Shown piece by piece: positions 1 through 64,000 of a stretch of DNA of 64,000 bases. How positions within the stretch are numbered: position 1 is the first letter of the stretch; each line of letters opens with the position of its first letter. The notes below the pieces were generated by a model that was not told the DNA's origin, ran no database searches, and saw only the letters and a program-made list of their open reading frames with translations. The translations under genes and the position numbers were made by a program. This DNA is from Xylanibacter ruminicola (GTDB lineage: Bacteria; Bacteroidota; Bacteroidia; Bacteroidales; Bacteroidaceae), in NCBI RefSeq assembly GCF_900107775.1, contig NZ_FNRF01000001.1, positions 434,001 through 498,000 on the forward strand. Reading direction: 5' to 3'.

Positions 1-291
1 GAAGGCCTTCGTAACCTTCTCGCCAGCATGACTCTTGCGGCCACGTGCTGCCTTTGGGGCCGACTCTGGCGATCCCTGCAGCTGCGATGTACCATCCTTT
101 GGGTTAAGATTCTTGCCAGTAGCCGGACTGCCCGTAAACTTAAACTGCGCCAGCGTGTAGCCAAGGCTATCAAGCACCCGGCGGGCGTCTTCATCGCCTG
201 CCCGAGTCCGTTCTTCCAGATGTCCGATGATTCCTTTTATCGAGTTGAGGTGCGACCTGGCCTCCGACCCTAAGAACTCACACGTCGTCAT
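1..291 (-). CDS. Unknown protein, 3' end beyond window (partial)
   Basis: An open frame of 97 codons begins at an ATG (complement of 289-291) and runs off the left edge without a stop. It begins MTTCEFLGSEARSHLNSIKG, has a helical N-terminal half, and turns into a basic Lys/Arg/Ala-rich stretch near the edge. The start lies inside the last codons of the upstream 248-aa gene (14-base overlap), which suggests translational coupling. Codon use matches the neighbours. I do not recognise the family; the basic tail could bind nucleic acid, but this is only a guess. Confidence 0.6.
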   Translation of the reverse strand, partial: MTTCEFLGSEARSHLNSIKGIIGHLEERTRAGDEDARRVLDSLGYTLAQFKFTGSPATGKNLNPKDGTSQLQGSPESAPKAARGRKSHAGEKVTKAF

Positions 292-1024
292 CTTCAAAGC
301 ACTCCTGTCTGATTTCCTCCGACTTACTTATCAGTTCTTCAAGCACATCAACAAATTCGCAGTCGTCAAACCATCCAAACCAAATCTTGAACTCATGGTT
401 TTTGAACGCACGATAGTATGCCGACATGCCGTTTCTAAGGCCAGCCTTCAGGTCATTTTTCGTATTAAATTCCAGCGAGAAATACAAGGGTACGTCGTTT
501 TCGGCAGTAAATGACGCATCAAAAGACTCCTTGCAGCTGTATTTATACTTTGAGCCTTCAGGATTCCGTTTAAACTCCAACGGCACGTTAATCAGCCTAA
601 TCGGCTCCTTATCGCCGTTACGCTTTGTCATCATCGGCCACTCTATCTCAATGCCGTTAGTGTCGAACGCACTCTTCCATATTGGCACCTCAAGCGCCAT
701 GGGCAGATTTAGGCCTTCATCTTTGTCTTCCAAGTGAATAAAACCTATTTCGTTCATGAATGCATGAAACTGCTCCATCGTAATGCGCTTGTTGTCCTCG
801 CGGCAAAGCACGTGACAATCGGTCAACTCGGCACGGTTCCATACCGTTCCGCCCGGACGGTTTGCATATTTTACTACTGGGTGACTATGTGTTTCCAGCA
901 CATATTCACCATCATTATTCACACCAGCCTCATACACTATCAGCGTCGCTATGTGCAGGCCTATCGAGCCATTGCAGTATATATACTCGTACGGCTCTTT
1001 TAAATTCAAAATCTGAGTTTCCAT
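278..1024 (-). CDS. Unknown 248-aa cytosolic protein
   Basis: No signal peptide or membrane segment is visible. The protein is rich in aromatic and acidic residues (HSHPVVKYANRPGG near residues 46-59, WFGWFDDCEF near 216-225) and ends in an acidic tail. I do not recognise the family. It lies 9 bases downstream of the NTF2-fold immunity-like gene and overlaps the next gene by 14 bases, so the three form one transcription unit. The link to an immunity-type gene makes a conflict-related role possible, but nothing in the sequence proves it. Confidence 0.7.
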   Translation of the reverse strand: METQILNLKEPYEYIYCNGSIGLHIATLIVYEAGVNNDGEYVLETHSHPVVKYANRPGGTVWNRAELTDCHVLCREDNKRITMEQFHAFMNEIGFIHLEDKDEGLNLPMALEVPIWKSAFDTNGIEIEWPMMTKRNGDKEPIRLINVPLEFKRNPEGSKYKYSCKESFDASFTAENDVPLYFSLEFNTKNDLKAGLRNGMSAYYRAFKNHEFKIWFGWFDDCEFVDVLEELISKSEEIRQECFEDDDV

Positions 1025-1033
1025 ATATATTAT

Positions 1034-1486
1034 TTATTTTTCATGCCATACCATCATAACTTTTCCATCCGATTTTCGAATTACTATACCCGCTGTCCCA
1101 CCTAGGTATCCATCAGGAAGCGATCCCTCAACCGTCCAATATTTCTTATATTCAGTTACCCGAAACGGCTTTTCTTTTTCTGTATCCTCTTTTCCATACA
1201 AAGGATACCATGCTGCCTTTGCGATTAATACCGCAGAAAGAGAGTCTGCAACAATGTCTTTTTCATAAGCATTATACCCAATTCCAACAATTGTCTTGTC
1301 TGAATTCGCAACACAAAAAGTGTAGGTGCTGTCATTTTCAAACCACTTAAAAGCTGTAGTGTCATTTATACATGTATCTACAGCCATGATAATCTCTGGT
1401 TTTTCTTTAATACTTGTTTTGGGGTGTGTCCAGTTACAAGCCGTCACTGTGGCTCCAAGTATAATAAGATACGATAGTTTCTTCAT
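1034..1486 (-). CDS. NTF2-fold immunity-like lipoprotein (YbbC/YhhH type)
   Basis: The C-terminal half has the pattern of the YbbC/YhhH-type NTF2-fold immunity family: AWYPLYGKE, then KPFRVTEYKKYWTVEGSLPD, then GGTAGIVIRKSDGKV. Members commonly neutralise contact-dependent or polymorphic toxins. I chose the internal ATG at 1486 over the longer frame from 1543 because it gives a clean lipoprotein signal (MKKLSYLIILGATVTAC, lipobox VTAC with Cys17). The promoter at 1587-1594 would allow either start. A membrane-anchored immunity protein would act in the periplasm. No cognate toxin is visible, although the two downstream unknown genes are co-transcribed. Confidence 0.72.
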   Translation of the reverse strand: MKKLSYLIILGATVTACNWTHPKTSIKEKPEIIMAVDTCINDTTAFKWFENDSTYTFCVANSDKTIVGIGYNAYEKDIVADSLSAVLIAKAAWYPLYGKEDTEKEKPFRVTEYKKYWTVEGSLPDGYLGGTAGIVIRKSDGKVMMVWHEK

Positions 1487-1586
1487 TATTTCAAAAGCCT
1501 TAAGAGCTGCCATAGAGTCCAGAGTTCTTTTTACTGCTGCCATAATAGCTAATATTTATATTTGGTTGATGATAAACATCTGGTGA

Positions 1587-1594
1587 CAAAAGTA
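1587..1594 (-). promoter_or_regulatory. Bacteroidota -7 box for the immunity-like operon
   Basis: The minus strand reads TACTTTTG, matching TAnnTTTG. It lies about 100 bases upstream of the chosen start. Confidence 0.5.
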
Positions 1595-1694
1595 CAATAA
1601 TTATCCGACACCACCAAAGCTTCTGGCAAAAATCGTACTCTGTGACTTGGACTTTGTGACATTAAGGAGGTACGAGAATTGTGGCGGTGTGTAC

Positions 1695-1729
1695 TTAAAA
1701 ATAATATAATTATATTATATTATTTTTAA
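1695..1729. repeat. Perfect 16-bp A/T-only inverted repeat
   Basis: Arms 1695-1710 and 1714-1729 are perfectly complementary around a 3-base loop (TAT) and contain only A and T. It could act as a weak bidirectional terminator, a bend, or a binding site for an architectural protein such as the adjacent HU-like gene product. Confidence 0.7.
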
Positions 1730-1931
1730 ACTATACTTATGGGTTGTGGCTGCGATTTTGCGAGAGGGCTTATTGTCACAGAATCACAGTCACAAAGTAT
1801 GCGAGGCTGTTGCGATTTGTAAACGGTGCGTTTGCGAGGGCCAAAAATAATGTTTGCGAAGCGTAAACGTATCGTTAACAAATTTTTGCAATGCAAGAGG
1901 CCTCAGATTAGGAATCGCAGCAAAAATGTTG

Positions 1932-1939
1932 TATCTTTG
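1932..1939 (+). promoter_or_regulatory. Promoter -7 box for HU-like/smalltalk unit
   Basis: TATCTTTG matches the Bacteroidota -7 consensus and lies 46 bases upstream of the HU-like start. The leader carries a repeated AACCATTTAAA/TTTTAACCATTATG start context that recurs before the smalltalk ORF at 2541-2566. Confidence 0.65.
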
Positions 1940-1985
1940 CATCGTCAAAACAACATTAGTATTAACCATTTAAATTTTAACCATT

Positions 1986-2501
1986 ATGAGTGTATTTTAT
2001 CGTAAGTATCAGAACAAGAACAAGCAGAGTGTCGTGTACGGACGTTGGTTTGCACGTGCCGTTACCATCGGCAAGACCATCGACCTCGACGAGCTGGCCA
2101 AGCACATGTCGAGCCACAACACGCCCTACTCTAAGGGAGCCATCAAGGGTATGCTAACCGACATGGTAGAATGTATCCGCGAGTTGGTGCTGGAGGGCAA
2201 GGCCGTTAAGCTGCCTAACCTGGCTATCTTCTCGGCTGGTATCGAAACAGCCAAGGGCGGCGCCCTGAAGAGCGAGGATTTCTCGACCACCAAGCACATC
2301 GACAGCGTGTACCTGCGCGCACGTGCCACCGGCGAGTTTACCCGACAGGAGCTTACCAAGGCCGGCAACGTGACCGAGCTGCCTAAGAACTTTACCGACT
2401 ACAAAGATGTAGACGACGAGCCTACCAATCAGAACGGCGGCAGCCAGAGCGGTAATACCGGCACCGGCAACCAGGACGACGACGAGTCGTACGGAGATTA
2501 G
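1986..2501 (+). CDS. HU family DNA-binding protein (HU-HIG type)
   Basis: 171 residues. The N-terminal part (about 1-125) fits the Bacteroidetes HU-like family: MSVFYRKYQNKNKQ at the start, then a histone-like helical core with IDLDELAKHMSSHNTPYSKG and a beta segment around KAVKLPNLAIFSAGI. The C-terminal 45 residues are Gly/Asn/Asp-rich and probably disordered. Family members bind and bend DNA. The gene is followed by a micro-ORF of the smalltalk type, a pairing seen widely in Bacteroidales, and shares its promoter. Start choice is supported by the promoter and the typical TTAACCATTATG context. Confidence 0.85.
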   Translation: MSVFYRKYQNKNKQSVVYGRWFARAVTIGKTIDLDELAKHMSSHNTPYSKGAIKGMLTDMVECIRELVLEGKAVKLPNLAIFSAGIETAKGGALKSEDFSTTKHIDSVYLRARATGEFTRQELTKAGNVTELPKNFTDYKDVDDEPTNQNGGSQSGNTGTGNQDDDESYGD

Positions 2502-2563
2502 CGGATAGGGGCTTAGCCCCCACCGCTTAACATGAAACACTAACCATTTAAACTGTAACCATT

Positions 2564-2668
2564 ATGAGCAAGAAAGAAACCATGAAGTTTATCCTGCAGA
2601 TGATTGCATCGATAGCCACTGCGATTGTAACAGCCCTGGGCGCCACCAGTTGTGTAGGCAGCCTGTAA
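2564..2668 (+). CDS. Smalltalk family micro-protein (34 aa)
   Basis: The frame encodes MSKKETMKFILQMIASIATA followed by IVTALGATSCVGSL: a charged N-terminus, one hydrophobic segment, and a short tail after TSC. This fits the 'smalltalk' micro-proteins found directly downstream of HU-like genes in Bacteroides and Prevotella. Function is unknown; a membrane-inserted peptide is the obvious reading. The same AACCATTTAAA...ACCATTATG context precedes it as precedes the HU-like gene. A strong terminator follows, so the two genes form a complete unit. Confidence 0.8.
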   Translation: MSKKETMKFILQMIASIATAIVTALGATSCVGSL

Positions 2669-2675
2669 ACCTTAA

Positions 2676-2716
2676 GAAGCCCTCAAGAGCCCCAAAAACT
2701 CTTGGGGGCTTTTGCT
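2676..2716 (+). terminator. Rho-independent terminator after smalltalk
   Basis: AAGCCCTCAAGAG pairs with CTCTTGGGGGCTT (one G-U pair) around a CCCCAAAAA loop, followed by TTTT. Confidence 0.85.
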
Positions 2717-2770
2717 GTATAATATTTAGACGTTTTGCAAACTGGCGCTTGGAACATGAAAAACTATTTG

Positions 2771-2778
2771 TACTTTTG
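2771..2778 (+). promoter_or_regulatory. Promoter -7 box for serine hydrolase gene
   Basis: TACTTTTG matches TAnnTTTG and is 34 bases upstream of the start. Confidence 0.6.
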
Positions 2779-2812
2779 CAGCCGGAATTAACAAAACAGA
2801 TAGTAGAAAAAA

Positions 2813-3994
2813 ATGAAGAAACTGCAATTACTTAACAACCTTGCCTTAGCTGCAAGTTGCCTGATTCTAACATCGTGCGCCATCGTTCGCGGCTACAAGG
2901 CCGACGGCGCAGCCGGACCTACATCCTACAGCTTTGAGCATCACGTGCACGACACGATTGCCAACAGCAAAACCGCATTCAGCTTTCCTTACGCCAAGCA
3001 GCAGGCCGAATGGATTGATACCCTGCACTTTTTTACCCAACCACCCGCCTACAAAAAGCCAAGAACGCTATGGCAGGCACTCGACGGCAAGACCGATACA
3101 CAGGGCGTGCTGATTATACAGAACGACAGCATCATCTACGAAAAATGCGTAGGCGATATCACTACCGACAGACTGGCTACGGTATTCTCGGTCTCCAAAT
3201 CCATCACATCGCTGCTTTGCGGCATTGCAGTTGACGAGGGCTACATTAAAAGCATCGACGACCCTGTAACCGACTATCTGCCCGAACTGAAAAAGAAGGA
3301 TAGGATGTGGCAGAAACTCACCATCCGACACTTGCTTGACATGCGTAGCGGACTGGCTTTTGACGACACCTACTCGCTGCGACTGAAGGACCTGAAGCGC
3401 CTGAACGCCATGGCCAAGCTTAACTATGGCAAAAACGTAATGAAGCAGATTAAGGGTTTGAAATTCGAGAACGAACCGGGAACCAAGCACAAATACGAGA
3501 GTATGACCACACAGATACTGGGCGTGGTAATACAGCGAGCCACTGGCCAAAGCTATACCAGCTACCTGAGCGAGAAGGTATGGAAGCCACTACAGATGGA
3601 ATCGCCTGCCATCGTAAACATCGACAGTAAGAAACACCGCATGGCGCACGCCTTTGGCGGCATCAGCACCAGCATGAAAGACCTGGCCAAGATAGGTCGA
3701 TTGTATCTGAATAAGGGCGTGTGGAACGGCAAACGTATTGTGAGCGAGGAGTGGATCAGGCAGTCGACCGACTACAACACCGATAACGATGGCTACCACT
3801 TTAGCTGGTACAACACCAGCTGGATGACCGAAAAGCCCGAGTATCCCGGATTCTACGCCCACGGCATACGTGCACAGGTGCTGTATGTAAACCCATACAA
3901 ACACCTTATAATGGTACGCTTTGGCAAGCGCGACGATACCTACGCCTTTATACCTTACATGTTTGAGCTGCTTAGCAACCGCAAAGAGTTTTAA
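2813..3994 (+). CDS. Beta-lactamase-fold serine hydrolase, lipoprotein
   Basis: 393 residues. The N-terminus is a lipoprotein signal (lipobox LTSC, Cys22). The catalytic domain follows the class C beta-lactamase/esterase pattern: SVSK at 126-129 (nucleophile Ser126, Lys129), and a YES triad-type motif at 228-230 (Tyr228). HLLDMRSGLAFDD at about 173-185 is also typical of this family. Likely anchored in the outer or inner membrane and acting on peptidoglycan-derived peptides or esters; true beta-lactamase activity cannot be assumed from this family. Its 3' end overlaps the convergent LOG gene by 23 bases. Confidence 0.85.
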   Translation: MKKLQLLNNLALAASCLILTSCAIVRGYKADGAAGPTSYSFEHHVHDTIANSKTAFSFPYAKQQAEWIDTLHFFTQPPAYKKPRTLWQALDGKTDTQGVLIIQNDSIIYEKCVGDITTDRLATVFSVSKSITSLLCGIAVDEGYIKSIDDPVTDYLPELKKKDRMWQKLTIRHLLDMRSGLAFDDTYSLRLKDLKRLNAMAKLNYGKNVMKQIKGLKFENEPGTKHKYESMTTQILGVVIQRATGQSYTSYLSEKVWKPLQMESPAIVNIDSKKHRMAHAFGGISTSMKDLAKIGRLYLNKGVWNGKRIVSEEWIRQSTDYNTDNDGYHFSWYNTSWMTEKPEYPGFYAHGIRAQVLYVNPYKHLIMVRFGKRDDTYAFIPYMFELLSNRKEF

Positions 3995-4505
3995 TGTCGT
4001 CTAAGCTGTTGGCCACCTTGATGTACTGGTGCCAATCGCCACGGATCATGCCACGGGCCTGCAGATCGTCCATCAAGGCTATCAACTGATTCCAGAAGCC
4101 TTTCATGTTATAAAGAATCACAGGCTTATGGTGATAGCCGATGGTGGCCGATGCGGCAACAGTAAACACCTCGTCGAGTGTGCCGATACCGCCTGGCAGG
4201 GCGATAAACACGTCGCTCTGGTCCATCATCAGCTGCTTGCGGTCGGTCAGGTTATCGCAAGGTATCTCTATCTCTACGTAATCGCTGGTGCGCCCGGTTT
4301 CTTCAACCTTGGTAGGCACCACACCGATGGTACGGCCGCCAGCCGTTTTGGCAGCCTTTGCCACACACTCCATCAGGCCCTGGTTAACACCGCCATACAC
4401 GATGCTATGACCGCTCTCGGCAGCCCACTTGCCAAGCTCCTTGGTAAGCGTAAAAAACTCGGCATCAATCTGCTCGTTGGCAGAACAAAACACACATATT
4501 TTCAT
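3972..4505 (-). CDS. LOG family protein (TIGR00730)
   Basis: The LOG signature is present: PGGIGTLDE in the middle and a nucleotide-binding fold starting KICVFCSAN. LOG enzymes release the free base from nucleoside 5'-monophosphates (cytokinin-type phosphoribohydrolase); in bacteria the natural substrate is often unclear. I chose the ATG at 4505 over the longer frame (4544): it gives the standard family N-terminus, and a minus-strand TAATTTTG promoter box at 4514-4521 falls inside the longer version. That would leave only a very short leader. Confidence 0.86.
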   Translation of the reverse strand: MKICVFCSANEQIDAEFFTLTKELGKWAAESGHSIVYGGVNQGLMECVAKAAKTAGGRTIGVVPTKVEETGRTSDYVEIEIPCDNLTDRKQLMMDQSDVFIALPGGIGTLDEVFTVAASATIGYHHKPVILYNMKGFWNQLIALMDDLQARGMIRGDWHQYIKVANSLDDIKTLCGC

Positions 4506-4533
4506 AATGCTTGCAAAATTACAAATTATTTTG

Positions 4534-4541
4534 TATCTTTG
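4534..4541 (+). promoter_or_regulatory. Promoter -7 box for flavodoxin gene
   Basis: TATCTTTG, 33 bases upstream of the flavodoxin ATG, partly facing the divergent LOG promoter at 4514-4521. Confidence 0.6.
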
Positions 4542-4573
4542 CAAACGATTATGTACAAATAAACAAAATTATT

Positions 4574-5368
4574 ATGCGAAAACTATTTTTATCATTAGCA
4601 ATGATGACAGGCATTGCAACGAGTTATGCACAGCAGAAGCTGGTGCTTTACTACTCAGAGAATGGTACAACCAAGACCGTAGCCGAGGAAATCCAGAAAC
4701 AACTGGGTGCCGACATCGAAGCTGTAGAGGCTGTTGAGCCTTATACCGGCGATTTTCAGGCCACCATCCAGCGTGGCAACAAGGAGCGAGCTAACGGCCA
4801 GTGGCCAGCTATCAAGCCCCTTACAAAGGATCTGAGTAAATACGATGTTATCTTTTTAGGATACCCCATCTGGTTTGGCACCTACGCCAACCCGATTGTA
4901 ACCCTGCTGAACGGGCAGGATTTTGCAGGTAAGACGATTGTGCCCTTCTGCACCTTTGGCAGCGGCGGACTGAACACATCATCGGCCGACCTGAAGAAGG
5001 CCCTGCCCAAGGCCAAGATTGCACAGGGCTATGGCGTACGCACAGCCCGTGTGGCCAAGGCTGCCAAGGAGCTGGACCGTTTTCTGACAGAGAACGGCTA
5101 CAAGAAGGGCCGCGTAAAAGCCCTGCCAGCCTATACAGCACAGAAGCCCGTAACCGATGCCGAGAAGGCGCTGTTTGATGCCGCCTGCTCGAGCTATCAG
5201 TTCCCTCTCGGCACACCTCAGACAGTAGGTAAGCGCGAAACGCCCGATGGCACCGACTATGAGTTTAGTGTAAAAACTCGCGGACAGAACGGCGAAGAGG
5301 CCACCGCTACCATCTACGTAACCGTAGAAAAGGGCGGCAAGCCAGAATTTACAGAAGTAGTAAGATAA
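4574..5368 (+). CDS. Exported flavodoxin family protein
   Basis: 264 residues. A signal peptide (MRKLFLSLAMMTGIATSYAQ) precedes a flavodoxin fold with the FMN phosphate-binding loop YYSENGTTKT just after it. YPIWFGTYANP and FCTFGSGG supply the loops that usually contact the isoalloxazine ring. The last ~75 residues form an extra domain ending in a beta-rich stretch. An exported flavodoxin-like protein in Bacteroidales probably takes part in periplasmic electron transfer, but the partner is unknown. The start at 4574 rather than 4511 is set by the signal peptide and the promoter at 4534. Confidence 0.82.
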   Translation: MRKLFLSLAMMTGIATSYAQQKLVLYYSENGTTKTVAEEIQKQLGADIEAVEAVEPYTGDFQATIQRGNKERANGQWPAIKPLTKDLSKYDVIFLGYPIWFGTYANPIVTLLNGQDFAGKTIVPFCTFGSGGLNTSSADLKKALPKAKIAQGYGVRTARVAKAAKELDRFLTENGYKKGRVKALPAYTAQKPVTDAEKALFDAACSSYQFPLGTPQTVGKRETPDGTDYEFSVKTRGQNGEEATATIYVTVEKGGKPEFTEVVR

Positions 5369-5377
5369 ATTTATTTG

Positions 5378-7180
5378 ATGAAGACATTTGAAGAATTAGG
5401 CGTTTGCGAGCAGATTCGCAAAGCCATCGAGGAGTTAGGGTTTGTACATCCCATGCCTGTACAGGAGGCGGTAATACCATACCTGCTTGGCAACGAAAAT
5501 GATGTAATTGCCCTGGCCCAGACTGGTACCGGAAAAACAGCAGCGTTCGGCATTCCATTGCTCGAGCGCATCGACACAACACAGCGCTACACACAGGCAC
5601 TGGTGCTCTCGCCAACACGTGAGCTGTGCCTGCAGATAGCCGACGACCTGCGCGACTTTTCGAAATACATGGATGGCGTGCATGTAGAGGCCGTGTATGG
5701 TGGCGCTGCCATCGAGCCGCAGATGCGCGCTCTGAAAAAGGGTGTTGAGATTATCGTGGCCACACCAGGCCGATTGGTCGACCTGATGCATCGCGGCTAT
5801 GCCCGCCTGGAGCAGGTAACTAACATCGTTCTGGACGAGGCTGATGAGATGCTGAATATGGGCTTCTCCGACAGCATCAACGAGATATTCGAAGAGCTCT
5901 CGGCCGATCATCACACGCTGATGTTCTCAGCCACTATGAGCAAAGAGGTGGAGCGCGTGGCCAAGAAGTATCTGCACGACTACAAAGAGATAGTAGTAGG
6001 CAGCCGCAACGAGGGCGCCGAGAGCGTTAACCACATCTATTATATGGTGAACGCTAAGGATAAGTATCTCGCCCTAAAGCGCATTGTTGATTTCTATCCA
6101 CGCATCTTTGCTATTATATTCTGTCGCACCAAGGTAGAGACACAAGAGGTAGCCGACAAGCTGATTAAGGACGGCTACAACGCCGAATCGCTGCATGGCG
6201 ACCTGAACCAGCAGCAGCGCGACCAGACCATGCAGAAGTTCCGCAACCACCTGACACAGCTGCTGGTAGCTACCGATGTGGCTGCACGCGGACTGGACGT
6301 TGACGACTTGACGCACGTGATTAACTTCGGACTGCCCGATGACATCGAGAGTTACACCCACCGCTCGGGTCGTACTGGTCGTGCCGGCAAGAAGGGAACA
6401 TCAATCTCAATCGTTCACAGCCGCGAGAAGTTCAAGATCCGTAACATCGAGAAGATTATCTGCAAGGAGTTTGTAAAGGCTGAGATTCCATCGGCCGAAG
6501 AGATCTGCAAGAAACAGCTCTATAAGGTGATGGATCAGATTGTTAAGACGGATGTTGACGACGAAGAGATTGCCCCATTCATGCAGGATATCAGTCGCTA
6601 CTTTGAGTATATCGACAAGGACGAGCTGATAAAGAAGATTGTATCGCTTGAGTTTGGTAAGTTCCTGGCCTACTATGCCGACGCACCAGAGATTGAGCCG
6701 GTGGTGGCTGAAAAGAAGGACCGCCGCCAGCAGAGCGACAAGCAGAAGCTGCAGAACAAGCCCCAGAAGGGTTATCGCCGACTGTTTATCAACCTTGGTA
6801 AGCGCAACGGTTTCTACCCAGGCGAGCTGATGCAGACGCTGAACCGATTTGTGGGCGGACGACAGGAGGTGGGCCATATCGACCTACTGGACAACATATC
6901 GTACTTTGAGGTGCCCGAAAAGGATGCTAAGAAGGTAATGCTGCAGCTATCAGGTATCCGCTACAAGGGACAGACGGTGCGTTGTAACGACGCCAACGAC
7001 GCCAGCAAGGGTGGCGATCGCCAGGGCAAGGGTGGCGACCGTTCAGGCAAGCCCAAGCGCCCCAAAAAAGATAACTGGCGCGAACTAATGGATAAAGCAC
7101 CACGCGGCTTTAAAGGCGATGAGCCCGACTTTAGCGAAGAAGGCTGGGCCATGCGCAAGCCACGAAAGAAAAAGAAATAA
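5378..7180 (+). CDS. DEAD-box RNA helicase with DbpA-type RNA-binding domain
   Basis: 600 residues. Helicase motifs in order: Q-motif region FVHPMPVQ, AQTGTGKT (I), PTRELCLQ (Ia), VLDEADEML (II), FSATMS (III) and HRSGRTGRAGKKG (VI). The region after about residue 460 matches the DbpA/CsdA C-terminal RNA-binding fold (RLFINLGKRNGFYPGEL), followed by a basic tail ending in KPRKKKK. Such proteins unwind structured RNA in ribosome assembly or cold growth. The ATG at 5378 is preferred to the overlapping TTG at 5375. It lies 9 bases after the flavodoxin stop and may be co-transcribed with it. Confidence 0.9.
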   Translation: MKTFEELGVCEQIRKAIEELGFVHPMPVQEAVIPYLLGNENDVIALAQTGTGKTAAFGIPLLERIDTTQRYTQALVLSPTRELCLQIADDLRDFSKYMDGVHVEAVYGGAAIEPQMRALKKGVEIIVATPGRLVDLMHRGYARLEQVTNIVLDEADEMLNMGFSDSINEIFEELSADHHTLMFSATMSKEVERVAKKYLHDYKEIVVGSRNEGAESVNHIYYMVNAKDKYLALKRIVDFYPRIFAIIFCRTKVETQEVADKLIKDGYNAESLHGDLNQQQRDQTMQKFRNHLTQLLVATDVAARGLDVDDLTHVINFGLPDDIESYTHRSGRTGRAGKKGTSISIVHSREKFKIRNIEKIICKEFVKAEIPSAEEICKKQLYKVMDQIVKTDVDDEEIAPFMQDISRYFEYIDKDELIKKIVSLEFGKFLAYYADAPEIEPVVAEKKDRRQQSDKQKLQNKPQKGYRRLFINLGKRNGFYPGELMQTLNRFVGGRQEVGHIDLLDNISYFEVPEKDAKKVMLQLSGIRYKGQTVRCNDANDASKGGDRQGKGGDRSGKPKRPKKDNWRELMDKAPRGFKGDEPDFSEEGWAMRKPRKKKK

Positions 7181-7187
7181 AAGAAAA

Positions 7188-7216
7188 AAGCCTCGCGTTT
7201 TGCGGGGCTTTTATTT
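7188..7216 (+). terminator. Terminator after RNA helicase gene
   Basis: AAGCCTCGC pairs with GCGGGGCTT (one G-U) around a GTTTT loop, with TTTATTTTATT following. The A-rich flank on the other side makes it usable for the convergent PfkB gene as well. Confidence 0.8.
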
Positions 7217-8175
7217 TATTCCATAGCAGCGAGCGCTGCCTGGTATTCTGCTTTTTTGCGTTCGCCAAAGGCGGTATCAACGCTGTTATTGATGCTACCA
7301 CACACATTGGCTGCAAACTGCTGGGCCTCGGCTATCACCTTATCCCAGATGGTCGCATCAACGCCCTCGTGCAGCATATCACGTGTAACGCCATACTTCA
7401 GCAGTCCGTACACAAAGCCTGCATTAAAGTTATCGCCTGCGCCAATGGTACTAACCGTTTGTGTGGCCGCTACAGGATACTGCTTGGCCAAGCCACCCTG
7501 CGCACGGAACTCGATAGGCTGGGCACCCTGCGTATAGATAAAGTTCTTGCAGTAGAAATCTATCTGCGAACGGTACACGCTATCGGCCCCCGTCTTGTTA
7601 TACATATTCTCAAAATCCTCCGAGCTGCCTTTGATGATATCGGCCAACTCAAAGTTCTCAAGGATATTAGCCGTAACCTTAACCAGATCCTTGAGATGCG
7701 ACGCACGATAGTTTACATCGTAGTAAAGAATGGCGCCCTGCTCGTGTGCATACTGCAGGAATGCCAGCATCTGTGGACGGATAACAGGGTTGATGGCATA
7801 GAACGAGCCAAACATCACCACATCGTTAGGCTGGATATCGGGCGTGATAAACTCCAGGCGGTCGTGGGGATGATCCTTATAAAAGATATACTCGGCATCG
7901 TTGTTCTCGTTCAGAAATGCCAGAGATACGGGCGATTTGGCTTCGGGATACACGCTGATGTTAGATGCATCAACATGATTATCCTCCAGGAAACTGATGA
8001 TGCGACGCCCCACACGGTCGTTGCCCGTTTCGCTGATAAAAGCCGCATCTACGCCGCTACGACCAAGCGATATCAGTCCGTTGAACATCGAACCGCCAGG
8101 CACAGCACCAATAGGCTGATCGTCGCGGAAGATGATGTCCAGTATAGTTTCTCCTATTCCTATTACTTTTCTCAT
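7216..8175 (-). CDS. PfkB family sugar kinase
   Basis: 319 residues. The PfkB C-terminal signature TIGAGDNFNAGF carries the catalytic Asp, and the N-terminal GETILDI and PGGSMFN segments form the sugar-binding lid region. The family phosphorylates sugars such as fructose or ribose with ATP; fructokinase is the common annotation for this type in Bacteroidales, but the substrate is not certain. ATG at 8175 gives the standard MRKVIGIGE start; the longer frame from 8196 runs into the tsf terminator. No separate promoter box is obvious. Confidence 0.85.
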   Translation of the reverse strand: MRKVIGIGETILDIIFRDDQPIGAVPGGSMFNGLISLGRSGVDAAFISETGNDRVGRRIISFLEDNHVDASNISVYPEAKSPVSLAFLNENNDAEYIFYKDHPHDRLEFITPDIQPNDVVMFGSFYAINPVIRPQMLAFLQYAHEQGAILYYDVNYRASHLKDLVKVTANILENFELADIIKGSSEDFENMYNKTGADSVYRSQIDFYCKNFIYTQGAQPIEFRAQGGLAKQYPVAATQTVSTIGAGDNFNAGFVYGLLKYGVTRDMLHEGVDATIWDKVIAEAQQFAANVCGSINNSVDTAFGERKKAEYQAALAAME

Positions 8176-8187
8176 AGTCTCATAAAA

Positions 8188-8213
8188 AATCGGCACTGCT
8201 TTCGCAATGCCGA
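8188..8213 (-). terminator. Terminator of the rplM-rpsI-rpsB-tsf operon
   Basis: On the minus strand ATCGGCA and TGCCGAT form a stem around TTGCGAAAGCAG, followed by TTTTTT. It lies 22 bases past the tsf stop and just upstream of the PfkB start. Confidence 0.75.
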
Positions 8214-8235
8214 TCCTGTCTATATTGCTTAAAAA

Positions 8236-9234
8236 TTAGTCAGCAACGAGTGTGAAGCGCTGGAAGGCAACGATCTTAAGATCCTTGTCCTGCTTAGCGA
8301 GCCACTGAGCAACAGTAGCCTTGTCGCCGTCGCCGAACTGGAACTCCTGGTCAACCAGGCAGTTCTCCTTCTTGAACTTCTCAACACGACCCTTAGCGAT
8401 ACCCTCAATCATTGGCATCTTCAGGTTAGCCTCGCCCTCAACCTTTGCATCAGCTATGATCTTGCGAGCCTCGTCGGCCTGCTCCTGTGTGAGCCAGCCC
8501 TTAGACATGTTGCTCTCGATGTGATCCTCAGAATCAACCAGGTTGGGGTTCAAACCAGCCTTCTTGAGCTTCATATCAACGAACTTCTGAACCTGCTCCA
8601 GCTTTGACTTCTCAACAGCAGTCTTGTACTCCTCGTCGAGAATCTTTGGATCGATGCTCTGAGCGTCGAGAGCTACTGGCTTCATGGCAGCAACCTGCAT
8701 AGCTACCAGGTGACCCTGCTCGGCAGCGGGCTTGTTGGTCTGAACCATGGTGCAGAGAGTGTTCTTTGCCATGTGGTTGTAGATCTCAATGTTCTCACCC
8801 TCGAGAGTCAGGTAGCCATCCAGCTCCATCTTCTCACCGGTGATACCAGAGCGCTGAGTAACTGCGTCCTGAACCTTCTGACCGTCAGCCAGAGTAAGCT
8901 CCTTAACAGCCTCAATATCCTTAGCCTTAGCAGCAATAGCAGCGTCGAGGATGCTCTGAGTAAGAGCAATGAAATCGGCACCGTTAGCAACGAAGTCGGT
9001 CTCACACTTCAGGGCGATCATAGCAGCGAAGCCATCAACGCTCTTAACGAGTACACAACCATTAGATGTCTCACGGTCGCTACGCTTAGCAGCAATAGCG
9101 AGGCCACGCTCACGCAGAAGCTCCTTGGCCTTGTCGAAGTCGCCCTCAGCCTCGGTCAGAGCCTTCTTTACGTCAGCCAGACCAGCGCCAGTCATTGCGC
9201 GAAGCTTCTTGATATCATCAATTGAAATAGCCAT
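8236..9234 (-). CDS. tsf: Translation elongation factor Ts
   Basis: 332 residues, usual for Bacteroidota EF-Ts. It has the UBA-like N-terminus (IKKLRAMTGAGLADVKKAL) and the signature region ERGLAIAAKRSDRETSNG followed by CETDFVAN. EF-Ts exchanges GDP for GTP on EF-Tu. The gene sits 36 bases after rpsB, the classical rpsB-tsf order, and ends the operon. Confidence 0.97.
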   Translation of the reverse strand: MAISIDDIKKLRAMTGAGLADVKKALTEAEGDFDKAKELLRERGLAIAAKRSDRETSNGCVLVKSVDGFAAMIALKCETDFVANGADFIALTQSILDAAIAAKAKDIEAVKELTLADGQKVQDAVTQRSGITGEKMELDGYLTLEGENIEIYNHMAKNTLCTMVQTNKPAAEQGHLVAMQVAAMKPVALDAQSIDPKILDEEYKTAVEKSKLEQVQKFVDMKLKKAGLNPNLVDSEDHIESNMSKGWLTQEQADEARKIIADAKVEGEANLKMPMIEGIAKGRVEKFKKENCLVDQEFQFGDGDKATVAQWLAKQDKDLKIVAFQRFTLVAD

Positions 9235-9270
9235 TATCTTTTAATTTTTTAATTTTTACATTTTTACATT

Positions 9271-10080
9271 TTACTCAGCAGCAGCCTCAGCCTTTGGCTC
9301 AGCATCCTTGCGAGCCTTGCGTGGAGCACGCTTAGCCTTAGGCTCCTCGCCCTCAGCCTGAGCATCAGCAGCCTTCTCGTCGGCCTTCTCTACCTTACGC
9401 TCCTCGATACCCTCGGCGATAGCGGTGCAGCAGGCATTCAGGATAGCCTCTACAGAGTCCTTAGCATCGTCGTTAGCAGGGATAACGAAGTCGATATTGT
9501 TAGGATCAGAGTTAGTATCAACGATACCGAATACGGGGATACCCAGACGGTTAGCCTCGCGAACGGCAATGTTCTCCTTCATTACATCAACTACGAAGAG
9601 TGCGCTTGGCAGACGAGTCAGATCGGCGATAGAACCCAGGTTCTTCTCCAGCTTAGCACGCTGACGTGTGATCTGCAGCAGCTCACGCTTTGAGAGGTTT
9701 GAGTAGGTTCCATCCTGCATCAGACGGTCGATGTTCGCCATTTTCTTAACGGCCTTACGGATTGTGGGGAAGTTTGTGAGCATACCACCTGGCCAACGCT
9801 CGATAACGTATGGCATGTTGATGCTTGCAGCCTTCTCAGCAACCACTTCCTTTGTCTGTTTTTTAGTAGCGACGAACAGGATTTTCTTGCCACTCTTGGC
9901 AATCTGCTTCAGGGCCTCAGCAGCCTCGTCAACCTTGGCTACTGTCTTATGCAGGTCGATGATGTGAATACCGTTACGCTCTGTGTAGATATAAGGAGCC
10001 ATAGCGGGGTTCCACTTACGCTTCAGGTGACCGAAATGACAGCCAGCCTGCAGCAACTGATCAAAATTTGTTCTTGACAT
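9271..10080 (-). CDS. rpsB: 30S ribosomal protein S2
   Basis: 269 residues. The N-terminus (FDQLLQAGCHFGHLKRKWNP) and core motifs (YIYTERNGIHIIDL, ERWPGGMLTNF) are those of S2. The last ~40 residues are an Ala/Glu/Lys-rich extension with KRAPRKARKD, common in Bacteroidota and probably disordered. It is preceded by a 162-base gap from rpsI with candidate structured RNA. Confidence 0.97.
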   Translation of the reverse strand: MSRTNFDQLLQAGCHFGHLKRKWNPAMAPYIYTERNGIHIIDLHKTVAKVDEAAEALKQIAKSGKKILFVATKKQTKEVVAEKAASINMPYVIERWPGGMLTNFPTIRKAVKKMANIDRLMQDGTYSNLSKRELLQITRQRAKLEKNLGSIADLTRLPSALFVVDVMKENIAVREANRLGIPVFGIVDTNSDPNNIDFVIPANDDAKDSVEAILNACCTAIAEGIEERKVEKADEKAADAQAEGEEPKAKRAPRKARKDAEPKAEAAAE

Positions 10081-10242
10081 TTTCTTAATGCTTTTAAATT
10101 GTTTACTTTCTTTTGAATTCTTTTAACCGCTACGCTTGTAAAAGCGCTAAGGCGATTACTTTTTGTTAGAATCAGCCCGATGGTAGTCCAAAGGAATCCT
10201 GCGGGTTTAGATACTAAACTATCGCTAAGTTCTTCAGCGGGA
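10081..10242 (-). promoter_or_regulatory. Candidate S2 leader between rpsI and rpsB
   Basis: This 162-base gap is long for an operon whose other spacing is 9-36 bases. On the minus strand it holds AATCC ... GGATT pairing that encloses a GTTTAG-TATC-TAAAC hairpin, then AGCGC/GCGCT-like pairing before an A-rich approach to the start. A feedback-regulatory leader for S2 is a reasonable inference; no promoter box is clear. Confidence 0.4.
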
Positions 10243-10629
10243 TTAACGCTTACTGAACTGGAAGCGACGACGTGCCTTTGGACGACCTGGCTTCTTACGC
10301 TCAACCTCACGGCTATCACGTGTCATGAAACCTGCATCCTTCAGCTTCTTCTTATCCTCTTCGTTGATCTTCACGAGAGCGCGGGCAATTGCGAGACGCA
10401 GAGCCTGACTCTGACCTGTGAAACCACCTCCGTCGAGGTTTGCCTTGATGTCATACTTCTCAGCTACTTCGAGCAGTGCGAGTGGCTGCTTAACCACATA
10501 CTGCAGGATAGCTGATGGGAAATATACCTCTAAATCTTTCTTGTTGATCGTAATCTTACCAGTACCCTCTGTTACGTATACACGGGCTACAGAGCTCTTA
10601 CGACGACCTATTGCGTTAATTACTTCCAT
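10243..10629 (-). CDS. rpsI: 30S ribosomal protein S9
   Basis: 128 residues with the full S9 pattern: NAIGRRKSSVARVYVTEG at the N-terminus, GGGFTGQSQALRLAIARAL in the middle and the basic C-terminal tail KARRRFQFSKR that reaches the decoding centre. It lies 9 bases after rplM, the universal rplM-rpsI pair. Confidence 0.97.
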   Translation of the reverse strand: MEVINAIGRRKSSVARVYVTEGTGKITINKKDLEVYFPSAILQYVVKQPLALLEVAEKYDIKANLDGGGFTGQSQALRLAIARALVKINEEDKKKLKDAGFMTRDSREVERKKPGRPKARRRFQFSKR

Positions 10630-10638
10630 CTTTCCTTA

Positions 10639-11100
10639 TTATTTATACTGGTTAATATCAATAGTCTTTGGCTGCTGAGCGGCATGTGGATGCTCGGTAC
10701 CCTCATAGATGAAGAGGTTATTCAGCAGGCTGCGGCCCAGAGGACCCTTTGGCAGCATACCCTTAACGGCATGACGCAGCATCTTGTCAACACCACCGTT
10801 CTTCTTGCGAAGCTCAGCAGGAGTATTGAAGCGCTGACCACCAGGATAACCTGTGTAGCGGGTATAAACCTTATCGGTCTCTTTCTTACCAGTGAAAACT
10901 ACCTTATCGGCGTTGATAAGGATTACATTGTCACCACAGTCAACGTGTGGAGTGAAAGTTGGCTTGTACTTTCCGCGGATCAGCTTAGCTACCTTTGAAG
11001 CGAGACGACCAACAACCTGGTCTGTGGCATCGATTACCACCCACTCCTTCTTTGCTGTTTCCTTGTTTACAGAAAGTGTCTTGTAACTCAAAGTGTTCAT
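10639..11100 (-). CDS. rplM: 50S ribosomal protein L13
   Basis: 153 residues. Motifs include WVVIDATDQVVGRLASKVA, GDNVILINADK and MLRHAVKGMLPKGPLGR, all standard for L13. I chose the ATG at 11100 (MNTLSYKTLSVNKETAKKEW) over the longer frame, which would start inside the leader. First gene of the operon rplM-rpsI-rpsB-tsf. Confidence 0.97.
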   Translation of the reverse strand: MNTLSYKTLSVNKETAKKEWVVIDATDQVVGRLASKVAKLIRGKYKPTFTPHVDCGDNVILINADKVVFTGKKETDKVYTRYTGYPGGQRFNTPAELRKKNGGVDKMLRHAVKGMLPKGPLGRSLLNNLFIYEGTEHPHAAQQPKTIDINQYK

Positions 11101-11295
11101 TTTTAAATTTACTACTAAAAAACAGTTTAACTTATAATTAAATATGTACGCGCATAAACTCACTCCCAGGGTCTAACTCCCGGTTGTCAGTCTAACGTCG
11201 CAAGAAACGCTGATTCACGAACCGCCATGCCCGGCCAAAGACACCGCTATTCACACAACATTTCACGGGGATTCTAAGTCTCTCCCCTAAATCGG
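11101..11295 (-). promoter_or_regulatory. Long structured leader of rplM
   Basis: About 190 untranslated bases separate the promoter from rplM. They are far more GC-rich than an ordinary Bacteroidota leader, with GGGGAGAGACTTAGAATCCCC near the 5' end and CCGGGAGTTAGACCCTGGGAG near the 3' end, both able to pair locally. This is the usual look of an autoregulatory ribosomal-protein leader. I did not match it to a named family. Confidence 0.5.
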
Positions 11296-11299
11296 TGTG

Positions 11300-11307
11300 C
11301 AAAGGTA
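11300..11307 (-). promoter_or_regulatory. Promoter -7 box of the rplM operon
   Basis: The minus strand reads TACCTTTG followed by C, a strong Bacteroidota -7 box. Confidence 0.7.
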
Positions 11308-11347
11308 CTAACTATTTTTATTATATAAGGTACGCGCAAAAGAAAAA

Positions 11348-11374
11348 AGCGTCAAATTTAGACAAATTTAACGC
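11348..11374 (-). terminator. Terminator after pnp
   Basis: AGCGTTAAATTT pairs with AAATTTGACGCT (one G-U) around a short loop, followed on the minus strand by TTTTTTCTTTT. It lies 27 bases past the pnp stop. Confidence 0.8.
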
Positions 11375-11400
11375 TTTTCTGTATTTTTAAGATTTCTTTC

Positions 11401-13743
11401 TTAGAAATCCATGTTATCTAACGAGTCGCTGAAGTCCTTTGGCTTTTCCTCTTTTGGAGCCTCAGTCTGCTGCTGCTCAGGACGTGGGCGGCGCTCACCA
11501 TGACGCTCACCGTTGCGACGATCGCCACGGTCGGGACGACGGTCACGACGCTCGCCATTACGCTCTGGGCGCTCACGACGCTCACCACGAGCAGGACGCT
11601 CAACATAATCGGCAGGCTTCTCAATCAGTACACGATGAGAGAGCTTGTACTTACCTGTCTTAGGATCAATCTCCAGGAGCTTAACCTGAATGTGGTCGCC
11701 CTCCTTGATACCAGCCTCTTCAACGGTCTCAAGGCGCTTCCAGTCGATCTCGCTGATGTGCAACAGACCGTCCTTACCAGGCATAATCTCAACAAAGCAT
11801 CCGTAAGGCATGATAGAACGAACCACACCGTCGTAAACCTCGCCTACCTCAGGAATAGCTACGATAGCCTTAATCTTACCGATAGCGGCATCGATGCTCT
11901 CCTTGTTAGGAGCTGATACCTGAACCTTACCTACACCGTCAACCTCGTCGATAGTGATAGTAGCACCAGTATCCTCCTGCATCTGCTGGATAATCTTACC
12001 ACCAGGGCCGATTACAGCACCGATGAACTCCTTAGGAATCTCCATCTGAACGATGCGAGGAACCTGAGGCTTCATCTCAGCACGTGGCTCAGCGATAGTA
12101 TCGGTCAGGCACTTCAGGATGTGCTCACGACCGGCCTTAGCCTGCATCAGAGCCTTCTCGAGAATGTCGAAGCTCAAACCATCACACTTGATATCCATCT
12201 GAGTAGCGGTCAGACCATCCTTTGTACCGGTGGTCTTGAAGTCCATATCACCCAGGTGGTCCTCGTCGCCGAGGATATCGCTCAATACAGCGTACTTATC
12301 TTCTCCAGGATTCTTGATCAGACCCATGGCGATACCCGAAACAGGCTTCTTCATAGGAACACCGGCGTCCATCAGGGCGAGTGTACCAGCACATACGGTA
12401 GCCATTGATGAAGAACCATTAGACTCAAGGATCTGGCTTACCAGACGAACTGTGTAAGGGAAGTCCTCAGGAATCTGGCCCTTCAGTCCACGCCATGCCA
12501 GGTGACCGTGACCAATCTCACGACGACCTACGCCACGCTGGGCCTTGGCCTCACCAGTACAGAATGGAGGGAAGTTATAGTGCAGCAAGAAGCGCTGATA
12601 ACCATGCTCAAGCACGTCGTCAACCATCTTTTCATCAAGCTTAGTACCCAGAGTACAGGTAGAAAGCGACTGTGTCTCACCACGAGTAAAGATTGAGCTT
12701 CCGTGAGGCATTGGCAGAGGCGAAACCTCGCACCAGATAGGACGGATCTCGTCGGTCTTACGACCATCGAGACGGATACCCTCGTCGAGGATACAACGGC
12801 GCATAGCGTCGCGCTCAACGTCATGATAGTAACGATCCATCATGGCATACTTCTCTTCCATCTCATCCTCAGTCAGATCGGCATGCTCAGCAGCATACTT
12901 CTCCTTGAAGTCTGTCAGGATCTTCTCGAAGGCATCAGCACGGTCCTGCTTGGGCAGAGCCTGCTTGGTAACATCGTAAGCGGGCTGGTACAGCTCCTTG
13001 TTCATACGCTCACGCAGCTCCTCATCGTTCACCTCGTGGTCGTACTCACGCTTAACATCCTTACCAAGTTCCTTTGAGAGTTCAGCCTGAAGCTCACACA
13101 TTGGCTTGATAGCAGCCATAGCAGCCTTCAGAGCGCCGATCATATCCTGTTCTGACACCTCTTTCATCTCTCCCTCTACCATCATAATGTTCTCGGCCGA
13201 TGCACCAACCATGATGTCCATATCGGCGTCCTTCATCTGCTCGAAGGTAGGATCGATAACATACTCACCGTTGACACGGGCTACGCGAACCTCACTGATG
13301 GGGCACTCGAATGGGATATCCGAGCAAGCCAGAGCAGCCGAAGCAGCAAAACCTGCAAGGGCGTCGGGCTGATCAACACCATCGGCTGAGAGCAGCATTA
13401 CATTCACAAATACCTCAGCGTGATAGTTCGAAGGGAAGAGTGGACGAAGAACACGGTCCACCAGTCGTGATGTCAGGATTTCGTTGTCGCTGGCTTTGCC
13501 TTCGCGCTTGGTAAATCCACCGGGGAAACGTCCGGCTGCGCTGTACTGTTCACGATAATCTACCTGCAAAGGCATAAAATCTGTTCCGGGAACTGCATCT
13601 TTTGCGGCACAAACAGTGGCGAGCAATACGGTGTTGTTCATACGCAGAACAACAGAGCCGTCGGTCTGTTTTGCCACTTTCCCGGTTTCAATGGTGATGG
13701 TACGTCCATCAGCCAATTGAAGGGTCTTTGTAATTACGTTCAT
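11401..13743 (-). CDS. pnp: Polyribonucleotide nucleotidyltransferase
   Basis: 780 residues. It has two RNase PH repeats ([20 protein letters not shown] in the first, [16 protein letters not shown] in the second). KH follows ([19 protein letters not shown]), then S1 ([18 protein letters not shown]). The final ~65 residues are an Arg/Gly/Glu-rich tail ([20 protein letters not shown]), an extension that could add RNA binding. PNPase degrades RNA phosphorolytically from the 3' end. ATG at 13743 gives the standard [10 protein letters not shown] start; the longer frame precedes the true leader. The repetitive DNA at 11480-11600 is simply the codons of the tail. Confidence 0.96.
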
Positions 13744-13777
13744 CTTAATAAAACATCTAAAATATAAAAAACAGCCG

Positions 13778-13785
13778 CAAAGATA
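13778..13785 (-). promoter_or_regulatory. Promoter -7 box of pnp
   Basis: The minus strand reads TATCTTTG followed by C, 35 bases upstream of the pnp start. Confidence 0.65.
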
Positions 13786-13869
13786 CACATAATTATATTA
13801 ATAAACGAGAAAACTCAATATTTTTTTTAATTTTTCACTATTCCTCTTCACTATTCACTAAAAAAATTA

Positions 13870-13877
13870 TATCTTTG
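13870..13877 (+). promoter_or_regulatory. Promoter -7 box of the DUF4369 lipoprotein gene
   Basis: TATCTTTG followed by C, 32 bases upstream of the ATG at 13909, divergent from the pnp promoter. Confidence 0.65.
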
Positions 13878-13908
13878 CACCCGCAAAACGAAATTCTAAT
13901 TAGAAAAA

Positions 13909-15063
13909 ATGAAACATATTTGTAAAGCAGCAGCCGTAGTTCTGGCTGCATTATCGATTGCCTCGTGCAACAACAATAAGTTTACCGTTGAGGGCCAGAT
14001 TGCCGGTGCTAAGGATTCTGTGCTCTACTTCGAAAACGTAGGTTTGGAGGGCATTAACGTGCTCGACTCTGTAAAGCTTAACGACAATGGCGACTTCTCG
14101 TTCAGTCAGGATGCCACTACAGCCCCTGAGTTCTATCGTTTGCGCATTGCCGACCAGATTATCAACGTAAGCATCGATTCTACCGAGACTGTTCAGGTTA
14201 AGGGTCAGTATCCTGGTATGGCATCAAACTACACCATCAGCGGTTCTGAGAACTGTGAGAAGATTCGCGAGCTGGCACTCAAGCAGATCGACCTGCAGGC
14301 TAAGGCCATCGCGCTGCAGAGCAACACCGAGTTAGGCATTGCCAAGGCCAACGACAGCATCCAGAGCATGATTAACGCTTACAAGGAAGAGGTTAAGCGC
14401 AACTATATCTACAAAGAGCCTTACAAGGCATATGCCTACTTCGCTCTGTTCCAGGCTATCGGCAACTACCTGATTTTCAATCCTCGTGCCAACAAGGAAG
14501 ATATCAAGGCTTTTGCAGCCGTTGCTACCAGCTGGGACACTTATTACCCACACGCTGAGCGCGGACAGAACCTGCACAACATTGCCATCGAGGGCATGAA
14601 GAACCAGCGTATTGTAGCAGCCCAGAATGCTGATATCCAGATTGAAGCCAGCAAGGTACAGGAGGCAGGCGTACTTGATATCGCTCTGCTCGACAACAAA
14701 GGTAACATGCGCCATCTGACAGATTTGAAGGGTCAGGTTGTACTGCTCGACTTCCATGTATTTGCTCTCAAGGATTCTCCTGCACGCATCATCCAGCTGC
14801 GCGAATTGTATAATAAATATCACGCACAGGGCCTGGAGATTTTCCAGGTAAGCCTCGACAGCGACGAGCACTTCTGGAAACAGCAGACAGCTGCACTGCC
14901 TTGGATTAGCGTTCGCGACGAGGACGGCGCAGGTTCACAGCGTCTGACACTCTACAACATTCAGGCTGTTCCCGACTTCTTTGTTATCGACCGCGGCAAC
15001 AACCTGGTTAAGCGAGCTGCTCAGATAGCAGACCTTGAAGCTGAAATCAAAAAGCTTTTGTAA
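13909..15063 (+). CDS. DUF4369/thioredoxin-fold lipoprotein lacking CXXC
   Basis: 384 residues. A lipoprotein signal (MKHICKAAAVVLAALSIASC) leads into a DUF4369-type beta domain (about 25-110) and a helical linker. The C-terminal thioredoxin/AhpC-TSA-like fold reads LKGQVVLLDFHVFALKDSPA, then LEIFQVSLDSDEHFWKQ and VPDFFVIDRGN. In family relatives the position after LLDF holds WASWCGPC; here it reads HVFALKDS, so the redox cysteine pair is missing. It is therefore unlikely to be a thiol-disulfide oxidoreductase and may be structural or ligand-binding. Single gene with its own promoter and terminator. Confidence 0.8.
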   Translation: MKHICKAAAVVLAALSIASCNNNKFTVEGQIAGAKDSVLYFENVGLEGINVLDSVKLNDNGDFSFSQDATTAPEFYRLRIADQIINVSIDSTETVQVKGQYPGMASNYTISGSENCEKIRELALKQIDLQAKAIALQSNTELGIAKANDSIQSMINAYKEEVKRNYIYKEPYKAYAYFALFQAIGNYLIFNPRANKEDIKAFAAVATSWDTYYPHAERGQNLHNIAIEGMKNQRIVAAQNADIQIEASKVQEAGVLDIALLDNKGNMRHLTDLKGQVVLLDFHVFALKDSPARIIQLRELYNKYHAQGLEIFQVSLDSDEHFWKQQTAALPWISVRDEDGAGSQRLTLYNIQAVPDFFVIDRGNNLVKRAAQIADLEAEIKKLL

Positions 15064-15069
15064 ATAAAT

Positions 15070-15102
15070 AATCCCTTCCGATTCTGGAAGGGATTTTTCT
15101 TT
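15070..15102 (+). terminator. Terminator after DUF4369 lipoprotein
   Basis: ATCCCTTCC and GGAAGGGAT pair perfectly around GATTCT, followed by TTTTCTTTTT. Confidence 0.85.
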
Positions 15103-15390
15103 TTAGTACTTGCGCTTAGGATTCCTGGGGAACCAGCCTTTCTCTACACGTTTCTTTTGAGCAAACAGCTCACCGATGCCCCACAAGGCGGAGGCGCCAA
15201 ACACACCTACGATAGACGAAAGGATAGCATTCTCGATAAACAGGGCGCCAGCGATGCAAGCCAACCCCACAATGAGATATACAATCCAGGGACGTGTGCC
15301 CCAATAATACTCGGTTTTAATAACAATCGGATGCCACACGCCAATAGCCAGGAAAGTACTGGCAGCTATAATAATACCTGTAAAATACAT
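15103..15390 (-). CDS. DUF4491 family small membrane protein
   Basis: 95 residues with three hydrophobic segments (about 3-20, 33-50 and 55-75) and a basic C-terminal tail (KKRVEKGWFPRNPKRK). Length and features such as IGVWHPIVIKTEYYWG fit DUF4491, an uncharacterised Bacteroidota inner-membrane family. It lies 10 bases after the esterase stop and is probably co-transcribed with it. Confidence 0.82.
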   Translation of the reverse strand: MYFTGIIIAASTFLAIGVWHPIVIKTEYYWGTRPWIVYLIVGLACIAGALFIENAILSSIVGVFGASALWGIGELFAQKKRVEKGWFPRNPKRKY

Positions 15391-15400
15391 ACGCTACAAT

Positions 15401-16249
15401 TTAGAAACTTTTTAACCAGGCTTTCAACTCGAAAACCATCTCGTAATGATAGGCAAAGGTTTCGCGATAACCCCAACCATGACCACCTGTAGGATAGATA
15501 TGGATTGAAGCTGGCACATCATGCTTATACAGCTGCTGATAGTAGTTAAAGCCATTGGCAGCAGGCACAGCTTTATCGTCGTCGCTCAGCGCCAAGAAAG
15601 CACGTGGTGTGGTACGATTCACCTGCAAATCATTACTAAACTCAAACTCCAACTTCTTATACTCCTTCAGCGCTTTCTTATCCTTAGGCGCTTCACCCAA
15701 CAGGTTATCATGCGAGCCCTTATGCGTATAACCTAAATCCATGGTAATTACTGGATAGAAAAGAATCTGAAAGTTAGGCGCAGTATCGCCTTTGGCATGA
15801 GTAGCGATGGTAGAAGCCAGATGACCACCAGCCGAGAATCCCATAATGCCCACATCGTTTGGATTAATATGCCACTCGGCCGCATTGCGGCGAACCAACT
15901 TCATAGCTTCCTCAGCATCAGAGATAGGCACCATACGGTTACCATGAGGCATACGATATTTCAGTACAATCAGAGCGACGCCCTGCGTATTAAAGAAAGG
16001 CGCCCACTGATGTCCCTCGTGGCCCATAGCCAGATGACTATAACCGCCACCAGGACAGCACACTACAGCGCGACCAGTAGCCTCGTTGGCATCGGGCAGA
16101 TAAACAGTTAGTTCAGCCTGATCATTACCATCCGAACTCACTACTTCTGGTCCATTTGGCCAGAGCGGCATGGTGGTAGGTTTCTGTGCAAAAATAGTTG
16201 TCGAAAGAGTCAGCAATGCTGCTGATAATAGGATTCTAACACACTTCAT
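15401..16249 (-). CDS. Exported alpha/beta-hydrolase esterase
   Basis: 282 residues. A signal peptide ends near AQK (residue 22). The oxyanion-hole motif CCPGGGYSHLA and nucleophile elbow GFSAGGHLAS (Ser in GFSAG) define the alpha/beta-hydrolase fold, with the late DDDKAVP and GGHGWGY segments supplying Asp and His. It resembles the BD-FAE/acetyl-xylan-esterase-like group used in plant polysaccharide deacetylation. Substrate is not proven. The divergent sialate-esterase-like gene suggests a small carbohydrate-ester locus. Confidence 0.82.
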   Translation of the reverse strand: MKCVRILLSAALLTLSTTIFAQKPTTMPLWPNGPEVVSSDGNDQAELTVYLPDANEATGRAVVCCPGGGYSHLAMGHEGHQWAPFFNTQGVALIVLKYRMPHGNRMVPISDAEEAMKLVRRNAAEWHINPNDVGIMGFSAGGHLASTIATHAKGDTAPNFQILFYPVITMDLGYTHKGSHDNLLGEAPKDKKALKEYKKLEFEFSNDLQVNRTTPRAFLALSDDDKAVPAANGFNYYQQLYKHDVPASIHIYPTGGHGWGYRETFAYHYEMVFELKAWLKSF

Positions 16250-16274
16250 TGTTTTAATAATTTTAATTTTGGCG

Positions 16275-16282
16275 CAAAGGTA
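16275..16282 (-). promoter_or_regulatory. Promoter -7 box of the esterase/DUF4491 unit
   Basis: The minus strand reads TACCTTTG followed by CGCC, 26 bases upstream of the start. Confidence 0.65.
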
Positions 16283-16325
16283 CTAAAAAAAAGCTACGGA
16301 TTACGTGGTTTTTACGGATTTTTAT

Positions 16326-16333
16326 TATCTTTG
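16326..16333 (+). promoter_or_regulatory. Promoter -7 box of the sialate O-acetylesterase-like gene
   Basis: TATCTTTG followed by C, 31 bases upstream of the ATG at 16365, divergent from the promoter at 16275. Confidence 0.65.
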
Positions 16334-16364
16334 CAGGCAGAAACTTGAAACTTTACGATAAATT

Positions 16365-17816
16365 ATGAAGAAAATCTTAGCTATTACAGCTCTTGCATTG
16401 TTTACATTTGGCAGTCAGGCCAAAGTAAAATTGCCCCATCTGATTGGCGACAATATGATTTTACAACAGCAAACCGACGCCCGCCTGTGGGGATGGGCCA
16501 AACCTGGACAAACGGTAAAGGTAACCACCTCGTGGCGCAACGAAACGGCTACAGCCAAAGCCAACAAGCAGGGCGAGTGGCTGGTAAAAGTAAAGACACC
16601 CAAAGCCAGCTACACCCCACTATCCATTACGTTCGACGATGGCGACAAGCTTACAATCAACAACGTACTGGCAGGCGAGGTATGGGTATGCGCGGGGCAA
16701 TCAAATATGGAAATGCCCGTTAAGGGGTTCTGGATGTGTCCTGTAAAGGATTATAACCAGGTAGTGATTGATGCCAAGAACCATGCTGGCGTACGAAGCG
16801 TAAAGATTCCCAGCGTAATGGCTGCCACGCCCCAGAACGATGCCCAGTGCGAATGGCGCGTCTGCTCACCTAAAACCGTTGGCGATTTCTCGGCCACAGG
16901 CTATTTCTTCGCCCGCACCGTTCATCAGGCACTCGACATCCCCATCGGACTCATCGAAGCCAACAAAGGCGGCTCGCGTGTAGAAAGTTGGCTCACCAAG
17001 GAGAATCTGGAGAAATACACCAACGATCCTACCGACTCTGTTGAGATTTGCAAAAAGTGGGCCCAGTACGACTACCATCGTTCGCTACTATGGGGCAATG
17101 GTACGTTTAACCCAATCCTTAACTTCACCGTTAAAGGCATCCTCTTCTATCAGGGCTGCTCGAACGTTGGCGATCCTGGCGACCAGTATTCTCAGCACCT
17201 GAAACTTTTGGTCGATCAGTGGCGCAGTCAGTTTGCTTTAGGAGAGATTCCCTTCTACTTTGTACAGATAGCTCCCTATCGTTACGACGATGACAACAAT
17301 GCTACCAGCGGCGCCCTGCTGCGCGAACAGCAGTTCAAGGCTCAGCAGCTGATTCCTAACAGCTCGCTGGTATGCACCAACGATCTGGTATATCCCTACG
17401 AGTACAGTCAGATTCATCCTACCCAGAAGCAGCAGGTAGGCGAGCGTCTGGCCTATACAGCCTTGGTTCGCGACTATGGTTTTGAGGGCGTTCTCTACCA
17501 AAGTTCAACTTTTAAGGACATGAACATTAAGGACGATGCCATCTACATCCACTTAGACAACAACTACCACACCGACGCCCCATTCGAAGACATCCAAGGC
17601 TTTGAGATTGCAGGCGACGACAAGGTATTCTATCCCGCTCAGGCCCAGCACTTCTGGCAGCCTGGCGGCGGCTATTGGGACGAGGCCATCAAGGTATCAT
17701 CGCCCCAGGTAAAAAAGCCCGTGGCTGTACGCTATTGCTTTAAAAATTTCCAGATAGGCAACGTAAAGAACGGCGCCAATCTGCCATTATTCCCATTCAG
17801 AACTGATAACTGGTAA
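16365..17816 (+). CDS. Sialate O-acetylesterase-like SGNH hydrolase
   Basis: 483 residues. A signal peptide (about 1-19) leads into a beta-sandwich domain and then the SASA/DUF303-type SGNH domain. Block I is WVCAGQSNMEMP with catalytic Ser113. NKGGSRVESW and FYQGCSNVGD mark further blocks, and the late IHPTQKQQVGERLA carries the catalytic His. These enzymes remove O-acetyl groups from sialic acids or from xylan. With the divergent esterase this fits secreted polysaccharide deacetylation. The Nudix gene follows after 5 bases and is probably co-transcribed. Confidence 0.88.
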   Translation: MKKILAITALALFTFGSQAKVKLPHLIGDNMILQQQTDARLWGWAKPGQTVKVTTSWRNETATAKANKQGEWLVKVKTPKASYTPLSITFDDGDKLTINNVLAGEVWVCAGQSNMEMPVKGFWMCPVKDYNQVVIDAKNHAGVRSVKIPSVMAATPQNDAQCEWRVCSPKTVGDFSATGYFFARTVHQALDIPIGLIEANKGGSRVESWLTKENLEKYTNDPTDSVEICKKWAQYDYHRSLLWGNGTFNPILNFTVKGILFYQGCSNVGDPGDQYSQHLKLLVDQWRSQFALGEIPFYFVQIAPYRYDDDNNATSGALLREQQFKAQQLIPNSSLVCTNDLVYPYEYSQIHPTQKQQVGERLAYTALVRDYGFEGVLYQSSTFKDMNIKDDAIYIHLDNNYHTDAPFEDIQGFEIAGDDKVFYPAQAQHFWQPGGGYWDEAIKVSSPQVKKPVAVRYCFKNFQIGNVKNGANLPLFPFRTDNW

Positions 17817-17821
17817 CGCTT

Positions 17822-18355
17822 ATGACAGAGCATCCACTAGAAGTGTTCCGATTCTGCCCCAAGTGCGGCAGTCAGGATTTTGAGATTCACAATGCATTGA
17901 GTCGCCATTGTGCCAATTGTGGGTTTACATTCTATCAGAACCCACGCGCATCAACAGCCGCTTTTATCCTGAACGAAAAAGGCGAACTGCTAGTAGCCAC
18001 ACGAGGCAAGGAACCTGCCAAAGGCACCCTCGACCTGCCTGGCGGATTTGTAGATAACGACGAGAACGCCGAAGAGGGCATGGCGAGAGAAATCAAGGAA
18101 GAAACCGGACTCGATATCGATCCAGAAACCGTTGAGTATCAGTTCTCTATCCCCAACGTTTACCATTACTCGGGGATGGACATACACACACTCGACCTCT
18201 TCTTCCTGTGCCACGTAACAGGCGAGGCTGTAGTAAAAGCCGACGACGATGCCGCCGAACTGCAGTGGGTACCCCTCAGAGAGGTGTATGTAGAGCGTTT
18301 CGGACTGCGCTCCATACGCCAAGCCGTACACCGTTTCTTAGCACAGAATTGTTAA
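17822..18355 (+). CDS. Nudix hydrolase with zinc ribbon
   Basis: 177 residues. The N-terminal FCPKCGSQ...CANCGFTF is a four-cysteine zinc ribbon. The Nudix box reads GGFVDNDENAEEGMAREIKE then ETGL, matching GX5EX7REUXEEXGU. This architecture resembles NudC-type NADH pyrophosphatases, though the protein is shorter than the classical 257-aa NudC. It likely hydrolyses a nucleoside-diphosphate compound; the substrate is unknown. Confidence 0.87.
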   Translation: MTEHPLEVFRFCPKCGSQDFEIHNALSRHCANCGFTFYQNPRASTAAFILNEKGELLVATRGKEPAKGTLDLPGGFVDNDENAEEGMAREIKEETGLDIDPETVEYQFSIPNVYHYSGMDIHTLDLFFLCHVTGEAVVKADDDAAELQWVPLREVYVERFGLRSIRQAVHRFLAQNC

Positions 18356-18404
18356 TAAATCTGAAAATCCTCTATATAAATAAGGTGGAAGAGAGTTTTT
18401 TGCT

Positions 18405-18412
18405 TACTTTTG
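18405..18412 (+). promoter_or_regulatory. Promoter -7 box of topA-aroK
   Basis: TACTTTTG followed by C, 31 bases upstream of topA. Confidence 0.6.
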
Positions 18413-18443
18413 CAGCCCGTAAAGAAATATAACGCGACAGAAT

Positions 18444-20846
18444 ATGCAAAAGAACTTAGTGATAGTGGAGTCGCCCGCAAAGGCAAAGACTATTGAGAAA
18501 TTCCTGGGAAAGGATTACAAGGTTATGTCGAGCTACGGACACATCCGCGATTTGAAGAAAAGAGAAATCAGCATCGATGAGAAGACGCTGGAACCAGAAT
18601 ACGAGATTCCCGAAGAGAAGGTTAGTCTGGTAGAGGATTTACGCTCAAAAGCCGGCAAGGCAGAGACTGTATGGCTGGCATCCGATGAGGACCGCGAAGG
18701 AGAGGCCATCTCATGGCACCTTTGCGAAGTATTAGGATTAGACGAACAGAAAACTAACCGTATTGTATTCCACGAGATTACCGAATCGGCTATTCTCGAT
18801 GCCATCGAGCATCCACGCCATATCAACATGGATTTGGTTAACGCGCAGCAGGCCCGCCGCGTGCTCGACCGTCTGGTTGGTTTCAAACTCTCACCAGTAC
18901 TTTGGCGTAAGGTTAAGCCCGCCCTGTCGGCTGGTCGTGTACAGAGTGTTGCTGTACGACTGATTGTAGAGCGCGAGCGCGAGATACAGAATTTTAAGAG
19001 CGAGCCTTATTATAGTGTCAGCGGTGTGTTTGCCGTTGTTAACCCCGATGGCTCAGCCTCGGAGGTTAAAGCCCAGCTGAGCAAGCGTTTCAGCACCGAG
19101 GATGAAGTGATGGAATTCCTGGAGAAGTGCAAAACAGCCACTTTCTATGCCGATGCCATCACTAAAAAGCCATCAAAGCGTACACCTGCGCCCCCATTCA
19201 CCACATCTACCCTGCAACAGGAAGCAGCCCGCAAGCTCGGCTTCACCGTTAGTCAGACAATGATGGTGGCCCAGCACCTGTACGAGAGCGGACGTATTAC
19301 TTACATGCGTACCGACTCTGTAAACCTGTCGCAACTCTGTTTGAACGCCAGCAAGAGCGAGATTGTAAACCTCTATGGCGAGAACTATAGCAAACTTCGC
19401 AAGTATCACACCAACTCAAAGGGCGCTCAGGAGGCGCACGAGGCCATCCGTCCATCATACATGAATATGACTGAGATCGAAGGCAGTGCCCAGGAGCGTA
19501 AACTCTACGATTTGATTTGGAAGCGTACTATCGCCAGTCAGATGGCCGATGCGGAGATTGAAAAGACCACTATAACCATCAAGAGCGATGGTATCGAGGA
19601 GGTATTCACTGCTCAGGGTGAGGTTATCAAGTTTGATGGTTTCCTGAAAGTATATCGTGAATCATCCGACGATGACGAGAATGGCGAGGATTACAGCCAC
19701 TCACTTCCTGTTATCAAGAAAGGACAGGAGCTCACACGTCGCGAAATCCTTACCACCGAGCGTTTCAGTGCCGGTCCTCAGCGCTATACCGAGGCCAGTC
19801 TGGTACACAAGATGGAAGAGTTAGGTATCGGTCGTCCATCAACATACGCCCCAACCATCTCTACCATCCAACAGCGCGAGTATGTGATGAAGGGTGATAA
19901 GAAAGGCGAAGAGCGTTTCTACTCTATCTACCAGCTGAAGGGTAAGCAGATTACCCAGAAAACCCGTAAGGAGATGGCTGGCTCAGAGCGCGGCAAGCTG
20001 CTGCCTACCGACATTGGTACTGTAGTAAACGACTTCCTGATGGAAAACTTCCCTGGCATCATGGACTATAACTTTACTGCCAAGGTAGAGCAGGACTTTG
20101 ACAAGATTGCCGAGGGCGACGAGAAGTGGAAGGATATGATGAAGCACTTCTACAAGGACTTTGAGCCAACGGTTGAGGAAACTCTGAACAGCCGTCAGAA
20201 GTTCAAGGCTGGCGAACGCGAGCTGGGTAACGACCCCAAGACCGGTCGTCCAGTATTTGTAAAGATTGGTCGCTTCGGACCTGTAGTACAGATTGGTTCG
20301 TCGGAGGATAAGGACAAGCCTCAGTTTGCCCAGTTACCTAAGGAGCTGAGTATGGAAACAATCACCTTGGAAGAGGCTATGGAGCTGTTTAAGCTGCCAC
20401 GCGACTTGGGTGAGTTCGAAGGTCTGCCCGTAAGCGTTGGTGCTGGTAGATTCGGTCCTTACGTTAAGCACGACCGCATGTTTGCATCACTGCCAAAGGA
20501 TGCCGATCCAATGGCTATCACACTCGACGAGGCCATTGTGCTCATCCAGGAGAAGCGCCGACAGGAAGCAGCCAAGCACATGAAGTTCTTCCTTGAGGAT
20601 CCCAAGTTGGAGATTATGAACGGTATCTACGGTCCTTACCTGGCCTACGACGGACAGAACTATCGCCTGCCAAAGAACCTGCACGAGAACGCCAAGGATC
20701 TTACCTACGACGAGTGCATGAAGATTATCGAACAGATGAAGAGCGAGGAGGGTGATAAGAAAACCGCCAAGCGAGGTGCAAGAAAAGGTGCTGGCAGAAA
20801 GGCCGCCACTAAGAAGACAACCACAAAAGCAGAGGCAGAGGCATGA
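18444..20846 (+). CDS. topA: DNA topoisomerase I
   Basis: 800 residues. A Toprim domain opens the protein (NLVIVESPAKAKTIEKFLG, with SDEDREGEAISWHL carrying the metal acidics). The active-site Tyr lies in GRITYMRTDS, and GIGRPSTYAPTISTI is a conserved late motif. The C-terminal part has repeats of the type IGRFGPVVQIG, GAGRFGPYVKH and IYGPYLAYDG rather than four-cysteine zinc fingers, then a Lys/Ala-rich tail. It relaxes negative supercoils. Its stop overlaps aroK by four bases (ATGA), so the two are coupled. Confidence 0.96.
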   Translation: MQKNLVIVESPAKAKTIEKFLGKDYKVMSSYGHIRDLKKREISIDEKTLEPEYEIPEEKVSLVEDLRSKAGKAETVWLASDEDREGEAISWHLCEVLGLDEQKTNRIVFHEITESAILDAIEHPRHINMDLVNAQQARRVLDRLVGFKLSPVLWRKVKPALSAGRVQSVAVRLIVEREREIQNFKSEPYYSVSGVFAVVNPDGSASEVKAQLSKRFSTEDEVMEFLEKCKTATFYADAITKKPSKRTPAPPFTTSTLQQEAARKLGFTVSQTMMVAQHLYESGRITYMRTDSVNLSQLCLNASKSEIVNLYGENYSKLRKYHTNSKGAQEAHEAIRPSYMNMTEIEGSAQERKLYDLIWKRTIASQMADAEIEKTTITIKSDGIEEVFTAQGEVIKFDGFLKVYRESSDDDENGEDYSHSLPVIKKGQELTRREILTTERFSAGPQRYTEASLVHKMEELGIGRPSTYAPTISTIQQREYVMKGDKKGEERFYSIYQLKGKQITQKTRKEMAGSERGKLLPTDIGTVVNDFLMENFPGIMDYNFTAKVEQDFDKIAEGDEKWKDMMKHFYKDFEPTVEETLNSRQKFKAGERELGNDPKTGRPVFVKIGRFGPVVQIGSSEDKDKPQFAQLPKELSMETITLEEAMELFKLPRDLGEFEGLPVSVGAGRFGPYVKHDRMFASLPKDADPMAITLDEAIVLIQEKRRQEAAKHMKFFLEDPKLEIMNGIYGPYLAYDGQNYRLPKNLHENAKDLTYDECMKIIEQMKSEEGDKKTAKRGARKGAGRKAATKKTTTKAEAEA

Positions 20847-21370
20847 AGCGCATCATTCTGATAGGCTATATGGGAGCCGGCAAAACCACCATCGGTAAGG
20901 CTCTTTCAAAGGAGTTAGGTGCCACCTTCTACGACCTCGACTGGTATATCGAGAGCCGCATGCGCAAAACAGTGGCACAGATATTTGCCGAACGTGGCGA
21001 AGAGGGTTTCCGAAAAATGGAGCACAGCATGCTGCACGAGGTGGCAGAGTTTGAGAATGTAATCATTAGCTGTGGCGGCGGCACGCCCTGCTTCTTTGAC
21101 AATATGGACTATCTGAACCAGCAGGGACTGACGGTTTACCTGAAGGCCGATCCCGAGGTACTGTACAACCACCTGCTGATGGGCAAGGTTGAGCGCCCGC
21201 TGATTAAAGGTAAAAGCCCCGAGGAGCTGATAACCTTTATCCGCCAGCAACTGGAGAAGCGCGAGCCTTTCTACACTAAAGCCAAATATACACTCGACGT
21301 GAGTCTGATGGACAACTACGAGAAAATCAAGATTAGCGTCGACAAGATAAAAGAACTATTAGATTTATAA
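20843..21370 (+). CDS. aroK: Shikimate kinase
   Basis: 175 residues. The Walker A loop GYMGAGKTTIGKAL, the DLDWYIE segment (substrate Asp), the FRKMEH Arg and the CGGGTPC loop are all standard. It phosphorylates shikimate at the 3-position in chorismate synthesis. It is translationally coupled to topA. Confidence 0.95.
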   Translation: MKRIILIGYMGAGKTTIGKALSKELGATFYDLDWYIESRMRKTVAQIFAERGEEGFRKMEHSMLHEVAEFENVIISCGGGTPCFFDNMDYLNQQGLTVYLKADPEVLYNHLLMGKVERPLIKGKSPEELITFIRQQLEKREPFYTKAKYTLDVSLMDNYEKIKISVDKIKELLDL

Positions 21371-21392
21371 CATATTCATATCCGTTTAGAAA

Positions 21393-23285
21393 ATGAAGAA
21401 ATGGACGATTGAGGATTCTAAGGAGTTGTACAACATCAACGGTTGGGGCACTTCTTATTTTGGTATCAACGACAAGGGCGATGTTTACGTTACCCCCAGC
21501 AAGAACAGCACACAGATTGACTTGCGCGAGGTAATGGACGAACTGGCACTGCGTGATGTTACGCCACCAGTACTGTTGCGTTTCCCCGATATTCTTGATA
21601 ATCGTATCGAGAAAACGTGGAGCTGCTTTAAAAAGGCATCCGAGGAGTACGACTACAAAGGCGAGAACTACGTGGTTTATCCCATCAAGGTAAACCAGAT
21701 GCAGCCTGTGGTCGAGGAGATTATCTCGCACGGCCGAAAATTCAACCTTGGCCTTGAGGCAGGTTCAAAACCCGAGTTGCATGCCGTTATCGCCATGCAG
21801 TGCCAAAGCGACTCAATCATCATCTGTAACGGATATAAGGATCAGAGCTATATCGAGCTGGCCCTGCTGGCACAGAAGATGGGCAAGCAGATCTTCATCG
21901 TAGTTGAGAAGATGAACGAGCTCGAGATTATCGCTCGCGAGGCTAAGAAGATGAATATCCGACCAAACATCGGTATCCGCATCAAACTGGCCTCAAGCGG
22001 CTCAGGCAAATGGGAAGAGAGCGGCGGCGATGCCAGCAAATTCGGACTTACCAGTGCAGAGTTGCTCGAAGCACTCGACTTTCTGGAGAAGAAAGGACTG
22101 AACGACTGTCTGCGCCTCATCCACTTCCACATTGGTAGCCAGATTACCAAGATCCGCCGTATCCAGACAGCCCTTCGCGAAGCTTCGCAGTTCTATATCC
22201 AGCTGCACAAAATGGGCTACAACGTAGATTTTGTTGACTGTGGTGGCGGTCTGGGCGTTGACTACGACGGAACTCGTTCTCCATCCAGCGAGAGTTCAGT
22301 AAACTATTCTATTCAGGAGTACGTTAACGACTGTATCTACACGTTTGTAGAAGCAGCCAACAAGAACGAACTGCCTCACCCCAATATCATTACCGAGAGC
22401 GGCCGTTCATTGGCTGCCCACCACTCAGTGCTGGTTATCGATGTACTTGAGACAGCCTCTCTGCCCGAGATGCCCGAGGAGTTTGAGCCAGATGCCAACA
22501 GCCACCAGCTGGTTAAGGACCTGTATGAGATTTGGGACAACCTGAGTCCACGTAATGTCTTGGAGGACTGGCACGATGCCGAGCAAATACGTGAAGAAGT
22601 TCTCGACTTGTTCAGTCATGGTATCGTTGACCTGAGAACCCGTGCTGAGGTAGAAGCTATGTACTGGAGCGTATGCCACGAGATTCATGCCCTGGCCAAG
22701 AGTCTGAAGCATATCCCAGAGGAACTCATGAAGATTGACAAGCTCCTGGCCGATAAGTACTTCTGTAACTTCTCACTATTCCAGAGTCTGAGCGACTCAT
22801 GGGCCATCGACCAGGTATTCCCCATCATGCCTATCCAGCGTTTAGACGAGCGTCCCACACGTAATGCAACCATTCAGGACATTACCTGCGATAGTGATGG
22901 AAAGATAGCAAACTTTACCACCAACCGCAACAACTCGCACTCACTGCCTGTTCATGCACTCAAAAAGAACGAGCCTTACTACTTAGGCGTGTTCCTGGTA
23001 GGTGCTTATCAGGAAATCTTAGGCGACATGCACAACCTGTTCGGCGACACCAATGCCGTTCACATCTCCGAAAAGGACGGCACCTACCACATCGACCAGA
23101 TTATCGATGGTGAGACCGTTGAAGAGGTTCTGGAATACGTGCAGTACAACCCCAAGAAGCTGGTTCGCCAGTTGGAAGTTTGGGTTGCCAAGAGCGTAAA
23201 GCAGGGCAAAATCAGTTTGGACGAGGGTAAGGAATTCCTCTCTAACTACCGCTCTGGACTCTACGGATACACCTATCTTGAGTAG
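21393..23285 (+). CDS. speA: Biosynthetic arginine decarboxylase
   Basis: 630 residues, the expected length for the fold-III, PLP-dependent SpeA family. YPIKVNQMQPVVEE carries the PLP-binding Lys, HFHIGSQITKI and DCGGGLGVDYDGTRS are conserved, and CHEIHALAKS and LFQSLSDSWAIDQVFPIMPI mark the C-terminal domain. It makes agmatine from arginine for polyamine synthesis. It is the first of a plus-strand run that ends in argB, an arginine-biosynthesis gene. Confidence 0.95.
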   Translation: MKKWTIEDSKELYNINGWGTSYFGINDKGDVYVTPSKNSTQIDLREVMDELALRDVTPPVLLRFPDILDNRIEKTWSCFKKASEEYDYKGENYVVYPIKVNQMQPVVEEIISHGRKFNLGLEAGSKPELHAVIAMQCQSDSIIICNGYKDQSYIELALLAQKMGKQIFIVVEKMNELEIIAREAKKMNIRPNIGIRIKLASSGSGKWEESGGDASKFGLTSAELLEALDFLEKKGLNDCLRLIHFHIGSQITKIRRIQTALREASQFYIQLHKMGYNVDFVDCGGGLGVDYDGTRSPSSESSVNYSIQEYVNDCIYTFVEAANKNELPHPNIITESGRSLAAHHSVLVIDVLETASLPEMPEEFEPDANSHQLVKDLYEIWDNLSPRNVLEDWHDAEQIREEVLDLFSHGIVDLRTRAEVEAMYWSVCHEIHALAKSLKHIPEELMKIDKLLADKYFCNFSLFQSLSDSWAIDQVFPIMPIQRLDERPTRNATIQDITCDSDGKIANFTTNRNNSHSLPVHALKKNEPYYLGVFLVGAYQEILGDMHNLFGDTNAVHISEKDGTYHIDQIIDGETVEEVLEYVQYNPKKLVRQLEVWVAKSVKQGKISLDEGKEFLSNYRSGLYGYTYLE

Positions 23286-23357
23286 GCTGTTTCTTCTCAT
23301 GTCATCATCTATCAGATGATACAAGTCGTACTTCAATACACTAAATAACAATTCGAC

Positions 23358-23777
23358 GTGCGTTACCAAAATCATCTTACACTGCCCAACGATGTGCAGG
23401 AAGTGCCCCAGCTCAATGCATTTGTAGATGAGGTGTGCGAGACGGCAGGTCTCGACATGAGCACAACGATGAAGATTAACCTGGCCATCGAAGAGGCTGT
23501 GGTTAACGTCATGAACTATGCCTATCCTAATGGTAAGGGCGATGTGGATATCGATGCCCAGATAAACGATGAGCATCTTAAGTTTGTCATCATCGACAGC
23601 GGTACCCCCTTCGACCCCACGGTCAAAGCCGAGGTCGACACTACGCTTTCAGCCGAACAGCGTAGTATCGGCGGATTAGGCATTCACCTGATACGACAAA
23701 TAATGGATACCATTAACTACGAGCGGGTAGATAATAAGAATTTACTCACACTCAGCAAAAATATCACTAAAAAATAA
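23358..23777 (+). CDS. RsbW-like anti-sigma factor / serine kinase
   Basis: 139 residues in the HATPase_c_2 family. The N-box is INLAIEEAVVNVMNYAYP, the G1 box IIDSGTPFDP and the G2-like box GGLGIHLIRQIMD. RsbW/SpoIIAB relatives bind a sigma factor or phosphorylate a STAS partner. The start is a GTG at 23358; no ATG is available upstream in frame. The next gene, 6 bases on, encodes a STAS protein, so the two form a partner-switch pair. Confidence 0.87.
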   Translation: MRYQNHLTLPNDVQEVPQLNAFVDEVCETAGLDMSTTMKINLAIEEAVVNVMNYAYPNGKGDVDIDAQINDEHLKFVIIDSGTPFDPTVKAEVDTTLSAEQRSIGGLGIHLIRQIMDTINYERVDNKNLLTLSKNITKK

Positions 23778-23783
23778 ATAGTT

Positions 23784-24086
23784 ATGAAAACAACATTCAA
23801 AGAAGAAGAGAAAAATTTCGTGATGTACTTCGAAGGTCGTTTGGATACGGCTGCATCAGCAGAGGTTGAAAAGAGTATGGCTCCACTTTACGAATGCTCT
23901 GGTCACGATATCATTCTTGATTGCACAGCACTCGAGTACATCTCATCAAGTGGTCTGCGCCTATTCCTAGGTTTGCTCAAGGCCGCAAAGCCCAAAGGCA
24001 GCCATGTTTATCTGCGCAACATGAACGAAGATCTGCGCCAGGTGTTTGCCATGACTGGATTTATTAATCTTTTTGAGTTTATCTAA
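23784..24086 (+). CDS. STAS-domain anti-sigma factor antagonist
   Basis: 100 residues. The STAS fold is complete, with the phosphorylatable Ser in LEYISSSGLRLFLG (about Ser55 before Gly57). The protein probably binds the upstream RsbW-like kinase and is inactivated by phosphorylation. Its stop overlaps the start of the RelA-like gene (TAATG), so a partner switch and an alarmone synthetase are physically coupled. Confidence 0.88.
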   Translation: MKTTFKEEEKNFVMYFEGRLDTAASAEVEKSMAPLYECSGHDIILDCTALEYISSSGLRLFLGLLKAAKPKGSHVYLRNMNEDLRQVFAMTGFINLFEFI

Positions 24087-25135
24087 TGCGCCTGTCGCCA
24101 CATTGCGAAGCGTTGCTGCAGGAGTTCATCGACCTGCGGCCACAACTGATACTGCTTGATAACAAGATTTTCGAGCTGTTACAAACTACCATGCAGCAAC
24201 AGGGTATCGAACTTAACAGCATCGAGCACCGCATCAAGGGCGTAGAGTCACTGGCTGGTAAGTTAGAGCGCAAGGGCGAGAAGTATCACTCGCTAAGCGA
24301 TATTACCGACCTGATTGGCCTGCGCATTGTTACCTTCTATACCGATGATGTGGATAAGGTAGCAGCCATCGTCAGTCAGTTGTTCGATATCGACTGGAGC
24401 AACTCTGTTGATAAGCGCAAACTGCACGATTTCAACAGCTTTGGCTATAACTCGCTGCACTACATCTGTCAACTGCACGAGGGTAGCATTCCCTTCGAGA
24501 TACAGATACGTACAGCACTGCAGCACACATGGTCGGCCATCGAACACGACATCGGCTACAAGGGTGCCGTTAAACTGCCCCCACAGTATCGCCGACAGTT
24601 CAGTCGTCTGGCCGGTATGTTAGAGTTGGCCGATGATGAATTCAGCCGTCTGCGCACCACGATGACCGAATATCGCCGACAGATACAAACGCTGGTAAAA
24701 TCAGGTAACCTGAGCGATGTAACACTCTCTACCGACTCGTTCCGCAGCTATCTTGAGCTGCACCCATTCGAGCGTCTTAACCAGCGTATTGCCGCTGTCA
24801 ACCAGGCCGAGCTTTTCCCCGCCTCACTGATGCCGTTCCTGCGCGTTCTGGAGCATTTTGGCATGGAGTCGTTAGGCGATGTACAAGCCATGGTCGACGA
24901 TTTGAGCGATACAGCCTATCAGCTGGCCCTGTCGCAGTTGGCTGTTACCGACCTTGACATCCTGTCTGAGTCGGTTGGTCTGCAGAACCTATGCGTGGTT
25001 TACGCCTTGAAGCATGGTGGCGGTCGCGATGATGTGAAGATGATTTACGACACCCTGTACGGTGCCAACGAGAGTAATGCTATACTGGCCGATGCCATGA
25101 TACGCCAATACAAGGCTATCGGACAAAAGCAGTAA
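24086..25135 (+). CDS. RelA/SpoT-domain protein, probable small alarmone synthetase
   Basis: 349 residues. There is no HD hydrolase domain. The synthetase core spans about 44-215: RIKGVESLAGKLERKGEKY, the DITDLIGLRIVTFY segment, FGYNSLHYICQL (about 119-130) and FEIQIRTALQHTWSAIEHD. After it comes a helical region of about 130 residues without TGS or ACT domains. It is predicted to make (p)ppGpp-type alarmones. The TAATG overlap with the STAS gene suggests the partner switch could regulate it or share its stress signal. Confidence 0.87.
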   Translation: MRLSPHCEALLQEFIDLRPQLILLDNKIFELLQTTMQQQGIELNSIEHRIKGVESLAGKLERKGEKYHSLSDITDLIGLRIVTFYTDDVDKVAAIVSQLFDIDWSNSVDKRKLHDFNSFGYNSLHYICQLHEGSIPFEIQIRTALQHTWSAIEHDIGYKGAVKLPPQYRRQFSRLAGMLELADDEFSRLRTTMTEYRRQIQTLVKSGNLSDVTLSTDSFRSYLELHPFERLNQRIAAVNQAELFPASLMPFLRVLEHFGMESLGDVQAMVDDLSDTAYQLALSQLAVTDLDILSESVGLQNLCVVYALKHGGGRDDVKMIYDTLYGANESNAILADAMIRQYKAIGQKQ

Positions 25136-25156
25136 CACTCATACACATATTATAAA

Positions 25157-25930
25157 ATGAAAGAGAAACTAACAATTGTAAAAGTAGGTGGCGCCGTGGT
25201 CGAAGACGAGGTCCAGCTCAGTCAGCTGCTCAAAGATTTCAGTGCCATCAAGGGCAACAAAGTGCTCATTCATGGCGGTGGCCGTCGTGCCACTCAGGTA
25301 GCAGCAAGCCTGGGCATCGAGTCGAAGATGGTTGGCGGACGCCGCATTACCGATGCCGACATGCTGAGCGTGGTAACCATGGTTTACGGCGGACTGGTTA
25401 ACAAGAACCTGGTGGCCCGCCTGCAGGCTAATGGTGTAAACGCCTTGGGCCTTACTGGTGCCGATATGGATGTGATTCGCAGCCATAAGCGCCCCATTAA
25501 GGATGGTGTGGATTTTGGTTTTGTGGGCGATGTTGATCGCGCCGACGGTGAGATGCTGAGCCGTCTGATTAAGGCAGGCATCACCCCCGTGATGGCCCCA
25601 CTCACCCACGATGGTCAGGGACACATCCTGAACACCAATGCCGACACCATTGCCAGCGAAACAGCCAAAGCTTTAGCTCCCTATTACGATGTAACGCTTA
25701 TCTACAGTTTCGAGAAGAAAGGCGTACTGCGTAATCCCGACGACGATGATTCGGTTATCCCCACCATCACCCGCGCCGATTTCGAGCAGTACAAGGCCGA
25801 TGGCACCATTAGTGGTGGCATGCTGCCTAAGATCGAGAATGCCCTGAGCGCCATCGATGCTGGCGTTAGTCGGGTTATCATTACCCAGGCCACTGCCATC
25901 GATGGAGAGAGCGGCACAAAAATTTTCTAA
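25157..25930 (+). CDS. argB: Acetylglutamate kinase
   Basis: 257 residues. The amino-acid kinase fold is clear: IVKVGGAVVED at the N-terminus, IHGGGRRATQV, VGGRRITDADML and TISGGMLPKIENAL near the C-terminus. It phosphorylates N-acetylglutamate in arginine synthesis. It sits 21 bases after the RelA-like gene; with speA at the front, the run brackets regulatory genes with arginine metabolism. Confidence 0.95.
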   Translation: MKEKLTIVKVGGAVVEDEVQLSQLLKDFSAIKGNKVLIHGGGRRATQVAASLGIESKMVGGRRITDADMLSVVTMVYGGLVNKNLVARLQANGVNALGLTGADMDVIRSHKRPIKDGVDFGFVGDVDRADGEMLSRLIKAGITPVMAPLTHDGQGHILNTNADTIASETAKALAPYYDVTLIYSFEKKGVLRNPDDDDSVIPTITRADFEQYKADGTISGGMLPKIENALSAIDAGVSRVIITQATAIDGESGTKIF

Positions 25931-25988
25931 TTTTTTTTGTTTTACTTGTAACTTTTGCCCCAGGTTATTCGTCATATAATAAGAGAGG

Positions 25989-26507
25989 ATGAAAAAGATA
26001 AGTTTTAAAACTGACATCTTGCCGCTGAAGAACGAGCTCTACAGGCTTGCCCTCCGCATCACCCTCAACCCTGCAGAGGCAGAGGATGTAGTACAGGACA
26101 CGATGATAAAGGTGTGGAATCGCCGCGAGGCATGGGACGACATCGAATCGATTGAAGCCTTTTGCCTTACCATCTGCCGCAACCTGGCACTCGACAGAAT
26201 GCGCCACTTGGAAAACCAGAACCAGAGCCTGGAAGAAGGCGACCACGACAAAGCCGACCAGAGCTACGCCTCGAACCCTGAAGAGCAGGCTATGCAGCGC
26301 AATCGCATCGAGCTGATACGCCAACTTATTAATGAGCTGCCTGAGAAACAGCGAAGCGCCATGCAGTTGCGCGAATTCGAAGGCAAAAGTTATAAAGAAA
26401 TAGCGTCGATTATGGCTGTCAGCGAAGAGCAGGTAAAGGTAAACATCTTCCGCGCTCGCCAAGCCATCCGACAAAAATATATTGAAACCGAGAAATATGG
26501 ATTATAA
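25989..26507 (+). CDS. ECF-type RNA polymerase sigma factor
   Basis: 172 residues. Region 2 reads LYRLALRITLNPAEAEDVVQ followed by DTMIKVWNRRE. Region 4 reads LPEKQRSAMQLREFEGKSYK followed by EIASIMAVSEEQVKVNIFRA. It directs RNA polymerase to an unknown regulon, perhaps including its own unit. The next gene starts 11 bases before the stop and encodes a small membrane protein, the normal place for an anti-sigma factor. Confidence 0.92.
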   Translation: MKKISFKTDILPLKNELYRLALRITLNPAEAEDVVQDTMIKVWNRREAWDDIESIEAFCLTICRNLALDRMRHLENQNQSLEEGDHDKADQSYASNPEEQAMQRNRIELIRQLINELPEKQRSAMQLREFEGKSYKEIASIMAVSEEQVKVNIFRARQAIRQKYIETEKYGL

Positions 26508-26976
26508 GTATATCGAACAGTTACTGGAGCGCTACTGGCAGTGTGAAACCACACTACAGGAAGAGTCAATTCTGCGCACATTCTTCAGTCAGGAGGATGT
26601 ACCAGCCAGTCTGATGCAGTACAAAGCGCTGTTTACTCTCGAGCAGGAGAAGCCTGAACTGGGCGATGACTTTGATGCCCGAATACTCGAAATGGTAGGC
26701 GAGAACACCGAAGCGCCAAAGGCAAAGATGGTAACCCTTACCACACGCCTCATGCCGCTGTTCCGTGCTGCAGCCGTGGTAGCCATCATCCTTACACTGG
26801 GTAACGCCGCACAGGCCCCTTGGGACCGCGGATGGGACGATCCAAAGGATGCATATGCTAAGTTCCACCAGCAGCATCAGGCCGACTCCGTTAACACCCT
26901 CGGCACTATGCAGGCCGAGAATATGGCCGACACCGCAAAGGTAAGTGCCACGGATACGCCCGCCTTATACGAATAA
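26497..26976 (+). CDS. Small membrane protein, probable anti-sigma factor
   Basis: 159 residues from the ATG at 26497, which lies in the end of the sigma gene. A cytosolic N-terminal part (about 1-88) is followed by one membrane segment around residues 95-110 (AAAVVAIILTLGNAA) and a short external tail. No zinc-binding HxxxCxxC motif is seen. Function as the anti-sigma partner is inferred from overlap and topology only. Confidence 0.72.
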   Translation: MDYKYIEQLLERYWQCETTLQEESILRTFFSQEDVPASLMQYKALFTLEQEKPELGDDFDARILEMVGENTEAPKAKMVTLTTRLMPLFRAAAVVAIILTLGNAAQAPWDRGWDDPKDAYAKFHQQHQADSVNTLGTMQAENMADTAKVSATDTPALYE

Positions 26977-27094
26977 GATATTTTTTTCTATGCTTTCTTT
27001 ATAAATAAAACAAGTAAAACAATTAAGACGCCGAAAGCTGTGAAGCTCCGGTTTGTTTCTCTCAAATTTTCAGGAAATACTAACGCTGAAGTTA

Positions 27095-27118
27095 AAGGCT
27101 GCACAAACGTGCAGCCTT
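27095..27118. terminator. Bidirectional terminator
   Basis: AAGGCTGCAC and GTGCAGCCTT pair perfectly around AAAC, flanked by A-rich and T-rich sides. It serves the sigma/anti-sigma unit and the convergent CPBP gene. Confidence 0.82.
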
Positions 27119-27135
27119 CTTCAATGTTATAGGGT

Positions 27136-27906
27136 TTAAGCTCTCTTCATTCTCAGGTTAAGCTGGTAGATAGCTGGTATCAGTATGCACAACGAGAAGA
27201 GCACAGCCAGCAGCACGCGCTGTTCGCCAAACACCTGCGCCATTGTCGGGTCGCCAGTACCATAGGCAGCCATCGATACATTATACATGACATAAGCCAC
27301 CGAATTATTCACCCAATGCACTACGATTCCAGGCACAATACTACCTGTGCGGTAATACATCCAACCTAACAGTAAGCCAGCCAAGAAAGCATGGGGCATC
27401 TGTGCTGGGTTAAAATGCGACAGACCGAACAATGCAGCTGATATAGCTATGCACAACCAGTGATTCTGGTTCCACTTAAGCAACGCGCGCAGGATAGCAC
27501 CACGAAAAACCACCTCCTCAACCAGCGGTGCCAGCAGTCCTACAACCACGTAGCCTAAGCGATTACCCATCAGTTCTTCCATTCCCTCCTGCATCAGGTT
27601 AGGCAATTCGGGCATTACCTCCTGCAGCCACATCGATGGCACCAGACAGCCTACCGAAGCCATAGCCGCCCAGAACAGCACCATCCAAGGGCGCGTAAGC
27701 ATCCAGTTTCGGCTAACCACAGCCCACTTGGTGACCAAGAACAGTATCAGCCCTAGCACATTAAATGCTATCAGCGTACCAATCATAAACTCTGTATTCA
27801 TCGTGCCACTATTACCCAACAACGCTGTCCAAATTAGCTGGGCTGCTGTAGATACCACGACCTGCAAGGCAACAAACAGCACGGTATAAATAATCGCATT
27901 CTTCAT
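27136..27906 (-). CDS. CPBP family intramembrane metalloprotease
   Basis: 256 residues with seven to eight hydrophobic segments. The CPBP (Abi) motifs are complete: APLVEEVVFRGAIL (Glu-Glu and Arg), FGLSHF (His) and IVVHWVNNSV (His, Asn). Members cleave prenylated or other substrates within the membrane. Its ATG overlaps the ribF stop by four bases, so it is translationally coupled to ribF. The substrate is unknown. Confidence 0.88.
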   Translation of the reverse strand: MKNAIIYTVLFVALQVVVSTAAQLIWTALLGNSGTMNTEFMIGTLIAFNVLGLILFLVTKWAVVSRNWMLTRPWMVLFWAAMASVGCLVPSMWLQEVMPELPNLMQEGMEELMGNRLGYVVVGLLAPLVEEVVFRGAILRALLKWNQNHWLCIAISAALFGLSHFNPAQMPHAFLAGLLLGWMYYRTGSIVPGIVVHWVNNSVAYVMYNVSMAAYGTGDPTMAQVFGEQRVLLAVLFSLCILIPAIYQLNLRMKRA

Positions 27907-28862
27907 TTCTGTGTCAATTTTGCTATCTTTTCAAATGTTTCTCTTATAAATACCTCGTCCTTCTTTATCTGTCTTTTCAGCTCATCAGTCGATGAGAAGT
28001 AACGCTCAGAGCGCACAAGGTGTGCAAAACTGATGGCAATCTGTTTACCATACAAGTCACCCTCATAGTCAAAAATATGCACCTCGAGTGTTCGCTGCTT
28101 ACCATCAAAGGTAGGACGCTTACCAATGTTCATCATCGCCTGCATGGACTCGCCACCTTCTATGCTAGCCCACACGGCATACACGCCATCGGCAGGAATC
28201 AGCTTTTCGGCATTATCAGGCACCACGTTGGCTGTCGGGTAACCCAACCCTGTGCCAATATGCTCGCCAGCCACCACGCGGCCAGTAAGCTTGTAATAGT
28301 GTTTAAGCATCTGTGAGGCCTCAAAAACTCTTCCCTCTTCAGTTATCAGGTGTCTTATCAACGATGAGCTTACTGGTACATCAAATCCCTTGAACTGCAC
28401 CTCGATAGCCTTAAACACACGCATGCCAAGTGCTTTACCATACTCTACGTAGTCGTCGAATGTTTCCATGCGTCCACGACCAAACTGGTTATCATAGCCT
28501 ATACACAACGCTTTTACATTCAGGCGCTCGTGCAGTATCTGCGCCATAAACTCACGCGCAGTGAGCTGTGCTATCTGCATATCAAAAGGCAGCACCACCA
28601 AGTAGTCGATGCCAAGTTCGCCAAGCAACTGTATCTTCTCGTCGAGTGTGGTAATCAGCTGCACCTGAAAACCAGGCACAAACAGCTGCTGGGGCAACTT
28701 ATCGAAGGTGATTACCATTGATTTGTAGCCATACTGCTGTGCTTCGTCCATCATCTGCTTGATAACCTGGCGATGTCCAGCATGAACGCCATCAAACACA
28801 CCTATCGTAGCAGCGCATTCGGGCATTATCATTGTTTCTTTTATATCGTAGAATATCTCCAT
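27903..28862 (-). CDS. ribF: Bifunctional riboflavin kinase/FAD synthetase
   Basis: 319 residues. The FAD-synthetase half begins ATIGVFDGVHAGHRQVIKQM. The riboflavin-kinase half carries GTGLGYPTANV and the late GDLYGKQIAISF. It makes FMN and then FAD. ATG at 28862 gives the family-typical MEIFYDIKET start. The promoter box at 28872-28879 is so close that the mRNA would have a leader of only a few bases. Confidence 0.93.
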   Translation of the reverse strand: MEIFYDIKETMIMPECAATIGVFDGVHAGHRQVIKQMMDEAQQYGYKSMVITFDKLPQQLFVPGFQVQLITTLDEKIQLLGELGIDYLVVLPFDMQIAQLTAREFMAQILHERLNVKALCIGYDNQFGRGRMETFDDYVEYGKALGMRVFKAIEVQFKGFDVPVSSSLIRHLITEEGRVFEASQMLKHYYKLTGRVVAGEHIGTGLGYPTANVVPDNAEKLIPADGVYAVWASIEGGESMQAMMNIGKRPTFDGKQRTLEVHIFDYEGDLYGKQIAISFAHLVRSERYFSSTDELKRQIKKDEVFIRETFEKIAKLTQK

Positions 28863-28871
28863 ATTAGGCTG

Positions 28872-28879
28872 CAAAGGTA
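28872..28879 (-). promoter_or_regulatory. Promoter -7 box of ribF
   Basis: The minus strand reads TACCTTTG followed by C, ten bases from the ribF ATG. This predicts near-leaderless transcription. Confidence 0.5.
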
Positions 28880-28963
28880 CTCAAAAATCCGCAATTTAAC
28901 CCTGCCTATCAATCATTTTTAGTTATTTTCTCTTAATAATTTGGATATTTAAAGAATTTGCCG

Positions 28964-28971
28964 TACCTTTG
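28964..28971 (+). promoter_or_regulatory. Promoter -7 box of the tRNA gene
   Basis: TACCTTTG followed by C, 27 bases upstream of the tRNA 5' end. Confidence 0.6.
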
Positions 28972-28997
28972 CACTCGCTTTTCAAAGCAAAGGCATC

Positions 28998-29071
28998 GGA
29001 CTTGTAGCTCAGTTGGTTAGAGCAACAGACTCATAATCTGGAGGTCCCTGGTTCAAGCCCAGGCTGGTCCA
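28998..29071 (+). tRNA. tRNA with CAU anticodon (Met or Ile2)
   Basis: GGACTTG and CTGGTCC form the acceptor stem (one mismatch), TAGCTCAG...AGAGC the D-arm, CAGA-CTCATAA-TCTG the anticodon arm, and CCTGG-TTCAAGC-CCAGG the T-arm; the discriminator is A and CCA is not encoded. The CAU anticodon fits elongator or initiator tRNA-Met, or a lysidine-modified tRNA-Ile. The sequence alone does not settle which. Everything to the right is accessory, so its 3' end is the likely integration point. Confidence 0.88.
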
Positions 29072-29094
29072 CAAGCGGAGGTCGCAGATTCACA

Positions 29095-29126
29095 GAGAGT
29101 TACGCGAAAGTGTAACTCTCATTTTT
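29095..29126 (+). terminator. Terminator after tRNA
   Basis: GAGAGTTAC and GTAACTCTC pair perfectly around GCGAAAGT, followed by ATTTTT. Confidence 0.75.
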
Positions 29127-29145
29127 ATGCCTTTATATATGCTTC

Positions 29146-29165
29146 GGGAACAAACAGGGAACAAA
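29146..29165. repeat. Tandem GGGAACAAA direct repeat, candidate attachment-site arm
   Basis: GGGAACAAA occurs at 29146-29154 and 29157-29165 with an 11-base period, 75 bases beyond the tRNA. Such short direct repeats beside a tRNA can be integrase arm-type sites of an integrated element. No integrase gene lies nearby, so this is inference. Confidence 0.4.
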
Positions 29166-29405
29166 GACTCATTCTCTAATAGTAATAAAATTAAACGTTT
29201 TTAGCGTTCTTTGGCTATCATGTGATAGTTTATTTGAAGATTAAGACTTCCTAAAACGCCTTGAACCAGTGCTGTTAAATTTTCAAAAATGGCCATTCTG
29301 ACGGTCTTTCTGTTTGTCGGATTGTTATCTCGGCTTGGCAAATCCACTATGCTTATATTACTCGCACTCGACATTTAAAAAGTAAAAGAATTAAACACAA
29401 AGAAG

Positions 29406-29468
29406 CCCGTCAACTGACCTCGAACTTTTAACTAATGCCATAAGCGGTCGGCTTTCGAGCGTGACGGG
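29406..29468 (-). terminator. Possible terminator or branched hairpin after rep
   Basis: CCCGTCA (29406-29412) and TGACGGG (29462-29468) pair perfectly, with an inner GACC/GGTC pair. On the minus strand the stem is followed by CTTCTTTGTG. It could terminate rep or act as an origin-associated structure. Confidence 0.4.
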
Positions 29469-29499
29469 TGCTTTCGGTTTTATAATGACACGAAAATAT

Positions 29500-30861
29500 C
29501 TATCTATAGCTAAACAAATCTTGTTCAATAGGTTTCTTTTTGTTCTTTGTGGTAGCGTTCATCGGCTCCAATGACCATCCGAACTCCTTCAGATTGACTC
29601 TGAGCGCATACTTGATAATGCTATTCCGGCGGTAGGTGTCGGTTCCGCTTTTGAACTTTGGCTGCTTCTCCTTGTCTTGGATTACCTGAATCACCTGCAT
29701 ATAGCTGTCATAGCTCCGGCCAGCCTTCAAACGGATCTGCTTCATGTAATAAAACACCTCATCTTCATGCAGATAATGGCCGAGAAGCGTCTGCAAGGCG
29801 ATTTCCTGGGCTTCCTTGCCTGCATTGTACCAAACATTCTCCCTCATTCGCTGATGGATGTCGGTGTGTTCTACAGGCTCCGCATACTCTTCAAATGGAG
29901 AAAGCGGTTCGTCACCCTTCTGCCAGGGCTTTTCAATTCCTTCCTTGGGAAATTCCTTAGTGTAGATGTAGATAAATATCGACGAGACCTTACCTCCGCG
30001 CCCCTTACGAGGCCCTTCTTGGAAGTCGAACCAGAGATTCGAGTGCTTGGCAGCATACAGTTCAAACAGCTCCATCTGGGTTGCCTCCAGTATAAACTGC
30101 CTAACTTCTTTGAAACTGGTATAGATAGCAGGTGTGATAACCTTCTTGGTTCTTGGGTCACGCACCTCATCGAGGTTGAAGATGCGCCGAAAGTCCTCCA
30201 TCTGAATCGGTACAACCCTCTTCTTATAGACATGCCCTTGCGCTTTCTCTCCACTGTCAAGGAAACGAAAATCGCCACAGAATTGGCTGCACAGCTCATA
30301 CATCTTCTGCGAATACTTTGACCTGAGTAGCATAGCCGTTCCGAGGTCGAAGGTCGTGAAACTCTTGGAAATATCTATCAGATACGGCATAATCTCTGGC
30401 GACACGCGCACGTCGTACAGGCCTGTCTCTGTATTATAGAAGAACGAGTCCACCCAGTGAACCTCTCCCCTGATTAGCTGTCCCTGCTCATTCTTGAACG
30501 TCACGGGAACCAGCTTCTTTGCGAGTTCTCGCAGCGCAGCATAGGTACGAGGAACATTCTTCTGACCACCGATAAGTCCCAGGTCATCGTCAGTCAGATG
30601 GAAATAGAGATCCTTCCAGCTGTCCGGCACACCAAGGTTCTTCTCAGTGTACTTGTGCTTCACCTCGCCTGTGATGAAATAGAGCGTCCTCCGTTCTATC
30701 AGTCCATAGACGACGGGTGAATTGACGATTGCATTACTCCAGCGCACCTGCTCATGGGTTATCTTACCAACCGCAGGATAGCGAAGCGTTATGTTCATCG
30801 GCTCTGAAAGGTTCAGGCAGCTGACTTCGTTTTCTATCTTCTGTTTCATTTTAAAGATCAT
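29500..30861 (-). CDS. Rep_3-type plasmid replication initiator
   Basis: 453 residues. The Rep_3 pattern is visible: an N-terminal winged helix (KITHEQVRWSNAIVNSPVVY), the domain junction with FTTFDLGTAMLLRSKYSQKM then YELCSQF, and a second winged helix with VVPIQMEDFRRIFNLDEV. These initiators bind iterons and start plasmid replication. Iterons lie directly upstream (30978-31142). Start 30861 follows a TAACTTTG promoter box at 30902-30909; the in-frame ATG at 30849 is an alternative. Its presence in a chromosome beside a tRNA indicates an integrated plasmid or a mobilisable element that keeps a plasmid-like replicon. Confidence 0.86.
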   Translation of the reverse strand: MIFKMKQKIENEVSCLNLSEPMNITLRYPAVGKITHEQVRWSNAIVNSPVVYGLIERRTLYFITGEVKHKYTEKNLGVPDSWKDLYFHLTDDDLGLIGGQKNVPRTYAALRELAKKLVPVTFKNEQGQLIRGEVHWVDSFFYNTETGLYDVRVSPEIMPYLIDISKSFTTFDLGTAMLLRSKYSQKMYELCSQFCGDFRFLDSGEKAQGHVYKKRVVPIQMEDFRRIFNLDEVRDPRTKKVITPAIYTSFKEVRQFILEATQMELFELYAAKHSNLWFDFQEGPRKGRGGKVSSIFIYIYTKEFPKEGIEKPWQKGDEPLSPFEEYAEPVEHTDIHQRMRENVWYNAGKEAQEIALQTLLGHYLHEDEVFYYMKQIRLKAGRSYDSYMQVIQVIQDKEKQPKFKSGTDTYRRNSIIKYALRVNLKEFGWSLEPMNATTKNKKKPIEQDLFSYR

Positions 30862-30901
30862 TTCTGTTAAACGTTTGCCTTGTGGCTTGAAATTCTCGAT
30901 G

Positions 30902-30909
30902 CAAAGTTA
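30902..30909 (-). promoter_or_regulatory. Promoter -7 box of rep
   Basis: The minus strand reads TAACTTTG followed by C, about 40 bases from the rep start and between it and the iterons, a layout that would allow autoregulation. Confidence 0.5.
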
Positions 30910-30977
30910 CTACAACTATTCAGTAATGATAAAAACGGGAATGTTAATTTTCCAAGCCAAGATTTCTTATTTAGACA

Positions 30978-31142
30978 AGCGCAAAACCTCCTAAGTTCGA
31001 TTTCTGTTCTCATAGAATATCACATCCCGTCAGTCTTGGGTCAACGTTTGGGACAACCGTTTAGCGCATTTTCTCCTAAGTTCAGCGCAAAATCTCCTAA
31101 CTTCCAGCGCAAAATCTCCTAAGTTCAGCGCATTTTCTCCTG
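30978..31142. repeat. Iteron array of the replication origin
   Basis: The unit AGCGCAAAATCTCCTAAGTTC or AGCGCATTTTCTCCTAAGTTC occurs at 30978, 31063, 31084, 31106 and 31127. Spacing between the last four is 21, 22 and 21 bases, and the first is 85 bases away (four turns of the same period). The central AAA/TTT alternates while AGCGC and CTCCTAA stay fixed. Two outlying copies lie at 31336 (AGCGCATTTTCTCCTAAG) and 31426 (degenerate). This is the standard arrangement for a Rep_3 origin. Confidence 0.85.
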
Positions 31143-31184
31143 AAAAAACTTCTGAAACCCCTGTAAATACACATAATTCGACTT

Positions 31185-31232
31185 TCTTTAAATAAAGCTA
31201 TTATAAATAAATTAATAAATAAAGCTTTATAC
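31185..31232. other. AT-rich stretch, candidate DNA unwinding element
   Basis: Nearly pure A/T sequence between the main iteron array and the outlying iteron at 31336. In iteron plasmids the unwinding element sits in this place. Confidence 0.5.
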
Positions 31233-31335
31233 GCGCACGAGAGAGGCAAATGGGCTTAAAGGGAAAAAGATGAAGGTCTATGATACGATGGATTTACCAA
31301 AGGGAAAAGAAAATCGAGGCTTTCAGGCACCTTTC

Positions 31336-31356
31336 AGCGCATTTTCTCCTAAGTTC
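31336..31356. repeat. Outlying iteron copy
   Basis: AGCGCATTTTCTCCTAAGTTC matches the array unit exactly; a weaker copy (CCTCCTAAA core) follows at 31426-31444. Confidence 0.7.
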
Positions 31357-31532
31357 GATGTTCTATGCAATTCTATGATAGAGTGCCAAGACTTCTTTTC
31401 CCTTTCGGCCTGATGCAACTTTTTTGCCGTAAAACCTCCTAAAAAAGCCACAGCACCACGTTTTGTCGTCTTTTGAGCATGTGAGTAAAGCCCCCTTTTT
31501 TGCCCATTTCATCGAGAATAAGCACACAATAA

Positions 31533-31769
31533 TTGGCCAGGCTCCAAGCATCGAAACTTGAAATCTGGCTCTCAGCAGCCGATGGCCACTACCCCTTAGC
31601 AGTGAACCCCGCCAGCCAATTCACCGACTACGCGGCACAGAAGCGTCGCCAGAAGCCATCCGAGTTTGGCGATGCATACGAGTATCTTGAATACTCCAAG
31701 TACGATGCCGTAGCCGAGCATGAAGAACAATACAAATATCTGCATACTACTTACGTTTTGTTTATGTAA
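31533..31769 (+). pseudogene. Possible gene remnant, 78 codons
   Basis: A frame that opens with TTG directly after an in-frame stop encodes a protein-like stretch (YPLAVNPASQFTDYAAQKRR and EFGDAYEYLEYSKYDAVAEH). GC content and codon use are higher than in the flanks, as expected for a real protein. There is no start context or promoter. I read it as a 5'-truncated remnant of unknown origin; a short real gene is less likely. Confidence 0.35.
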
Positions 31770-31859
31770 AGATACGCAAAATCCGCGAGACCGCCAAGGC
31801 TTCCGGCATCTTTCTGCCGCCCCATCCGTTCTTTTCCCTCAATGTAGAAAGACATATTT

Positions 31860-32115
31860 TCAGAGAATCATAAATTTAGAAACTATGCAATTCTATCTTT
31901 CAGTAATTCAGAAACTCTATCTTTTAGAAATACATAAATTCAGTAAATCAGTAATTATGAAATACAGAAAATAAGAAATTAAGAAAAAAAGAGTTTAAGA
32001 AAATCTATCATTCAGAGTTTATGAAATACTGAAATTCATACTTTCAATAAATCAGTAATTCAGATATTCAGAGAATAAGAAAAATAGTAAATCAGAAACT
32101 CAATCTTTCAGAAAC
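31860..32115. repeat. AT-rich region with TCAGTAATTCAG repeats
   Basis: About 250 bases of AT-rich sequence between the origin and the mobilisation genes. TCAGTAATTCAG occurs at 31900-31911 and 32052-32063, TCAGTAATTATG at 31948-31959, with many shorter TTCAGAAA and AATCAGTAA words. The same 12-mer recurs inverted at 32825 and direct at 32856 before the relaxase gene. It looks like a binding array or transfer-origin-associated region rather than coding DNA. Confidence 0.55.
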
Positions 32116-32172
32116 AGCCGATTTCATCGAAGCTTTTAGCACGTATTGTTTGCCTACGTCAGCGAAAAACCG

Positions 32173-32180
32173 TACCTTTG
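32173..32180 (+). promoter_or_regulatory. Promoter -7 box of the mobilisation genes
   Basis: TACCTTTG, some 190 bases upstream of the first mob gene. Confidence 0.55.
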
Positions 32181-32181
32181 T

Positions 32182-32373
32182 AGATGCGAGGCCAGCCCAC
32201 CAAGCCAGCAGACGAGCAAGCCGCAAGGCGAGTCCTGTGGAAACAGAATAGCAAGTTGTGCTTTTGTGCGGACAAACTCCGTTCGCCACCCCAAAAGCCA
32301 CCTTGCCAGCATCTGCGAAGCTGGGGCATGTCACCTCGCAACTCGGTAACATTATAATCAGGATAACAGCCCT
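32182..32373 (+). other. GC-rich mob leader, candidate oriT region
   Basis: About 190 untranslated bases much richer in G and C than their flanks, with several short inverted words (AAGCCAGC..., AGCAAGCCGCAAGGCG, CTTTTGTGCGG). In Bacteroidota mobilisable elements oriT usually lies directly upstream of the mob genes. I cannot point to the nick site. Confidence 0.35.
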
Positions 32374-32757
32374 ATGGAGCAAAGAACAAAACGACTATGG
32401 GTACGGCTCTCACCCGAAGAAGAAGCCCTGTTTAAACAGAAAGCAGCCCGTTACAAGACCATTTCAGCCATGATTCGCGATGCTGTCAGGCAGTTCGACG
32501 ACACCGCCACCCACGGCAAAGTCAAGGCTCTGAAGGAAATGACCGCCCTCTATCGCCAGTACCAGCAGGAACTCAGCTGGCTTGGCGGCAACTTCAACCA
32601 GACCGTCAAGCGAGCCAACGAGCTGGCAATCGCTGAAGAACTCACCCCGCAGTTCTTCGAGCAGACCCTCTATCCCCAAGTTGCAGAAATTCAGAAACTC
32701 ATCAGCAGCATAAAGGGGGAACTACATGACATAGCCAAAGAGGTGTCAAAACTATGA
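32374..32757 (+). CDS. Mobilisation accessory protein (MobC-like)
   Basis: 127 residues. The N-terminal RLWVRLSPEEEALFKQKAAR and following helices form a ribbon-helix-helix-like DNA-binding part, and YQQELSWLGGNFNQTVKRAN is the conserved block of MobC-type relaxosome proteins (GxNxNQ-like). It probably binds oriT and helps the relaxase. It is followed 113 bases later by the relaxase gene. Confidence 0.8.
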   Translation: MEQRTKRLWVRLSPEEEALFKQKAARYKTISAMIRDAVRQFDDTATHGKVKALKEMTALYRQYQQELSWLGGNFNQTVKRANELAIAEELTPQFFEQTLYPQVAEIQKLISSIKGELHDIAKEVSKL

Positions 32758-32824
32758 TTTTCATAAAATCTGAAATTCAGAGACAGAGCCGCTTTAAATT
32801 GTCTCTTTATTATTTTCTGTCTTT

Positions 32825-32867
32825 CTGAATTACTGTATTTCATAATTTCTATTTTTCAGTAATTCTG
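32825..32867. repeat. TCAGTAATTCAG motif pair before relaxase gene
   Basis: CTGAATTACTG (32825-32835, inverted) and TCAGTAATTCTG (32856-32867, direct) face each other just upstream of the relaxase ATG at 32871. They match the motif of the AT-rich region at 31860-32115, so a shared binding protein could regulate the mob genes. Confidence 0.5.
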
Positions 32868-32870
32868 CAA

Positions 32871-34154
32871 ATGATAGCAACAATTCTACCGTCAAGTACC
32901 ACCTTCCATGCCGTCGATTACAACGAGCTGAAGGTCTCAGAGGGTGTAGCCGAACTTCTGGAGATGAAAGGTTTCGACCTCATTGACAAGAACTATACAC
33001 CCGAAGAGTTGAAACAGGCGCTCATTGATTACACTTATCAATCTAATGAGCGCATCAAGAAGCCGCAGTTTCACCTTGCGATTTCATGTAAAGGTGACGA
33101 GTACACCCATGAGCAACTGCTGGAGATAGCCCATAAATATCTCGATGAAATGGGCTATGGCGACCCAGAGCAGCCAGTTCTGATCTATGCTCACCATGAC
33201 ACCGACAATAACCACTTGCACATTGTTACCAGCCGAGTTGATCCTGCTGGCAACAAAATCAACGACCATCACGAAAGAGTCCGCTCTCAGGAAGTCATCA
33301 ACCGCATCATGGGCGAGAACCAAGAGCAGCGAGCATCTGATGCCGTGAAGAAAGCCTTGGATTACCGCTTCTCCACCATCAGCCAGTTCAAGGCCATCCT
33401 TGAATCCAGCGGCTATGAGTGCTACGAGAAGGATGACAGTCTCTGCATCAAGCGTGACGGACACGTCATCGACACCCTGCCGATGGCCACCGTCCAGTCG
33501 CACCTGCAATCCTTCGAGCCTGACGAGAAACGACGCCGACAGCTCCGCGCCATCCTGAAGAAGTACCGCGACATGACCGCCGACAAAGACGAGCTCCGCG
33601 CCCTGATGAAAGAGAAGTTCGGCATCGACCTCGTTTTCCACGGCTCCAAGGACAAGCCCTACGGCTACACCATTATCGACCACCAGACCAAGACCGTCTT
33701 CAAAGGTGGCAACGTGTGGAAGCTCAGCGAACTCCTGCAATTCCAGTCAAAAGAGGAACGCCTGCACCGCATGGACGAGTTTATCGACGCGATGCTGGAG
33801 GACAATCCTAACTTAACCACCCGCGAGCTGAACCGTATGCTTCGCCGTCAGTTCGGCACCCACATATCCAAAGGCCGCATCGCCTACGGTGACGAGTTTA
33901 TCGACCTACAGGACTATCAGGTAGAAACTCTCCGTGCTAACGACCACAAAGCCTGGCAGCAGGAGCATCCCCTTGAACAGCATCCAATTTCCCATCACCA
34001 CAGCGACGAACCACAGCCCAAACACTCAAACAATCCTCGTCTGCGAAAGCCTACTATCACCAAGGAAGGCTCCCGCGATCAGAACCGTGAATGGGAAGTT
34101 GGTCACAACACTCGCTACAATGACATCGATGATGAGAACCAGTTGAAGCGATAA
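32871..34154 (+). CDS. MobP-type relaxase (mobilisation nuclease)
   Basis: 427 residues. The relaxase domain fills about 1-200: the N-terminal AVDYNELKVSEG has the likely catalytic Tyr, FHLAISCKGDE follows, and YAHHDTDNNHLHIVTSRVD is the three-histidine metal motif (HxxTDNxHxH). The rest is helical and basic and ends in a hydrophilic tail. It should nick oriT and pilot the strand in transfer. The element lacks visible type IV secretion genes, so it would rely on a helper. Confidence 0.88.
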   Translation: MIATILPSSTTFHAVDYNELKVSEGVAELLEMKGFDLIDKNYTPEELKQALIDYTYQSNERIKKPQFHLAISCKGDEYTHEQLLEIAHKYLDEMGYGDPEQPVLIYAHHDTDNNHLHIVTSRVDPAGNKINDHHERVRSQEVINRIMGENQEQRASDAVKKALDYRFSTISQFKAILESSGYECYEKDDSLCIKRDGHVIDTLPMATVQSHLQSFEPDEKRRRQLRAILKKYRDMTADKDELRALMKEKFGIDLVFHGSKDKPYGYTIIDHQTKTVFKGGNVWKLSELLQFQSKEERLHRMDEFIDAMLEDNPNLTTRELNRMLRRQFGTHISKGRIAYGDEFIDLQDYQVETLRANDHKAWQQEHPLEQHPISHHHSDEPQPKHSNNPRLRKPTITKEGSRDQNREWEVGHNTRYNDIDDENQLKR

Positions 34155-34171
34155 TTCTCCTGTGGTTTAGC

Positions 34172-34199
34172 AAAAACGCCAATCGCAATTGGCGTTTTT
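34172..34199. terminator. Bidirectional terminator after relaxase
   Basis: AAAAACGCCAAT and ATTGGCGTTTTT pair perfectly around CGCA; A and T flanks serve both strands. Confidence 0.85.
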
Positions 34200-34212
34200 G
34201 TTTCCAGATTCC

Positions 34213-34644
34213 TCAGAAGGGCAAACCGCTTCCATCATCGGCTACAGGTTCCGCATGTCCTTTTTCACTATTTGCAATAAACCTTTTGATAATCTCTATA
34301 GCCTTCTGAATGTTATAGCACAATTCAAAGGCATCATTCTTGGCAAAAAAATCCATCGAGACCATGAGCCACTTGTAAACCTTATCATCTTCCAACTTCT
34401 TACCATTGTATGCCTCTATACGATTGAACCAGTATTCTTCCAAACAATCGAATTTATCCGTTGGACTTTCCAATCGGGACTTCTCTGGGTTAGTCAAGTC
34501 CTCCAATATTTCTGTGATGTGATTTCTCACTTCTTCATCTGGCTCGTGTTTCACCAATTCTTCTATCCAGCCAGGAGTCATCCAACTATATTCAGGCTGG
34601 ATATGCTTAAATCCGTAATGTCTTTCGTTGTTATCCCTACTCAT
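34213..34644 (-). CDS. Unknown 143-aa protein
   Basis: From ATG at 34644 the protein begins MSRDNNERHYGFKHIQPEYS and is mostly helical, without signal or membrane segments; it ends in a short acidic tail. The longer frame from 34701 is excluded because a TAACTTTG promoter box (34672-34679) lies inside it. I do not recognise the family. It is a single-gene unit between the mob genes and the cupin cassette. Confidence 0.6.
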   Translation of the reverse strand: MSRDNNERHYGFKHIQPEYSWMTPGWIEELVKHEPDEEVRNHITEILEDLTNPEKSRLESPTDKFDCLEEYWFNRIEAYNGKKLEDDKVYKWLMVSMDFFAKNDAFELCYNIQKAIEIIKRFIANSEKGHAEPVADDGSGLPF

Positions 34645-34701
34645 ATTCTTAAAGTGTTGAAAATATACAGGCAAAGTTACACATAATACGGCAAATTTCA
34701 C

Positions 34702-34709
34702 TATCTTTG
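34702..34709 (+). promoter_or_regulatory. Promoter -7 box of the cupin unit
   Basis: TATCTTTG followed by C, 29 bases upstream of the 42-aa ORF. Confidence 0.65.
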
Positions 34710-34738
34710 CCCTCGTTTTTAAATACGATCGGAATTAT

Positions 34739-34867
34739 ATGACACAAGAATATGCAAGGGTATCAGTAGAAATGCCCGAAAACGAAGATAAGAAATCCCT
34801 CCGTCAGGAATTGATATACGAGATAGAGAACAACGACATCAATGATGAATTTACCATCAAGTTCTGA
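34739..34867 (+). CDS. Small 42-aa acidic protein
   Basis: The frame encodes MTQEYARVSVEMPENEDKKS then LRQELIYEIENNDINDEFTI ending KF. It sits right after the promoter and 2 bases before the cupin start, so it is the first gene of that unit. Composition looks like a real soluble peptide; no family recognised. It could be a leader for the cupin or an antitoxin-like small protein. Confidence 0.55.
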   Translation: MTQEYARVSVEMPENEDKKSLRQELIYEIENNDINDEFTIKF

Positions 34868-34869
34868 TT

Positions 34870-35211
34870 ATGGAAAAGAGAAGCGATACCTATCAGATTG
34901 CATCCGATATTCAATGGGAATATGCGGGTGATGGCATTGTTCGCCAGATCATGGGCTACGATGAGCACCTGATGGTGGTGAAAGTAAAATTCAATCAAGG
35001 AGCCATTGGAACACTCCATCAGCATCCACATACCCAGACCACCTATGTGGCCAGCGGATGCTTTGAGGTGACTATCGGTGAGGAAAAGAAAATCCTCAAA
35101 GCTGGCGATGGCTATTATGTGGCTCCAAACCTACTTCATGGTTGTGTCTGTCTGGAGGCTGGTGTTCTCATCGACACCTTCACTCCCATGCGAGAGGATT
35201 TCTTGAAATAG
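34870..35211 (+). CDS. Cupin-domain protein
   Basis: 113 residues forming one cupin barrel. Motif 1 is TLHQHPHTQTTYVASGCFEV with the metal-binding His residues and Glu, motif 2 is GDGYYVAPNLLHG with the late His. Small single-cupin proteins like this (KdgF-like or sugar-binding) are common. The role in this element is unknown. Confidence 0.85.
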   Translation: MEKRSDTYQIASDIQWEYAGDGIVRQIMGYDEHLMVVKVKFNQGAIGTLHQHPHTQTTYVASGCFEVTIGEEKKILKAGDGYYVAPNLLHGCVCLEAGVLIDTFTPMREDFLK

Positions 35212-35327
35212 CAAGCCGAAAGGTGTTTTATTAGTTAAGCCCTTTCAAAGTTGTAGCATTCATTCGGTTTGCAATTTCATGGGTAAAACTCTGTGAAAGA
35301 GGTAGAGGTCAATGCCCTTGAATCTCA

Positions 35328-37163
35328 TTAAAGCTTCCTCTTATTTTTCGTCCTAAGTGAAGCCATAAATTCATCGAACGCTGCACGTTCTTCTTCAGAC
35401 TGGTTTAAAGGAATCTCATATGGCCCGTAAATGTAATTAGTAACAGTCGTATTATCTGTGTAGGGGAAAGAAATCGGAATAGTACATGCTAACTGCCCAC
35501 TGTTATAGACATCATTAATACTATCTAACTTCATATAAACATCATTTGCTATTTCTTTATAATATTGAATTCTTGTGTCTATTTCCTTTTCATAGGCATC
35601 ATCAGGTTTGACATTCCTATTAATCAGAGCCACAAAAAGTTCATGATTTACATTTTCTATTATCGCATCAAACATGTTGTGACTAAAACCATGTTTTGAG
35701 AAGAATCCATATTTGCTTCCTATTCTATAATAAAAGAACCTCCTATCATTAATGGGTTCATAATCTATTATTCCAACTTCATTTACAGAAGTACGCCATT
35801 CCTCATCCATTTCTTTAGTATAATGAATAATGATAGTGATATCATCTTCTATTAGTTTATCTTTCCACCCTGAACCAGGAAGGAAATACTCACCTTCCCA
35901 TTCAGTGTATACAAAACTACCAGCTCCCTCATTCGTAAGATATACAAATCCCTCATCCAGGTAAAGATTTACTTTATATGGATAGAGTATTGTTAATGGA
36001 ATAATAGTATTTAAATCTTCAAGACTATTACATATATGTCCTTTGGATAGACGAAATAATTCTCCTTTGTTTTTGGCTAAGGAGATAAAATTCCTATCAA
36101 CAACTAAACATTGTGCTTTTTCATAACTCAATTTTAGCTTTGATAGTTTAATATACCCCCCATCTATATCACTCTCTCTGACATAATATCGTTTATATGA
36201 TGTTCCCCAATAAAAAAGAAGATTCTCTTCGTCAAATTCGAGTTCATCATATCCTCCTATTTGGAGTATACCATTTCTATCATATAAATCTTTTTTACCA
36301 ACATAAATTGATCCGTAGTATTTATTGTCATAAGCATCTGGGAATTTGTCGTATGTTAAATAATCGCCATCTCTTATACCTTCAAAATAACCATTTATAT
36401 AACGTATATCATGATACAGACAGTTGGTTAGTAAAGCACAATTTTCATCAAAGCATCCCCATTTGTTATCTTTTAGAGTCTTTAGGAAATGCCGTTCAAT
36501 TGCGTCATAGCCATCTCCGTCATAAAAACTATCTATTACAATTTTATCATAATGACAATGAATGACTTCTCGAAAAGTGTTAATTGAAAGAACTCCATAT
36601 TTTTTTGTGTCTCTATCCTGAATAATTCTTAGGGGGTTGTTCTTGTCGCCAAATAATGGATAAAGTTTGGAAGGCTGAGACGTAAGATGATTTGTAAGGA
36701 GAACAACACCATCTTCAGAGCCAATTCCCCATCCACCATCTTTATAAAACTCTATGTTACCATTGTATGGAAAACGGAGATCACATTCATCATAATTAAT
36801 GGAGCTTCCAACTTTTTTTCGCAAATGCTCTCTGTTTTCAGAAATAATCTTTGCTTTTGATTCAATATATTCCAAGACTACTTGATAGATATCCAATTGA
36901 CGAGATCTTATCTTTGATTGCAGTGTGTTACATGGCCAAGAATAATTCTGGTCTTTTTGGGCATATTCCATTGCATATTGATTAATACAGTCAGTCAGTT
37001 CAACGCAATCTCCGAAATATTTATTAAAAAAAGATTCTTCTTCTTTCCATCGCTTGAAAAAATAACCTGTCAAATCGTAATTACTTACCATTTCGTTAAT
37101 AGCCAATTTCAATTTGGCCTCTGGTAACAGCATTTTTATTTCTTTAGGTATTTTGATTAGCAT
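35328..37163 (-). CDS. WG-repeat-like protein
   Basis: 611 residues, soluble. Several segments resemble degenerate WG repeats: GGWGIGSEDGVVLLTNHL, KYGVLSINTF, KWGCFDENCALLTNCLYHDI and KYGFFSKHGFSHNMFD, spaced irregularly. The N-terminal ~130 residues are a helical region of unknown type. WG-repeat proteins are mostly binding scaffolds. It is a single gene with low GC, typical of island cargo. Confidence 0.62.
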   Translation of the reverse strand: MLIKIPKEIKMLLPEAKLKLAINEMVSNYDLTGYFFKRWKEEESFFNKYFGDCVELTDCINQYAMEYAQKDQNYSWPCNTLQSKIRSRQLDIYQVVLEYIESKAKIISENREHLRKKVGSSINYDECDLRFPYNGNIEFYKDGGWGIGSEDGVVLLTNHLTSQPSKLYPLFGDKNNPLRIIQDRDTKKYGVLSINTFREVIHCHYDKIVIDSFYDGDGYDAIERHFLKTLKDNKWGCFDENCALLTNCLYHDIRYINGYFEGIRDGDYLTYDKFPDAYDNKYYGSIYVGKKDLYDRNGILQIGGYDELEFDEENLLFYWGTSYKRYYVRESDIDGGYIKLSKLKLSYEKAQCLVVDRNFISLAKNKGELFRLSKGHICNSLEDLNTIIPLTILYPYKVNLYLDEGFVYLTNEGAGSFVYTEWEGEYFLPGSGWKDKLIEDDITIIIHYTKEMDEEWRTSVNEVGIIDYEPINDRRFFYYRIGSKYGFFSKHGFSHNMFDAIIENVNHELFVALINRNVKPDDAYEKEIDTRIQYYKEIANDVYMKLDSINDVYNSGQLACTIPISFPYTDNTTVTNYIYGPYEIPLNQSEEERAAFDEFMASLRTKNKRKL

Positions 37164-37203
37164 AACATAAAATGGCTATTTTAACAAATTCGATTACATA
37201 ACC

Positions 37204-38295
37204 TTACCAATTTGGAGGTAGGACGATGTTTTCAACCTCATGTGCCTCTTCAAATAGTGGAGAGATTTCATCATCAGTAAATCCGGCGATGCCACAACCG
37301 ATGCGGGTAACGAGGAACGTCATGTCTTTATGCTCCTTGGCAAACTGGATGAACTCATCAACGTAGGGTTTGATAGTTTCTACACCGCCCTGCATCGTTG
37401 GGATGGCATAGCTCTGACCTTGCAGACCCACGCCCTGGCCCATGATGGCTCCAAACTTGCGGTAGGCGATGTACGCCGCCCCGCCGCCGTGCATACCTTT
37501 CAGATTGCTTCCGAACACAAAGATCTCGTTCGGCTGCAGCTCTGTAATAAACTCTGGTGTAGTCCTCTTCTGTTCCATATCTGGTTCTGTTTTGCTCATT
37601 CTCATATCCTCGTAAGCCATTGGCGCAGGCGTGCCCATAGGAGTTTCCTCAATCATAGCCTCGCTCATAACGATAGCACGCTCGTCCATCACTTCCGGCA
37701 TGTCCAAGTCCATATCGAAATTCTTGCGGAAGTATGGCACGATAATCTCATCCTTCAGCTTGTTGTAACGTTGCGATACAGCCGAAGGAGTAATACCACA
37801 TTCTGCTGCTACCTCTTTTCCCTTAAAGCCACGAATTAGCATCATCGTGATAATCAGTCTATCCCATCTGTCGAGAGGCGCATGGTCGCAGATGTCCTCC
37901 ACAATGCGGTTAAACTGCAGACGCAGGTTGTCGCCCTTCATGTCGAATGACTGCAGATAGTCCTCAAAGGTGATGCTACCATACTCCCTGTGATACCATT
38001 TCAGCGCGTCGAGTACCACATAGCGGAACCCACCAATCAGCCACGTCTTCAGACTGACCTCCGGCGAATGATCTTCCAAAGGCTTCCAGTTATGTTCCAT
38101 CAGATAGATGGCATACTGGTGAGCCAGCGACATGAAGTCGAGGTTCTGCTTCCCGCTCAACTGATACCGCTGGTCGAAAAGCCGATAGCCCGCCTCACAA
38201 TACCCGTAGAAATACTCACGGATAATGTCGCTGTCCCCCTCACGGAAGCCCTCTATAATCTCGTCGTCTGACAGTCGTTGATAATACATGGGCAT
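37204..38295 (-). CDS. Sigma-70-like / macro-like (A1S_2505-type) fusion
   Basis: 363 residues in two parts. Residues about 1-195 look like a sigma-70 family factor: LKTWLIGGFRYVVLDALKWY for region 2 and DRWDRLIITMMLIRGFKGKE followed by VAAECGITPSAVSQRY for region 4. A linker (about 196-250) leads to a C-terminal domain that matches the phage A1S_2505-type family: EIFVFGSNLKGMHGGGAAYI, GQSYAIPTMQGG and FLVTRIGCGIAGFTDDEISP. That fold is macro-domain-like and would bind an ADP-ribose-type ligand. A transcription factor joined to a nucleotide-ligand sensor is unusual. The promoter box at 38306-38313 gives a short leader. Confidence 0.72.
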   Translation of the reverse strand: MPMYYQRLSDDEIIEGFREGDSDIIREYFYGYCEAGYRLFDQRYQLSGKQNLDFMSLAHQYAIYLMEHNWKPLEDHSPEVSLKTWLIGGFRYVVLDALKWYHREYGSITFEDYLQSFDMKGDNLRLQFNRIVEDICDHAPLDRWDRLIITMMLIRGFKGKEVAAECGITPSAVSQRYNKLKDEIIVPYFRKNFDMDLDMPEVMDERAIVMSEAMIEETPMGTPAPMAYEDMRMSKTEPDMEQKRTTPEFITELQPNEIFVFGSNLKGMHGGGAAYIAYRKFGAIMGQGVGLQGQSYAIPTMQGGVETIKPYVDEFIQFAKEHKDMTFLVTRIGCGIAGFTDDEISPLFEEAHEVENIVLPPNW

Positions 38296-38305
38296 AAATT
38301 TTTCG

Positions 38306-38313
38306 CAAAGATA
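38306..38313 (-). promoter_or_regulatory. Promoter -7 box of the sigma-macro fusion
   Basis: The minus strand reads TATCTTTG followed by CG, 10-11 bases from the start. The divergent VWA gene starts at 38414. Confidence 0.5.
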
Positions 38314-38413
38314 CGAAATTTTTGCCGCATTAGCTTAATTTTTTCCGAAAACCATCTTCAAATAGATAAAAGACGTCTTAAAATGCAGTTTCACCAATTA
38401 AAAAGTTACAATT

Positions 38414-39082
38414 ATGAAAAAGAATGATCCTATGCCCAAGCAGCAGAACAAGAAAGAAACAAAGCGTGTCCACAATCTGATTATCGTCGATGAGAGCGGC
38501 TCAATGTACGTCATTCGCAAGCAGGCCTTCGTCGGCATGAACGAGACCCTCCAAACCGTTCGCCAGATGCAGAAAAAGTACCCCGACCAGGAGCAGCGCG
38601 TCACCCTCCTCACTTTTGATAGCAGCCACACCACCTGGCACTACGATAACACTCCAGCCTCGCGCACCAAGAACCTCGACTGGAAAGCCTACAACCCCGG
38701 TGGCGGTACTCCCCTCTACGATGCCATCGGCAAGGGTATCGCCAAGGTTAATGCACAGGTAGAAGATGGCGACCATGTACTCGTCACCATCATCACCGAC
38801 GGCGAGGAGAATAGCTCTGAGGAGTGGACTCTGAAGATGGTTCGCACGATGATAGAGAAGCTAAAAAAACAGAACTGGACCTTTACGCTCATCGGCACTG
38901 ACAACCTCGATGTCGAGACCATGGCCCAGTCCTTCGCCATCGAGGAACACATGGAATTCCAACAGGACGAGGAAGGCACCAAGGCTATGTTTGCCCGCGA
39001 ACGCCGCAGCCGCGAACGCTACAACTGCTGTCTCGCCGAAGCAGCCCCGATACCTAAAGGCAAATTCTTCGATGAAGATTAA
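38414..39082 (+). CDS. VWA-domain protein
   Basis: 222 residues. The MIDAS residues are in place: VDESGSM (about 25-31), GGGTPLYDAI and TIITDGEENSS. Such soluble VWA proteins often pair with ternary-type or TerY-type modules. The gene is divergent from the sigma-macro fusion, so the two may share control. I see no partner kinase nearby. Confidence 0.85.
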   Translation: MKKNDPMPKQQNKKETKRVHNLIIVDESGSMYVIRKQAFVGMNETLQTVRQMQKKYPDQEQRVTLLTFDSSHTTWHYDNTPASRTKNLDWKAYNPGGGTPLYDAIGKGIAKVNAQVEDGDHVLVTIITDGEENSSEEWTLKMVRTMIEKLKKQNWTFTLIGTDNLDVETMAQSFAIEEHMEFQQDEEGTKAMFARERRSRERYNCCLAEAAPIPKGKFFDED

Positions 39083-39186
39083 TTAATTCTTTAATTTCGG
39101 CTCACCTATTCGACAAAGGATAGTGTGAGCCAATTGTATTATATGGCAATCCTGTTGGAATAGAAGTTTTCAATGTTTCGTTTTTA

Positions 39187-39741
39187 TCACGCTTTGGCAG
39201 CAACATGTGACTCTTTCTGATGATTAGTCTCCGGGGAATTTGAATAGAACCCTATACGATGTCCTTGATTCTCTTTAAAATCGTCGATTTTTTCTTTCAC
39301 TAAACTTAGCATCAAATCTGTGGTTTCAGTAAGTTCTTTAAAGTGTTGGCTAAAAAGTTCGAACATCATGGACTTACTTGTGAAATAGAAGGATGTCACT
39401 GATTTTACCGAATCGTTAAAGGATAATGCAATGCAATGGTTTTCAAGATCAGTATTTACTTTATCAGCAATAAATGTCTTTTCATCTATATCCAACTTTT
39501 CATAGTCTTCGTCCTCACATTGAAATTCAATTTTGCATTCTGCGTATTCTTTATGTAAATCTATAGAAGCCACGAAGTTGTAGTCATCATACTTAAAGAT
39601 GCATAAGCCATCTTCGATTTTACATTCCACACCCTCATTGTTAAGATAACTGGACAGTTCTGTGCGCATTTTACAAACATTACCCATGAAGGTAAAATGG
39701 TTCCAAAATCCACTTCCTTTATGTAGACTGCTAATTCTCAT
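39187..39741 (-). CDS. YbjN-like unknown protein (184 aa)
   Basis: Residues about 25-150 have an alternating strand/helix pattern like the YbjN/secretion-chaperone fold (ELSSYLNNEGVECKIEDGLC, DKVNTDLENHCIALSFND). The assignment is weak. The tail is polar. It closes the operon of the M48, YaaW-like and glycine-zipper genes, 34 bases after the M48 stop. Confidence 0.5.
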   Translation of the reverse strand: MRISSLHKGSGFWNHFTFMGNVCKMRTELSSYLNNEGVECKIEDGLCIFKYDDYNFVASIDLHKEYAECKIEFQCEDEDYEKLDIDEKTFIADKVNTDLENHCIALSFNDSVKSVTSFYFTSKSMMFELFSQHFKELTETTDLMLSLVKEKIDDFKENQGHRIGFYSNSPETNHQKESHVAAKA

Positions 39742-39775
39742 AATAGTTAGATTAGATGGTAATAAATAATAGTGT

Positions 39776-40564
39776 TCATACTAAAGCATTACGCAGTTGG
39801 TTATATGCATATGAACCTTTCCATCGGTCAATCTCATATGCACGATTAACCATTTGGGGATGAGAGTAGAATGCCACCCTGCAATTCTGCTGAATCTTAT
39901 TCCAAAGAGAGCCATTCTCTAAAGAATGATATTCTTTAGCCTGGCGGACAAATTGATAATAATCAGTTCCAGTGTCCTGCAGGCCGCTAACCATTTTGAG
40001 AGTCATGCGTTGAAATACTTTTTCTCCCATTGTTGCTGCAGCACATCTGTCAGCAGAGAATTCGCTTCGACGAGACCAATATTTGAGAGCCAGATAAATG
40101 GGACCAGTAAGCGTATATGGAATAACACCAAAATCATCACCAATGTCTTGAATTAGCCCAACCACACTCTTGTACAATACATGTTTGCACAAGATATGTC
40201 CGCATTCATGTGCCATAAGACACATTAGTTCTTCGTCATCTAACCTCTCAACACATGAGCTGGAGATACAGACAAACACATTGGTCTCTCCAAATGTAAA
40301 CGCATTCATAACTGGGTCGTTATATACATAAACTTCAGGCATTGCTAAACCTATTCTCGCGGTTGTCAGCTTCATGAGGTTATATACTCTAGGTAGGCAA
40401 TGAGAACTGGCTTTTATCATCATGGCGAGATTCTCGCCCTTAAACATTCGCTCATAGCCAACTTTCAGTAGTGAACGGCATACGCTATCAATGAACGGAA
40501 TCTTTTGTAGCATCTGGAGTGCCTTCTTATCCTCTGGATGCATAATATCTAATGCTGTCATCAT
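39776..40564 (-). CDS. M48 family metallopeptidase
   Basis: 262 residues. HECGH in LMAHECGHILCKHVLY is the zinc site, and the downstream EFSADRCAA supplies the third ligand. The sequence begins without a clear signal peptide; one weak hydrophobic stretch lies after the active site. Family members degrade proteins at membranes. Its start overlaps the YaaW-like stop by four bases. Confidence 0.87.
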   Translation of the reverse strand: MMTALDIMHPEDKKALQMLQKIPFIDSVCRSLLKVGYERMFKGENLAMMIKASSHCLPRVYNLMKLTTARIGLAMPEVYVYNDPVMNAFTFGETNVFVCISSSCVERLDDEELMCLMAHECGHILCKHVLYKSVVGLIQDIGDDFGVIPYTLTGPIYLALKYWSRRSEFSADRCAAATMGEKVFQRMTLKMVSGLQDTGTDYYQFVRQAKEYHSLENGSLWNKIQQNCRVAFYSHPQMVNRAYEIDRWKGSYAYNQLRNALV

Positions 40565-41310
40565 GCTACATGAGAATTTGAGTTAATACTTGCCTGATAT
40601 TTTACTCGCATATAGGCAATCTGGACAACAGCAGGTACTGTAACGCGATAAGCAGGTCCCATCAAATCCCAAATAGTCCAACCTGTCAGCATAATCCAGC
40701 CTATAGGGCCTAACAATACGCCAAGACCTTTTGAAAGGGTACCCACTCCAATTATGACTATGCCACGAGTTAACAAAATCTCTGAAAGCATTCGCATGAC
40801 GGAATGGATTACTATTATAAAAAGCCTTTTATTGATTACCTGGAGAGCCAAGAGTGCTGCAACAAGTCCTGCTCTTGAATATGCGTACCCTATAATACCA
40901 CATTCATCCATTATGGATCGAACTTGCTCCTCTGTCATTTCACCTATTGCCTTAGATGAAACCATGATGAGCAGCTTCTGTTCCATATCTTCCGCCGTGT
41001 CATGCTTGGCTATATCTTTTACTCCCATCTTCTTACAGACATCATAAACGATACTTTCATATCTCGGACCTTGTCCATCACGAAAGAAGTTTAAAATAGT
41101 GTTGCCTCCATAGCTTTGCAGTTCAGAAGCGAGATCCTTCCACATCCCCTTCATGTTGCCAGGATAACATGAATTATAGCTATCGGTATTTGCTAATGAC
41201 TCACAGAAACGGATTTCTCCATTATTGTTGTACATAAGAATGTCACAAAGTGTGCGAAGATCATTGTTCTCACAGTTTGCTAGAAATTGAAGGTCGAAAT
41301 CTGGTCTCAT
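40561..41310 (-). CDS. DUF3944/YaaW (UPF0174) family protein
   Basis: 249 residues. The N-terminal FDLQFLANCENNDLRTLCDI followed by LMYNNNGEIRFCESLA, and then NMKGMWKDLASELQSYGGNT, match the YaaW/DUF3944 pattern closely. The C-terminal half has hydrophobic stretches (IVIIGVGTLSKGLGVLLGPI and nearby), so it is membrane-associated. Function is not established. Overlap with the M48 gene suggests joint action. Confidence 0.82.
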   Translation of the reverse strand: MRPDFDLQFLANCENNDLRTLCDILMYNNNGEIRFCESLANTDSYNSCYPGNMKGMWKDLASELQSYGGNTILNFFRDGQGPRYESIVYDVCKKMGVKDIAKHDTAEDMEQKLLIMVSSKAIGEMTEEQVRSIMDECGIIGYAYSRAGLVAALLALQVINKRLFIIVIHSVMRMLSEILLTRGIVIIGVGTLSKGLGVLLGPIGWIMLTGWTIWDLMGPAYRVTVPAVVQIAYMRVKYQASINSNSHVA

Positions 41311-41356
41311 AATAAAAAGGATTTAGATAATTGATAATAAGAATAATAGTAGTAAA

Positions 41357-42490
41357 TCAAGAGAAAAGGCCAAAGATTTTTTTTGAGCCAATAGATGCTC
41401 CCATGCCGATGCCCAATCCTCCCACGATACCACCAATAACAGTACCTATTCCCGGACAAATCATAGAACCTGCAGCAGCTCCAGCACTAGCACCAATCCA
41501 TCCTCCTCCAACACTAGCGGCATTTGAAACAGTATTTTCAGCAAATTCCTTTCCAGAAATCTTACCGCGGCAGAGTTTAATAGTATCAGGAATAGTTGTT
41601 CCAACAAAAACCACACTACTAACCACGGCATTGGTGCGCAAGGCTTTGGTTAAAACGTTTGTTGCAGCTTCAACAGTAACTTGCCTGCCAACAATAGCGG
41701 ATGCTGTTTTTGTAATCATTTGCTTGCCAACTTCCGTTTTCACAGCAGCACCAACAAGCGGTCTAACGGCTTTAGTAGCCTTAGCTGCGAAGTCCCTACC
41801 GACTTGCGTCCTGAGGAGTTGCTGAGCGGCGACTCCGGTAATCATCGTTGTGCAACCAGATTCCAGAGATTGTTTCGATGCTGTTTTCAAAGCTTCTATA
41901 TGGGACATGCCTTTTGACTTCGCAGAAAAATAAGTAACTGTGAATGAAAGTCCGCATGCAAATGCACAAGCAACTGTCTGTGTCTGAATATCGAACTTAA
42001 TGGAGTCGATATTTCCTGCCTTGGCAATACGAACCGCTTCTTTGTAGGTGTAATGTCCCTTCAAAACCATTTGCTCTGCCATTTTCGGGTCAGTAATGCC
42101 TGGTACCTCTCCGTTTGCAATACGGCTACGCATTAGTCTAATTGCTTCGTCATATTGGTCTCGGGGGACTTCCAACTTCATGGAACCATATCTGTATGAA
42201 CCATTCTCAAATGCAGATGCGACAGACTTTGATGCGTTTGCATGATACTTCGTTTGTATCATAACACCGTTTGAAATACGGTCTGGGCCATTTAAAGAAT
42301 TGTCATAACCGACTTTTTCCACAGTTTTACCATGCATTCTGTCCCAAAAGGCATTAGCATCTTCTGCAGCAAAACCATGACCATGTTTGTTATGGTATTT
42401 AGTCCATTGCTGATTATTTGTACACTCGGTACTTGCCGTTGAAGCTATACCATTAATAGTCTCTCGGAAATCGTTCTTCATTATAACCAT
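41357..42490 (-). CDS. Glycine-zipper-tailed unknown protein (377 aa)
   Basis: Residues 1-165 are soluble with a conserved-looking WDRMHGKTVEKVGYDNSLNG segment. Then two hydrophobic stretches (TVACAFACGLSFTVTYF and later) lead to a C-terminal glycine-zipper region: VGGGWIGASAGAAAGSMI and IGTVIGGIVGGLGIGMGASI. Such tails insert in membranes or form pores. It is first gene of its operon, behind a leader that repeats at 45894. ATG 42490 or 42481. Confidence 0.65.
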   Translation of the reverse strand: MVIMKNDFRETINGIASTASTECTNNQQWTKYHNKHGHGFAAEDANAFWDRMHGKTVEKVGYDNSLNGPDRISNGVMIQTKYHANASKSVASAFENGSYRYGSMKLEVPRDQYDEAIRLMRSRIANGEVPGITDPKMAEQMVLKGHYTYKEAVRIAKAGNIDSIKFDIQTQTVACAFACGLSFTVTYFSAKSKGMSHIEALKTASKQSLESGCTTMITGVAAQQLLRTQVGRDFAAKATKAVRPLVGAAVKTEVGKQMITKTASAIVGRQVTVEAATNVLTKALRTNAVVSSVVFVGTTIPDTIKLCRGKISGKEFAENTVSNAASVGGGWIGASAGAAAGSMICPGIGTVIGGIVGGLGIGMGASIGSKKIFGLFS

Positions 42491-42502
42491 GAATTAGATT
42501 TC

Positions 42503-42540
42503 TCCACCGTCTTTTCTGCCCGTGGGTGGCTTGTGGCATC
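42503..42540 (-). repeat. Conserved leader element, copy A
   Basis: On the minus strand this lies in the 5' untranslated region of the 377-aa gene, after a TATCTTTG box at 42577-42584. It reads GATGCCACAAGCCACCCACG then GGCAGAAAAGACGGTGG. Copy B at 45894-45928 has the same frame of bases. Confidence 0.65.
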
Positions 42541-42576
42541 AACCGACTCTGGCGCCTACTGGTCTGATTGACGTTG

Positions 42577-42584
42577 CAAAGATA
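42577..42584 (-). promoter_or_regulatory. Promoter -7 box of the glycine-zipper/YaaW/M48 operon
   Basis: The minus strand reads TATCTTTG followed by C, giving a leader of about 80 bases. Confidence 0.6.
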
Positions 42585-42658
42585 CAACATATAATAAAGA
42601 TAACTATGCAGCATTACTTCATACTACATAGTTATCCAAATTGAGCTTAGACTATTTG

Positions 42659-43906
42659 TTATTTTTTGAGTTTACCTATTTTGGCGATGTCTGCCAAACT
42701 GAATGTGGATTGGTGAATATCTTCACTCTGTTTTTCGTCTTTTGGGACTTCTGCACAATACGGGAACCATCCAACAGTCTTGGATTGTGGATTCATGCTA
42801 GGCTTAACCCCTGTGATAAGTAGTTCACTATAATCTTTCCATCTCTTAGGTATCTCTACTTTTAAATCGCAGTAGGTGCGGCCACTTTCTTTGTAAGTCT
42901 GAACAACAATTCCACTCCTTGTTTCATGGGTCTGAGGCTTTTGTATCTGTGGTTGCCTTGTTGCTAATTGAGCGTCTTTCGAATTCATGAGATCCTGCGC
43001 ATCAGCAATATCCTCTTTGTCTGTTGAATTTGTATTCGCTTGCTCTATTGTTGACATTAGACGGTTGAACCAGTCTGTCACAATAAAGAAAGTGGCATAA
43101 TCAGAGTCAAAATAGAGTTTTCTTACATCCTCAGGCAAGGCGGAGTGACTACGTGCATTGCTGAGTTCTATCATGTGTAGCAATGGACCACTGATTGTTT
43201 CTGATTCATCCAATTTCTTAAACTTTATAGCTTTTGCTATATTTGCATAATAGCTAGAGTCATCCTTTTTTAAGCTTGGAACAAGATCAAATTCTTCATT
43301 TACCTTTATAAGGATTTGCTCTGTAATATTTCTCATATGGTTTCCATGCGCTGAATCGTAGTCCTCATTATGAAAGAACTCCATGAGGTTATCTAAAAAC
43401 TCTGTCTTGAATTTGTTTTCAATCCAACCATTTGAAAAGAAATCCAGTAGATACTCATAGCCAACATAATAGTGTTTTTTTGAATTTAAATCGCTAATGA
43501 TTTGATCTATCATATTATAAGGGGCTCCAGATTTATAAAAAATAGTCTTCCCTTCTTCAAGTCCCTTACTTTTTAAATATTCTAAGATAACATCAGCTGT
43601 ATCTCCATCAGAAGCACGAAGTAATTGGCCGGAATATATATATAATGGAATTCTTTTTTCCCTAACTAGATCTACCAAACCCAGGAAGCCACTTTTATTA
43701 GCGTCTTTGTCGGGTGAGTCTGACTTTACACCATTAGCATCAAGAATAACGGCATGATACCTTTCTGGCTCCGATACCAAGACTCTTTCGCATACATCAA
43801 CATAGTTAACTTGTTCAAAGTTAACACTCGGGTTTTGTTGGCGAATAATTTCCAAAGCCTTGATAGGCTCATCGTCCAACCATAAAACGTTATACTTAAA
43901 GTTCAT
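42659..43906 (-). CDS. Receiver-domain protein with unknown C-terminal half
   Basis: 415 residues. The N-terminal ~130 residues are a receiver fold with its acidic pair in VLWLDDEP (Asp11, Asp12). The phospho-acceptor is Asp56 in HAVILDANG, Ser92 lies in YIYSGQ and Lys125 in FYKSG. The rest is a helical domain (about 140-300), a linker, and a C-terminal ~90-residue region without a known DNA-binding motif. The ATGA overlap with the upstream HATPase gene makes the pair a likely signalling unit. Its output is unknown. Confidence 0.75.
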   Translation of the reverse strand: MNFKYNVLWLDDEPIKALEIIRQQNPSVNFEQVNYVDVCERVLVSEPERYHAVILDANGVKSDSPDKDANKSGFLGLVDLVREKRIPLYIYSGQLLRASDGDTADVILEYLKSKGLEEGKTIFYKSGAPYNMIDQIISDLNSKKHYYVGYEYLLDFFSNGWIENKFKTEFLDNLMEFFHNEDYDSAHGNHMRNITEQILIKVNEEFDLVPSLKKDDSSYYANIAKAIKFKKLDESETISGPLLHMIELSNARSHSALPEDVRKLYFDSDYATFFIVTDWFNRLMSTIEQANTNSTDKEDIADAQDLMNSKDAQLATRQPQIQKPQTHETRSGIVVQTYKESGRTYCDLKVEIPKRWKDYSELLITGVKPSMNPQSKTVGWFPYCAEVPKDEKQSEDIHQSTFSLADIAKIGKLKK

Positions 43907-45003
43907 AATATTGGGGTATTTATTATAAATCCGACCTTATACTCATTATCTGCATTTGTGAACATGGTAATATTCGCATTATATGCATTTAAAAATTGTT
44001 GTGCAGAATATAGACCGATTCCACTTCCTTCTCCAATGCCATTCTCAAAGACTTTTTCGATATTACCATAGAAAGGCTTACCGTTGTTTTCTATGATGAT
44101 ATCTACTCTTTGAGAATCTTTTTGGCTTGGACGAATAGATATGCGTATTCTTTTTTCAGGAATCTTGAAATTTTCAACATCTTTATACATTGCCATATAT
44201 CTCATCCTTACAGAATAGGGAAGAAGTTTAACGACAAACTTTGTCCACCACGAAAATTTCTTATTTATAATTTTATGTGATAATTCAAGCTCATCTATTT
44301 CTTTAAAAGCATGTTCATGAAGATTTTTTATGATATTGCCAAGCACATATTTACGAAACCCTTTTTCATTCATGCTAACTTTTAAATCAGCAAACTCTCC
44401 AAATAAATAATCAATGTAGATTGACGATTCACCGCGATATCCAGAAGCCCTTCTGTCATCATTAAAGACTTTCTTTATTTCAGTGCAGATGCTGAATGGT
44501 GTCGCAGCTCCATAATCAAAATGTTCTATATTAGCCAAATTCTCGCAAAGGTGCGTAGCCTCGTCACACGCCATTTGCAATTTACCTACTAACCATTTGT
44601 CGTTAAACTCAATTTTCCGTTGTAAAATTGATGTATAAAGTGCTGCATTTTTTCTTATTTGCGGCACCATACTTTCTTTGACTCTCTTAAGTTGGATATC
44701 AACAGGCCAGCCCAAGCACTCATATGCTCCATGCATTTGCATTGAAGCTTTATATGATTCAATAATGTCCCTTATCTCATCCTCAGTGAAAACCTCTTTG
44801 TTTATCAATAGTTCGTTGACCAGTCCTTCTATGGGAGCAACCACTACCAAACCAAAATCTTCTGAATAATTATGTTTGTGCTCCCTAACTTTACCCATTA
44901 GTTGCTGAAGATCGTTAATCTCCATTTCTAACTGGGTAATTTTGGATAGAAGTTCTTCCTTGGTTAGGTGTAAATAGTCATTCTCCATATTACACTCTTT
45001 CAT
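43903..45003 (-). CDS. HATPase-domain protein, atypical histidine kinase
   Basis: 366 residues. A coiled-coil N-terminus (about 8-40) precedes a helical region; the C-terminal ~110 residues form a GHKL ATPase: the N-box lies in LGNIIKNLHEHAF, G1 in VDIIIENNGKPF and G2 in GEGSGIGLYSAQQFL. A classical H-box is not evident, so whether it phosphorylates the receiver protein is open. It overlaps the upstream gene by 14 bases from this ATG; an in-frame ATG at 44988 is an alternative start. Confidence 0.72.
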   Translation of the reverse strand: MKECNMENDYLHLTKEELLSKITQLEMEINDLQQLMGKVREHKHNYSEDFGLVVVAPIEGLVNELLINKEVFTEDEIRDIIESYKASMQMHGAYECLGWPVDIQLKRVKESMVPQIRKNAALYTSILQRKIEFNDKWLVGKLQMACDEATHLCENLANIEHFDYGAATPFSICTEIKKVFNDDRRASGYRGESSIYIDYLFGEFADLKVSMNEKGFRKYVLGNIIKNLHEHAFKEIDELELSHKIINKKFSWWTKFVVKLLPYSVRMRYMAMYKDVENFKIPEKRIRISIRPSQKDSQRVDIIIENNGKPFYGNIEKVFENGIGEGSGIGLYSAQQFLNAYNANITMFTNADNEYKVGFIINTPIL

Positions 45004-45871
45004 TAATTAATTGAACTGTATTCGATACAACATTAACCAATTTCTCCAGTTCATGTCGTTGGTCGTCATTCCATTCTTTATATTTTTTAGGCTGAATCTT
45101 TTTTATCCATTTTAGCGTTGGCTTTAAACGAGTTTCATTATTATAGTCACTTCTATTCATAATTTGACAAAGTCGCTGTATCTTTTGGTCAAGACTTTGA
45201 ATGTCATGTCGGATGCTATCTATATGTTTATCTATGTTTTCCACTTGTTTCCTGTTTTTTGAACGAACCAAGGCAATACCACTAATAGCACTGACACCAG
45301 CAATCGCAGCTCCAATGGGTCCAAATAGTCCTAAAATAAAACTTCCACCTGCCACACCTGCACCTCCTGTAGCGACAGCTCCTCCTCCTAACCATGCTAA
45401 TGCTGCATTTGTTGCCGCCGCTCCAGACAAAGTACTGATAGCAGTACCTGTTGAAGCTGTGCCTAAAACGGTAGCTACTGACATTGCCGCAGTAGAACCA
45501 AAGGCACCTAATGCGCCCCCAGCAGCTGCTGCACCACCAGCCCAATATGCCGCAGCTCTTCCTGACTCTATAGTAAGTTCCTCAAACTTCTGTGGGTCAT
45601 TTTCATATTTTACAGCAGTTTGAAAGTCCCGGATGTTCTCAAACCATTCATTCGTGCTTTCCTCACACCATTTAGGTAAGCCGCTGATATTTTCTAATTC
45701 TTCAGCGATTGTACAAATGGTGTTAACGTAGCCTTTACGTTTCTCAAACAGTTGTTGAGCGAGTTTAACCAATCGATCCCTCTTATATGTATACTCATCA
45801 CATATTTTTTTAAGTTCCTCCATCTTCTTCTCCATCTCTAAGGAACCCATAATTTTCTTAAATATATTCAT
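44990..45871 (-). CDS. Glycine-zipper membrane protein with coiled coils (293 aa)
   Basis: A coiled-coil N-terminal part (about 12-70) is followed by a long Ala/Gly-rich hydrophobic centre (about 105-205, with YWAGGAAAAGGALGAFGS and FILGLFGPIGAAIAGVSAIS) and a second coiled coil with a basic end. Together these suggest a membrane-inserting or pore-forming protein. It is first gene of the operon with the HATPase and receiver genes. Confidence 0.65.
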   Translation of the reverse strand: MNIFKKIMGSLEMEKKMEELKKICDEYTYKRDRLVKLAQQLFEKRKGYVNTICTIAEELENISGLPKWCEESTNEWFENIRDFQTAVKYENDPQKFEELTIESGRAAAYWAGGAAAAGGALGAFGSTAAMSVATVLGTASTGTAISTLSGAAATNAALAWLGGGAVATGGAGVAGGSFILGLFGPIGAAIAGVSAISGIALVRSKNRKQVENIDKHIDSIRHDIQSLDQKIQRLCQIMNRSDYNNETRLKPTLKWIKKIQPKKYKEWNDDQRHELEKLVNVVSNTVQLINERV

Positions 45872-45873
45872 AA

Positions 45874-45927
45874 TTATAAAATTAGCAGAACATCACCGTC
45901 TTTTTTGCCCATAGGTGTTTGTGGCAT
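45874..45927 (-). CDS. Candidate 17-aa leader peptide in conserved element, copy B
   Basis: The frame ATG...TAA encodes MPQTPMGKKDGDVLLIL and ends two bases before the 293-aa gene. Copy A upstream of the 377-aa gene keeps the bases but not this exact frame, because of a length change, so the conserved unit may be the RNA and not the peptide. Confidence 0.35.
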   Translation of the reverse strand: MPQTPMGKKDGDVLLIL

Positions 45928-45928
45928 C
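45894..45928 (-). repeat. Conserved leader element, copy B
   Basis: On the minus strand it reads GATGCCACAAACACCTATGG then GCAAAAAAGACGGTG. It lies in the leader after a TACCTTTG box at 45963-45970 and mirrors copy A at 42503-42540. Confidence 0.65.
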
Positions 45929-45962
45929 ATTCGCAAGTATACAAACAATTGCAGAGACTTTG

Positions 45963-45970
45963 CAAAGGTA
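45963..45970 (-). promoter_or_regulatory. Promoter -7 box of the 293-aa/HATPase/receiver operon
   Basis: The minus strand reads TACCTTTG followed by C; leader about 85 bases. It is directly downstream of the WYL gene. Confidence 0.6.
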
Positions 45971-46004
45971 TAATGTTTTTTACCAATTAGTGTGCAGGAT
46001 TTCT

Positions 46005-46997
46005 TCATACTTTGTAAATGTCGCTCATATTCTTTATTTTTTTCCTAAACTCCTCTACCAACCACAAAGGTTCCACAACTTCGATTGCATCATTATAAGA
46101 GAATAGAAGCATTTTTAATTCTGTGTTAACTTTTAGCTTTAACTGTATAAAAGTGTGGCTCTCCGTTCCGAGTTCCTTAAGCTCAGTCTGAGTCCAATGC
46201 AATGGCTTAGTCCTGATGTAATCAATACTTTTGTTACTAACCTTTAAAACGACTTTTTCCACTGCGGTGTTTTTGTAGTTTGATACTCCCACAATGTCGT
46301 CAAAATACTCGTCAAAATCTATATCCGTATCGATATATGGTTTGCTTAAATGTTCGAGTTTTGTTATCCTGTCCAAGGGGAAATTCAGAATATCTTCCTT
46401 GTCTTCAGAATAGGCAAATACATACCATCTTCTATTATACTGGCGGAGATGATAGGGGTGGATATTGCTTGTAAACTCATTTCTGGAGAATGGTTTGTAC
46501 CGCATCTTAAGAGGGTACTTATGAGTGATGGCTTCTAATATGTCTTCTACATATTCAAGTCCCATCGCTTCACTATTATTATCAAAAGACATGAAACTGA
46601 GACCGTTTTCTGAAACGCCTTTTTCTAAACCCATTAAATAAAACCTAAGCATATCATAACGTGGATCCCCTTTAAATAAGTTCAGGTTTTCAAGTGAATG
46701 GCGAATAATCTCCATATCCTTAGAGGTTTGTTTCATAATAGAAAAATTAGTGTCTTTGTATCGCCACAAACGTTCTCTACCTCTATATAATGTGGTTTCA
46801 TAAACAGCACCGTATTTATCTTCCAATTCCTTAAGATTGTCGCGAAGCAATCGTTCACTAATATCGTCAATCTGCGGGTCTGTCCTGATCTCGTTAAGGG
46901 TACGACCTTCAGGATTGCGAAGCAACTGATCAAGGCGCATAAGTCGAGCAAATTTATCTTGCCCTTCATGCATTGATGACTTTTTATATTTTCCCAT
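46005..46997 (-). CDS. WYL-domain transcriptional regulator
   Basis: 330 residues. An N-terminal winged helix (RLMRLDQLLRNPEGRTLNEI) is followed by the WYL domain (KMRYKPFS and HPYHLRQYNRRWYVFAYSED) and the C-terminal WCX extension. WYL proteins sense nucleic-acid ligands and control defence operons in many phage-resistance islands. It precedes the 293-aa operon and lies between that and the large helicase operon, so it could control either. ATG 46997 chosen over the TTG at 47012. Confidence 0.87.
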   Translation of the reverse strand: MGKYKKSSMHEGQDKFARLMRLDQLLRNPEGRTLNEIRTDPQIDDISERLLRDNLKELEDKYGAVYETTLYRGRERLWRYKDTNFSIMKQTSKDMEIIRHSLENLNLFKGDPRYDMLRFYLMGLEKGVSENGLSFMSFDNNSEAMGLEYVEDILEAITHKYPLKMRYKPFSRNEFTSNIHPYHLRQYNRRWYVFAYSEDKEDILNFPLDRITKLEHLSKPYIDTDIDFDEYFDDIVGVSNYKNTAVEKVVLKVSNKSIDYIRTKPLHWTQTELKELGTESHTFIQLKLKVNTELKMLLFSYNDAIEVVEPLWLVEEFRKKIKNMSDIYKV

Positions 46998-47045
46998 ATT
47001 ATATTCTTTCAATCAACATCCGTTACTCTTCTTTCCAATACTTTT

Positions 47046-48434
47046 CTATTCTAAATCTTCCATTCTACTTTCCAAATCACTTATTCTATCTTCCAAATCA
47101 TCATAATCATCGTTGTCATGATATGAAGAATTATTCCTTATCGACACTATAGGAATCGACAAGGAACTAGTCGCTATATTACCTCTTGAATCTATCGCTG
47201 ATAATGGAATAGAATTATCACCTATATGTAACTTCTTCATATGAAGTCGTATACATTCACCATTCTTTATAGAATGAGCATCTAATTTATGGGAGCCTAT
47301 AGTAATAGACTTGACATCCCCATTAACAGATATATAGAAAGGAATATTGTAGCCAAAATAATCATTTCCCTCAAAGTTTCCATAAGAAACGGAAACTGAT
47401 GATGTTAATCCCGAAACATCTGGAATATTAATTTGCATATTCTGACTTTTTAAAGTTACATATCTGGGCCAAGAGGGGCTTGAAGTATTACTGTAATTAC
47501 TATAATTGCTGTACCCCAGCAAACCTCTATACCTTGTTGGAGCATGTCCAATTGCATTTATGTGTGGAGCAATGTCGTCTATAACGACAATGCCAACAGG
47601 AAGAGCTACATATTTCCAATTTTTATCTATCCCAATCAAAAATATAACATTTGGTCCAGAACCACCACTATTGCTGCATGAAAAAACTTCATTAACAGAT
47701 TTATGTGCATCAACAAGCCCCTTCGTTATTTTTGATTCCACAAAAGATTTAATGGGTGTCCCAGATTGACTTGGATAGGCATAAAGATAGAAATATTCCC
47801 CTTCTAATTGAGCATTAAACTTAAAGTTCATGCCAGATAAACTTGTAACAATAGGAGTCGCCTCATTTTTTGCACTATATTCGTTTTTCCCGGAATAATT
47901 GAATTGACGTAATATTGAATTTGTTCTTTCAATAATTGCACTATCAGGCGTTAAATCATTTTTAAATATCCATTGTCTGATCTTTCCATGATAATCCCTT
48001 TTGTAATTAACATCACATAGCCCACGACACTGGCCAGACACCACTTGCGCCACATTAATTGGCTTAATGTCAAAGGGTCTATACTTGTAAATGAAGGTGG
48101 TGTCATTTGTGCGAGTTGTGTGAACATTTATTTCAAATTGATAATTTTGAGTGGCTAATTGATATGCCACTTCAATTTGATTTAGTGATTTTAAAGCCTC
48201 CCTTACAGATATATTTGTGGTATCTTTAATGGGCAACACTTTCTTATAAACATTCCCAATTGAAATGTATGCGGAATCATGAGCAGCTGTATCTGTTTGA
48301 ATAATAAGAATCTTTGTATCCTCTGAATCATATTCCACCAGAGGTTTTGTTGGAATATGTTTACAGGAGACATTAAGCAATAGAATTAGCGTCAAAGTCC
48401 ATACAATATAGAAAATCTTGCGCACCCGTTTCAT
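47046..48434 (-). CDS. Unknown exported lipoprotein (462 aa)
   Basis: From ATG at 48434 the protein has a lipoprotein signal ending in a Cys (LILLLNVSC). The rest is beta-rich and ends in a coiled coil with Asp repeats (NDDYDDLEDRISDLESRMED). No family recognised. It is preceded by the long helicase operon and followed by the WYL gene, with no gene coupling. Confidence 0.6.
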   Translation of the reverse strand: MKRVRKIFYIVWTLTLILLLNVSCKHIPTKPLVEYDSEDTKILIIQTDTAAHDSAYISIGNVYKKVLPIKDTTNISVREALKSLNQIEVAYQLATQNYQFEINVHTTRTNDTTFIYKYRPFDIKPINVAQVVSGQCRGLCDVNYKRDYHGKIRQWIFKNDLTPDSAIIERTNSILRQFNYSGKNEYSAKNEATPIVTSLSGMNFKFNAQLEGEYFYLYAYPSQSGTPIKSFVESKITKGLVDAHKSVNEVFSCSNSGGSGPNVIFLIGIDKNWKYVALPVGIVVIDDIAPHINAIGHAPTRYRGLLGYSNYSNYSNTSSPSWPRYVTLKSQNMQINIPDVSGLTSSVSVSYGNFEGNDYFGYNIPFYISVNGDVKSITIGSHKLDAHSIKNGECIRLHMKKLHIGDNSIPLSAIDSRGNIATSSLSIPIVSIRNNSSYHDNDDYDDLEDRISDLESRMEDLE

Positions 48435-48532
48435 ATTTATATAATTAAATGGTTTAACATCTTCTTCTGCTATCGATATCAGCATGTCCTAATGGCATTG
48501 TTGTGCGGAGAGTCTGTACAGAATCGTTTCTT

Positions 48533-48727
48533 TTATCCCATTTCGTCTGGGCTGTCGTAAAACTCCATCGCTGCAAGAGCTTCGTCATCATTGCTGAGTT
48601 CCGAATCCTCCTCGAAGATTTCTTCCACTTCGTCAGCGACTTCTCTGTTCTCCAGTAGCTCTATCTCCACCTTCTGTTTTTCAGGTGTAAACGAGCCTAT
48701 CTTACCTGCTTTTATTCTATGTCTCAT
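48533..48727 (-). CDS. Small acidic protein (64 aa)
   Basis: Basic N-terminus (MRHRIKAGKIGSF) and a strongly acidic Glu/Asp-rich remainder (DEVEEIFEEDSELSNDDEAL). No family recognised. It lies 28 bases after the 178-aa gene at the end of the helicase operon. Confidence 0.6.
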   Translation of the reverse strand: MRHRIKAGKIGSFTPEKQKVEIELLENREVADEVEEIFEEDSELSNDDEALAAMEFYDSPDEMG

Positions 48728-48755
48728 AATTCCTATCTTCTGTTTAATTCTTTAA

Positions 48756-49292
48756 TTATGCTGCAAACAATAAAGCTGCGATTGCACCTAACCCCTCTGC
48801 CGCAATTTTACCAAGCCTGCGGTCATCTGTCAGTTTTTGTTCAACAATATAGTCACGAAGTTTCTGCCTCCAGACTTTATTTTGCAGCAATATCCAAAGA
48901 TCATCATCGAAAAAAGCCAATACAACTTTTTCTTTCAGCCAGAGTCTTGATGGAGTTACACCTTCCTGTGGTTTCCCCGAACATTGCAAATGCCAAAATC
49001 CATCTGACTGCAGATGCCAGAAAGGATTGGAGACGTCTGTAGGCTTGTCAAATTGAGAGTCTTTCATGTACAGCTCCATCAATGTAGAATATCGCCTCTC
49101 CAGCCAATCATCCAATTTGATGTAATTACTCGGGAATACATCTGCATCTATTCCATCAATGATACTTAGCAACAATACTGGTTTGGCCACGATAATCTCT
49201 CCGCGTATCTTAGCTTGTCGGATGCTCATAATACGTTTTGTATAGTGAGCATAACATTGTTCGTAGTTATAAAATTGTAATATCCTATTCAT
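48756..49292 (-). CDS. Restriction-endonuclease-like N-terminal domain protein, no HNH
   Basis: 178 residues. The block VAKPVLLLSIIDGIDADVFP and the following NPFWHLQSDGFWHLQ match the N-terminal 'KPLLLLAILD...PFyHLrsdgFW' region found in HNH-type restriction endonucleases, but no HNH nuclease part follows. It may be a standalone DNA- or partner-binding subunit. It follows the 1725-aa helicase by 52 bases in the same direction. Confidence 0.65.
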   Translation of the reverse strand: MNRILQFYNYEQCYAHYTKRIMSIRQAKIRGEIIVAKPVLLLSIIDGIDADVFPSNYIKLDDWLERRYSTLMELYMKDSQFDKPTDVSNPFWHLQSDGFWHLQCSGKPQEGVTPSRLWLKEKVVLAFFDDDLWILLQNKVWRQKLRDYIVEQKLTDDRRLGKIAAEGLGAIAALLFAA

Positions 49293-49344
49293 ATTTAATA
49301 ATCTTCATTGCCATGACCAATACGATAAGCATCCATTTCATACT

Positions 49345-52300
49345 TTATCCATTCAAATTAGACAAACCGAATATGGAGATAGGCTTGTGGTATACACCAT
49401 TTAGTCTCCCTATTAGCTTATTAACATACTTTTCGGACCATAGCGGATGTACTAAGATAAATCTCTCTCCATAAGGATCATTTCCTGTGATGGTTCCTTC
49501 TGTCACCTTAGTGGTATAGTTATTCCTAATGAGCATGTTATTAATCGTTCCGAACACGAAATCATGCCAATATGTAACCGAGAAATCTATTTTCGCCCTG
49601 CTATCCTTAGCCAATCTTGCGATGTCAAGACCAAGTCGCCAGTCAAGCAGCTGATGAACACTTTGGTTGGAATAATCTCTTATGCAATCATAGCAAGATG
49701 ACGTACACCCTTCCTCATGACTCTTTGAGGTGAGTTGTTCATAAACCTCACCTCCTTCAACTAGTGGAGATACAATCGCTTGCTCAGGAACATCATGATA
49801 TTTCCTACCACTGAGATAGTTGCAATAGCCTGCTCCGTTTTCCAAACTTTCTACGAGAAATACTTCAGCTCGCTTTGTTGCAGGCACAATATAGAAACCT
49901 ACATTGAGTTCTGACGAATCAATATCCAGATAGGATGATATAGCCTTACGCACCAAATATCCCCATGACAAGAAGGCTGCGCGAACCGCATAACTATTCT
50001 GGTTTTCATTAAAGACGGGTGACAGACATATATCCTCGCGAACTTTAGCAATTGATAAAGTAAGTACACCCGTTGTTTTGGATGAATAAAATGCATACTT
50101 CGATTCAAAGTCTAATTGCATTGAACGCCCAATTTCTTCAGGGTAGGCATCTCTTGATACATAAATGCCCCTCTGATTCCGGCCAAGGTTATACAGGTCA
50201 CCATTATTATCGTTTACCAAATGAACAAGTCCTTGCGAAGGAATTGTATTATTCCTGATAGTCATATTAGCAACTTGCGGACATTCAGAGAGAGACTGCT
50301 CACAGTCAAGCTTAATATCACTATTGGGTGAATACCAGTCGAAACTACCATTGAAGTCATCGGGTTTGACACTGTAATCCACACAGAATCCTAATGGCGA
50401 GCAGATCTTTACACTCTCCATCTCATTACCACAAACGGGACAATTACCGTCTTCGTCGCTAATGGTTGAATAACCACAGTTCCTGCATCTGTGGAGTGGA
50501 TGACGATATTTGTTTAGCGAATTATGCTTCACTTGAACAATGTGAGTGGCTTTATTATACTCGTAGTCCGCAACCCCTACAGCTCTGAACACCTTTTTGT
50601 CTTTAACGATTTCATGACCAGGAGCAAAAGAATTAAGAGCCATGTCTATATCGCGAGATACAACATCTTCAGCCGGAAGCTTCTTGGGTTCACTCAGATA
50701 CAGATTTCTCGTTCTCGTGGGGAAGCCAAACATCGGCAGCAAACCTGCATTTGCCAATCGTTCACTCAGATAATCCTGCGTATAATCATCGCTTGATGCA
50801 ATATCCGATATTCGGTCAATTAGCTGAATATAAATATAATCGAAGATGTCTTTCTTTAGCTTTTCGGAAATCTCTGTACCCTTCGTTACAACAGAAATAA
50901 TCCGTTTAACTTCTGGCTTATTCTTTGCCAACCAGTCTTCAACAATCTGTTTGTTATGTTCCCATGCATCTATAAGCCCAAAGTTACCGTGAACACTATC
51001 GCTACCGCCTGCATTCTTCCTTAATGCGGCATATAGTATTTCCTTGAAAATGATTCTCTCAGCTATCTCGTGCGTCCTAACTTCCAGATATGGATCTTTA
51101 GGCGTGTCAGATACCATTCGATTGTATTCCATGAAATTAGTCTGATCGTGACTCAATGACCTTGCCACCGTAAGTGCAATAGACAATGGATTCCCTCTTC
51201 GTCCAGCACGACCAACACGCTGCTGATAATTGAATCGTTGTGGCGGGACATTACCCATCATAACGGCAGACAAAGAGCCAATATCAACACCTGCTTCCAT
51301 TGTTGTTGTCACACTTAAAAGGTCTATTCCATCCACGATTGGATTTTCCGTTTGAAGGAAGATTTCCTGGAATAGTCGTTGTCTCTTCCTTGAATCCTCC
51401 TTGGAAGTCTGTCCAGTCATTTCTTCACAATGTAAGCGATATACATTCTCCGTGGATTTTAACAGAGTGAGATAGTAATCATCAGGATTATTAATCTCAT
51501 CTTCCGTTAGAATTTGTGGTTCTCCCAATTTGTGCAGGCAGTTAATACAGACACCATTAGCATGATGCATGTGAGTTGTCTTACACCGTGGGCACACCCA
51601 ATATTTCGAACCAGCTGTTGCCTTTACAAATGAAAGCCCGTCACCTGTTAATAGAGTGACAGTTCTGTCGATGATTTCTCTACTTCGCAGAATCTGATGG
51701 AGTTTATCAATTATCCCATCAATAAAGATCTTATCACTCCGATGATAGACTTCTTTGATTAGGCTGCGCACAGCTCTTGGGAAACTGTCTGTAGCTGGAT
51801 ATTTTGATGGGAATCCCTTGATCCTTTTCTTCTCACCTAAAATTCTTATAACAGAACAGACAAGTTCCCTCATTATCGGGTCGTCAATATCACTTGTTGG
51901 CGCAAGATAGCCAAGTTTCAGTTCCTCAAAAGAACCGCTCTTATTAGAGAAAATACTGCCAAGTTGTTCTATCTTATTGGAGAAATGTATATCATCGTTA
52001 AAGTTCCTCTTACTATCACTGGGGTCTGGTTTCATCTTCAGCGTGTTGAAGTCATAAAGATCACTCCAGATACCGGCAGCAGGATTTTCAGAGAAAGACG
52101 GTTTTGGACCAGCGGGATTCATTCCCAATGACAGAATTTTTTCGAACACGTCATCCTCGATATTGCCTATTCTCAGACCGCTGGATGACTGCAAGAAAGC
52201 ATTTAACTTTTCTATCTGGTCTTCGGTGGCCCACTGCTTCTGTTCCCAATCTATAATTTGAGCATAGTCTCTGTATTTCTCGTCCTGCGACAGTTTCATG

Positions 52301-54522
52301 AATTTAGCAATGTCTTCCCTTGATGGAGGTGTTGTCTCTCTGAATTTCTTTAGGAAGGTAATCGCTTCATCACTTCCATTCAGGGCATTTAATATGGCCC
52401 ATCGTAACACATCACGGAAATGATCAAGTTCAATACCTGCTGACAATTTTGCGGCAGACTGTCTGCTATCGGAGAACAACACCACCTTCGTATTCGTCTC
52501 TTTGGCATTCTTCATCGTTCTAATAAGAGAGTCTGCAAGTATTTGGTTGACTTTTTGGAGTCCTGTACTGTGATGACGGATTGGGGTAAAACTGTTGCTG
52601 TCTTTAACCTTATAGGCCACTTCGCATTGTGGACATTTAGATGGGAATTTAGTTTCCGAATCAGACATCTGCTCATGTAGCGAATACTCACCATCCATGT
52701 CGTTCCACACCTCTCCTGTTGCCGGATTGTAGTTCACACGTTTCCAACCATCCTTTGATTCCGCCTTGCCTTTCCATAGCACGCAATAGCTTGCGAAGTC
52801 ATTAGTTATGGGCTTTTCTACGCTTAGGAAAGATTTTCCATTGCTGTTTATCTTATAACCGCCTAAAAACACGTCACCGCAGTTCTCGCAGACAAGTACC
52901 TCCAGCACTTTCATACCGCATGAACAAATATTTCTTGGGCGCTTATAGAAAGTGCCTATGTTTCTGCCGTCAAATTGATAATCATCATGAACGCATGTAC
53001 AGTTTGGATCGGAGCATGCCCATAATCCACTTACATTTCGGAAGAAGAAATGTGCTCTTATCGGAGCAACCGCTGCATTGTTCCATACGCTCTTGCATAT
53101 TACTTTGATTACAGCAGACACAACAGGAAGCCTATCACTTACTTCTATCCCCAAAGCCTCGCCTATTTTCTCAACATCCTTTGGTATAATGCCTTTGGGG
53201 GTACTAAGTGCAAATCTCAGCCAGTCTAACAACTTGTACTTCTCTGTAATCTCATAGAAATCATTGCATTCAAGGACACAAAGAAGTGTTCCGTCGTCTT
53301 CTCCAGATTCATCTCCGTTGCCGTATCTAACCAATTCTGCAATGGGCAACGCCACATCTGGCCTTCTGACAGAAGGCTGTGGAGGATTGGACAGTACACA
53401 AAATTTCTCTTTAAAACTTTCCTTTTCGATACCAAAGAACTCCGAAAGGAACTCTATTGATTGCATATTTTCTTCAAGAGAAGCACTCGTTGCCAGAAAC
53501 TGAACTTGGGGCGAGTCTGGAGACAGCCCCAGTCTATCCAATAAGACCCTTAGAAGATAAGCGACTTCCGTTCCTGCCGTTCCACGATAGGTATGCAATT
53601 CATCTATAACAAGATGAAAAACATTTGTTCTATCCTCTCGAAGCCATTTCTTAGTATCTGCGAAGATGTCCGCTTCGTTCTCACGCATCAGCATTACATT
53701 AAGCATGCTGTAATTGGTGATGAGAATGTCAGGTGCATTGTCCTGCATGGAAAATCTATCCCACATCTCTGCCGAATCTTGTTCCATGCACGGGATATGA
53801 TATAGTAAGTCTCCATCATGGCTATTCTTAGCAGCTATCCAATCTTTGGTTAATAGGCGTTTCTCCTCAGCAAGTCTGCTTTTGCTCTTTTCTTTCGTAC
53901 CGCTCACAGGAGTGGCACCTGTATATCTGCCAAAGTAAAAACGATGTCCGTTCCTAAACTTATCAAGCCAATCTAATGCGCCAGTTCCATCCGTTTTCCT
54001 GCTGTTTAGCGCTTTTCTCAAACGAATCATTTGGTCTTCCGCAAGAGCATTTAGTGGATACAATATCATTGCTCGCATGGCTCTTGGTCTTGACTCTTCC
54101 CACTTCTTTGACTCCTTTACTAGATCAGCGATTATGGGCAACAAGAAGCATTCTGTCTTACCTGAACCTGTGCCTGTTGTTACAACAATATGCTTTCTGT
54201 TTATAAAAGCCTCTTTCAAGGCAGAATACTGATGATCATACAATTTCCTTTCTTGGTGGCCAGAGTTAGTAAACAATCCGGTATTGACAAAATCATTAAG
54301 CTCCTGAGAAACATTCTCTGAAGTGCAAAAGTCTTTCAGAGATGCTTTCTCGTGATACTTTGTTACCAATTCTATGATGGGAGGCTGGCAAATAGTACCT
54401 GTTTCTTCCATCAGTTTATCGCGTTCTTGACCATACTCCTTCCTGAAGAATGGCAAACCACTACTAATGTATTTTAAGTATGCGTGGCGTATATCGGAGA
54501 ATATCTTTATTGGATCATTCAT
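49345..54522 (-). CDS. Large DEAD/DEAH helicase with DUF1998 domain (1725 aa)
   Basis: An SF2 helicase: GTGSGKT at 117-123, DELH at 307-310, a FLATSASL motif III, then MEAGVDIGSLSAVM and QQRVGRAGRRGNPLS. Zinc-binding cysteine pairs are seen in VLVCENCGDVF, KYWVCPRCKTTH and CRNCGYSTI. The end carries the DUF1998 block NGAGYCNYLSG and the four-cysteine CTSSCYDCIRDYSNQSVHQL. This layout resembles DruE of Druantia and the DrmA/DrmB proteins of DISARM. It is coupled to the upstream unknown gene by an 8-base overlap and lies in the same operon as a methyltransferase and a second helicase, so a nucleic-acid-clearing defence role is likely. Confidence 0.85.
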   Translation of the reverse strand: MNDPIKIFSDIRHAYLKYISSGLPFFRKEYGQERDKLMEETGTICQPPIIELVTKYHEKASLKDFCTSENVSQELNDFVNTGLFTNSGHQERKLYDHQYSALKEAFINRKHIVVTTGTGSGKTECFLLPIIADLVKESKKWEESRPRAMRAMILYPLNALAEDQMIRLRKALNSRKTDGTGALDWLDKFRNGHRFYFGRYTGATPVSGTKEKSKSRLAEEKRLLTKDWIAAKNSHDGDLLYHIPCMEQDSAEMWDRFSMQDNAPDILITNYSMLNVMLMRENEADIFADTKKWLREDRTNVFHLVIDELHTYRGTAGTEVAYLLRVLLDRLGLSPDSPQVQFLATSASLEENMQSIEFLSEFFGIEKESFKEKFCVLSNPPQPSVRRPDVALPIAELVRYGNGDESGEDDGTLLCVLECNDFYEITEKYKLLDWLRFALSTPKGIIPKDVEKIGEALGIEVSDRLPVVSAVIKVICKSVWNNAAVAPIRAHFFFRNVSGLWACSDPNCTCVHDDYQFDGRNIGTFYKRPRNICSCGMKVLEVLVCENCGDVFLGGYKINSNGKSFLSVEKPITNDFASYCVLWKGKAESKDGWKRVNYNPATGEVWNDMDGEYSLHEQMSDSETKFPSKCPQCEVAYKVKDSNSFTPIRHHSTGLQKVNQILADSLIRTMKNAKETNTKVVLFSDSRQSAAKLSAGIELDHFRDVLRWAILNALNGSDEAITFLKKFRETTPPSREDIAKFMKLSQDEKYRDYAQIIDWEQKQWATEDQIEKLNAFLQSSSGLRIGNIEDDVFEKILSLGMNPAGPKPSFSENPAAGIWSDLYDFNTLKMKPDPSDSKRNFNDDIHFSNKIEQLGSIFSNKSGSFEELKLGYLAPTSDIDDPIMRELVCSVIRILGEKKRIKGFPSKYPATDSFPRAVRSLIKEVYHRSDKIFIDGIIDKLHQILRSREIIDRTVTLLTGDGLSFVKATAGSKYWVCPRCKTTHMHHANGVCINCLHKLGEPQILTEDEINNPDDYYLTLLKSTENVYRLHCEEMTGQTSKEDSRKRQRLFQEIFLQTENPIVDGIDLLSVTTTMEAGVDIGSLSAVMMGNVPPQRFNYQQRVGRAGRRGNPLSIALTVARSLSHDQTNFMEYNRMVSDTPKDPYLEVRTHEIAERIIFKEILYAALRKNAGGSDSVHGNFGLIDAWEHNKQIVEDWLAKNKPEVKRIISVVTKGTEISEKLKKDIFDYIYIQLIDRISDIASSDDYTQDYLSERLANAGLLPMFGFPTRTRNLYLSEPKKLPAEDVVSRDIDMALNSFAPGHEIVKDKKVFRAVGVADYEYNKATHIVQVKHNSLNKYRHPLHRCRNCGYSTISDEDGNCPVCGNEMESVKICSPLGFCVDYSVKPDDFNGSFDWYSPNSDIKLDCEQSLSECPQVANMTIRNNTIPSQGLVHLVNDNNGDLYNLGRNQRGIYVSRDAYPEEIGRSMQLDFESKYAFYSSKTTGVLTLSIAKVREDICLSPVFNENQNSYAVRAAFLSWGYLVRKAISSYLDIDSSELNVGFYIVPATKRAEVFLVESLENGAGYCNYLSGRKYHDVPEQAIVSPLVEGGEVYEQLTSKSHEEGCTSSCYDCIRDYSNQSVHQLLDWRLGLDIARLAKDSRAKIDFSVTYWHDFVFGTINNMLIRNNYTTKVTEGTITGNDPYGERFILVHPLWSEKYVNKLIGRLNGVYHKPISIFGLSNLNG

Positions 54523-55336
54523 ATCGTATGGAATTACAAAGTATTCGGTTTAATTCTTTAACCACAGAAGAGGACACACCTTTATATATATAGGTATTGT
54601 CTTCTTTTTCCGGCAGGGTTTTCCTTTTCATCGTTTCTAACTGAAGAACCCTATATAGGGTAAAAGGAATTGCGAATGCAGGGGAAACAAGTTTCTTTTG
54701 CTCACTATAGTAAGTGCCATTACCTTCCCCACTGATAGCTCTGCCATAGCAATATGCAATGGCAAATGCATCAGGGTTAATTGTTCTGTCAGGCAATTCT
54801 CTCATATATGCTTTGGCTGGATAAGAGAAGAATCGCTTAAGTCCTTCCTTTTCCAATTCTGCGACACCAATTCTATTCTTCCAATCATAATACTTCAATT
54901 CTTTCTCGTCCTGTATAGATTTAGAGAAATTATCTACAACCTTATCGACAGAAGGATAATTCTTAAGTATAGCTTTGGAATCAACCTCAATTTCTTTTAT
55001 GTCGTATTCATTTTTTAGACCCTCAGTGATATAAATCCCGACAGATACCTCTTTGAATTTTTCCGAAACGGGGATGTTGTTAATATGGTAATAATGGGAT
55101 TCGAACTTCAATATGAGCGGTTCTGTCAAGGCATAGTAGCCCTTTCCTGTATGGTCTGCAACACCACTAAACACCAATGGCCAGAAGATTTCCCAGATAG
55201 GATTGCTCGATGTGAGCTGGTGACTTTCTACCAGATAGTCACAACTTGTCTTGATGGAATCCAGACTTCTCCTTCCGAGTTTGCTCAACCAAACATACAG
55301 AAGCTTTTGCATTTCATATCGTTCCTTATTGCTCAT
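54515..55336 (-). CDS. Unknown protein (273 aa), defence operon
   Basis: Mostly helical and beta-mixed; N-terminal LYVWLSKLGRRSLDSIKTSC then NPIWEIFWPLVFSGVADHTG resembles a small winged-helix-type module. No catalytic motif is visible. The ATG at 55336 is used because the longer start at 55342 is a TTG. It overlaps the stop of the 627-aa gene by 11 bases and the helicase start by 8 bases, so the three are tightly coupled. Function is unknown. Confidence 0.65.
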   Translation of the reverse strand: MSNKERYEMQKLLYVWLSKLGRRSLDSIKTSCDYLVESHQLTSSNPIWEIFWPLVFSGVADHTGKGYYALTEPLILKFESHYYHINNIPVSEKFKEVSVGIYITEGLKNEYDIKEIEVDSKAILKNYPSVDKVVDNFSKSIQDEKELKYYDWKNRIGVAELEKEGLKRFFSYPAKAYMRELPDRTINPDAFAIAYCYGRAISGEGNGTYYSEQKKLVSPAFAIPFTLYRVLQLETMKRKTLPEKEDNTYIYKGVSSSVVKELNRILCNSIRYE

Positions 55337-57209
55337 CTTCAAGATAGCTCTTATAATAATTTGGTATGTTTTTAAGAGACTTACCAGCTTCTTCCAAGAC
55401 CTTCGGAGTTAAATAACCTATATTCGTATTCTCTGGAATCTCGATTCTTCCATAGAAATCTTTTTCTATACTTCTATCAATGCAGCCCATATGTTTTATG
55501 CAGTTTTCGGCCAATGGCATAACATCGTCATTGGCAAGAGTGCATATGATACGCAAATTTGCAGGGAACTTTTTGTTTACTCCTGGGAACATTGATACGA
55601 TGTCCCGCTGAATATCAATCAGCGGCATCATATAGTTTGGCAGATAGGTTAGATTTATATTCTGCAAGAATAAGAAATGCATAATATCCTCATTTCTATA
55701 GCATTCTTCAACCATTTGTCCCAATCCGTTTTGCCACAAATCAGTGAATGACTTCCAAGTAGCACTTACGTATTCTAATGCGTATCGGCATTTCATGCTG
55801 GCAATAGCAATCACTTTAGCAATAGCCACATCGGGTACCAACATAATCTTATACAGAGCAATCTGATTTCCTATGTCGGTTGCCATCGAATAGGTAAGCC
55901 GATTCGTCTTTAATGCGTTTTCAAGTGACTTGATGAAAGCTTGATATACAGGAATTGCATCACTCGCAATGTCTAGATCTTCTATAGTTACATTCTCTGC
56001 TTGCAAAATTGGTGCAGACGAATGACTTCCAACCCCAAGGACTTCTTTTACCACAGAAAAATCCTCGATAATTCTCTCTTTCCTTTCCTCTAGACGGTTG
56101 ATACTTTCTTCGAATGTTGCAAAATCCTTCCGCCTGCCTGCAATAGATTCTTCAAGAAGTTCTGCTTCCACTTTCTTTTCTTGAAGTAACCTCTCTTGTT
56201 CTGCAAGCTTAGATTGATAAGTCTCGTCAATATCCCCTATCAATTTTTTTAGCCTTTGCTCTTCTTCCTCTGCATGTTCCTTAGCAAGGAGAATTTCCAT
56301 ATCATAACGTTCACGTATCTCCTGAAGCTCTTTCGCTTTTTCTTTTTCGACTTCTTCAAGATACGCTTTACGATGTACAGATATTGATTGTTCGATAGAA
56401 TCCTTAAGCCAAGGTAACGTCTTTAACTCGTTCAGTTCTTCAAAAGAAATTGTTAATGCTCTGGTGATGTGAGTAAGCCTCTTGATTCTACTACTAATGA
56501 CAAGACCATCCAGTCCCTTTGAACTTGCAAAGGCTTCTCTCAGCAGTGGCTCCACGTTGCGGAATGTCTTTTCTTCGAAGATCTGATTCCAGTTTTTCTT
56601 CAAGACATTCTTCATAAACCATTCCTGTAGCTGTTCATCAGTAGTGATGTCAATTTTACCGTCCTCACCACCTTTAGCGGTATCTGTTACAAATAATCTA
56701 CCATTAACAGTTAGTGTGTCCAACGAACTTTCTTTCCAGTATGAAATCAGCCTATCTTGGCTATCCGCTTTAATCAGATAAATCGATCCACCAGAAGAAA
56801 CAAAAGTGTCGTGTTCAACATTTAGTAGATTGTTCTCTTCAAGCAAAGTATAGTTATATTGTCCGTTAGCAGTGAAATCTCCCTTAAGTTTTTTTACTCT
56901 GGCACCGAATTCATAAACGCCTCCAGATTTGTTCCAGATATAGGCATAATACCCTTCGCCAACCTTTTCGTTGGGTATGACGCTTATACACACCAGCGTT
57001 CCCTTTGTCTCATAATATCTCTCAGCAAAGTTGTGGGCAAAAACCTTTCCATATGGAGGAAATAGTTTTAGACTCTCACTTTCTTTTAATGGAGTAAAAT
57101 TATTACGCCAATCAGTGTATCCAACAACCTCGATTTTTGCATTGGGATTCCCAGCAAAGAAGTCTACATATCCGACCACTTTATACTCGTTATATTCAAA
57201 TTCTGTCAT
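55326..57209 (-). CDS. Coiled-coil protein with degenerate McrB-like AAA fold (627 aa)
   Basis: Residues 1-265 form a mixed domain, 275-390 a long coiled coil rich in Glu and Lys. After it the pattern of McrB-type GTPase/AAA proteins appears without catalytic residues. VSATWKSFTDLW (about 481-492) stands where the ATPase has its WxxxxDLLG segment. HFLFLQNINLTYLPNYMMPL (about 511-530) replaces the LDEMNLARVEYYF Walker B, with Gln and Asn for Asp and Glu, and PANLRIICTLANDD (about 549-562) fits the sensor-1 strand. No Walker A was found. It is likely a structural, target-sensing subunit. Coupled to both neighbours by overlaps of 4 and 11 bases. Confidence 0.6.
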   Translation of the reverse strand: MTEFEYNEYKVVGYVDFFAGNPNAKIEVVGYTDWRNNFTPLKESESLKLFPPYGKVFAHNFAERYYETKGTLVCISVIPNEKVGEGYYAYIWNKSGGVYEFGARVKKLKGDFTANGQYNYTLLEENNLLNVEHDTFVSSGGSIYLIKADSQDRLISYWKESSLDTLTVNGRLFVTDTAKGGEDGKIDITTDEQLQEWFMKNVLKKNWNQIFEEKTFRNVEPLLREAFASSKGLDGLVISSRIKRLTHITRALTISFEELNELKTLPWLKDSIEQSISVHRKAYLEEVEKEKAKELQEIRERYDMEILLAKEHAEEEEQRLKKLIGDIDETYQSKLAEQERLLQEKKVEAELLEESIAGRRKDFATFEESINRLEERKERIIEDFSVVKEVLGVGSHSSAPILQAENVTIEDLDIASDAIPVYQAFIKSLENALKTNRLTYSMATDIGNQIALYKIMLVPDVAIAKVIAIASMKCRYALEYVSATWKSFTDLWQNGLGQMVEECYRNEDIMHFLFLQNINLTYLPNYMMPLIDIQRDIVSMFPGVNKKFPANLRIICTLANDDVMPLAENCIKHMGCIDRSIEKDFYGRIEIPENTNIGYLTPKVLEEAGKSLKNIPNYYKSYLEDEQ

Positions 57210-58780
57210 AGTTCTGATTGTTTTATGATTCGTAAAGTAATATTTGCTTCTCCTTCATAGTGTTGTCCGAACGTCAGTTGATTTGACCATCGCCTTAACG
57301 TTGGAACATCTTCATTTATATTGTTTTGCTGAATTGGTGGATAATCCAAACCGACAATGCCCTGCTCTTCCTGGGTGCTTTCCCAAGTTGCCCCCTGCTT
57401 GTCGAAGTGCCACTGGAAATAGGATTGCATCCAGTCGCAGGTATTGGCATTAGCCATCACTAAATCAAATTCGAGTTTCTTATAATCTTGAATTTTGATA
57501 TAGTGGTGTCCTTCTGGGAGATGGTTCAGAGAAATATCGCCCTTACATTCCTCTTCACTATACGCCTTTCCGTCAATCCAAATTTTGGTTGGCCATTCTA
57601 ATCTGAGCGTAGGAGCAGCTCCCTTCAGATATGTTTGTCGGCCAATTTTCAAACCGCCAAACAACTCATAGAAGCGCTTATCAGCAAAGAACCCTCGTGT
57701 ATAGGTATCGTATTTAATCGTGAATATCTCAATATACTTGTTGTGGTATATCATATTGGGACGCAGGTAGTAGCGAATTGTTGATTCTTTCTGTGGGAAA
57801 CAAATGACCAACCCCTCTGTTTCTTTACCTTCCAAGTTCCAAGTCTCCTGCCAATAATTATCATAGACATCGTCTCGTTTAAAGAGGATAATACCATTAC
57901 GTTTAAAATGGTAACTCTTTGCTAATATGTCATATGAGGTTGAAGCCAAATCAAATTTCTTCTCTAATGAAAGAGTTGCAGTACGCATCTCCAAATAGCG
58001 AAAATCATCAGGAAGATACATGAAAAGTTGATTAGAACCGTTTTTTACAACATTTTTAGGTTTACCATTCCTTTCTTTATATTCTCCATTCCACCTGAGA
58101 AAGTAATTATAGACTTGATCATAATAATCTTCTTGTCTGACAGAATTATCTATGACGACCCTTCCATGATGAGTTTGAGCATTTAGAACAATATCTGTAT
58201 TTGATATGATTTTCCTAAAATCACGCTTTTGCAAATCATCAGTAGGTGAAAGCCCTTTTTCTACGAAACAAGCGGCTATGTATTTCAGATCTTCCTCTGA
58301 GAAGACCCTTCTTGCTTGATTTATTGGGTATTGAACATTTTTCCATGGCCCAGACTTCATCTCACATTTGGTAATTTGGAAATAGTGTTGGTCGCACCAT
58401 TTGTAAAGCGAATGCCAAAGTCCGTCTTGGTACATTCCTAACCATTCGTCCATCTGTGTGATGTCCCAATCCAGAATGCGCGATAAGCGGTATCGGTAGT
58501 TCCTGGCAGATATATTATCGCTTTCAGCCATTTTAGATGCGGCAAATAGTTGAATGGCCAACATACCTTTTACGAACAACGTGTCTCGTCTTTGGTCATA
58601 TAAGCAATTCCCCACAGCATCCATTAGTGTTTCTTCTGTCAAAGAGTGTAACTTGCAGAACTCGTCAACAAAAGTCTGGTCAACAACAAAGGCAACATAG
58701 GTCCCCGCATTTTCCTCTGGGAAAATACGTTCATCTACAAATTTGCAGAACTCCCTAAATATACTACCCAAGCTACTCAT
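57206..58780 (-). CDS. Unknown protein (524 aa), defence operon
   Basis: No signal peptide or membrane segment. The N-terminal ~200 residues are helical; the centre is a mixed region (YNYFLRWNGEYKERNGKPKN, then FKRNGIILFKRDDVYDNYW) and the C-terminal part is beta-rich with LSLNHLPEGHHYIKIQD-like strands. I recognise no family. It overlaps the next gene by four bases and follows the Res-like gene by 52 bases, so it belongs to the operon. Confidence 0.6.
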   Translation of the reverse strand: MSSLGSIFREFCKFVDERIFPEENAGTYVAFVVDQTFVDEFCKLHSLTEETLMDAVGNCLYDQRRDTLFVKGMLAIQLFAASKMAESDNISARNYRYRLSRILDWDITQMDEWLGMYQDGLWHSLYKWCDQHYFQITKCEMKSGPWKNVQYPINQARRVFSEEDLKYIAACFVEKGLSPTDDLQKRDFRKIISNTDIVLNAQTHHGRVVIDNSVRQEDYYDQVYNYFLRWNGEYKERNGKPKNVVKNGSNQLFMYLPDDFRYLEMRTATLSLEKKFDLASTSYDILAKSYHFKRNGIILFKRDDVYDNYWQETWNLEGKETEGLVICFPQKESTIRYYLRPNMIYHNKYIEIFTIKYDTYTRGFFADKRFYELFGGLKIGRQTYLKGAAPTLRLEWPTKIWIDGKAYSEEECKGDISLNHLPEGHHYIKIQDYKKLEFDLVMANANTCDWMQSYFQWHFDKQGATWESTQEEQGIVGLDYPPIQQNNINEDVPTLRRWSNQLTFGQHYEGEANITLRIIKQSEL

Positions 58781-58832
58781 TTGCCAGATCTTGATTTTTA
58801 TCTACACATAATCCAGGTTCGTATGATCCAAT

Positions 58833-61661
58833 TCATTCGTACCCCCCTTCAGCGTTAAAGACCTTATCGAAGTCAGACTCCTCTACACATTTCATCACCT
58901 TCTCTTGAACGGACAGTCTAGTGAATTCCAGTCTCAGCATCTTCTCGCCTGACGAAGTTTTCATCTTACGTAGCATCTGTACCCTATCTACATTTGGACA
59001 TGCTTGTACATACTTTACTAAACCCTTTGCTTTAGCGAGATTGTCTTTCTTGTCATCGCGGTGGGGTTCCAGCAAGCCATATTCATAATTCCCGTATTCG
59101 TTCTTTCGGATAATCAGAAAATCAGGGAACATACGATGTGTCTCACCACCATAGTCGTATGGGATGCATAATGCCCAGGGCTTGCGGTCCTGGTTGCGGA
59201 GCCAGCAAACAAAATAGGGATTCTTTCGCTCTTCTTCCAGCGTGATAGGTTCCCATCCTTTTAGATTGAATGTTGCTGTTCCATCAGCATTAACAAACAG
59301 GTGGTCAGTACAGGTTTCACCCTCATTGTCCAAATCCACATTGATGGTCTCTGGCAGATGGAACAGGTGTTTTGAAATGGTACTTCCCATTGTTACCAGA
59401 CTATTGTATCGCTGACGGTCTTTTTCAGGAATGTTCTTGGATTTTGGTCGATAAAGGTCTGCCAACCTATTGAATTCTTCTTTGGCATAATCCATTCGGA
59501 TGTCAGTTTGATGGCTATCAGCCACATACAGGATGACATCATACATACTAGCATAATCATCGGTTTCATAATTGTCTGCATATCGTTGGCCTACGCCTTC
59601 GCCACAGAGTAGAATTTCAGCATTGAAGTATTGCCGCTGCAAACCAGCATCAGTCCTGGAGAAAAGATCCGGTCCTTGCTGCACATCATAACTGCTTCCG
59701 CTTTTATATAGTTCAACACTAATGGTATTCAGCTGAAATTCCAGAGCCTTGTCCACAAGAGCTTCGTACTCACCCTTAGCTTTCAGTTCTGAAATAAAGT
59801 TGTGGATCAGCCTTGCAATATCATCTTTCACCTTATCAACGGCAGCAAATTTCTCGTCCATACCTGTCATGTCACCCAGACGAGCCATTTCAAAAAGCGA
59901 ACGGACATAATTTTTATTGACTGCAACCGTTTTTACCTCATAAGTCAGTATCTCAGCGTTATTGATTGCATCCTTAACAGCCTCGTATGGGTCTTGGCTC
60001 TCTTGTGAAGGATTTTCTCCATTCTCTACAAACAATTCCATTTCAGGTTGCTTATCATTTGGCTCAGAAGACTGATGGCCACCATGGGATGATTGATGCT
60101 CACCATCGTCTCTTACTACAGTGGCAGGCTGCTGTGGAATGGTTGTTTGAGGTTTAGTTGATTCACTTCCAGGAGTGTTCTGAACTTGATTCACCGGCTG
60201 ATGAACAGTGGAACCAGAAGAAGTTGACTGTGTACTTCCTGCCTGATTGCTTGGTTGTACATGGGCAACGGGGCGTTTTGTTGTCATGACAACAGAGGTT
60301 TTATTTCCTCCTCTGATAGCTTCCACATCTGTTGGCAATGCTCCGCCTTCCTCTTCTGTCAGTTTCTTAACAACTTCCTCTACTGTATTCTCATCAAAAT
60401 GCGGCAGATACAAGTGTACATAGTTCAAAGATTCATCTACCTCAATACGCATTCTTTGTGGTGTACGAATCATACGGCCCAGCAACTGTGCTATATAGGT
60501 AGCATCTTTGGCCACTCTATATGACATCATCGCTTCTGCACGAGGACAGTCCCAGCCAGTAGAAAGAGCTTCTTTGAAAAGAACTACCTTAATCTTTCGA
60601 TCATCATTGATAGACGAGGGAGAACAATACGGCACGTCAATACCATTAATCGGTATTGTACCAGCATCACCAAAGGCATGAACCACTTCACCTTCTACAA
60701 AATTCTCGCCAGTACGTCTTTCTATTTCTCGTATGCACTCATCCAAGTCAGTAGCAGAAATCTTGTTGCCAACTGCTGGCTCTACCTGAACTACAAAAAT
60801 GGGACAGACATTCTGGTAGTGTTGTTTCTCGGTGTAGTTATACCAATGCAAACATTTGTCTTTCCATTCGTCAGCTGCAGCCTGAAGCACGGCGATGTTC
60901 TTGTTAATAACGCTCTCCTCAGGGAAGTGAATTTCGATTTTGTCCTTTAGAAGTCCTGAATCACGCACTTCCTTGGGAGTCACCACCACTTTGCTCAGTG
61001 TTGAGAGACTGGCACCTGCAAGACTATTGAAACGTTCTGGAGTTGCACTCATACCAATTATAAACGGCAGGGCTTGTAACTTCTGATTCTCAGCTTTATC
61101 TTCAAATCCTTTCACGAATTTCTGCATGATGGTGGTTTGATTAGTCTTTGCCCCACGATGTGCTTCATCAATAATTAGCACTAGATGCTTGCCATATTCC
61201 TCAATAGTATTTTCTATGACTTCCCATATCGTCCAGTCTCTTCCATCACCAGTATTAGTCATCTTACTGGTTTTGTTGAGTTTCTGGGTGTTTAGGAAAT
61301 ATATCTTCCCCAGTTCAAGCTTATCACCTCGGAAACTATCGTCAAGAGTAACCAATTGATTAAGCACCAATCTATCACAGAACTTAATCATTTTCTGCCT
61401 ACTTTGTTCATTAAGTTCAGGAGCATCACTCAACCAAATAAAGATGGTTTCAGGCATTGGTGCCATCATGCCCTCCTCATCCCCACACATCATCGCTTCA
61501 ATGAAACTGGCCATCATGATGGTTTTGCCAGCACCGGTAGGAGCGGTAAAAGAGATAATCTGCTTTTGGCCAAAGTGTTGCCAGTTCATCTGAGCCATAG
61601 CTGCTACTTTGCGCAGCTCTAACATTCTCTGTTTCTGAAAAGGTTTTAATGCTATATTCAT
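58833..61661 (-). CDS. Res-like SF2 helicase-nuclease (942 aa)
   Basis: APTGAGKT at 40-47, IIDEAHRG near 163-170 (DEAH 165-168), MSATPE at 204-209, and QLLGRMIRTPQR for motif VI. A 100-residue low-complexity Ser/Thr/Gln linker lies at about 470-575 (for example NQAGSTQSTSSGSTVHQPVN). The C-terminal part carries a nuclease-like pattern: MFPDFLII (Asp) and YGLLEPHRDDKKDNLAKAKG, where the usual ExK is EPH. It resembles restriction subunits of type III enzymes. It lies 15 bases after the methyltransferase gene, giving a Mod-Res order. Confidence 0.85.
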   Translation of the reverse strand: MNIALKPFQKQRMLELRKVAAMAQMNWQHFGQKQIISFTAPTGAGKTIMMASFIEAMMCGDEEGMMAPMPETIFIWLSDAPELNEQSRQKMIKFCDRLVLNQLVTLDDSFRGDKLELGKIYFLNTQKLNKTSKMTNTGDGRDWTIWEVIENTIEEYGKHLVLIIDEAHRGAKTNQTTIMQKFVKGFEDKAENQKLQALPFIIGMSATPERFNSLAGASLSTLSKVVVTPKEVRDSGLLKDKIEIHFPEESVINKNIAVLQAAADEWKDKCLHWYNYTEKQHYQNVCPIFVVQVEPAVGNKISATDLDECIREIERRTGENFVEGEVVHAFGDAGTIPINGIDVPYCSPSSINDDRKIKVVLFKEALSTGWDCPRAEAMMSYRVAKDATYIAQLLGRMIRTPQRMRIEVDESLNYVHLYLPHFDENTVEEVVKKLTEEEGGALPTDVEAIRGGNKTSVVMTTKRPVAHVQPSNQAGSTQSTSSGSTVHQPVNQVQNTPGSESTKPQTTIPQQPATVVRDDGEHQSSHGGHQSSEPNDKQPEMELFVENGENPSQESQDPYEAVKDAINNAEILTYEVKTVAVNKNYVRSLFEMARLGDMTGMDEKFAAVDKVKDDIARLIHNFISELKAKGEYEALVDKALEFQLNTISVELYKSGSSYDVQQGPDLFSRTDAGLQRQYFNAEILLCGEGVGQRYADNYETDDYASMYDVILYVADSHQTDIRMDYAKEEFNRLADLYRPKSKNIPEKDRQRYNSLVTMGSTISKHLFHLPETINVDLDNEGETCTDHLFVNADGTATFNLKGWEPITLEEERKNPYFVCWLRNQDRKPWALCIPYDYGGETHRMFPDFLIIRKNEYGNYEYGLLEPHRDDKKDNLAKAKGLVKYVQACPNVDRVQMLRKMKTSSGEKMLRLEFTRLSVQEKVMKCVEESDFDKVFNAEGGYE

Positions 61662-61676
61662 ATTGCTCCGTTCTTC

Positions 61677-63992
61677 TTATTTTGCTGCGTAGTTAATTCT
61701 GAAATTCTCCAAATAGTCTCTATACAATTGATAAGTCCTGAATTCTCTCAACTCATCAATCATTGTGAGATAAGCGTTCTGGCTGTCTGTAATGATATAG
61801 ACAACCTCTATTTCGGGATGTTTATCCAATTCATTACGGAACTGACGGAAACATGACTCTTTTTTCAAGATGGCGATGTGGTTTTGGGGCCAAATTACAA
61901 ATTCTCCCTCGACATTGGTCGGACATTCGCCTTTAGCTCCAGCTTTCATCCATAAGATAGGCAGAAGTTCCTGTAGCTGACGTCCGCGAGCCACAGACCT
62001 TTTATCCAAGAAGCCTAACTTGAAGAATGTAGCGTTTGCTTTAAAGCCGTCTTTCATGGACATTGATACAGGAACGGTTTCTTCTATTTTGCCCATCAGT
62101 TGACTTATTTCTTCTTTGACCTGACGGTATGTGGCGTCCTTATCAGTCACTATATAGAAGTTGGTAATATGGTCATTGCCTTCCAGAGCCTCTAGATAAT
62201 CGTCGATTTTGGTGACATCAAAGAGAATGGAGGCATTATAGCTGTCATCTTCTGACACAAGGAATAGCACATCAGCAGTCATTGTAGGCAGTTTTACTTC
62301 TTTCTGCTTGTTGATGAGAGATACCAAGGACTTCTTGTGCTTCTGGTTTGCTCCCGCTGGGAAGAAATTGATTTGTGTAAATTTGCGGTCCAACTCCTTG
62401 GTTTCTGTCAGCGAGGTGAAGTATTCACCCTCTATAGGCTTGCCGTTTATGTCAATACCAAGAATACTGCACTGTGTGCGAGGCCAGTTCACATAACGGG
62501 CAATGCCCCACTTTTCCCATTCTTCATCGCCGGGTTTAATTCCCTGAGGAATCAGCTCCTTTTCTTTTGGTTCACCAATCTCATTGTTTGTCACCATAAT
62601 GCAGCGTCGATGACCTCCATCTTCCTTATTTAACAAGTTTACGGCATGAAGTGTAGTACCACTACCTGCAAAGAAATCCAGTATCAGAGCATTTGGCTTG
62701 TTTGCAATGAAGAAACGAAGTGCATCATGAACTGCATAGAGGGACTTGGGGAAAGAGAACCTACTTCCGATTATACTATTTAGCAATCTAGAACCATATT
62801 GCGTCGAATCATGACTTGAAATTCTCCATATATCTCCAGGAACAGCCTTAAATAAGCCACTATGGTTGTCACTCCCTTCTGTTATGATTTCATTATTGGG
62901 CCCTCTCCCAATTTCTCTGAACTGTCCAGATAAAATTTTGTTATATTCACCATCTTTCAATATATAAATAGTATATCCCTTTTTATAGTTCCCTCCTATT
63001 TTCACACGACCTTGTTTTTGTCTCTCACGGAAAGTATCTGATGTCCATTGCCACCTACCTTCGCTACCATCTTTTCTGATAGGTAATAACGGATAGAGGC
63101 CTTCTATTTCTTCTGCTTTCGAGATACCTGGAGGTAATGGTTCGCCTACAAGTTTAATTATATTATTTCGGTCTATATAAACAGGATAAAAGCCTCCTGG
63201 TGAATCACTTCTTGATGCACCTAATCCTGACCTCTTAAGTAAATCCCATCTAACATATCCAGTATGTGTTCTTCCTTTGCTTGAAACCCATTCTCTTCCT
63301 AATTCCAATTGATGTGGCGTGCAATCTCCTAATAATACAAAAAAGATGAATTCACCACTTCGTCCAAAGCCTCCAACCCGAGCAACGTTAGCCGGGTTTA
63401 TCATCGTGCTTATCATCTGTATTCTTGCCTCTGGAAACAATTGCTCGAGCAGACATCCAAGATGATGATACTCCAATTCGTCTATAGTAACAATCAACAC
63501 AGAGTCCTTCGGATTCAAAAGTTTCTTGGCAATCTTCAATCTTGCTTCCATCATTGAAAGCCATTTGCTATGACGATAAGAGTCCGTACCATCCACATAG
63601 TCACAATTGTATTTCCAATCGTGTGAATCTGGCTTATTATAAGGAGGATCAATATAAATACAATCCACTTGTCCAGCATATAGATATACTAGCAACTGCA
63701 ATGCATGATAGTTATCGGCTTCAATGAGCGTGTGCCAGAGTTCACTATCTGGTGCATTCTTCACACTATCCATTGGTTTTAGATAAGGATAGATGACATC
63801 ACCACGCTGTGCAATAGCAACTAAATCTGCCAAAGGAAGAACCACCTCATTCATCGTGGATAGCTGGACACAAGTGGCTTCTGTATCAGTAAGGCTCTGC
63901 ACCTCATACACATCGCTTACCTTTCCGTTACGTATCACCACATTAGTTCCCCTCCTTATTGGCACCTCTGGTGTCAACAGGTTATCAGGCAT
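61677..63992 (-). CDS. Beta-class adenine-N6 DNA methyltransferase (Mod-like, 771 aa)
   Basis: The catalytic motif IDPPYN (115-118 for DPPY) comes before the cofactor motif ILDFFAGSGTTLHAV (FAGSG at 441-445), the beta-class order. Between them is a 300-residue insertion with short loops likely to read the target. The C-terminal ~250 residues could form further specificity or dimerisation parts. It should methylate adenine in an unknown site and protect host DNA from the downstream Res-like protein. The start is given as the ATG at 63992, but the frame is still open at the window edge and could begin further upstream. Confidence 0.85.
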   Translation of the reverse strand: MPDNLLTPEVPIRRGTNVVIRNGKVSDVYEVQSLTDTEATCVQLSTMNEVVLPLADLVAIAQRGDVIYPYLKPMDSVKNAPDSELWHTLIEADNYHALQLLVYLYAGQVDCIYIDPPYNKPDSHDWKYNCDYVDGTDSYRHSKWLSMMEARLKIAKKLLNPKDSVLIVTIDELEYHHLGCLLEQLFPEARIQMISTMINPANVARVGGFGRSGEFIFFVLLGDCTPHQLELGREWVSSKGRTHTGYVRWDLLKRSGLGASRSDSPGGFYPVYIDRNNIIKLVGEPLPPGISKAEEIEGLYPLLPIRKDGSEGRWQWTSDTFRERQKQGRVKIGGNYKKGYTIYILKDGEYNKILSGQFREIGRGPNNEIITEGSDNHSGLFKAVPGDIWRISSHDSTQYGSRLLNSIIGSRFSFPKSLYAVHDALRFFIANKPNALILDFFAGSGTTLHAVNLLNKEDGGHRRCIMVTNNEIGEPKEKELIPQGIKPGDEEWEKWGIARYVNWPRTQCSILGIDINGKPIEGEYFTSLTETKELDRKFTQINFFPAGANQKHKKSLVSLINKQKEVKLPTMTADVLFLVSEDDSYNASILFDVTKIDDYLEALEGNDHITNFYIVTDKDATYRQVKEEISQLMGKIEETVPVSMSMKDGFKANATFFKLGFLDKRSVARGRQLQELLPILWMKAGAKGECPTNVEGEFVIWPQNHIAILKKESCFRQFRNELDKHPEIEVVYIITDSQNAYLTMIDELREFRTYQLYRDYLENFRINYAAK

Positions 63993-64000
63993 GTGGTGTT

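Follow-up and report, generated by a model that had tools for sequence, protein, structure and literature searches.

A putative four-subunit Druantia variant, spanning types II and IV, stacked behind a type III restriction-modification pair

The middle genes of a minus-strand operon in the window, which is the whole 64-kb stretch of DNA that was analysed (G000:C10:434001-498000, within a genome of 3.77 Mb that is 99.98% complete), appear to encode a conserved four-subunit Druantia variant that spans types II and IV and is stacked behind a type III restriction-modification (R-M) pair. We consider it probable that the products of these middle genes form a DruF-DruG-DruL-DruE complex that attacks invading DNA, and that the adjoining Mod-Res pair is likely a separate R-M system held within the same operon. 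In this way, the core is likely to protect its bacterial host. Single-family models identify a type III R-M pair and the helicase of a Druantia system, give a very weak match for DruF and leave two proteins blank, and the subunit assignment proposed here turns these results into testable subunits. It would also extend DruG-bearing Druantia to Bacteroidota and tie PADLOC types II and IV together, with all four parts in one operon. The core thus assigned would offer a compact set, with methyltransferase-free surroundings in the loci seen, for studying the role of the predicted pseudo-McrB subunit, within a defence operon whose upstream modules vary between genomes.

Layout of the operon

Eight minus-strand genes had been listed in the initial annotation, and all of their ORFs are found at the positions given there, from 48533 to 63992, with the overlaps claimed for them: 4 bases between the 524- and 627-aa genes, 11 bases between the 627- and 273-aa genes, and 8 bases between the 273- and 1725-aa genes. 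The start of Mod at 63992 does not hold, as in the flanking genome the ORF encodes 811 aa and extends past the window edge, so that the window cuts both Mod and the operon. With YhcG and an XRE-type regulator found upstream, the operon comprises XRE, YhcG, Mod, Res and the 524-, 627-, 273-, 1725-, 178- and 64-aa genes (Table 1). The gaps are 13 bases from YhcG to Mod, 15 from Mod to Res and 52 from Res to DruF, all on the same strand. The DruL homologue is 273 aa long from an ATG at 55336 and 275 aa long from an upstream TTG at 55342. The 64-aa protein gave zero family matches in Pfam, PADLOC and NCBIfam.

Table 1. Features of the operon, in window coordinates unless a locus is given
Feature	Position	Strand	Evidence
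XRE-type regulator, 77 aa, operon head, outside window	L003:9326-9559 (window-equivalent 65325-65558)		
YhcG/DUF1016 nuclease, 393 aa, upstream of Mod	L003:8127-9308		Pfam YhcG_C
Mod, type III DNA methyltransferase, 811-aa ORF	61677..64112 (window-equivalent; L003:5678-8113)	-	PADLOC MTase_III, Pfam N6_N4_Mtase
Res, type III restriction helicase-nuclease, 942 aa	58833..61661	-	Pfam ResIII, PADLOC REase_III
DruF homologue, 524 aa	57206..58780	-	PADLOC DruF4, hhalign
DruG homologue, 627 aa	55326..57209	-	hhalign; fold predicted
DruL homologue, 273 aa	54515..55336	-	hhalign
DruE homologue, YprA/DUF1998-family SF2 helicase, 1725 aa	49345..54522	-	PADLOC DruE4/DruE2, MZB, motifs, tree
178-aa protein resembling sulfur-binding domain, accessory	48756..49292	-	NCBIfam, PDB match
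64-aa acidic small protein, may not belong to operon	48533..48727	-	ORF only

From spacing only, we infer that the genes from XRE to DruE are co-transcribed from a single promoter ahead of XRE. The sequence TATCTTTG, which we take to be of the Bacteroidota promoter type, begins 26 bases upstream of the XRE regulator; the motif TAnnTTTG has a frequency of about 0.5 per kb and strand and a single copy on the operon strand between window-equivalents 56001 and 65700. The YhcG/DUF1016 nuclease is recognized by Pfam YhcG_C (8.3e-35) and by PADLOC as PDC-S02, and it is the one YhcG_C match in the source genome.

The helicase and its three partners

The initial calls of helicase, DUF1998/MZB and Mod/Res domains are upheld by Pfam and PADLOC. 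The 1725-aa helicase scores 1378 bits with the PADLOC model DruE4, 1338 with DruE2, 675 with DruE1 and 57 with DISARM DrmA, and it holds DEAD, Helicase_C and MZB in a single protein. Walker A (GTGSGKT), the DExH motif and motif VI (QRxGRAG) are kept in all 30 aligned DruE rows, and motif III is variable. Only a short tail follows the DUF1998 cysteines in the nine rows of the core set, and the alignment, read by eye, has HPLW or HPFW there at the position where D/ExK might be expected. The apparent lack of a D/ExK motif at this end agrees with the inactivated Vsr domain that the accessible text of Bell et al. describes in Druantia types I and II. In a quick, midpoint-rooted tree of 30 DruE rows, in which long branches and uneven composition were flagged, the nine intact core-set rows form one group (SH-aLRT 100) and five F-G-E rows another; F-L-E and fused F-L rows are scattered, and the core DruE is distant from both type III rows (n=2). 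Against the solved helicase 9wae_A, the type II DruE of L023 scores 1675 bits and the present DruE 419 bits. DISARM, which has a DUF1998 helicase module and a nearby methyltransferase in common with the operon, was rejected, since here helicase and DUF1998 region lie in one protein and the DrmA score is so far below that of DruE4; neither DrmB nor DrmC is among the 25 of 39 PADLOC matches listed for the helicase.

The 524-, 627- and 275-aa proteins had no Pfam match above the cut-off, and the 524-aa protein had a weak PADLOC match to DruF4 (7e-6). Their relatives were gathered at E<=0.001, giving 121, 48 and 121 proteins (120, 48 and 120 listed), respectively. For reference, 18 plasmid loci around DruE relatives were retrieved and ten proteins from five of the loci were scored with PADLOC. 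The resulting sets are small (8 short DruF, 8 DruL, 5 long DruF and 5 DruG) and include some members picked by position; with phmmer, one member of each set recovers all of the others, with 0.0028 (DruL) and 2.9e-11 (DruG) as the weakest matches.

In hhalign, the 524-aa profile pairs with short DruF at 99.3% over 425 columns, the 627-aa profile with DruG at 98.0% over 496 columns, and the 275-aa profile with DruL at 94.6% (E 7e-8) over 232 columns. Of the remaining 18 pairs, 15 lie below 1%, the exceptions being long DruF paired with the 524-aa profile (14%), with DruL (35%) and with short DruF (96%), so that the 524-aa protein is linked to the long type II DruF by way of short DruF. Removal of L017, the most distant row, leaves 98.8% for DruF, 97.0% for DruG and 88.0% for DruL, and reversed targets give 0.2, 1.9 and 0.1%. 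When the 627-aa protein is compared with DruG by part, the N-terminal part reaches 88%, the C-terminal part 55% and the coiled coil alone 0.7%, so the match is not due to the coiled coil. The three proteins, taken to be unknown subunits in the initial annotation, are on these profile matches homologues of DruF, DruG and DruL. The comparison of profiles, advised there together with a PADLOC run, thus paired each protein with a Druantia subunit, and no PADLOC type fits the whole set.

The earlier description of the 627-aa protein as a coiled-coil pseudo-AAA protein agrees with its predicted fold, in which an N-terminal mixed region and a long helix (269-388) would be followed by a C-terminal AAA+ fold that resembles McrB but lacks Walker A. 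The three exceptional pairs above fit the view that long DruF is DruF plus DruL, as does a protein of 1013 aa in L020, which PADLOC assigns to DruF models (DruF2) and, at its end, to DruL4.

Recurrence of the core and its upstream neighbours

Short patterns of the 524-aa family, scanned over a species-genome collection, gave ten loci, whose titles we take to denote Bacteroidales or families and genera belonging to it. The order 524-627-275-DruE is identical in the nine that extend past the first gene, although DruE is fragmented or cut in L009, L011 and L012; L014 stops inside the first gene. A search of the order matched 2 of 393 genomes, the source genome and that of L017, which has the complete set, and a search of the class matched 5 of 395, with cores in the source genome and L053. 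The four core genes therefore recur in the same order in 11 other loci (nine from the pattern scan, L017 and L053), which argues that the layout is not due to chance, and the proposal that the middle genes make up one conserved unit stands. The overlap between the 275-aa gene and DruE is again exactly 8 bases in eight of the nine pattern-scan loci. When L017 was left out of the profiles, its three partner proteins were still recovered at 3.2e-66, 2.8e-48 and 2.1e-33, and the three of L053 at 9.7e-40, 5.3e-43 and 8.2e-17.

Several of these loci have features of their own. In L017 (10948-18958) the genes ahead of the core form an ABC-3C module (MC3, DUF3732 and, as the first gene, an LmuA-like one), an apparent module swap. 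In L011 (5808-8540) DruE ends after 364 aa and is followed by opposite-strand genes for thymidylate synthase and a D12 methyltransferase, as if the operon had been cut by a mobile element or at a join in the assembly. In L057 (6655-10789) a DruF-like gene occurs in a viral contig beside genes that resemble portal, protease and capsid genes in size and order only.

Mod matches PADLOC MTase_III at 482 bits for the part within the window and 501 bits for the whole protein, and carries a DPPY motif ahead of FxGxGTT, an order that we take to be that of the beta class. Res is matched by Pfam ResIII (1.5e-16) and PADLOC REase_III (1.9e-13); its C-terminus reads PDFLII...LLEPH rather than PD...ExK, as if it held a variant nuclease motif. 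By gene content the two stand in tandem with Mod first, as in an EcoP15I-like type III R-M system, which the pair would appear to be. Such a system covers only the first two genes of those originally grouped together, and it was seen beside none of the other cores surveyed.

None of the 13 further loci that carry the core, or at least its first gene (L005-L014, L017, L053 and L057), showed a Mod or Res relative; the upstream view is less than 2 kb in L009 and L011, and L014 and L057 contain the start of DruF only. Res occurs at E<=1e-30 in 2 of the 393 genomes of the order, the source genome included, and the other of these has Mod and Res without the core (L038). The claim that the six large genes form one set accordingly fails in the surveyed loci, in which Mod-Res and the DUF1998 block lie apart. 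On plasmids, 19 of the best 25 of 40 Res-relative records (15 more follow) are also among the 25 Mod records listed (675 more), and none of these best 25 Res records is among the 40 DruE records listed (119 more). A Pfam scan of 36 proteins from 12 loci, which are part of all the neighbours, gave one DNA methyltransferase, the D12-class protein of L011 (2.5e-6), which is encoded past the cut DruE on the other strand. Several further neighbours of the core are unremarkable, among them a sulfate permease in L005, a C10 peptidase in L007 and an OmpA-family protein in L008. Because relatives of Mod and Res are absent from the other core loci seen, Mod-Res is likely a separate type III R-M system that shares its operon with the core.

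Mod-Res and the DruFGLE genes could alternatively constitute one system, in which Mod would mark host DNA in place of the methyltransferase DruM and Res or DruE would attack unmarked DNA. The short same-strand gaps from YhcG to DruF agree with this, as does the Res-DruF gap, in which no terminator appears among those listed, and type II Druantia, as far as the accessible text tells, requires DruM (PMC8565338). The absence of Mod and Res beside the other cores surveyed, the occurrence of the pair alone in L038, the lone opposite-strand D12 enzyme among the neighbours, and gene overlaps that begin only at DruF all speak against it, and we regard such a system as quite improbable. Defence operons have been found stacked before: a figure legend of the CoCoNuT paper names Mod/Res and YprA/DUF1998 genes among the neighbours of Type II CoCoNuTs (PMC11090510).

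The regulator at the head shares 80-82% identity with the XRE directly preceding DruF in L006 and L007. In L010 and L011, weaker relatives (46 and 57%), followed by YhcG, stand ahead of DruF. Four of 12 loci thus have the head together with the core, and YhcG lies immediately upstream of DruF in 3 of the 13 other loci (L010, L011 and L014, by Pfam). This recurrence makes it unlikely that XRE-YhcG and Mod-Res are one passenger of a defence island and the core another, piled up by chance with no functional link. Such a pile-up would find favour in the breadth of the XRE family, which is present in 66 of the 393 genomes of the order, the source genome counted, and in the five XRE relatives that were opened: a Mod-like gene lies downstream in three (L091, L092 and L093), with a Res-like gene besides in L092, and the Druantia core is absent from all five. 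Of the remaining two, L089 has YhcG, and both L089 and L090 look like type I systems by inspection. The common XRE head thus links the core and the R-M genes in use, whichever of them came first. The XRE family may be a common controller of defence operons.

Finally, DruF-G-L-E could be a distinct Druantia type with a plug-in slot for effectors between XRE and DruF, which may stay empty or take up YhcG, an ABC-three-component module, or YhcG together with Mod-Res. The core would elsewhere have no self-tag, and here the Mod mark would double as one. We think this rather unlikely.

Relation to named systems and mode of action

No PADLOC-defined type has this gene set, as had been supposed from the outset. 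According to the accessible text of the PADLOC report, type II consists of DruE and DruF with requisite DruM and DruG and was reported in Proteobacteria only, and type IV consists of DruE, DruF and DruL without DruM or DruG (PMC8565338). The core resembles type II in its homologues of DruF, DruG and DruE and in a DruE end without a visible nuclease motif; it differs in having no DruM, a separate DruL gene, a DruE in its own tree group, and a DruF of 524 aa, where the five F-G-E loci have one of 822-927 aa. DruM is not among the 22 PADLOC matches of Mod at E<=0.001, and the type III Mod is the sole methyltransferase of the operon. Type IV has in common with the core the homologues of DruF, DruL and DruE, with DruL directly ahead of DruE, whereas in the window and in 11 other loci DruF and DruL are separated by a DruG gene. 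With DruG and no DruM, the core misses one defining feature of each type.

The core might nevertheless be a standard type II or IV that looks different only since the models are short of Bacteroidota sequences. The similar scores of its DruE on DruE4 and DruE2 would allow this, as would the type II-like DruF of L020, whose resemblance to a DruF-DruL fusion suggests that type II may also hold all four parts. Neither published gene content accommodates DruG without DruM, and the core DruE group stands apart from the F-G-E rows in the tree, so that this reading seems highly improbable.

Druantia type I has the partner set DruA to DruD, for which the PADLOC models alone gave no match at E 0.1 to the 524-, 627- and 275-aa proteins; type III DruH likewise has no PADLOC match among the three. 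A further likeness is to Type IV CoCoNuT, in the predicted inactivated McrB/CnuB-like protein, the long coiled coil and the adjoining YprA-family helicase. This is how the Bell et al. 2025 preprint views Druantia I and II, but its accessible text describes no DruF-DruG-DruL-DruE set or accompanying Mod-Res. The accessible parts of the Druantia literature searched held neither a description nor a phage assay of the F-G-L-E set, and supplementary tables may hold one. The initial proposal of an undescribed defence system is thus correct in that its families are defence families; with partners homologous to DruF, DruG and DruL and a helicase that is DruE, the core would be a Druantia variant and not an undescribed kind.

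Beyond the assignment of DruE as a helicase of the YprA/DUF1998 family, we infer every step of the mechanism. DruF, DruG, DruL and DruE would act as one complex, because their genes overlap and keep a fixed order. This complex would probably load on exposed single-stranded stretches of invading DNA, then unwind or dismantle it, with action on ssDNA-containing replication intermediates proposed because of published work on type III DruE. In Druantia III, as described in the accessible text, DruE loads on 3'-tailed, ssDNA-containing intermediates, and it has been suggested that what Druantia systems have in common at their core is the processing of DNA by DruE, while the partners determine how it is switched on (PMC13192584). 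DruF, DruG and DruL would be the sensing and assembly subunits, with DruG, from its predicted pseudo-McrB fold, a non-hydrolysing McrB-like scaffold, and DruE would translocate on and unwind phage DNA. Since no D/ExK motif is seen in the DruE tail, cutting may be borrowed from YhcG where present, from Res here, and otherwise from host nucleases.

At the operon end, the 178-aa protein matches NCBIfam NF045808 (1.1e-6) and the sulfur-binding domain SBDHga1 of PDB 8h0l (2.9e-7, over residues 20-146), and is a possible reader of modified DNA. It has no Pfam match, no HNH domain was found in it, and none of its relatives occurs in the 13 other loci searched. Further along the window, a protein at 44990-45871 matches the PADLOC candidate defence family PDC-M09A (2e-66), and a WYL-domain regulator lies near it at 46005-47012. 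Genes for a Rep3 initiator and a relaxase on one side of the island (window 29500-34154) and for TraG, TraM and a coupling protein on the other (L003:14973-L004:8118) suggest that the island lies in a conjugative element.
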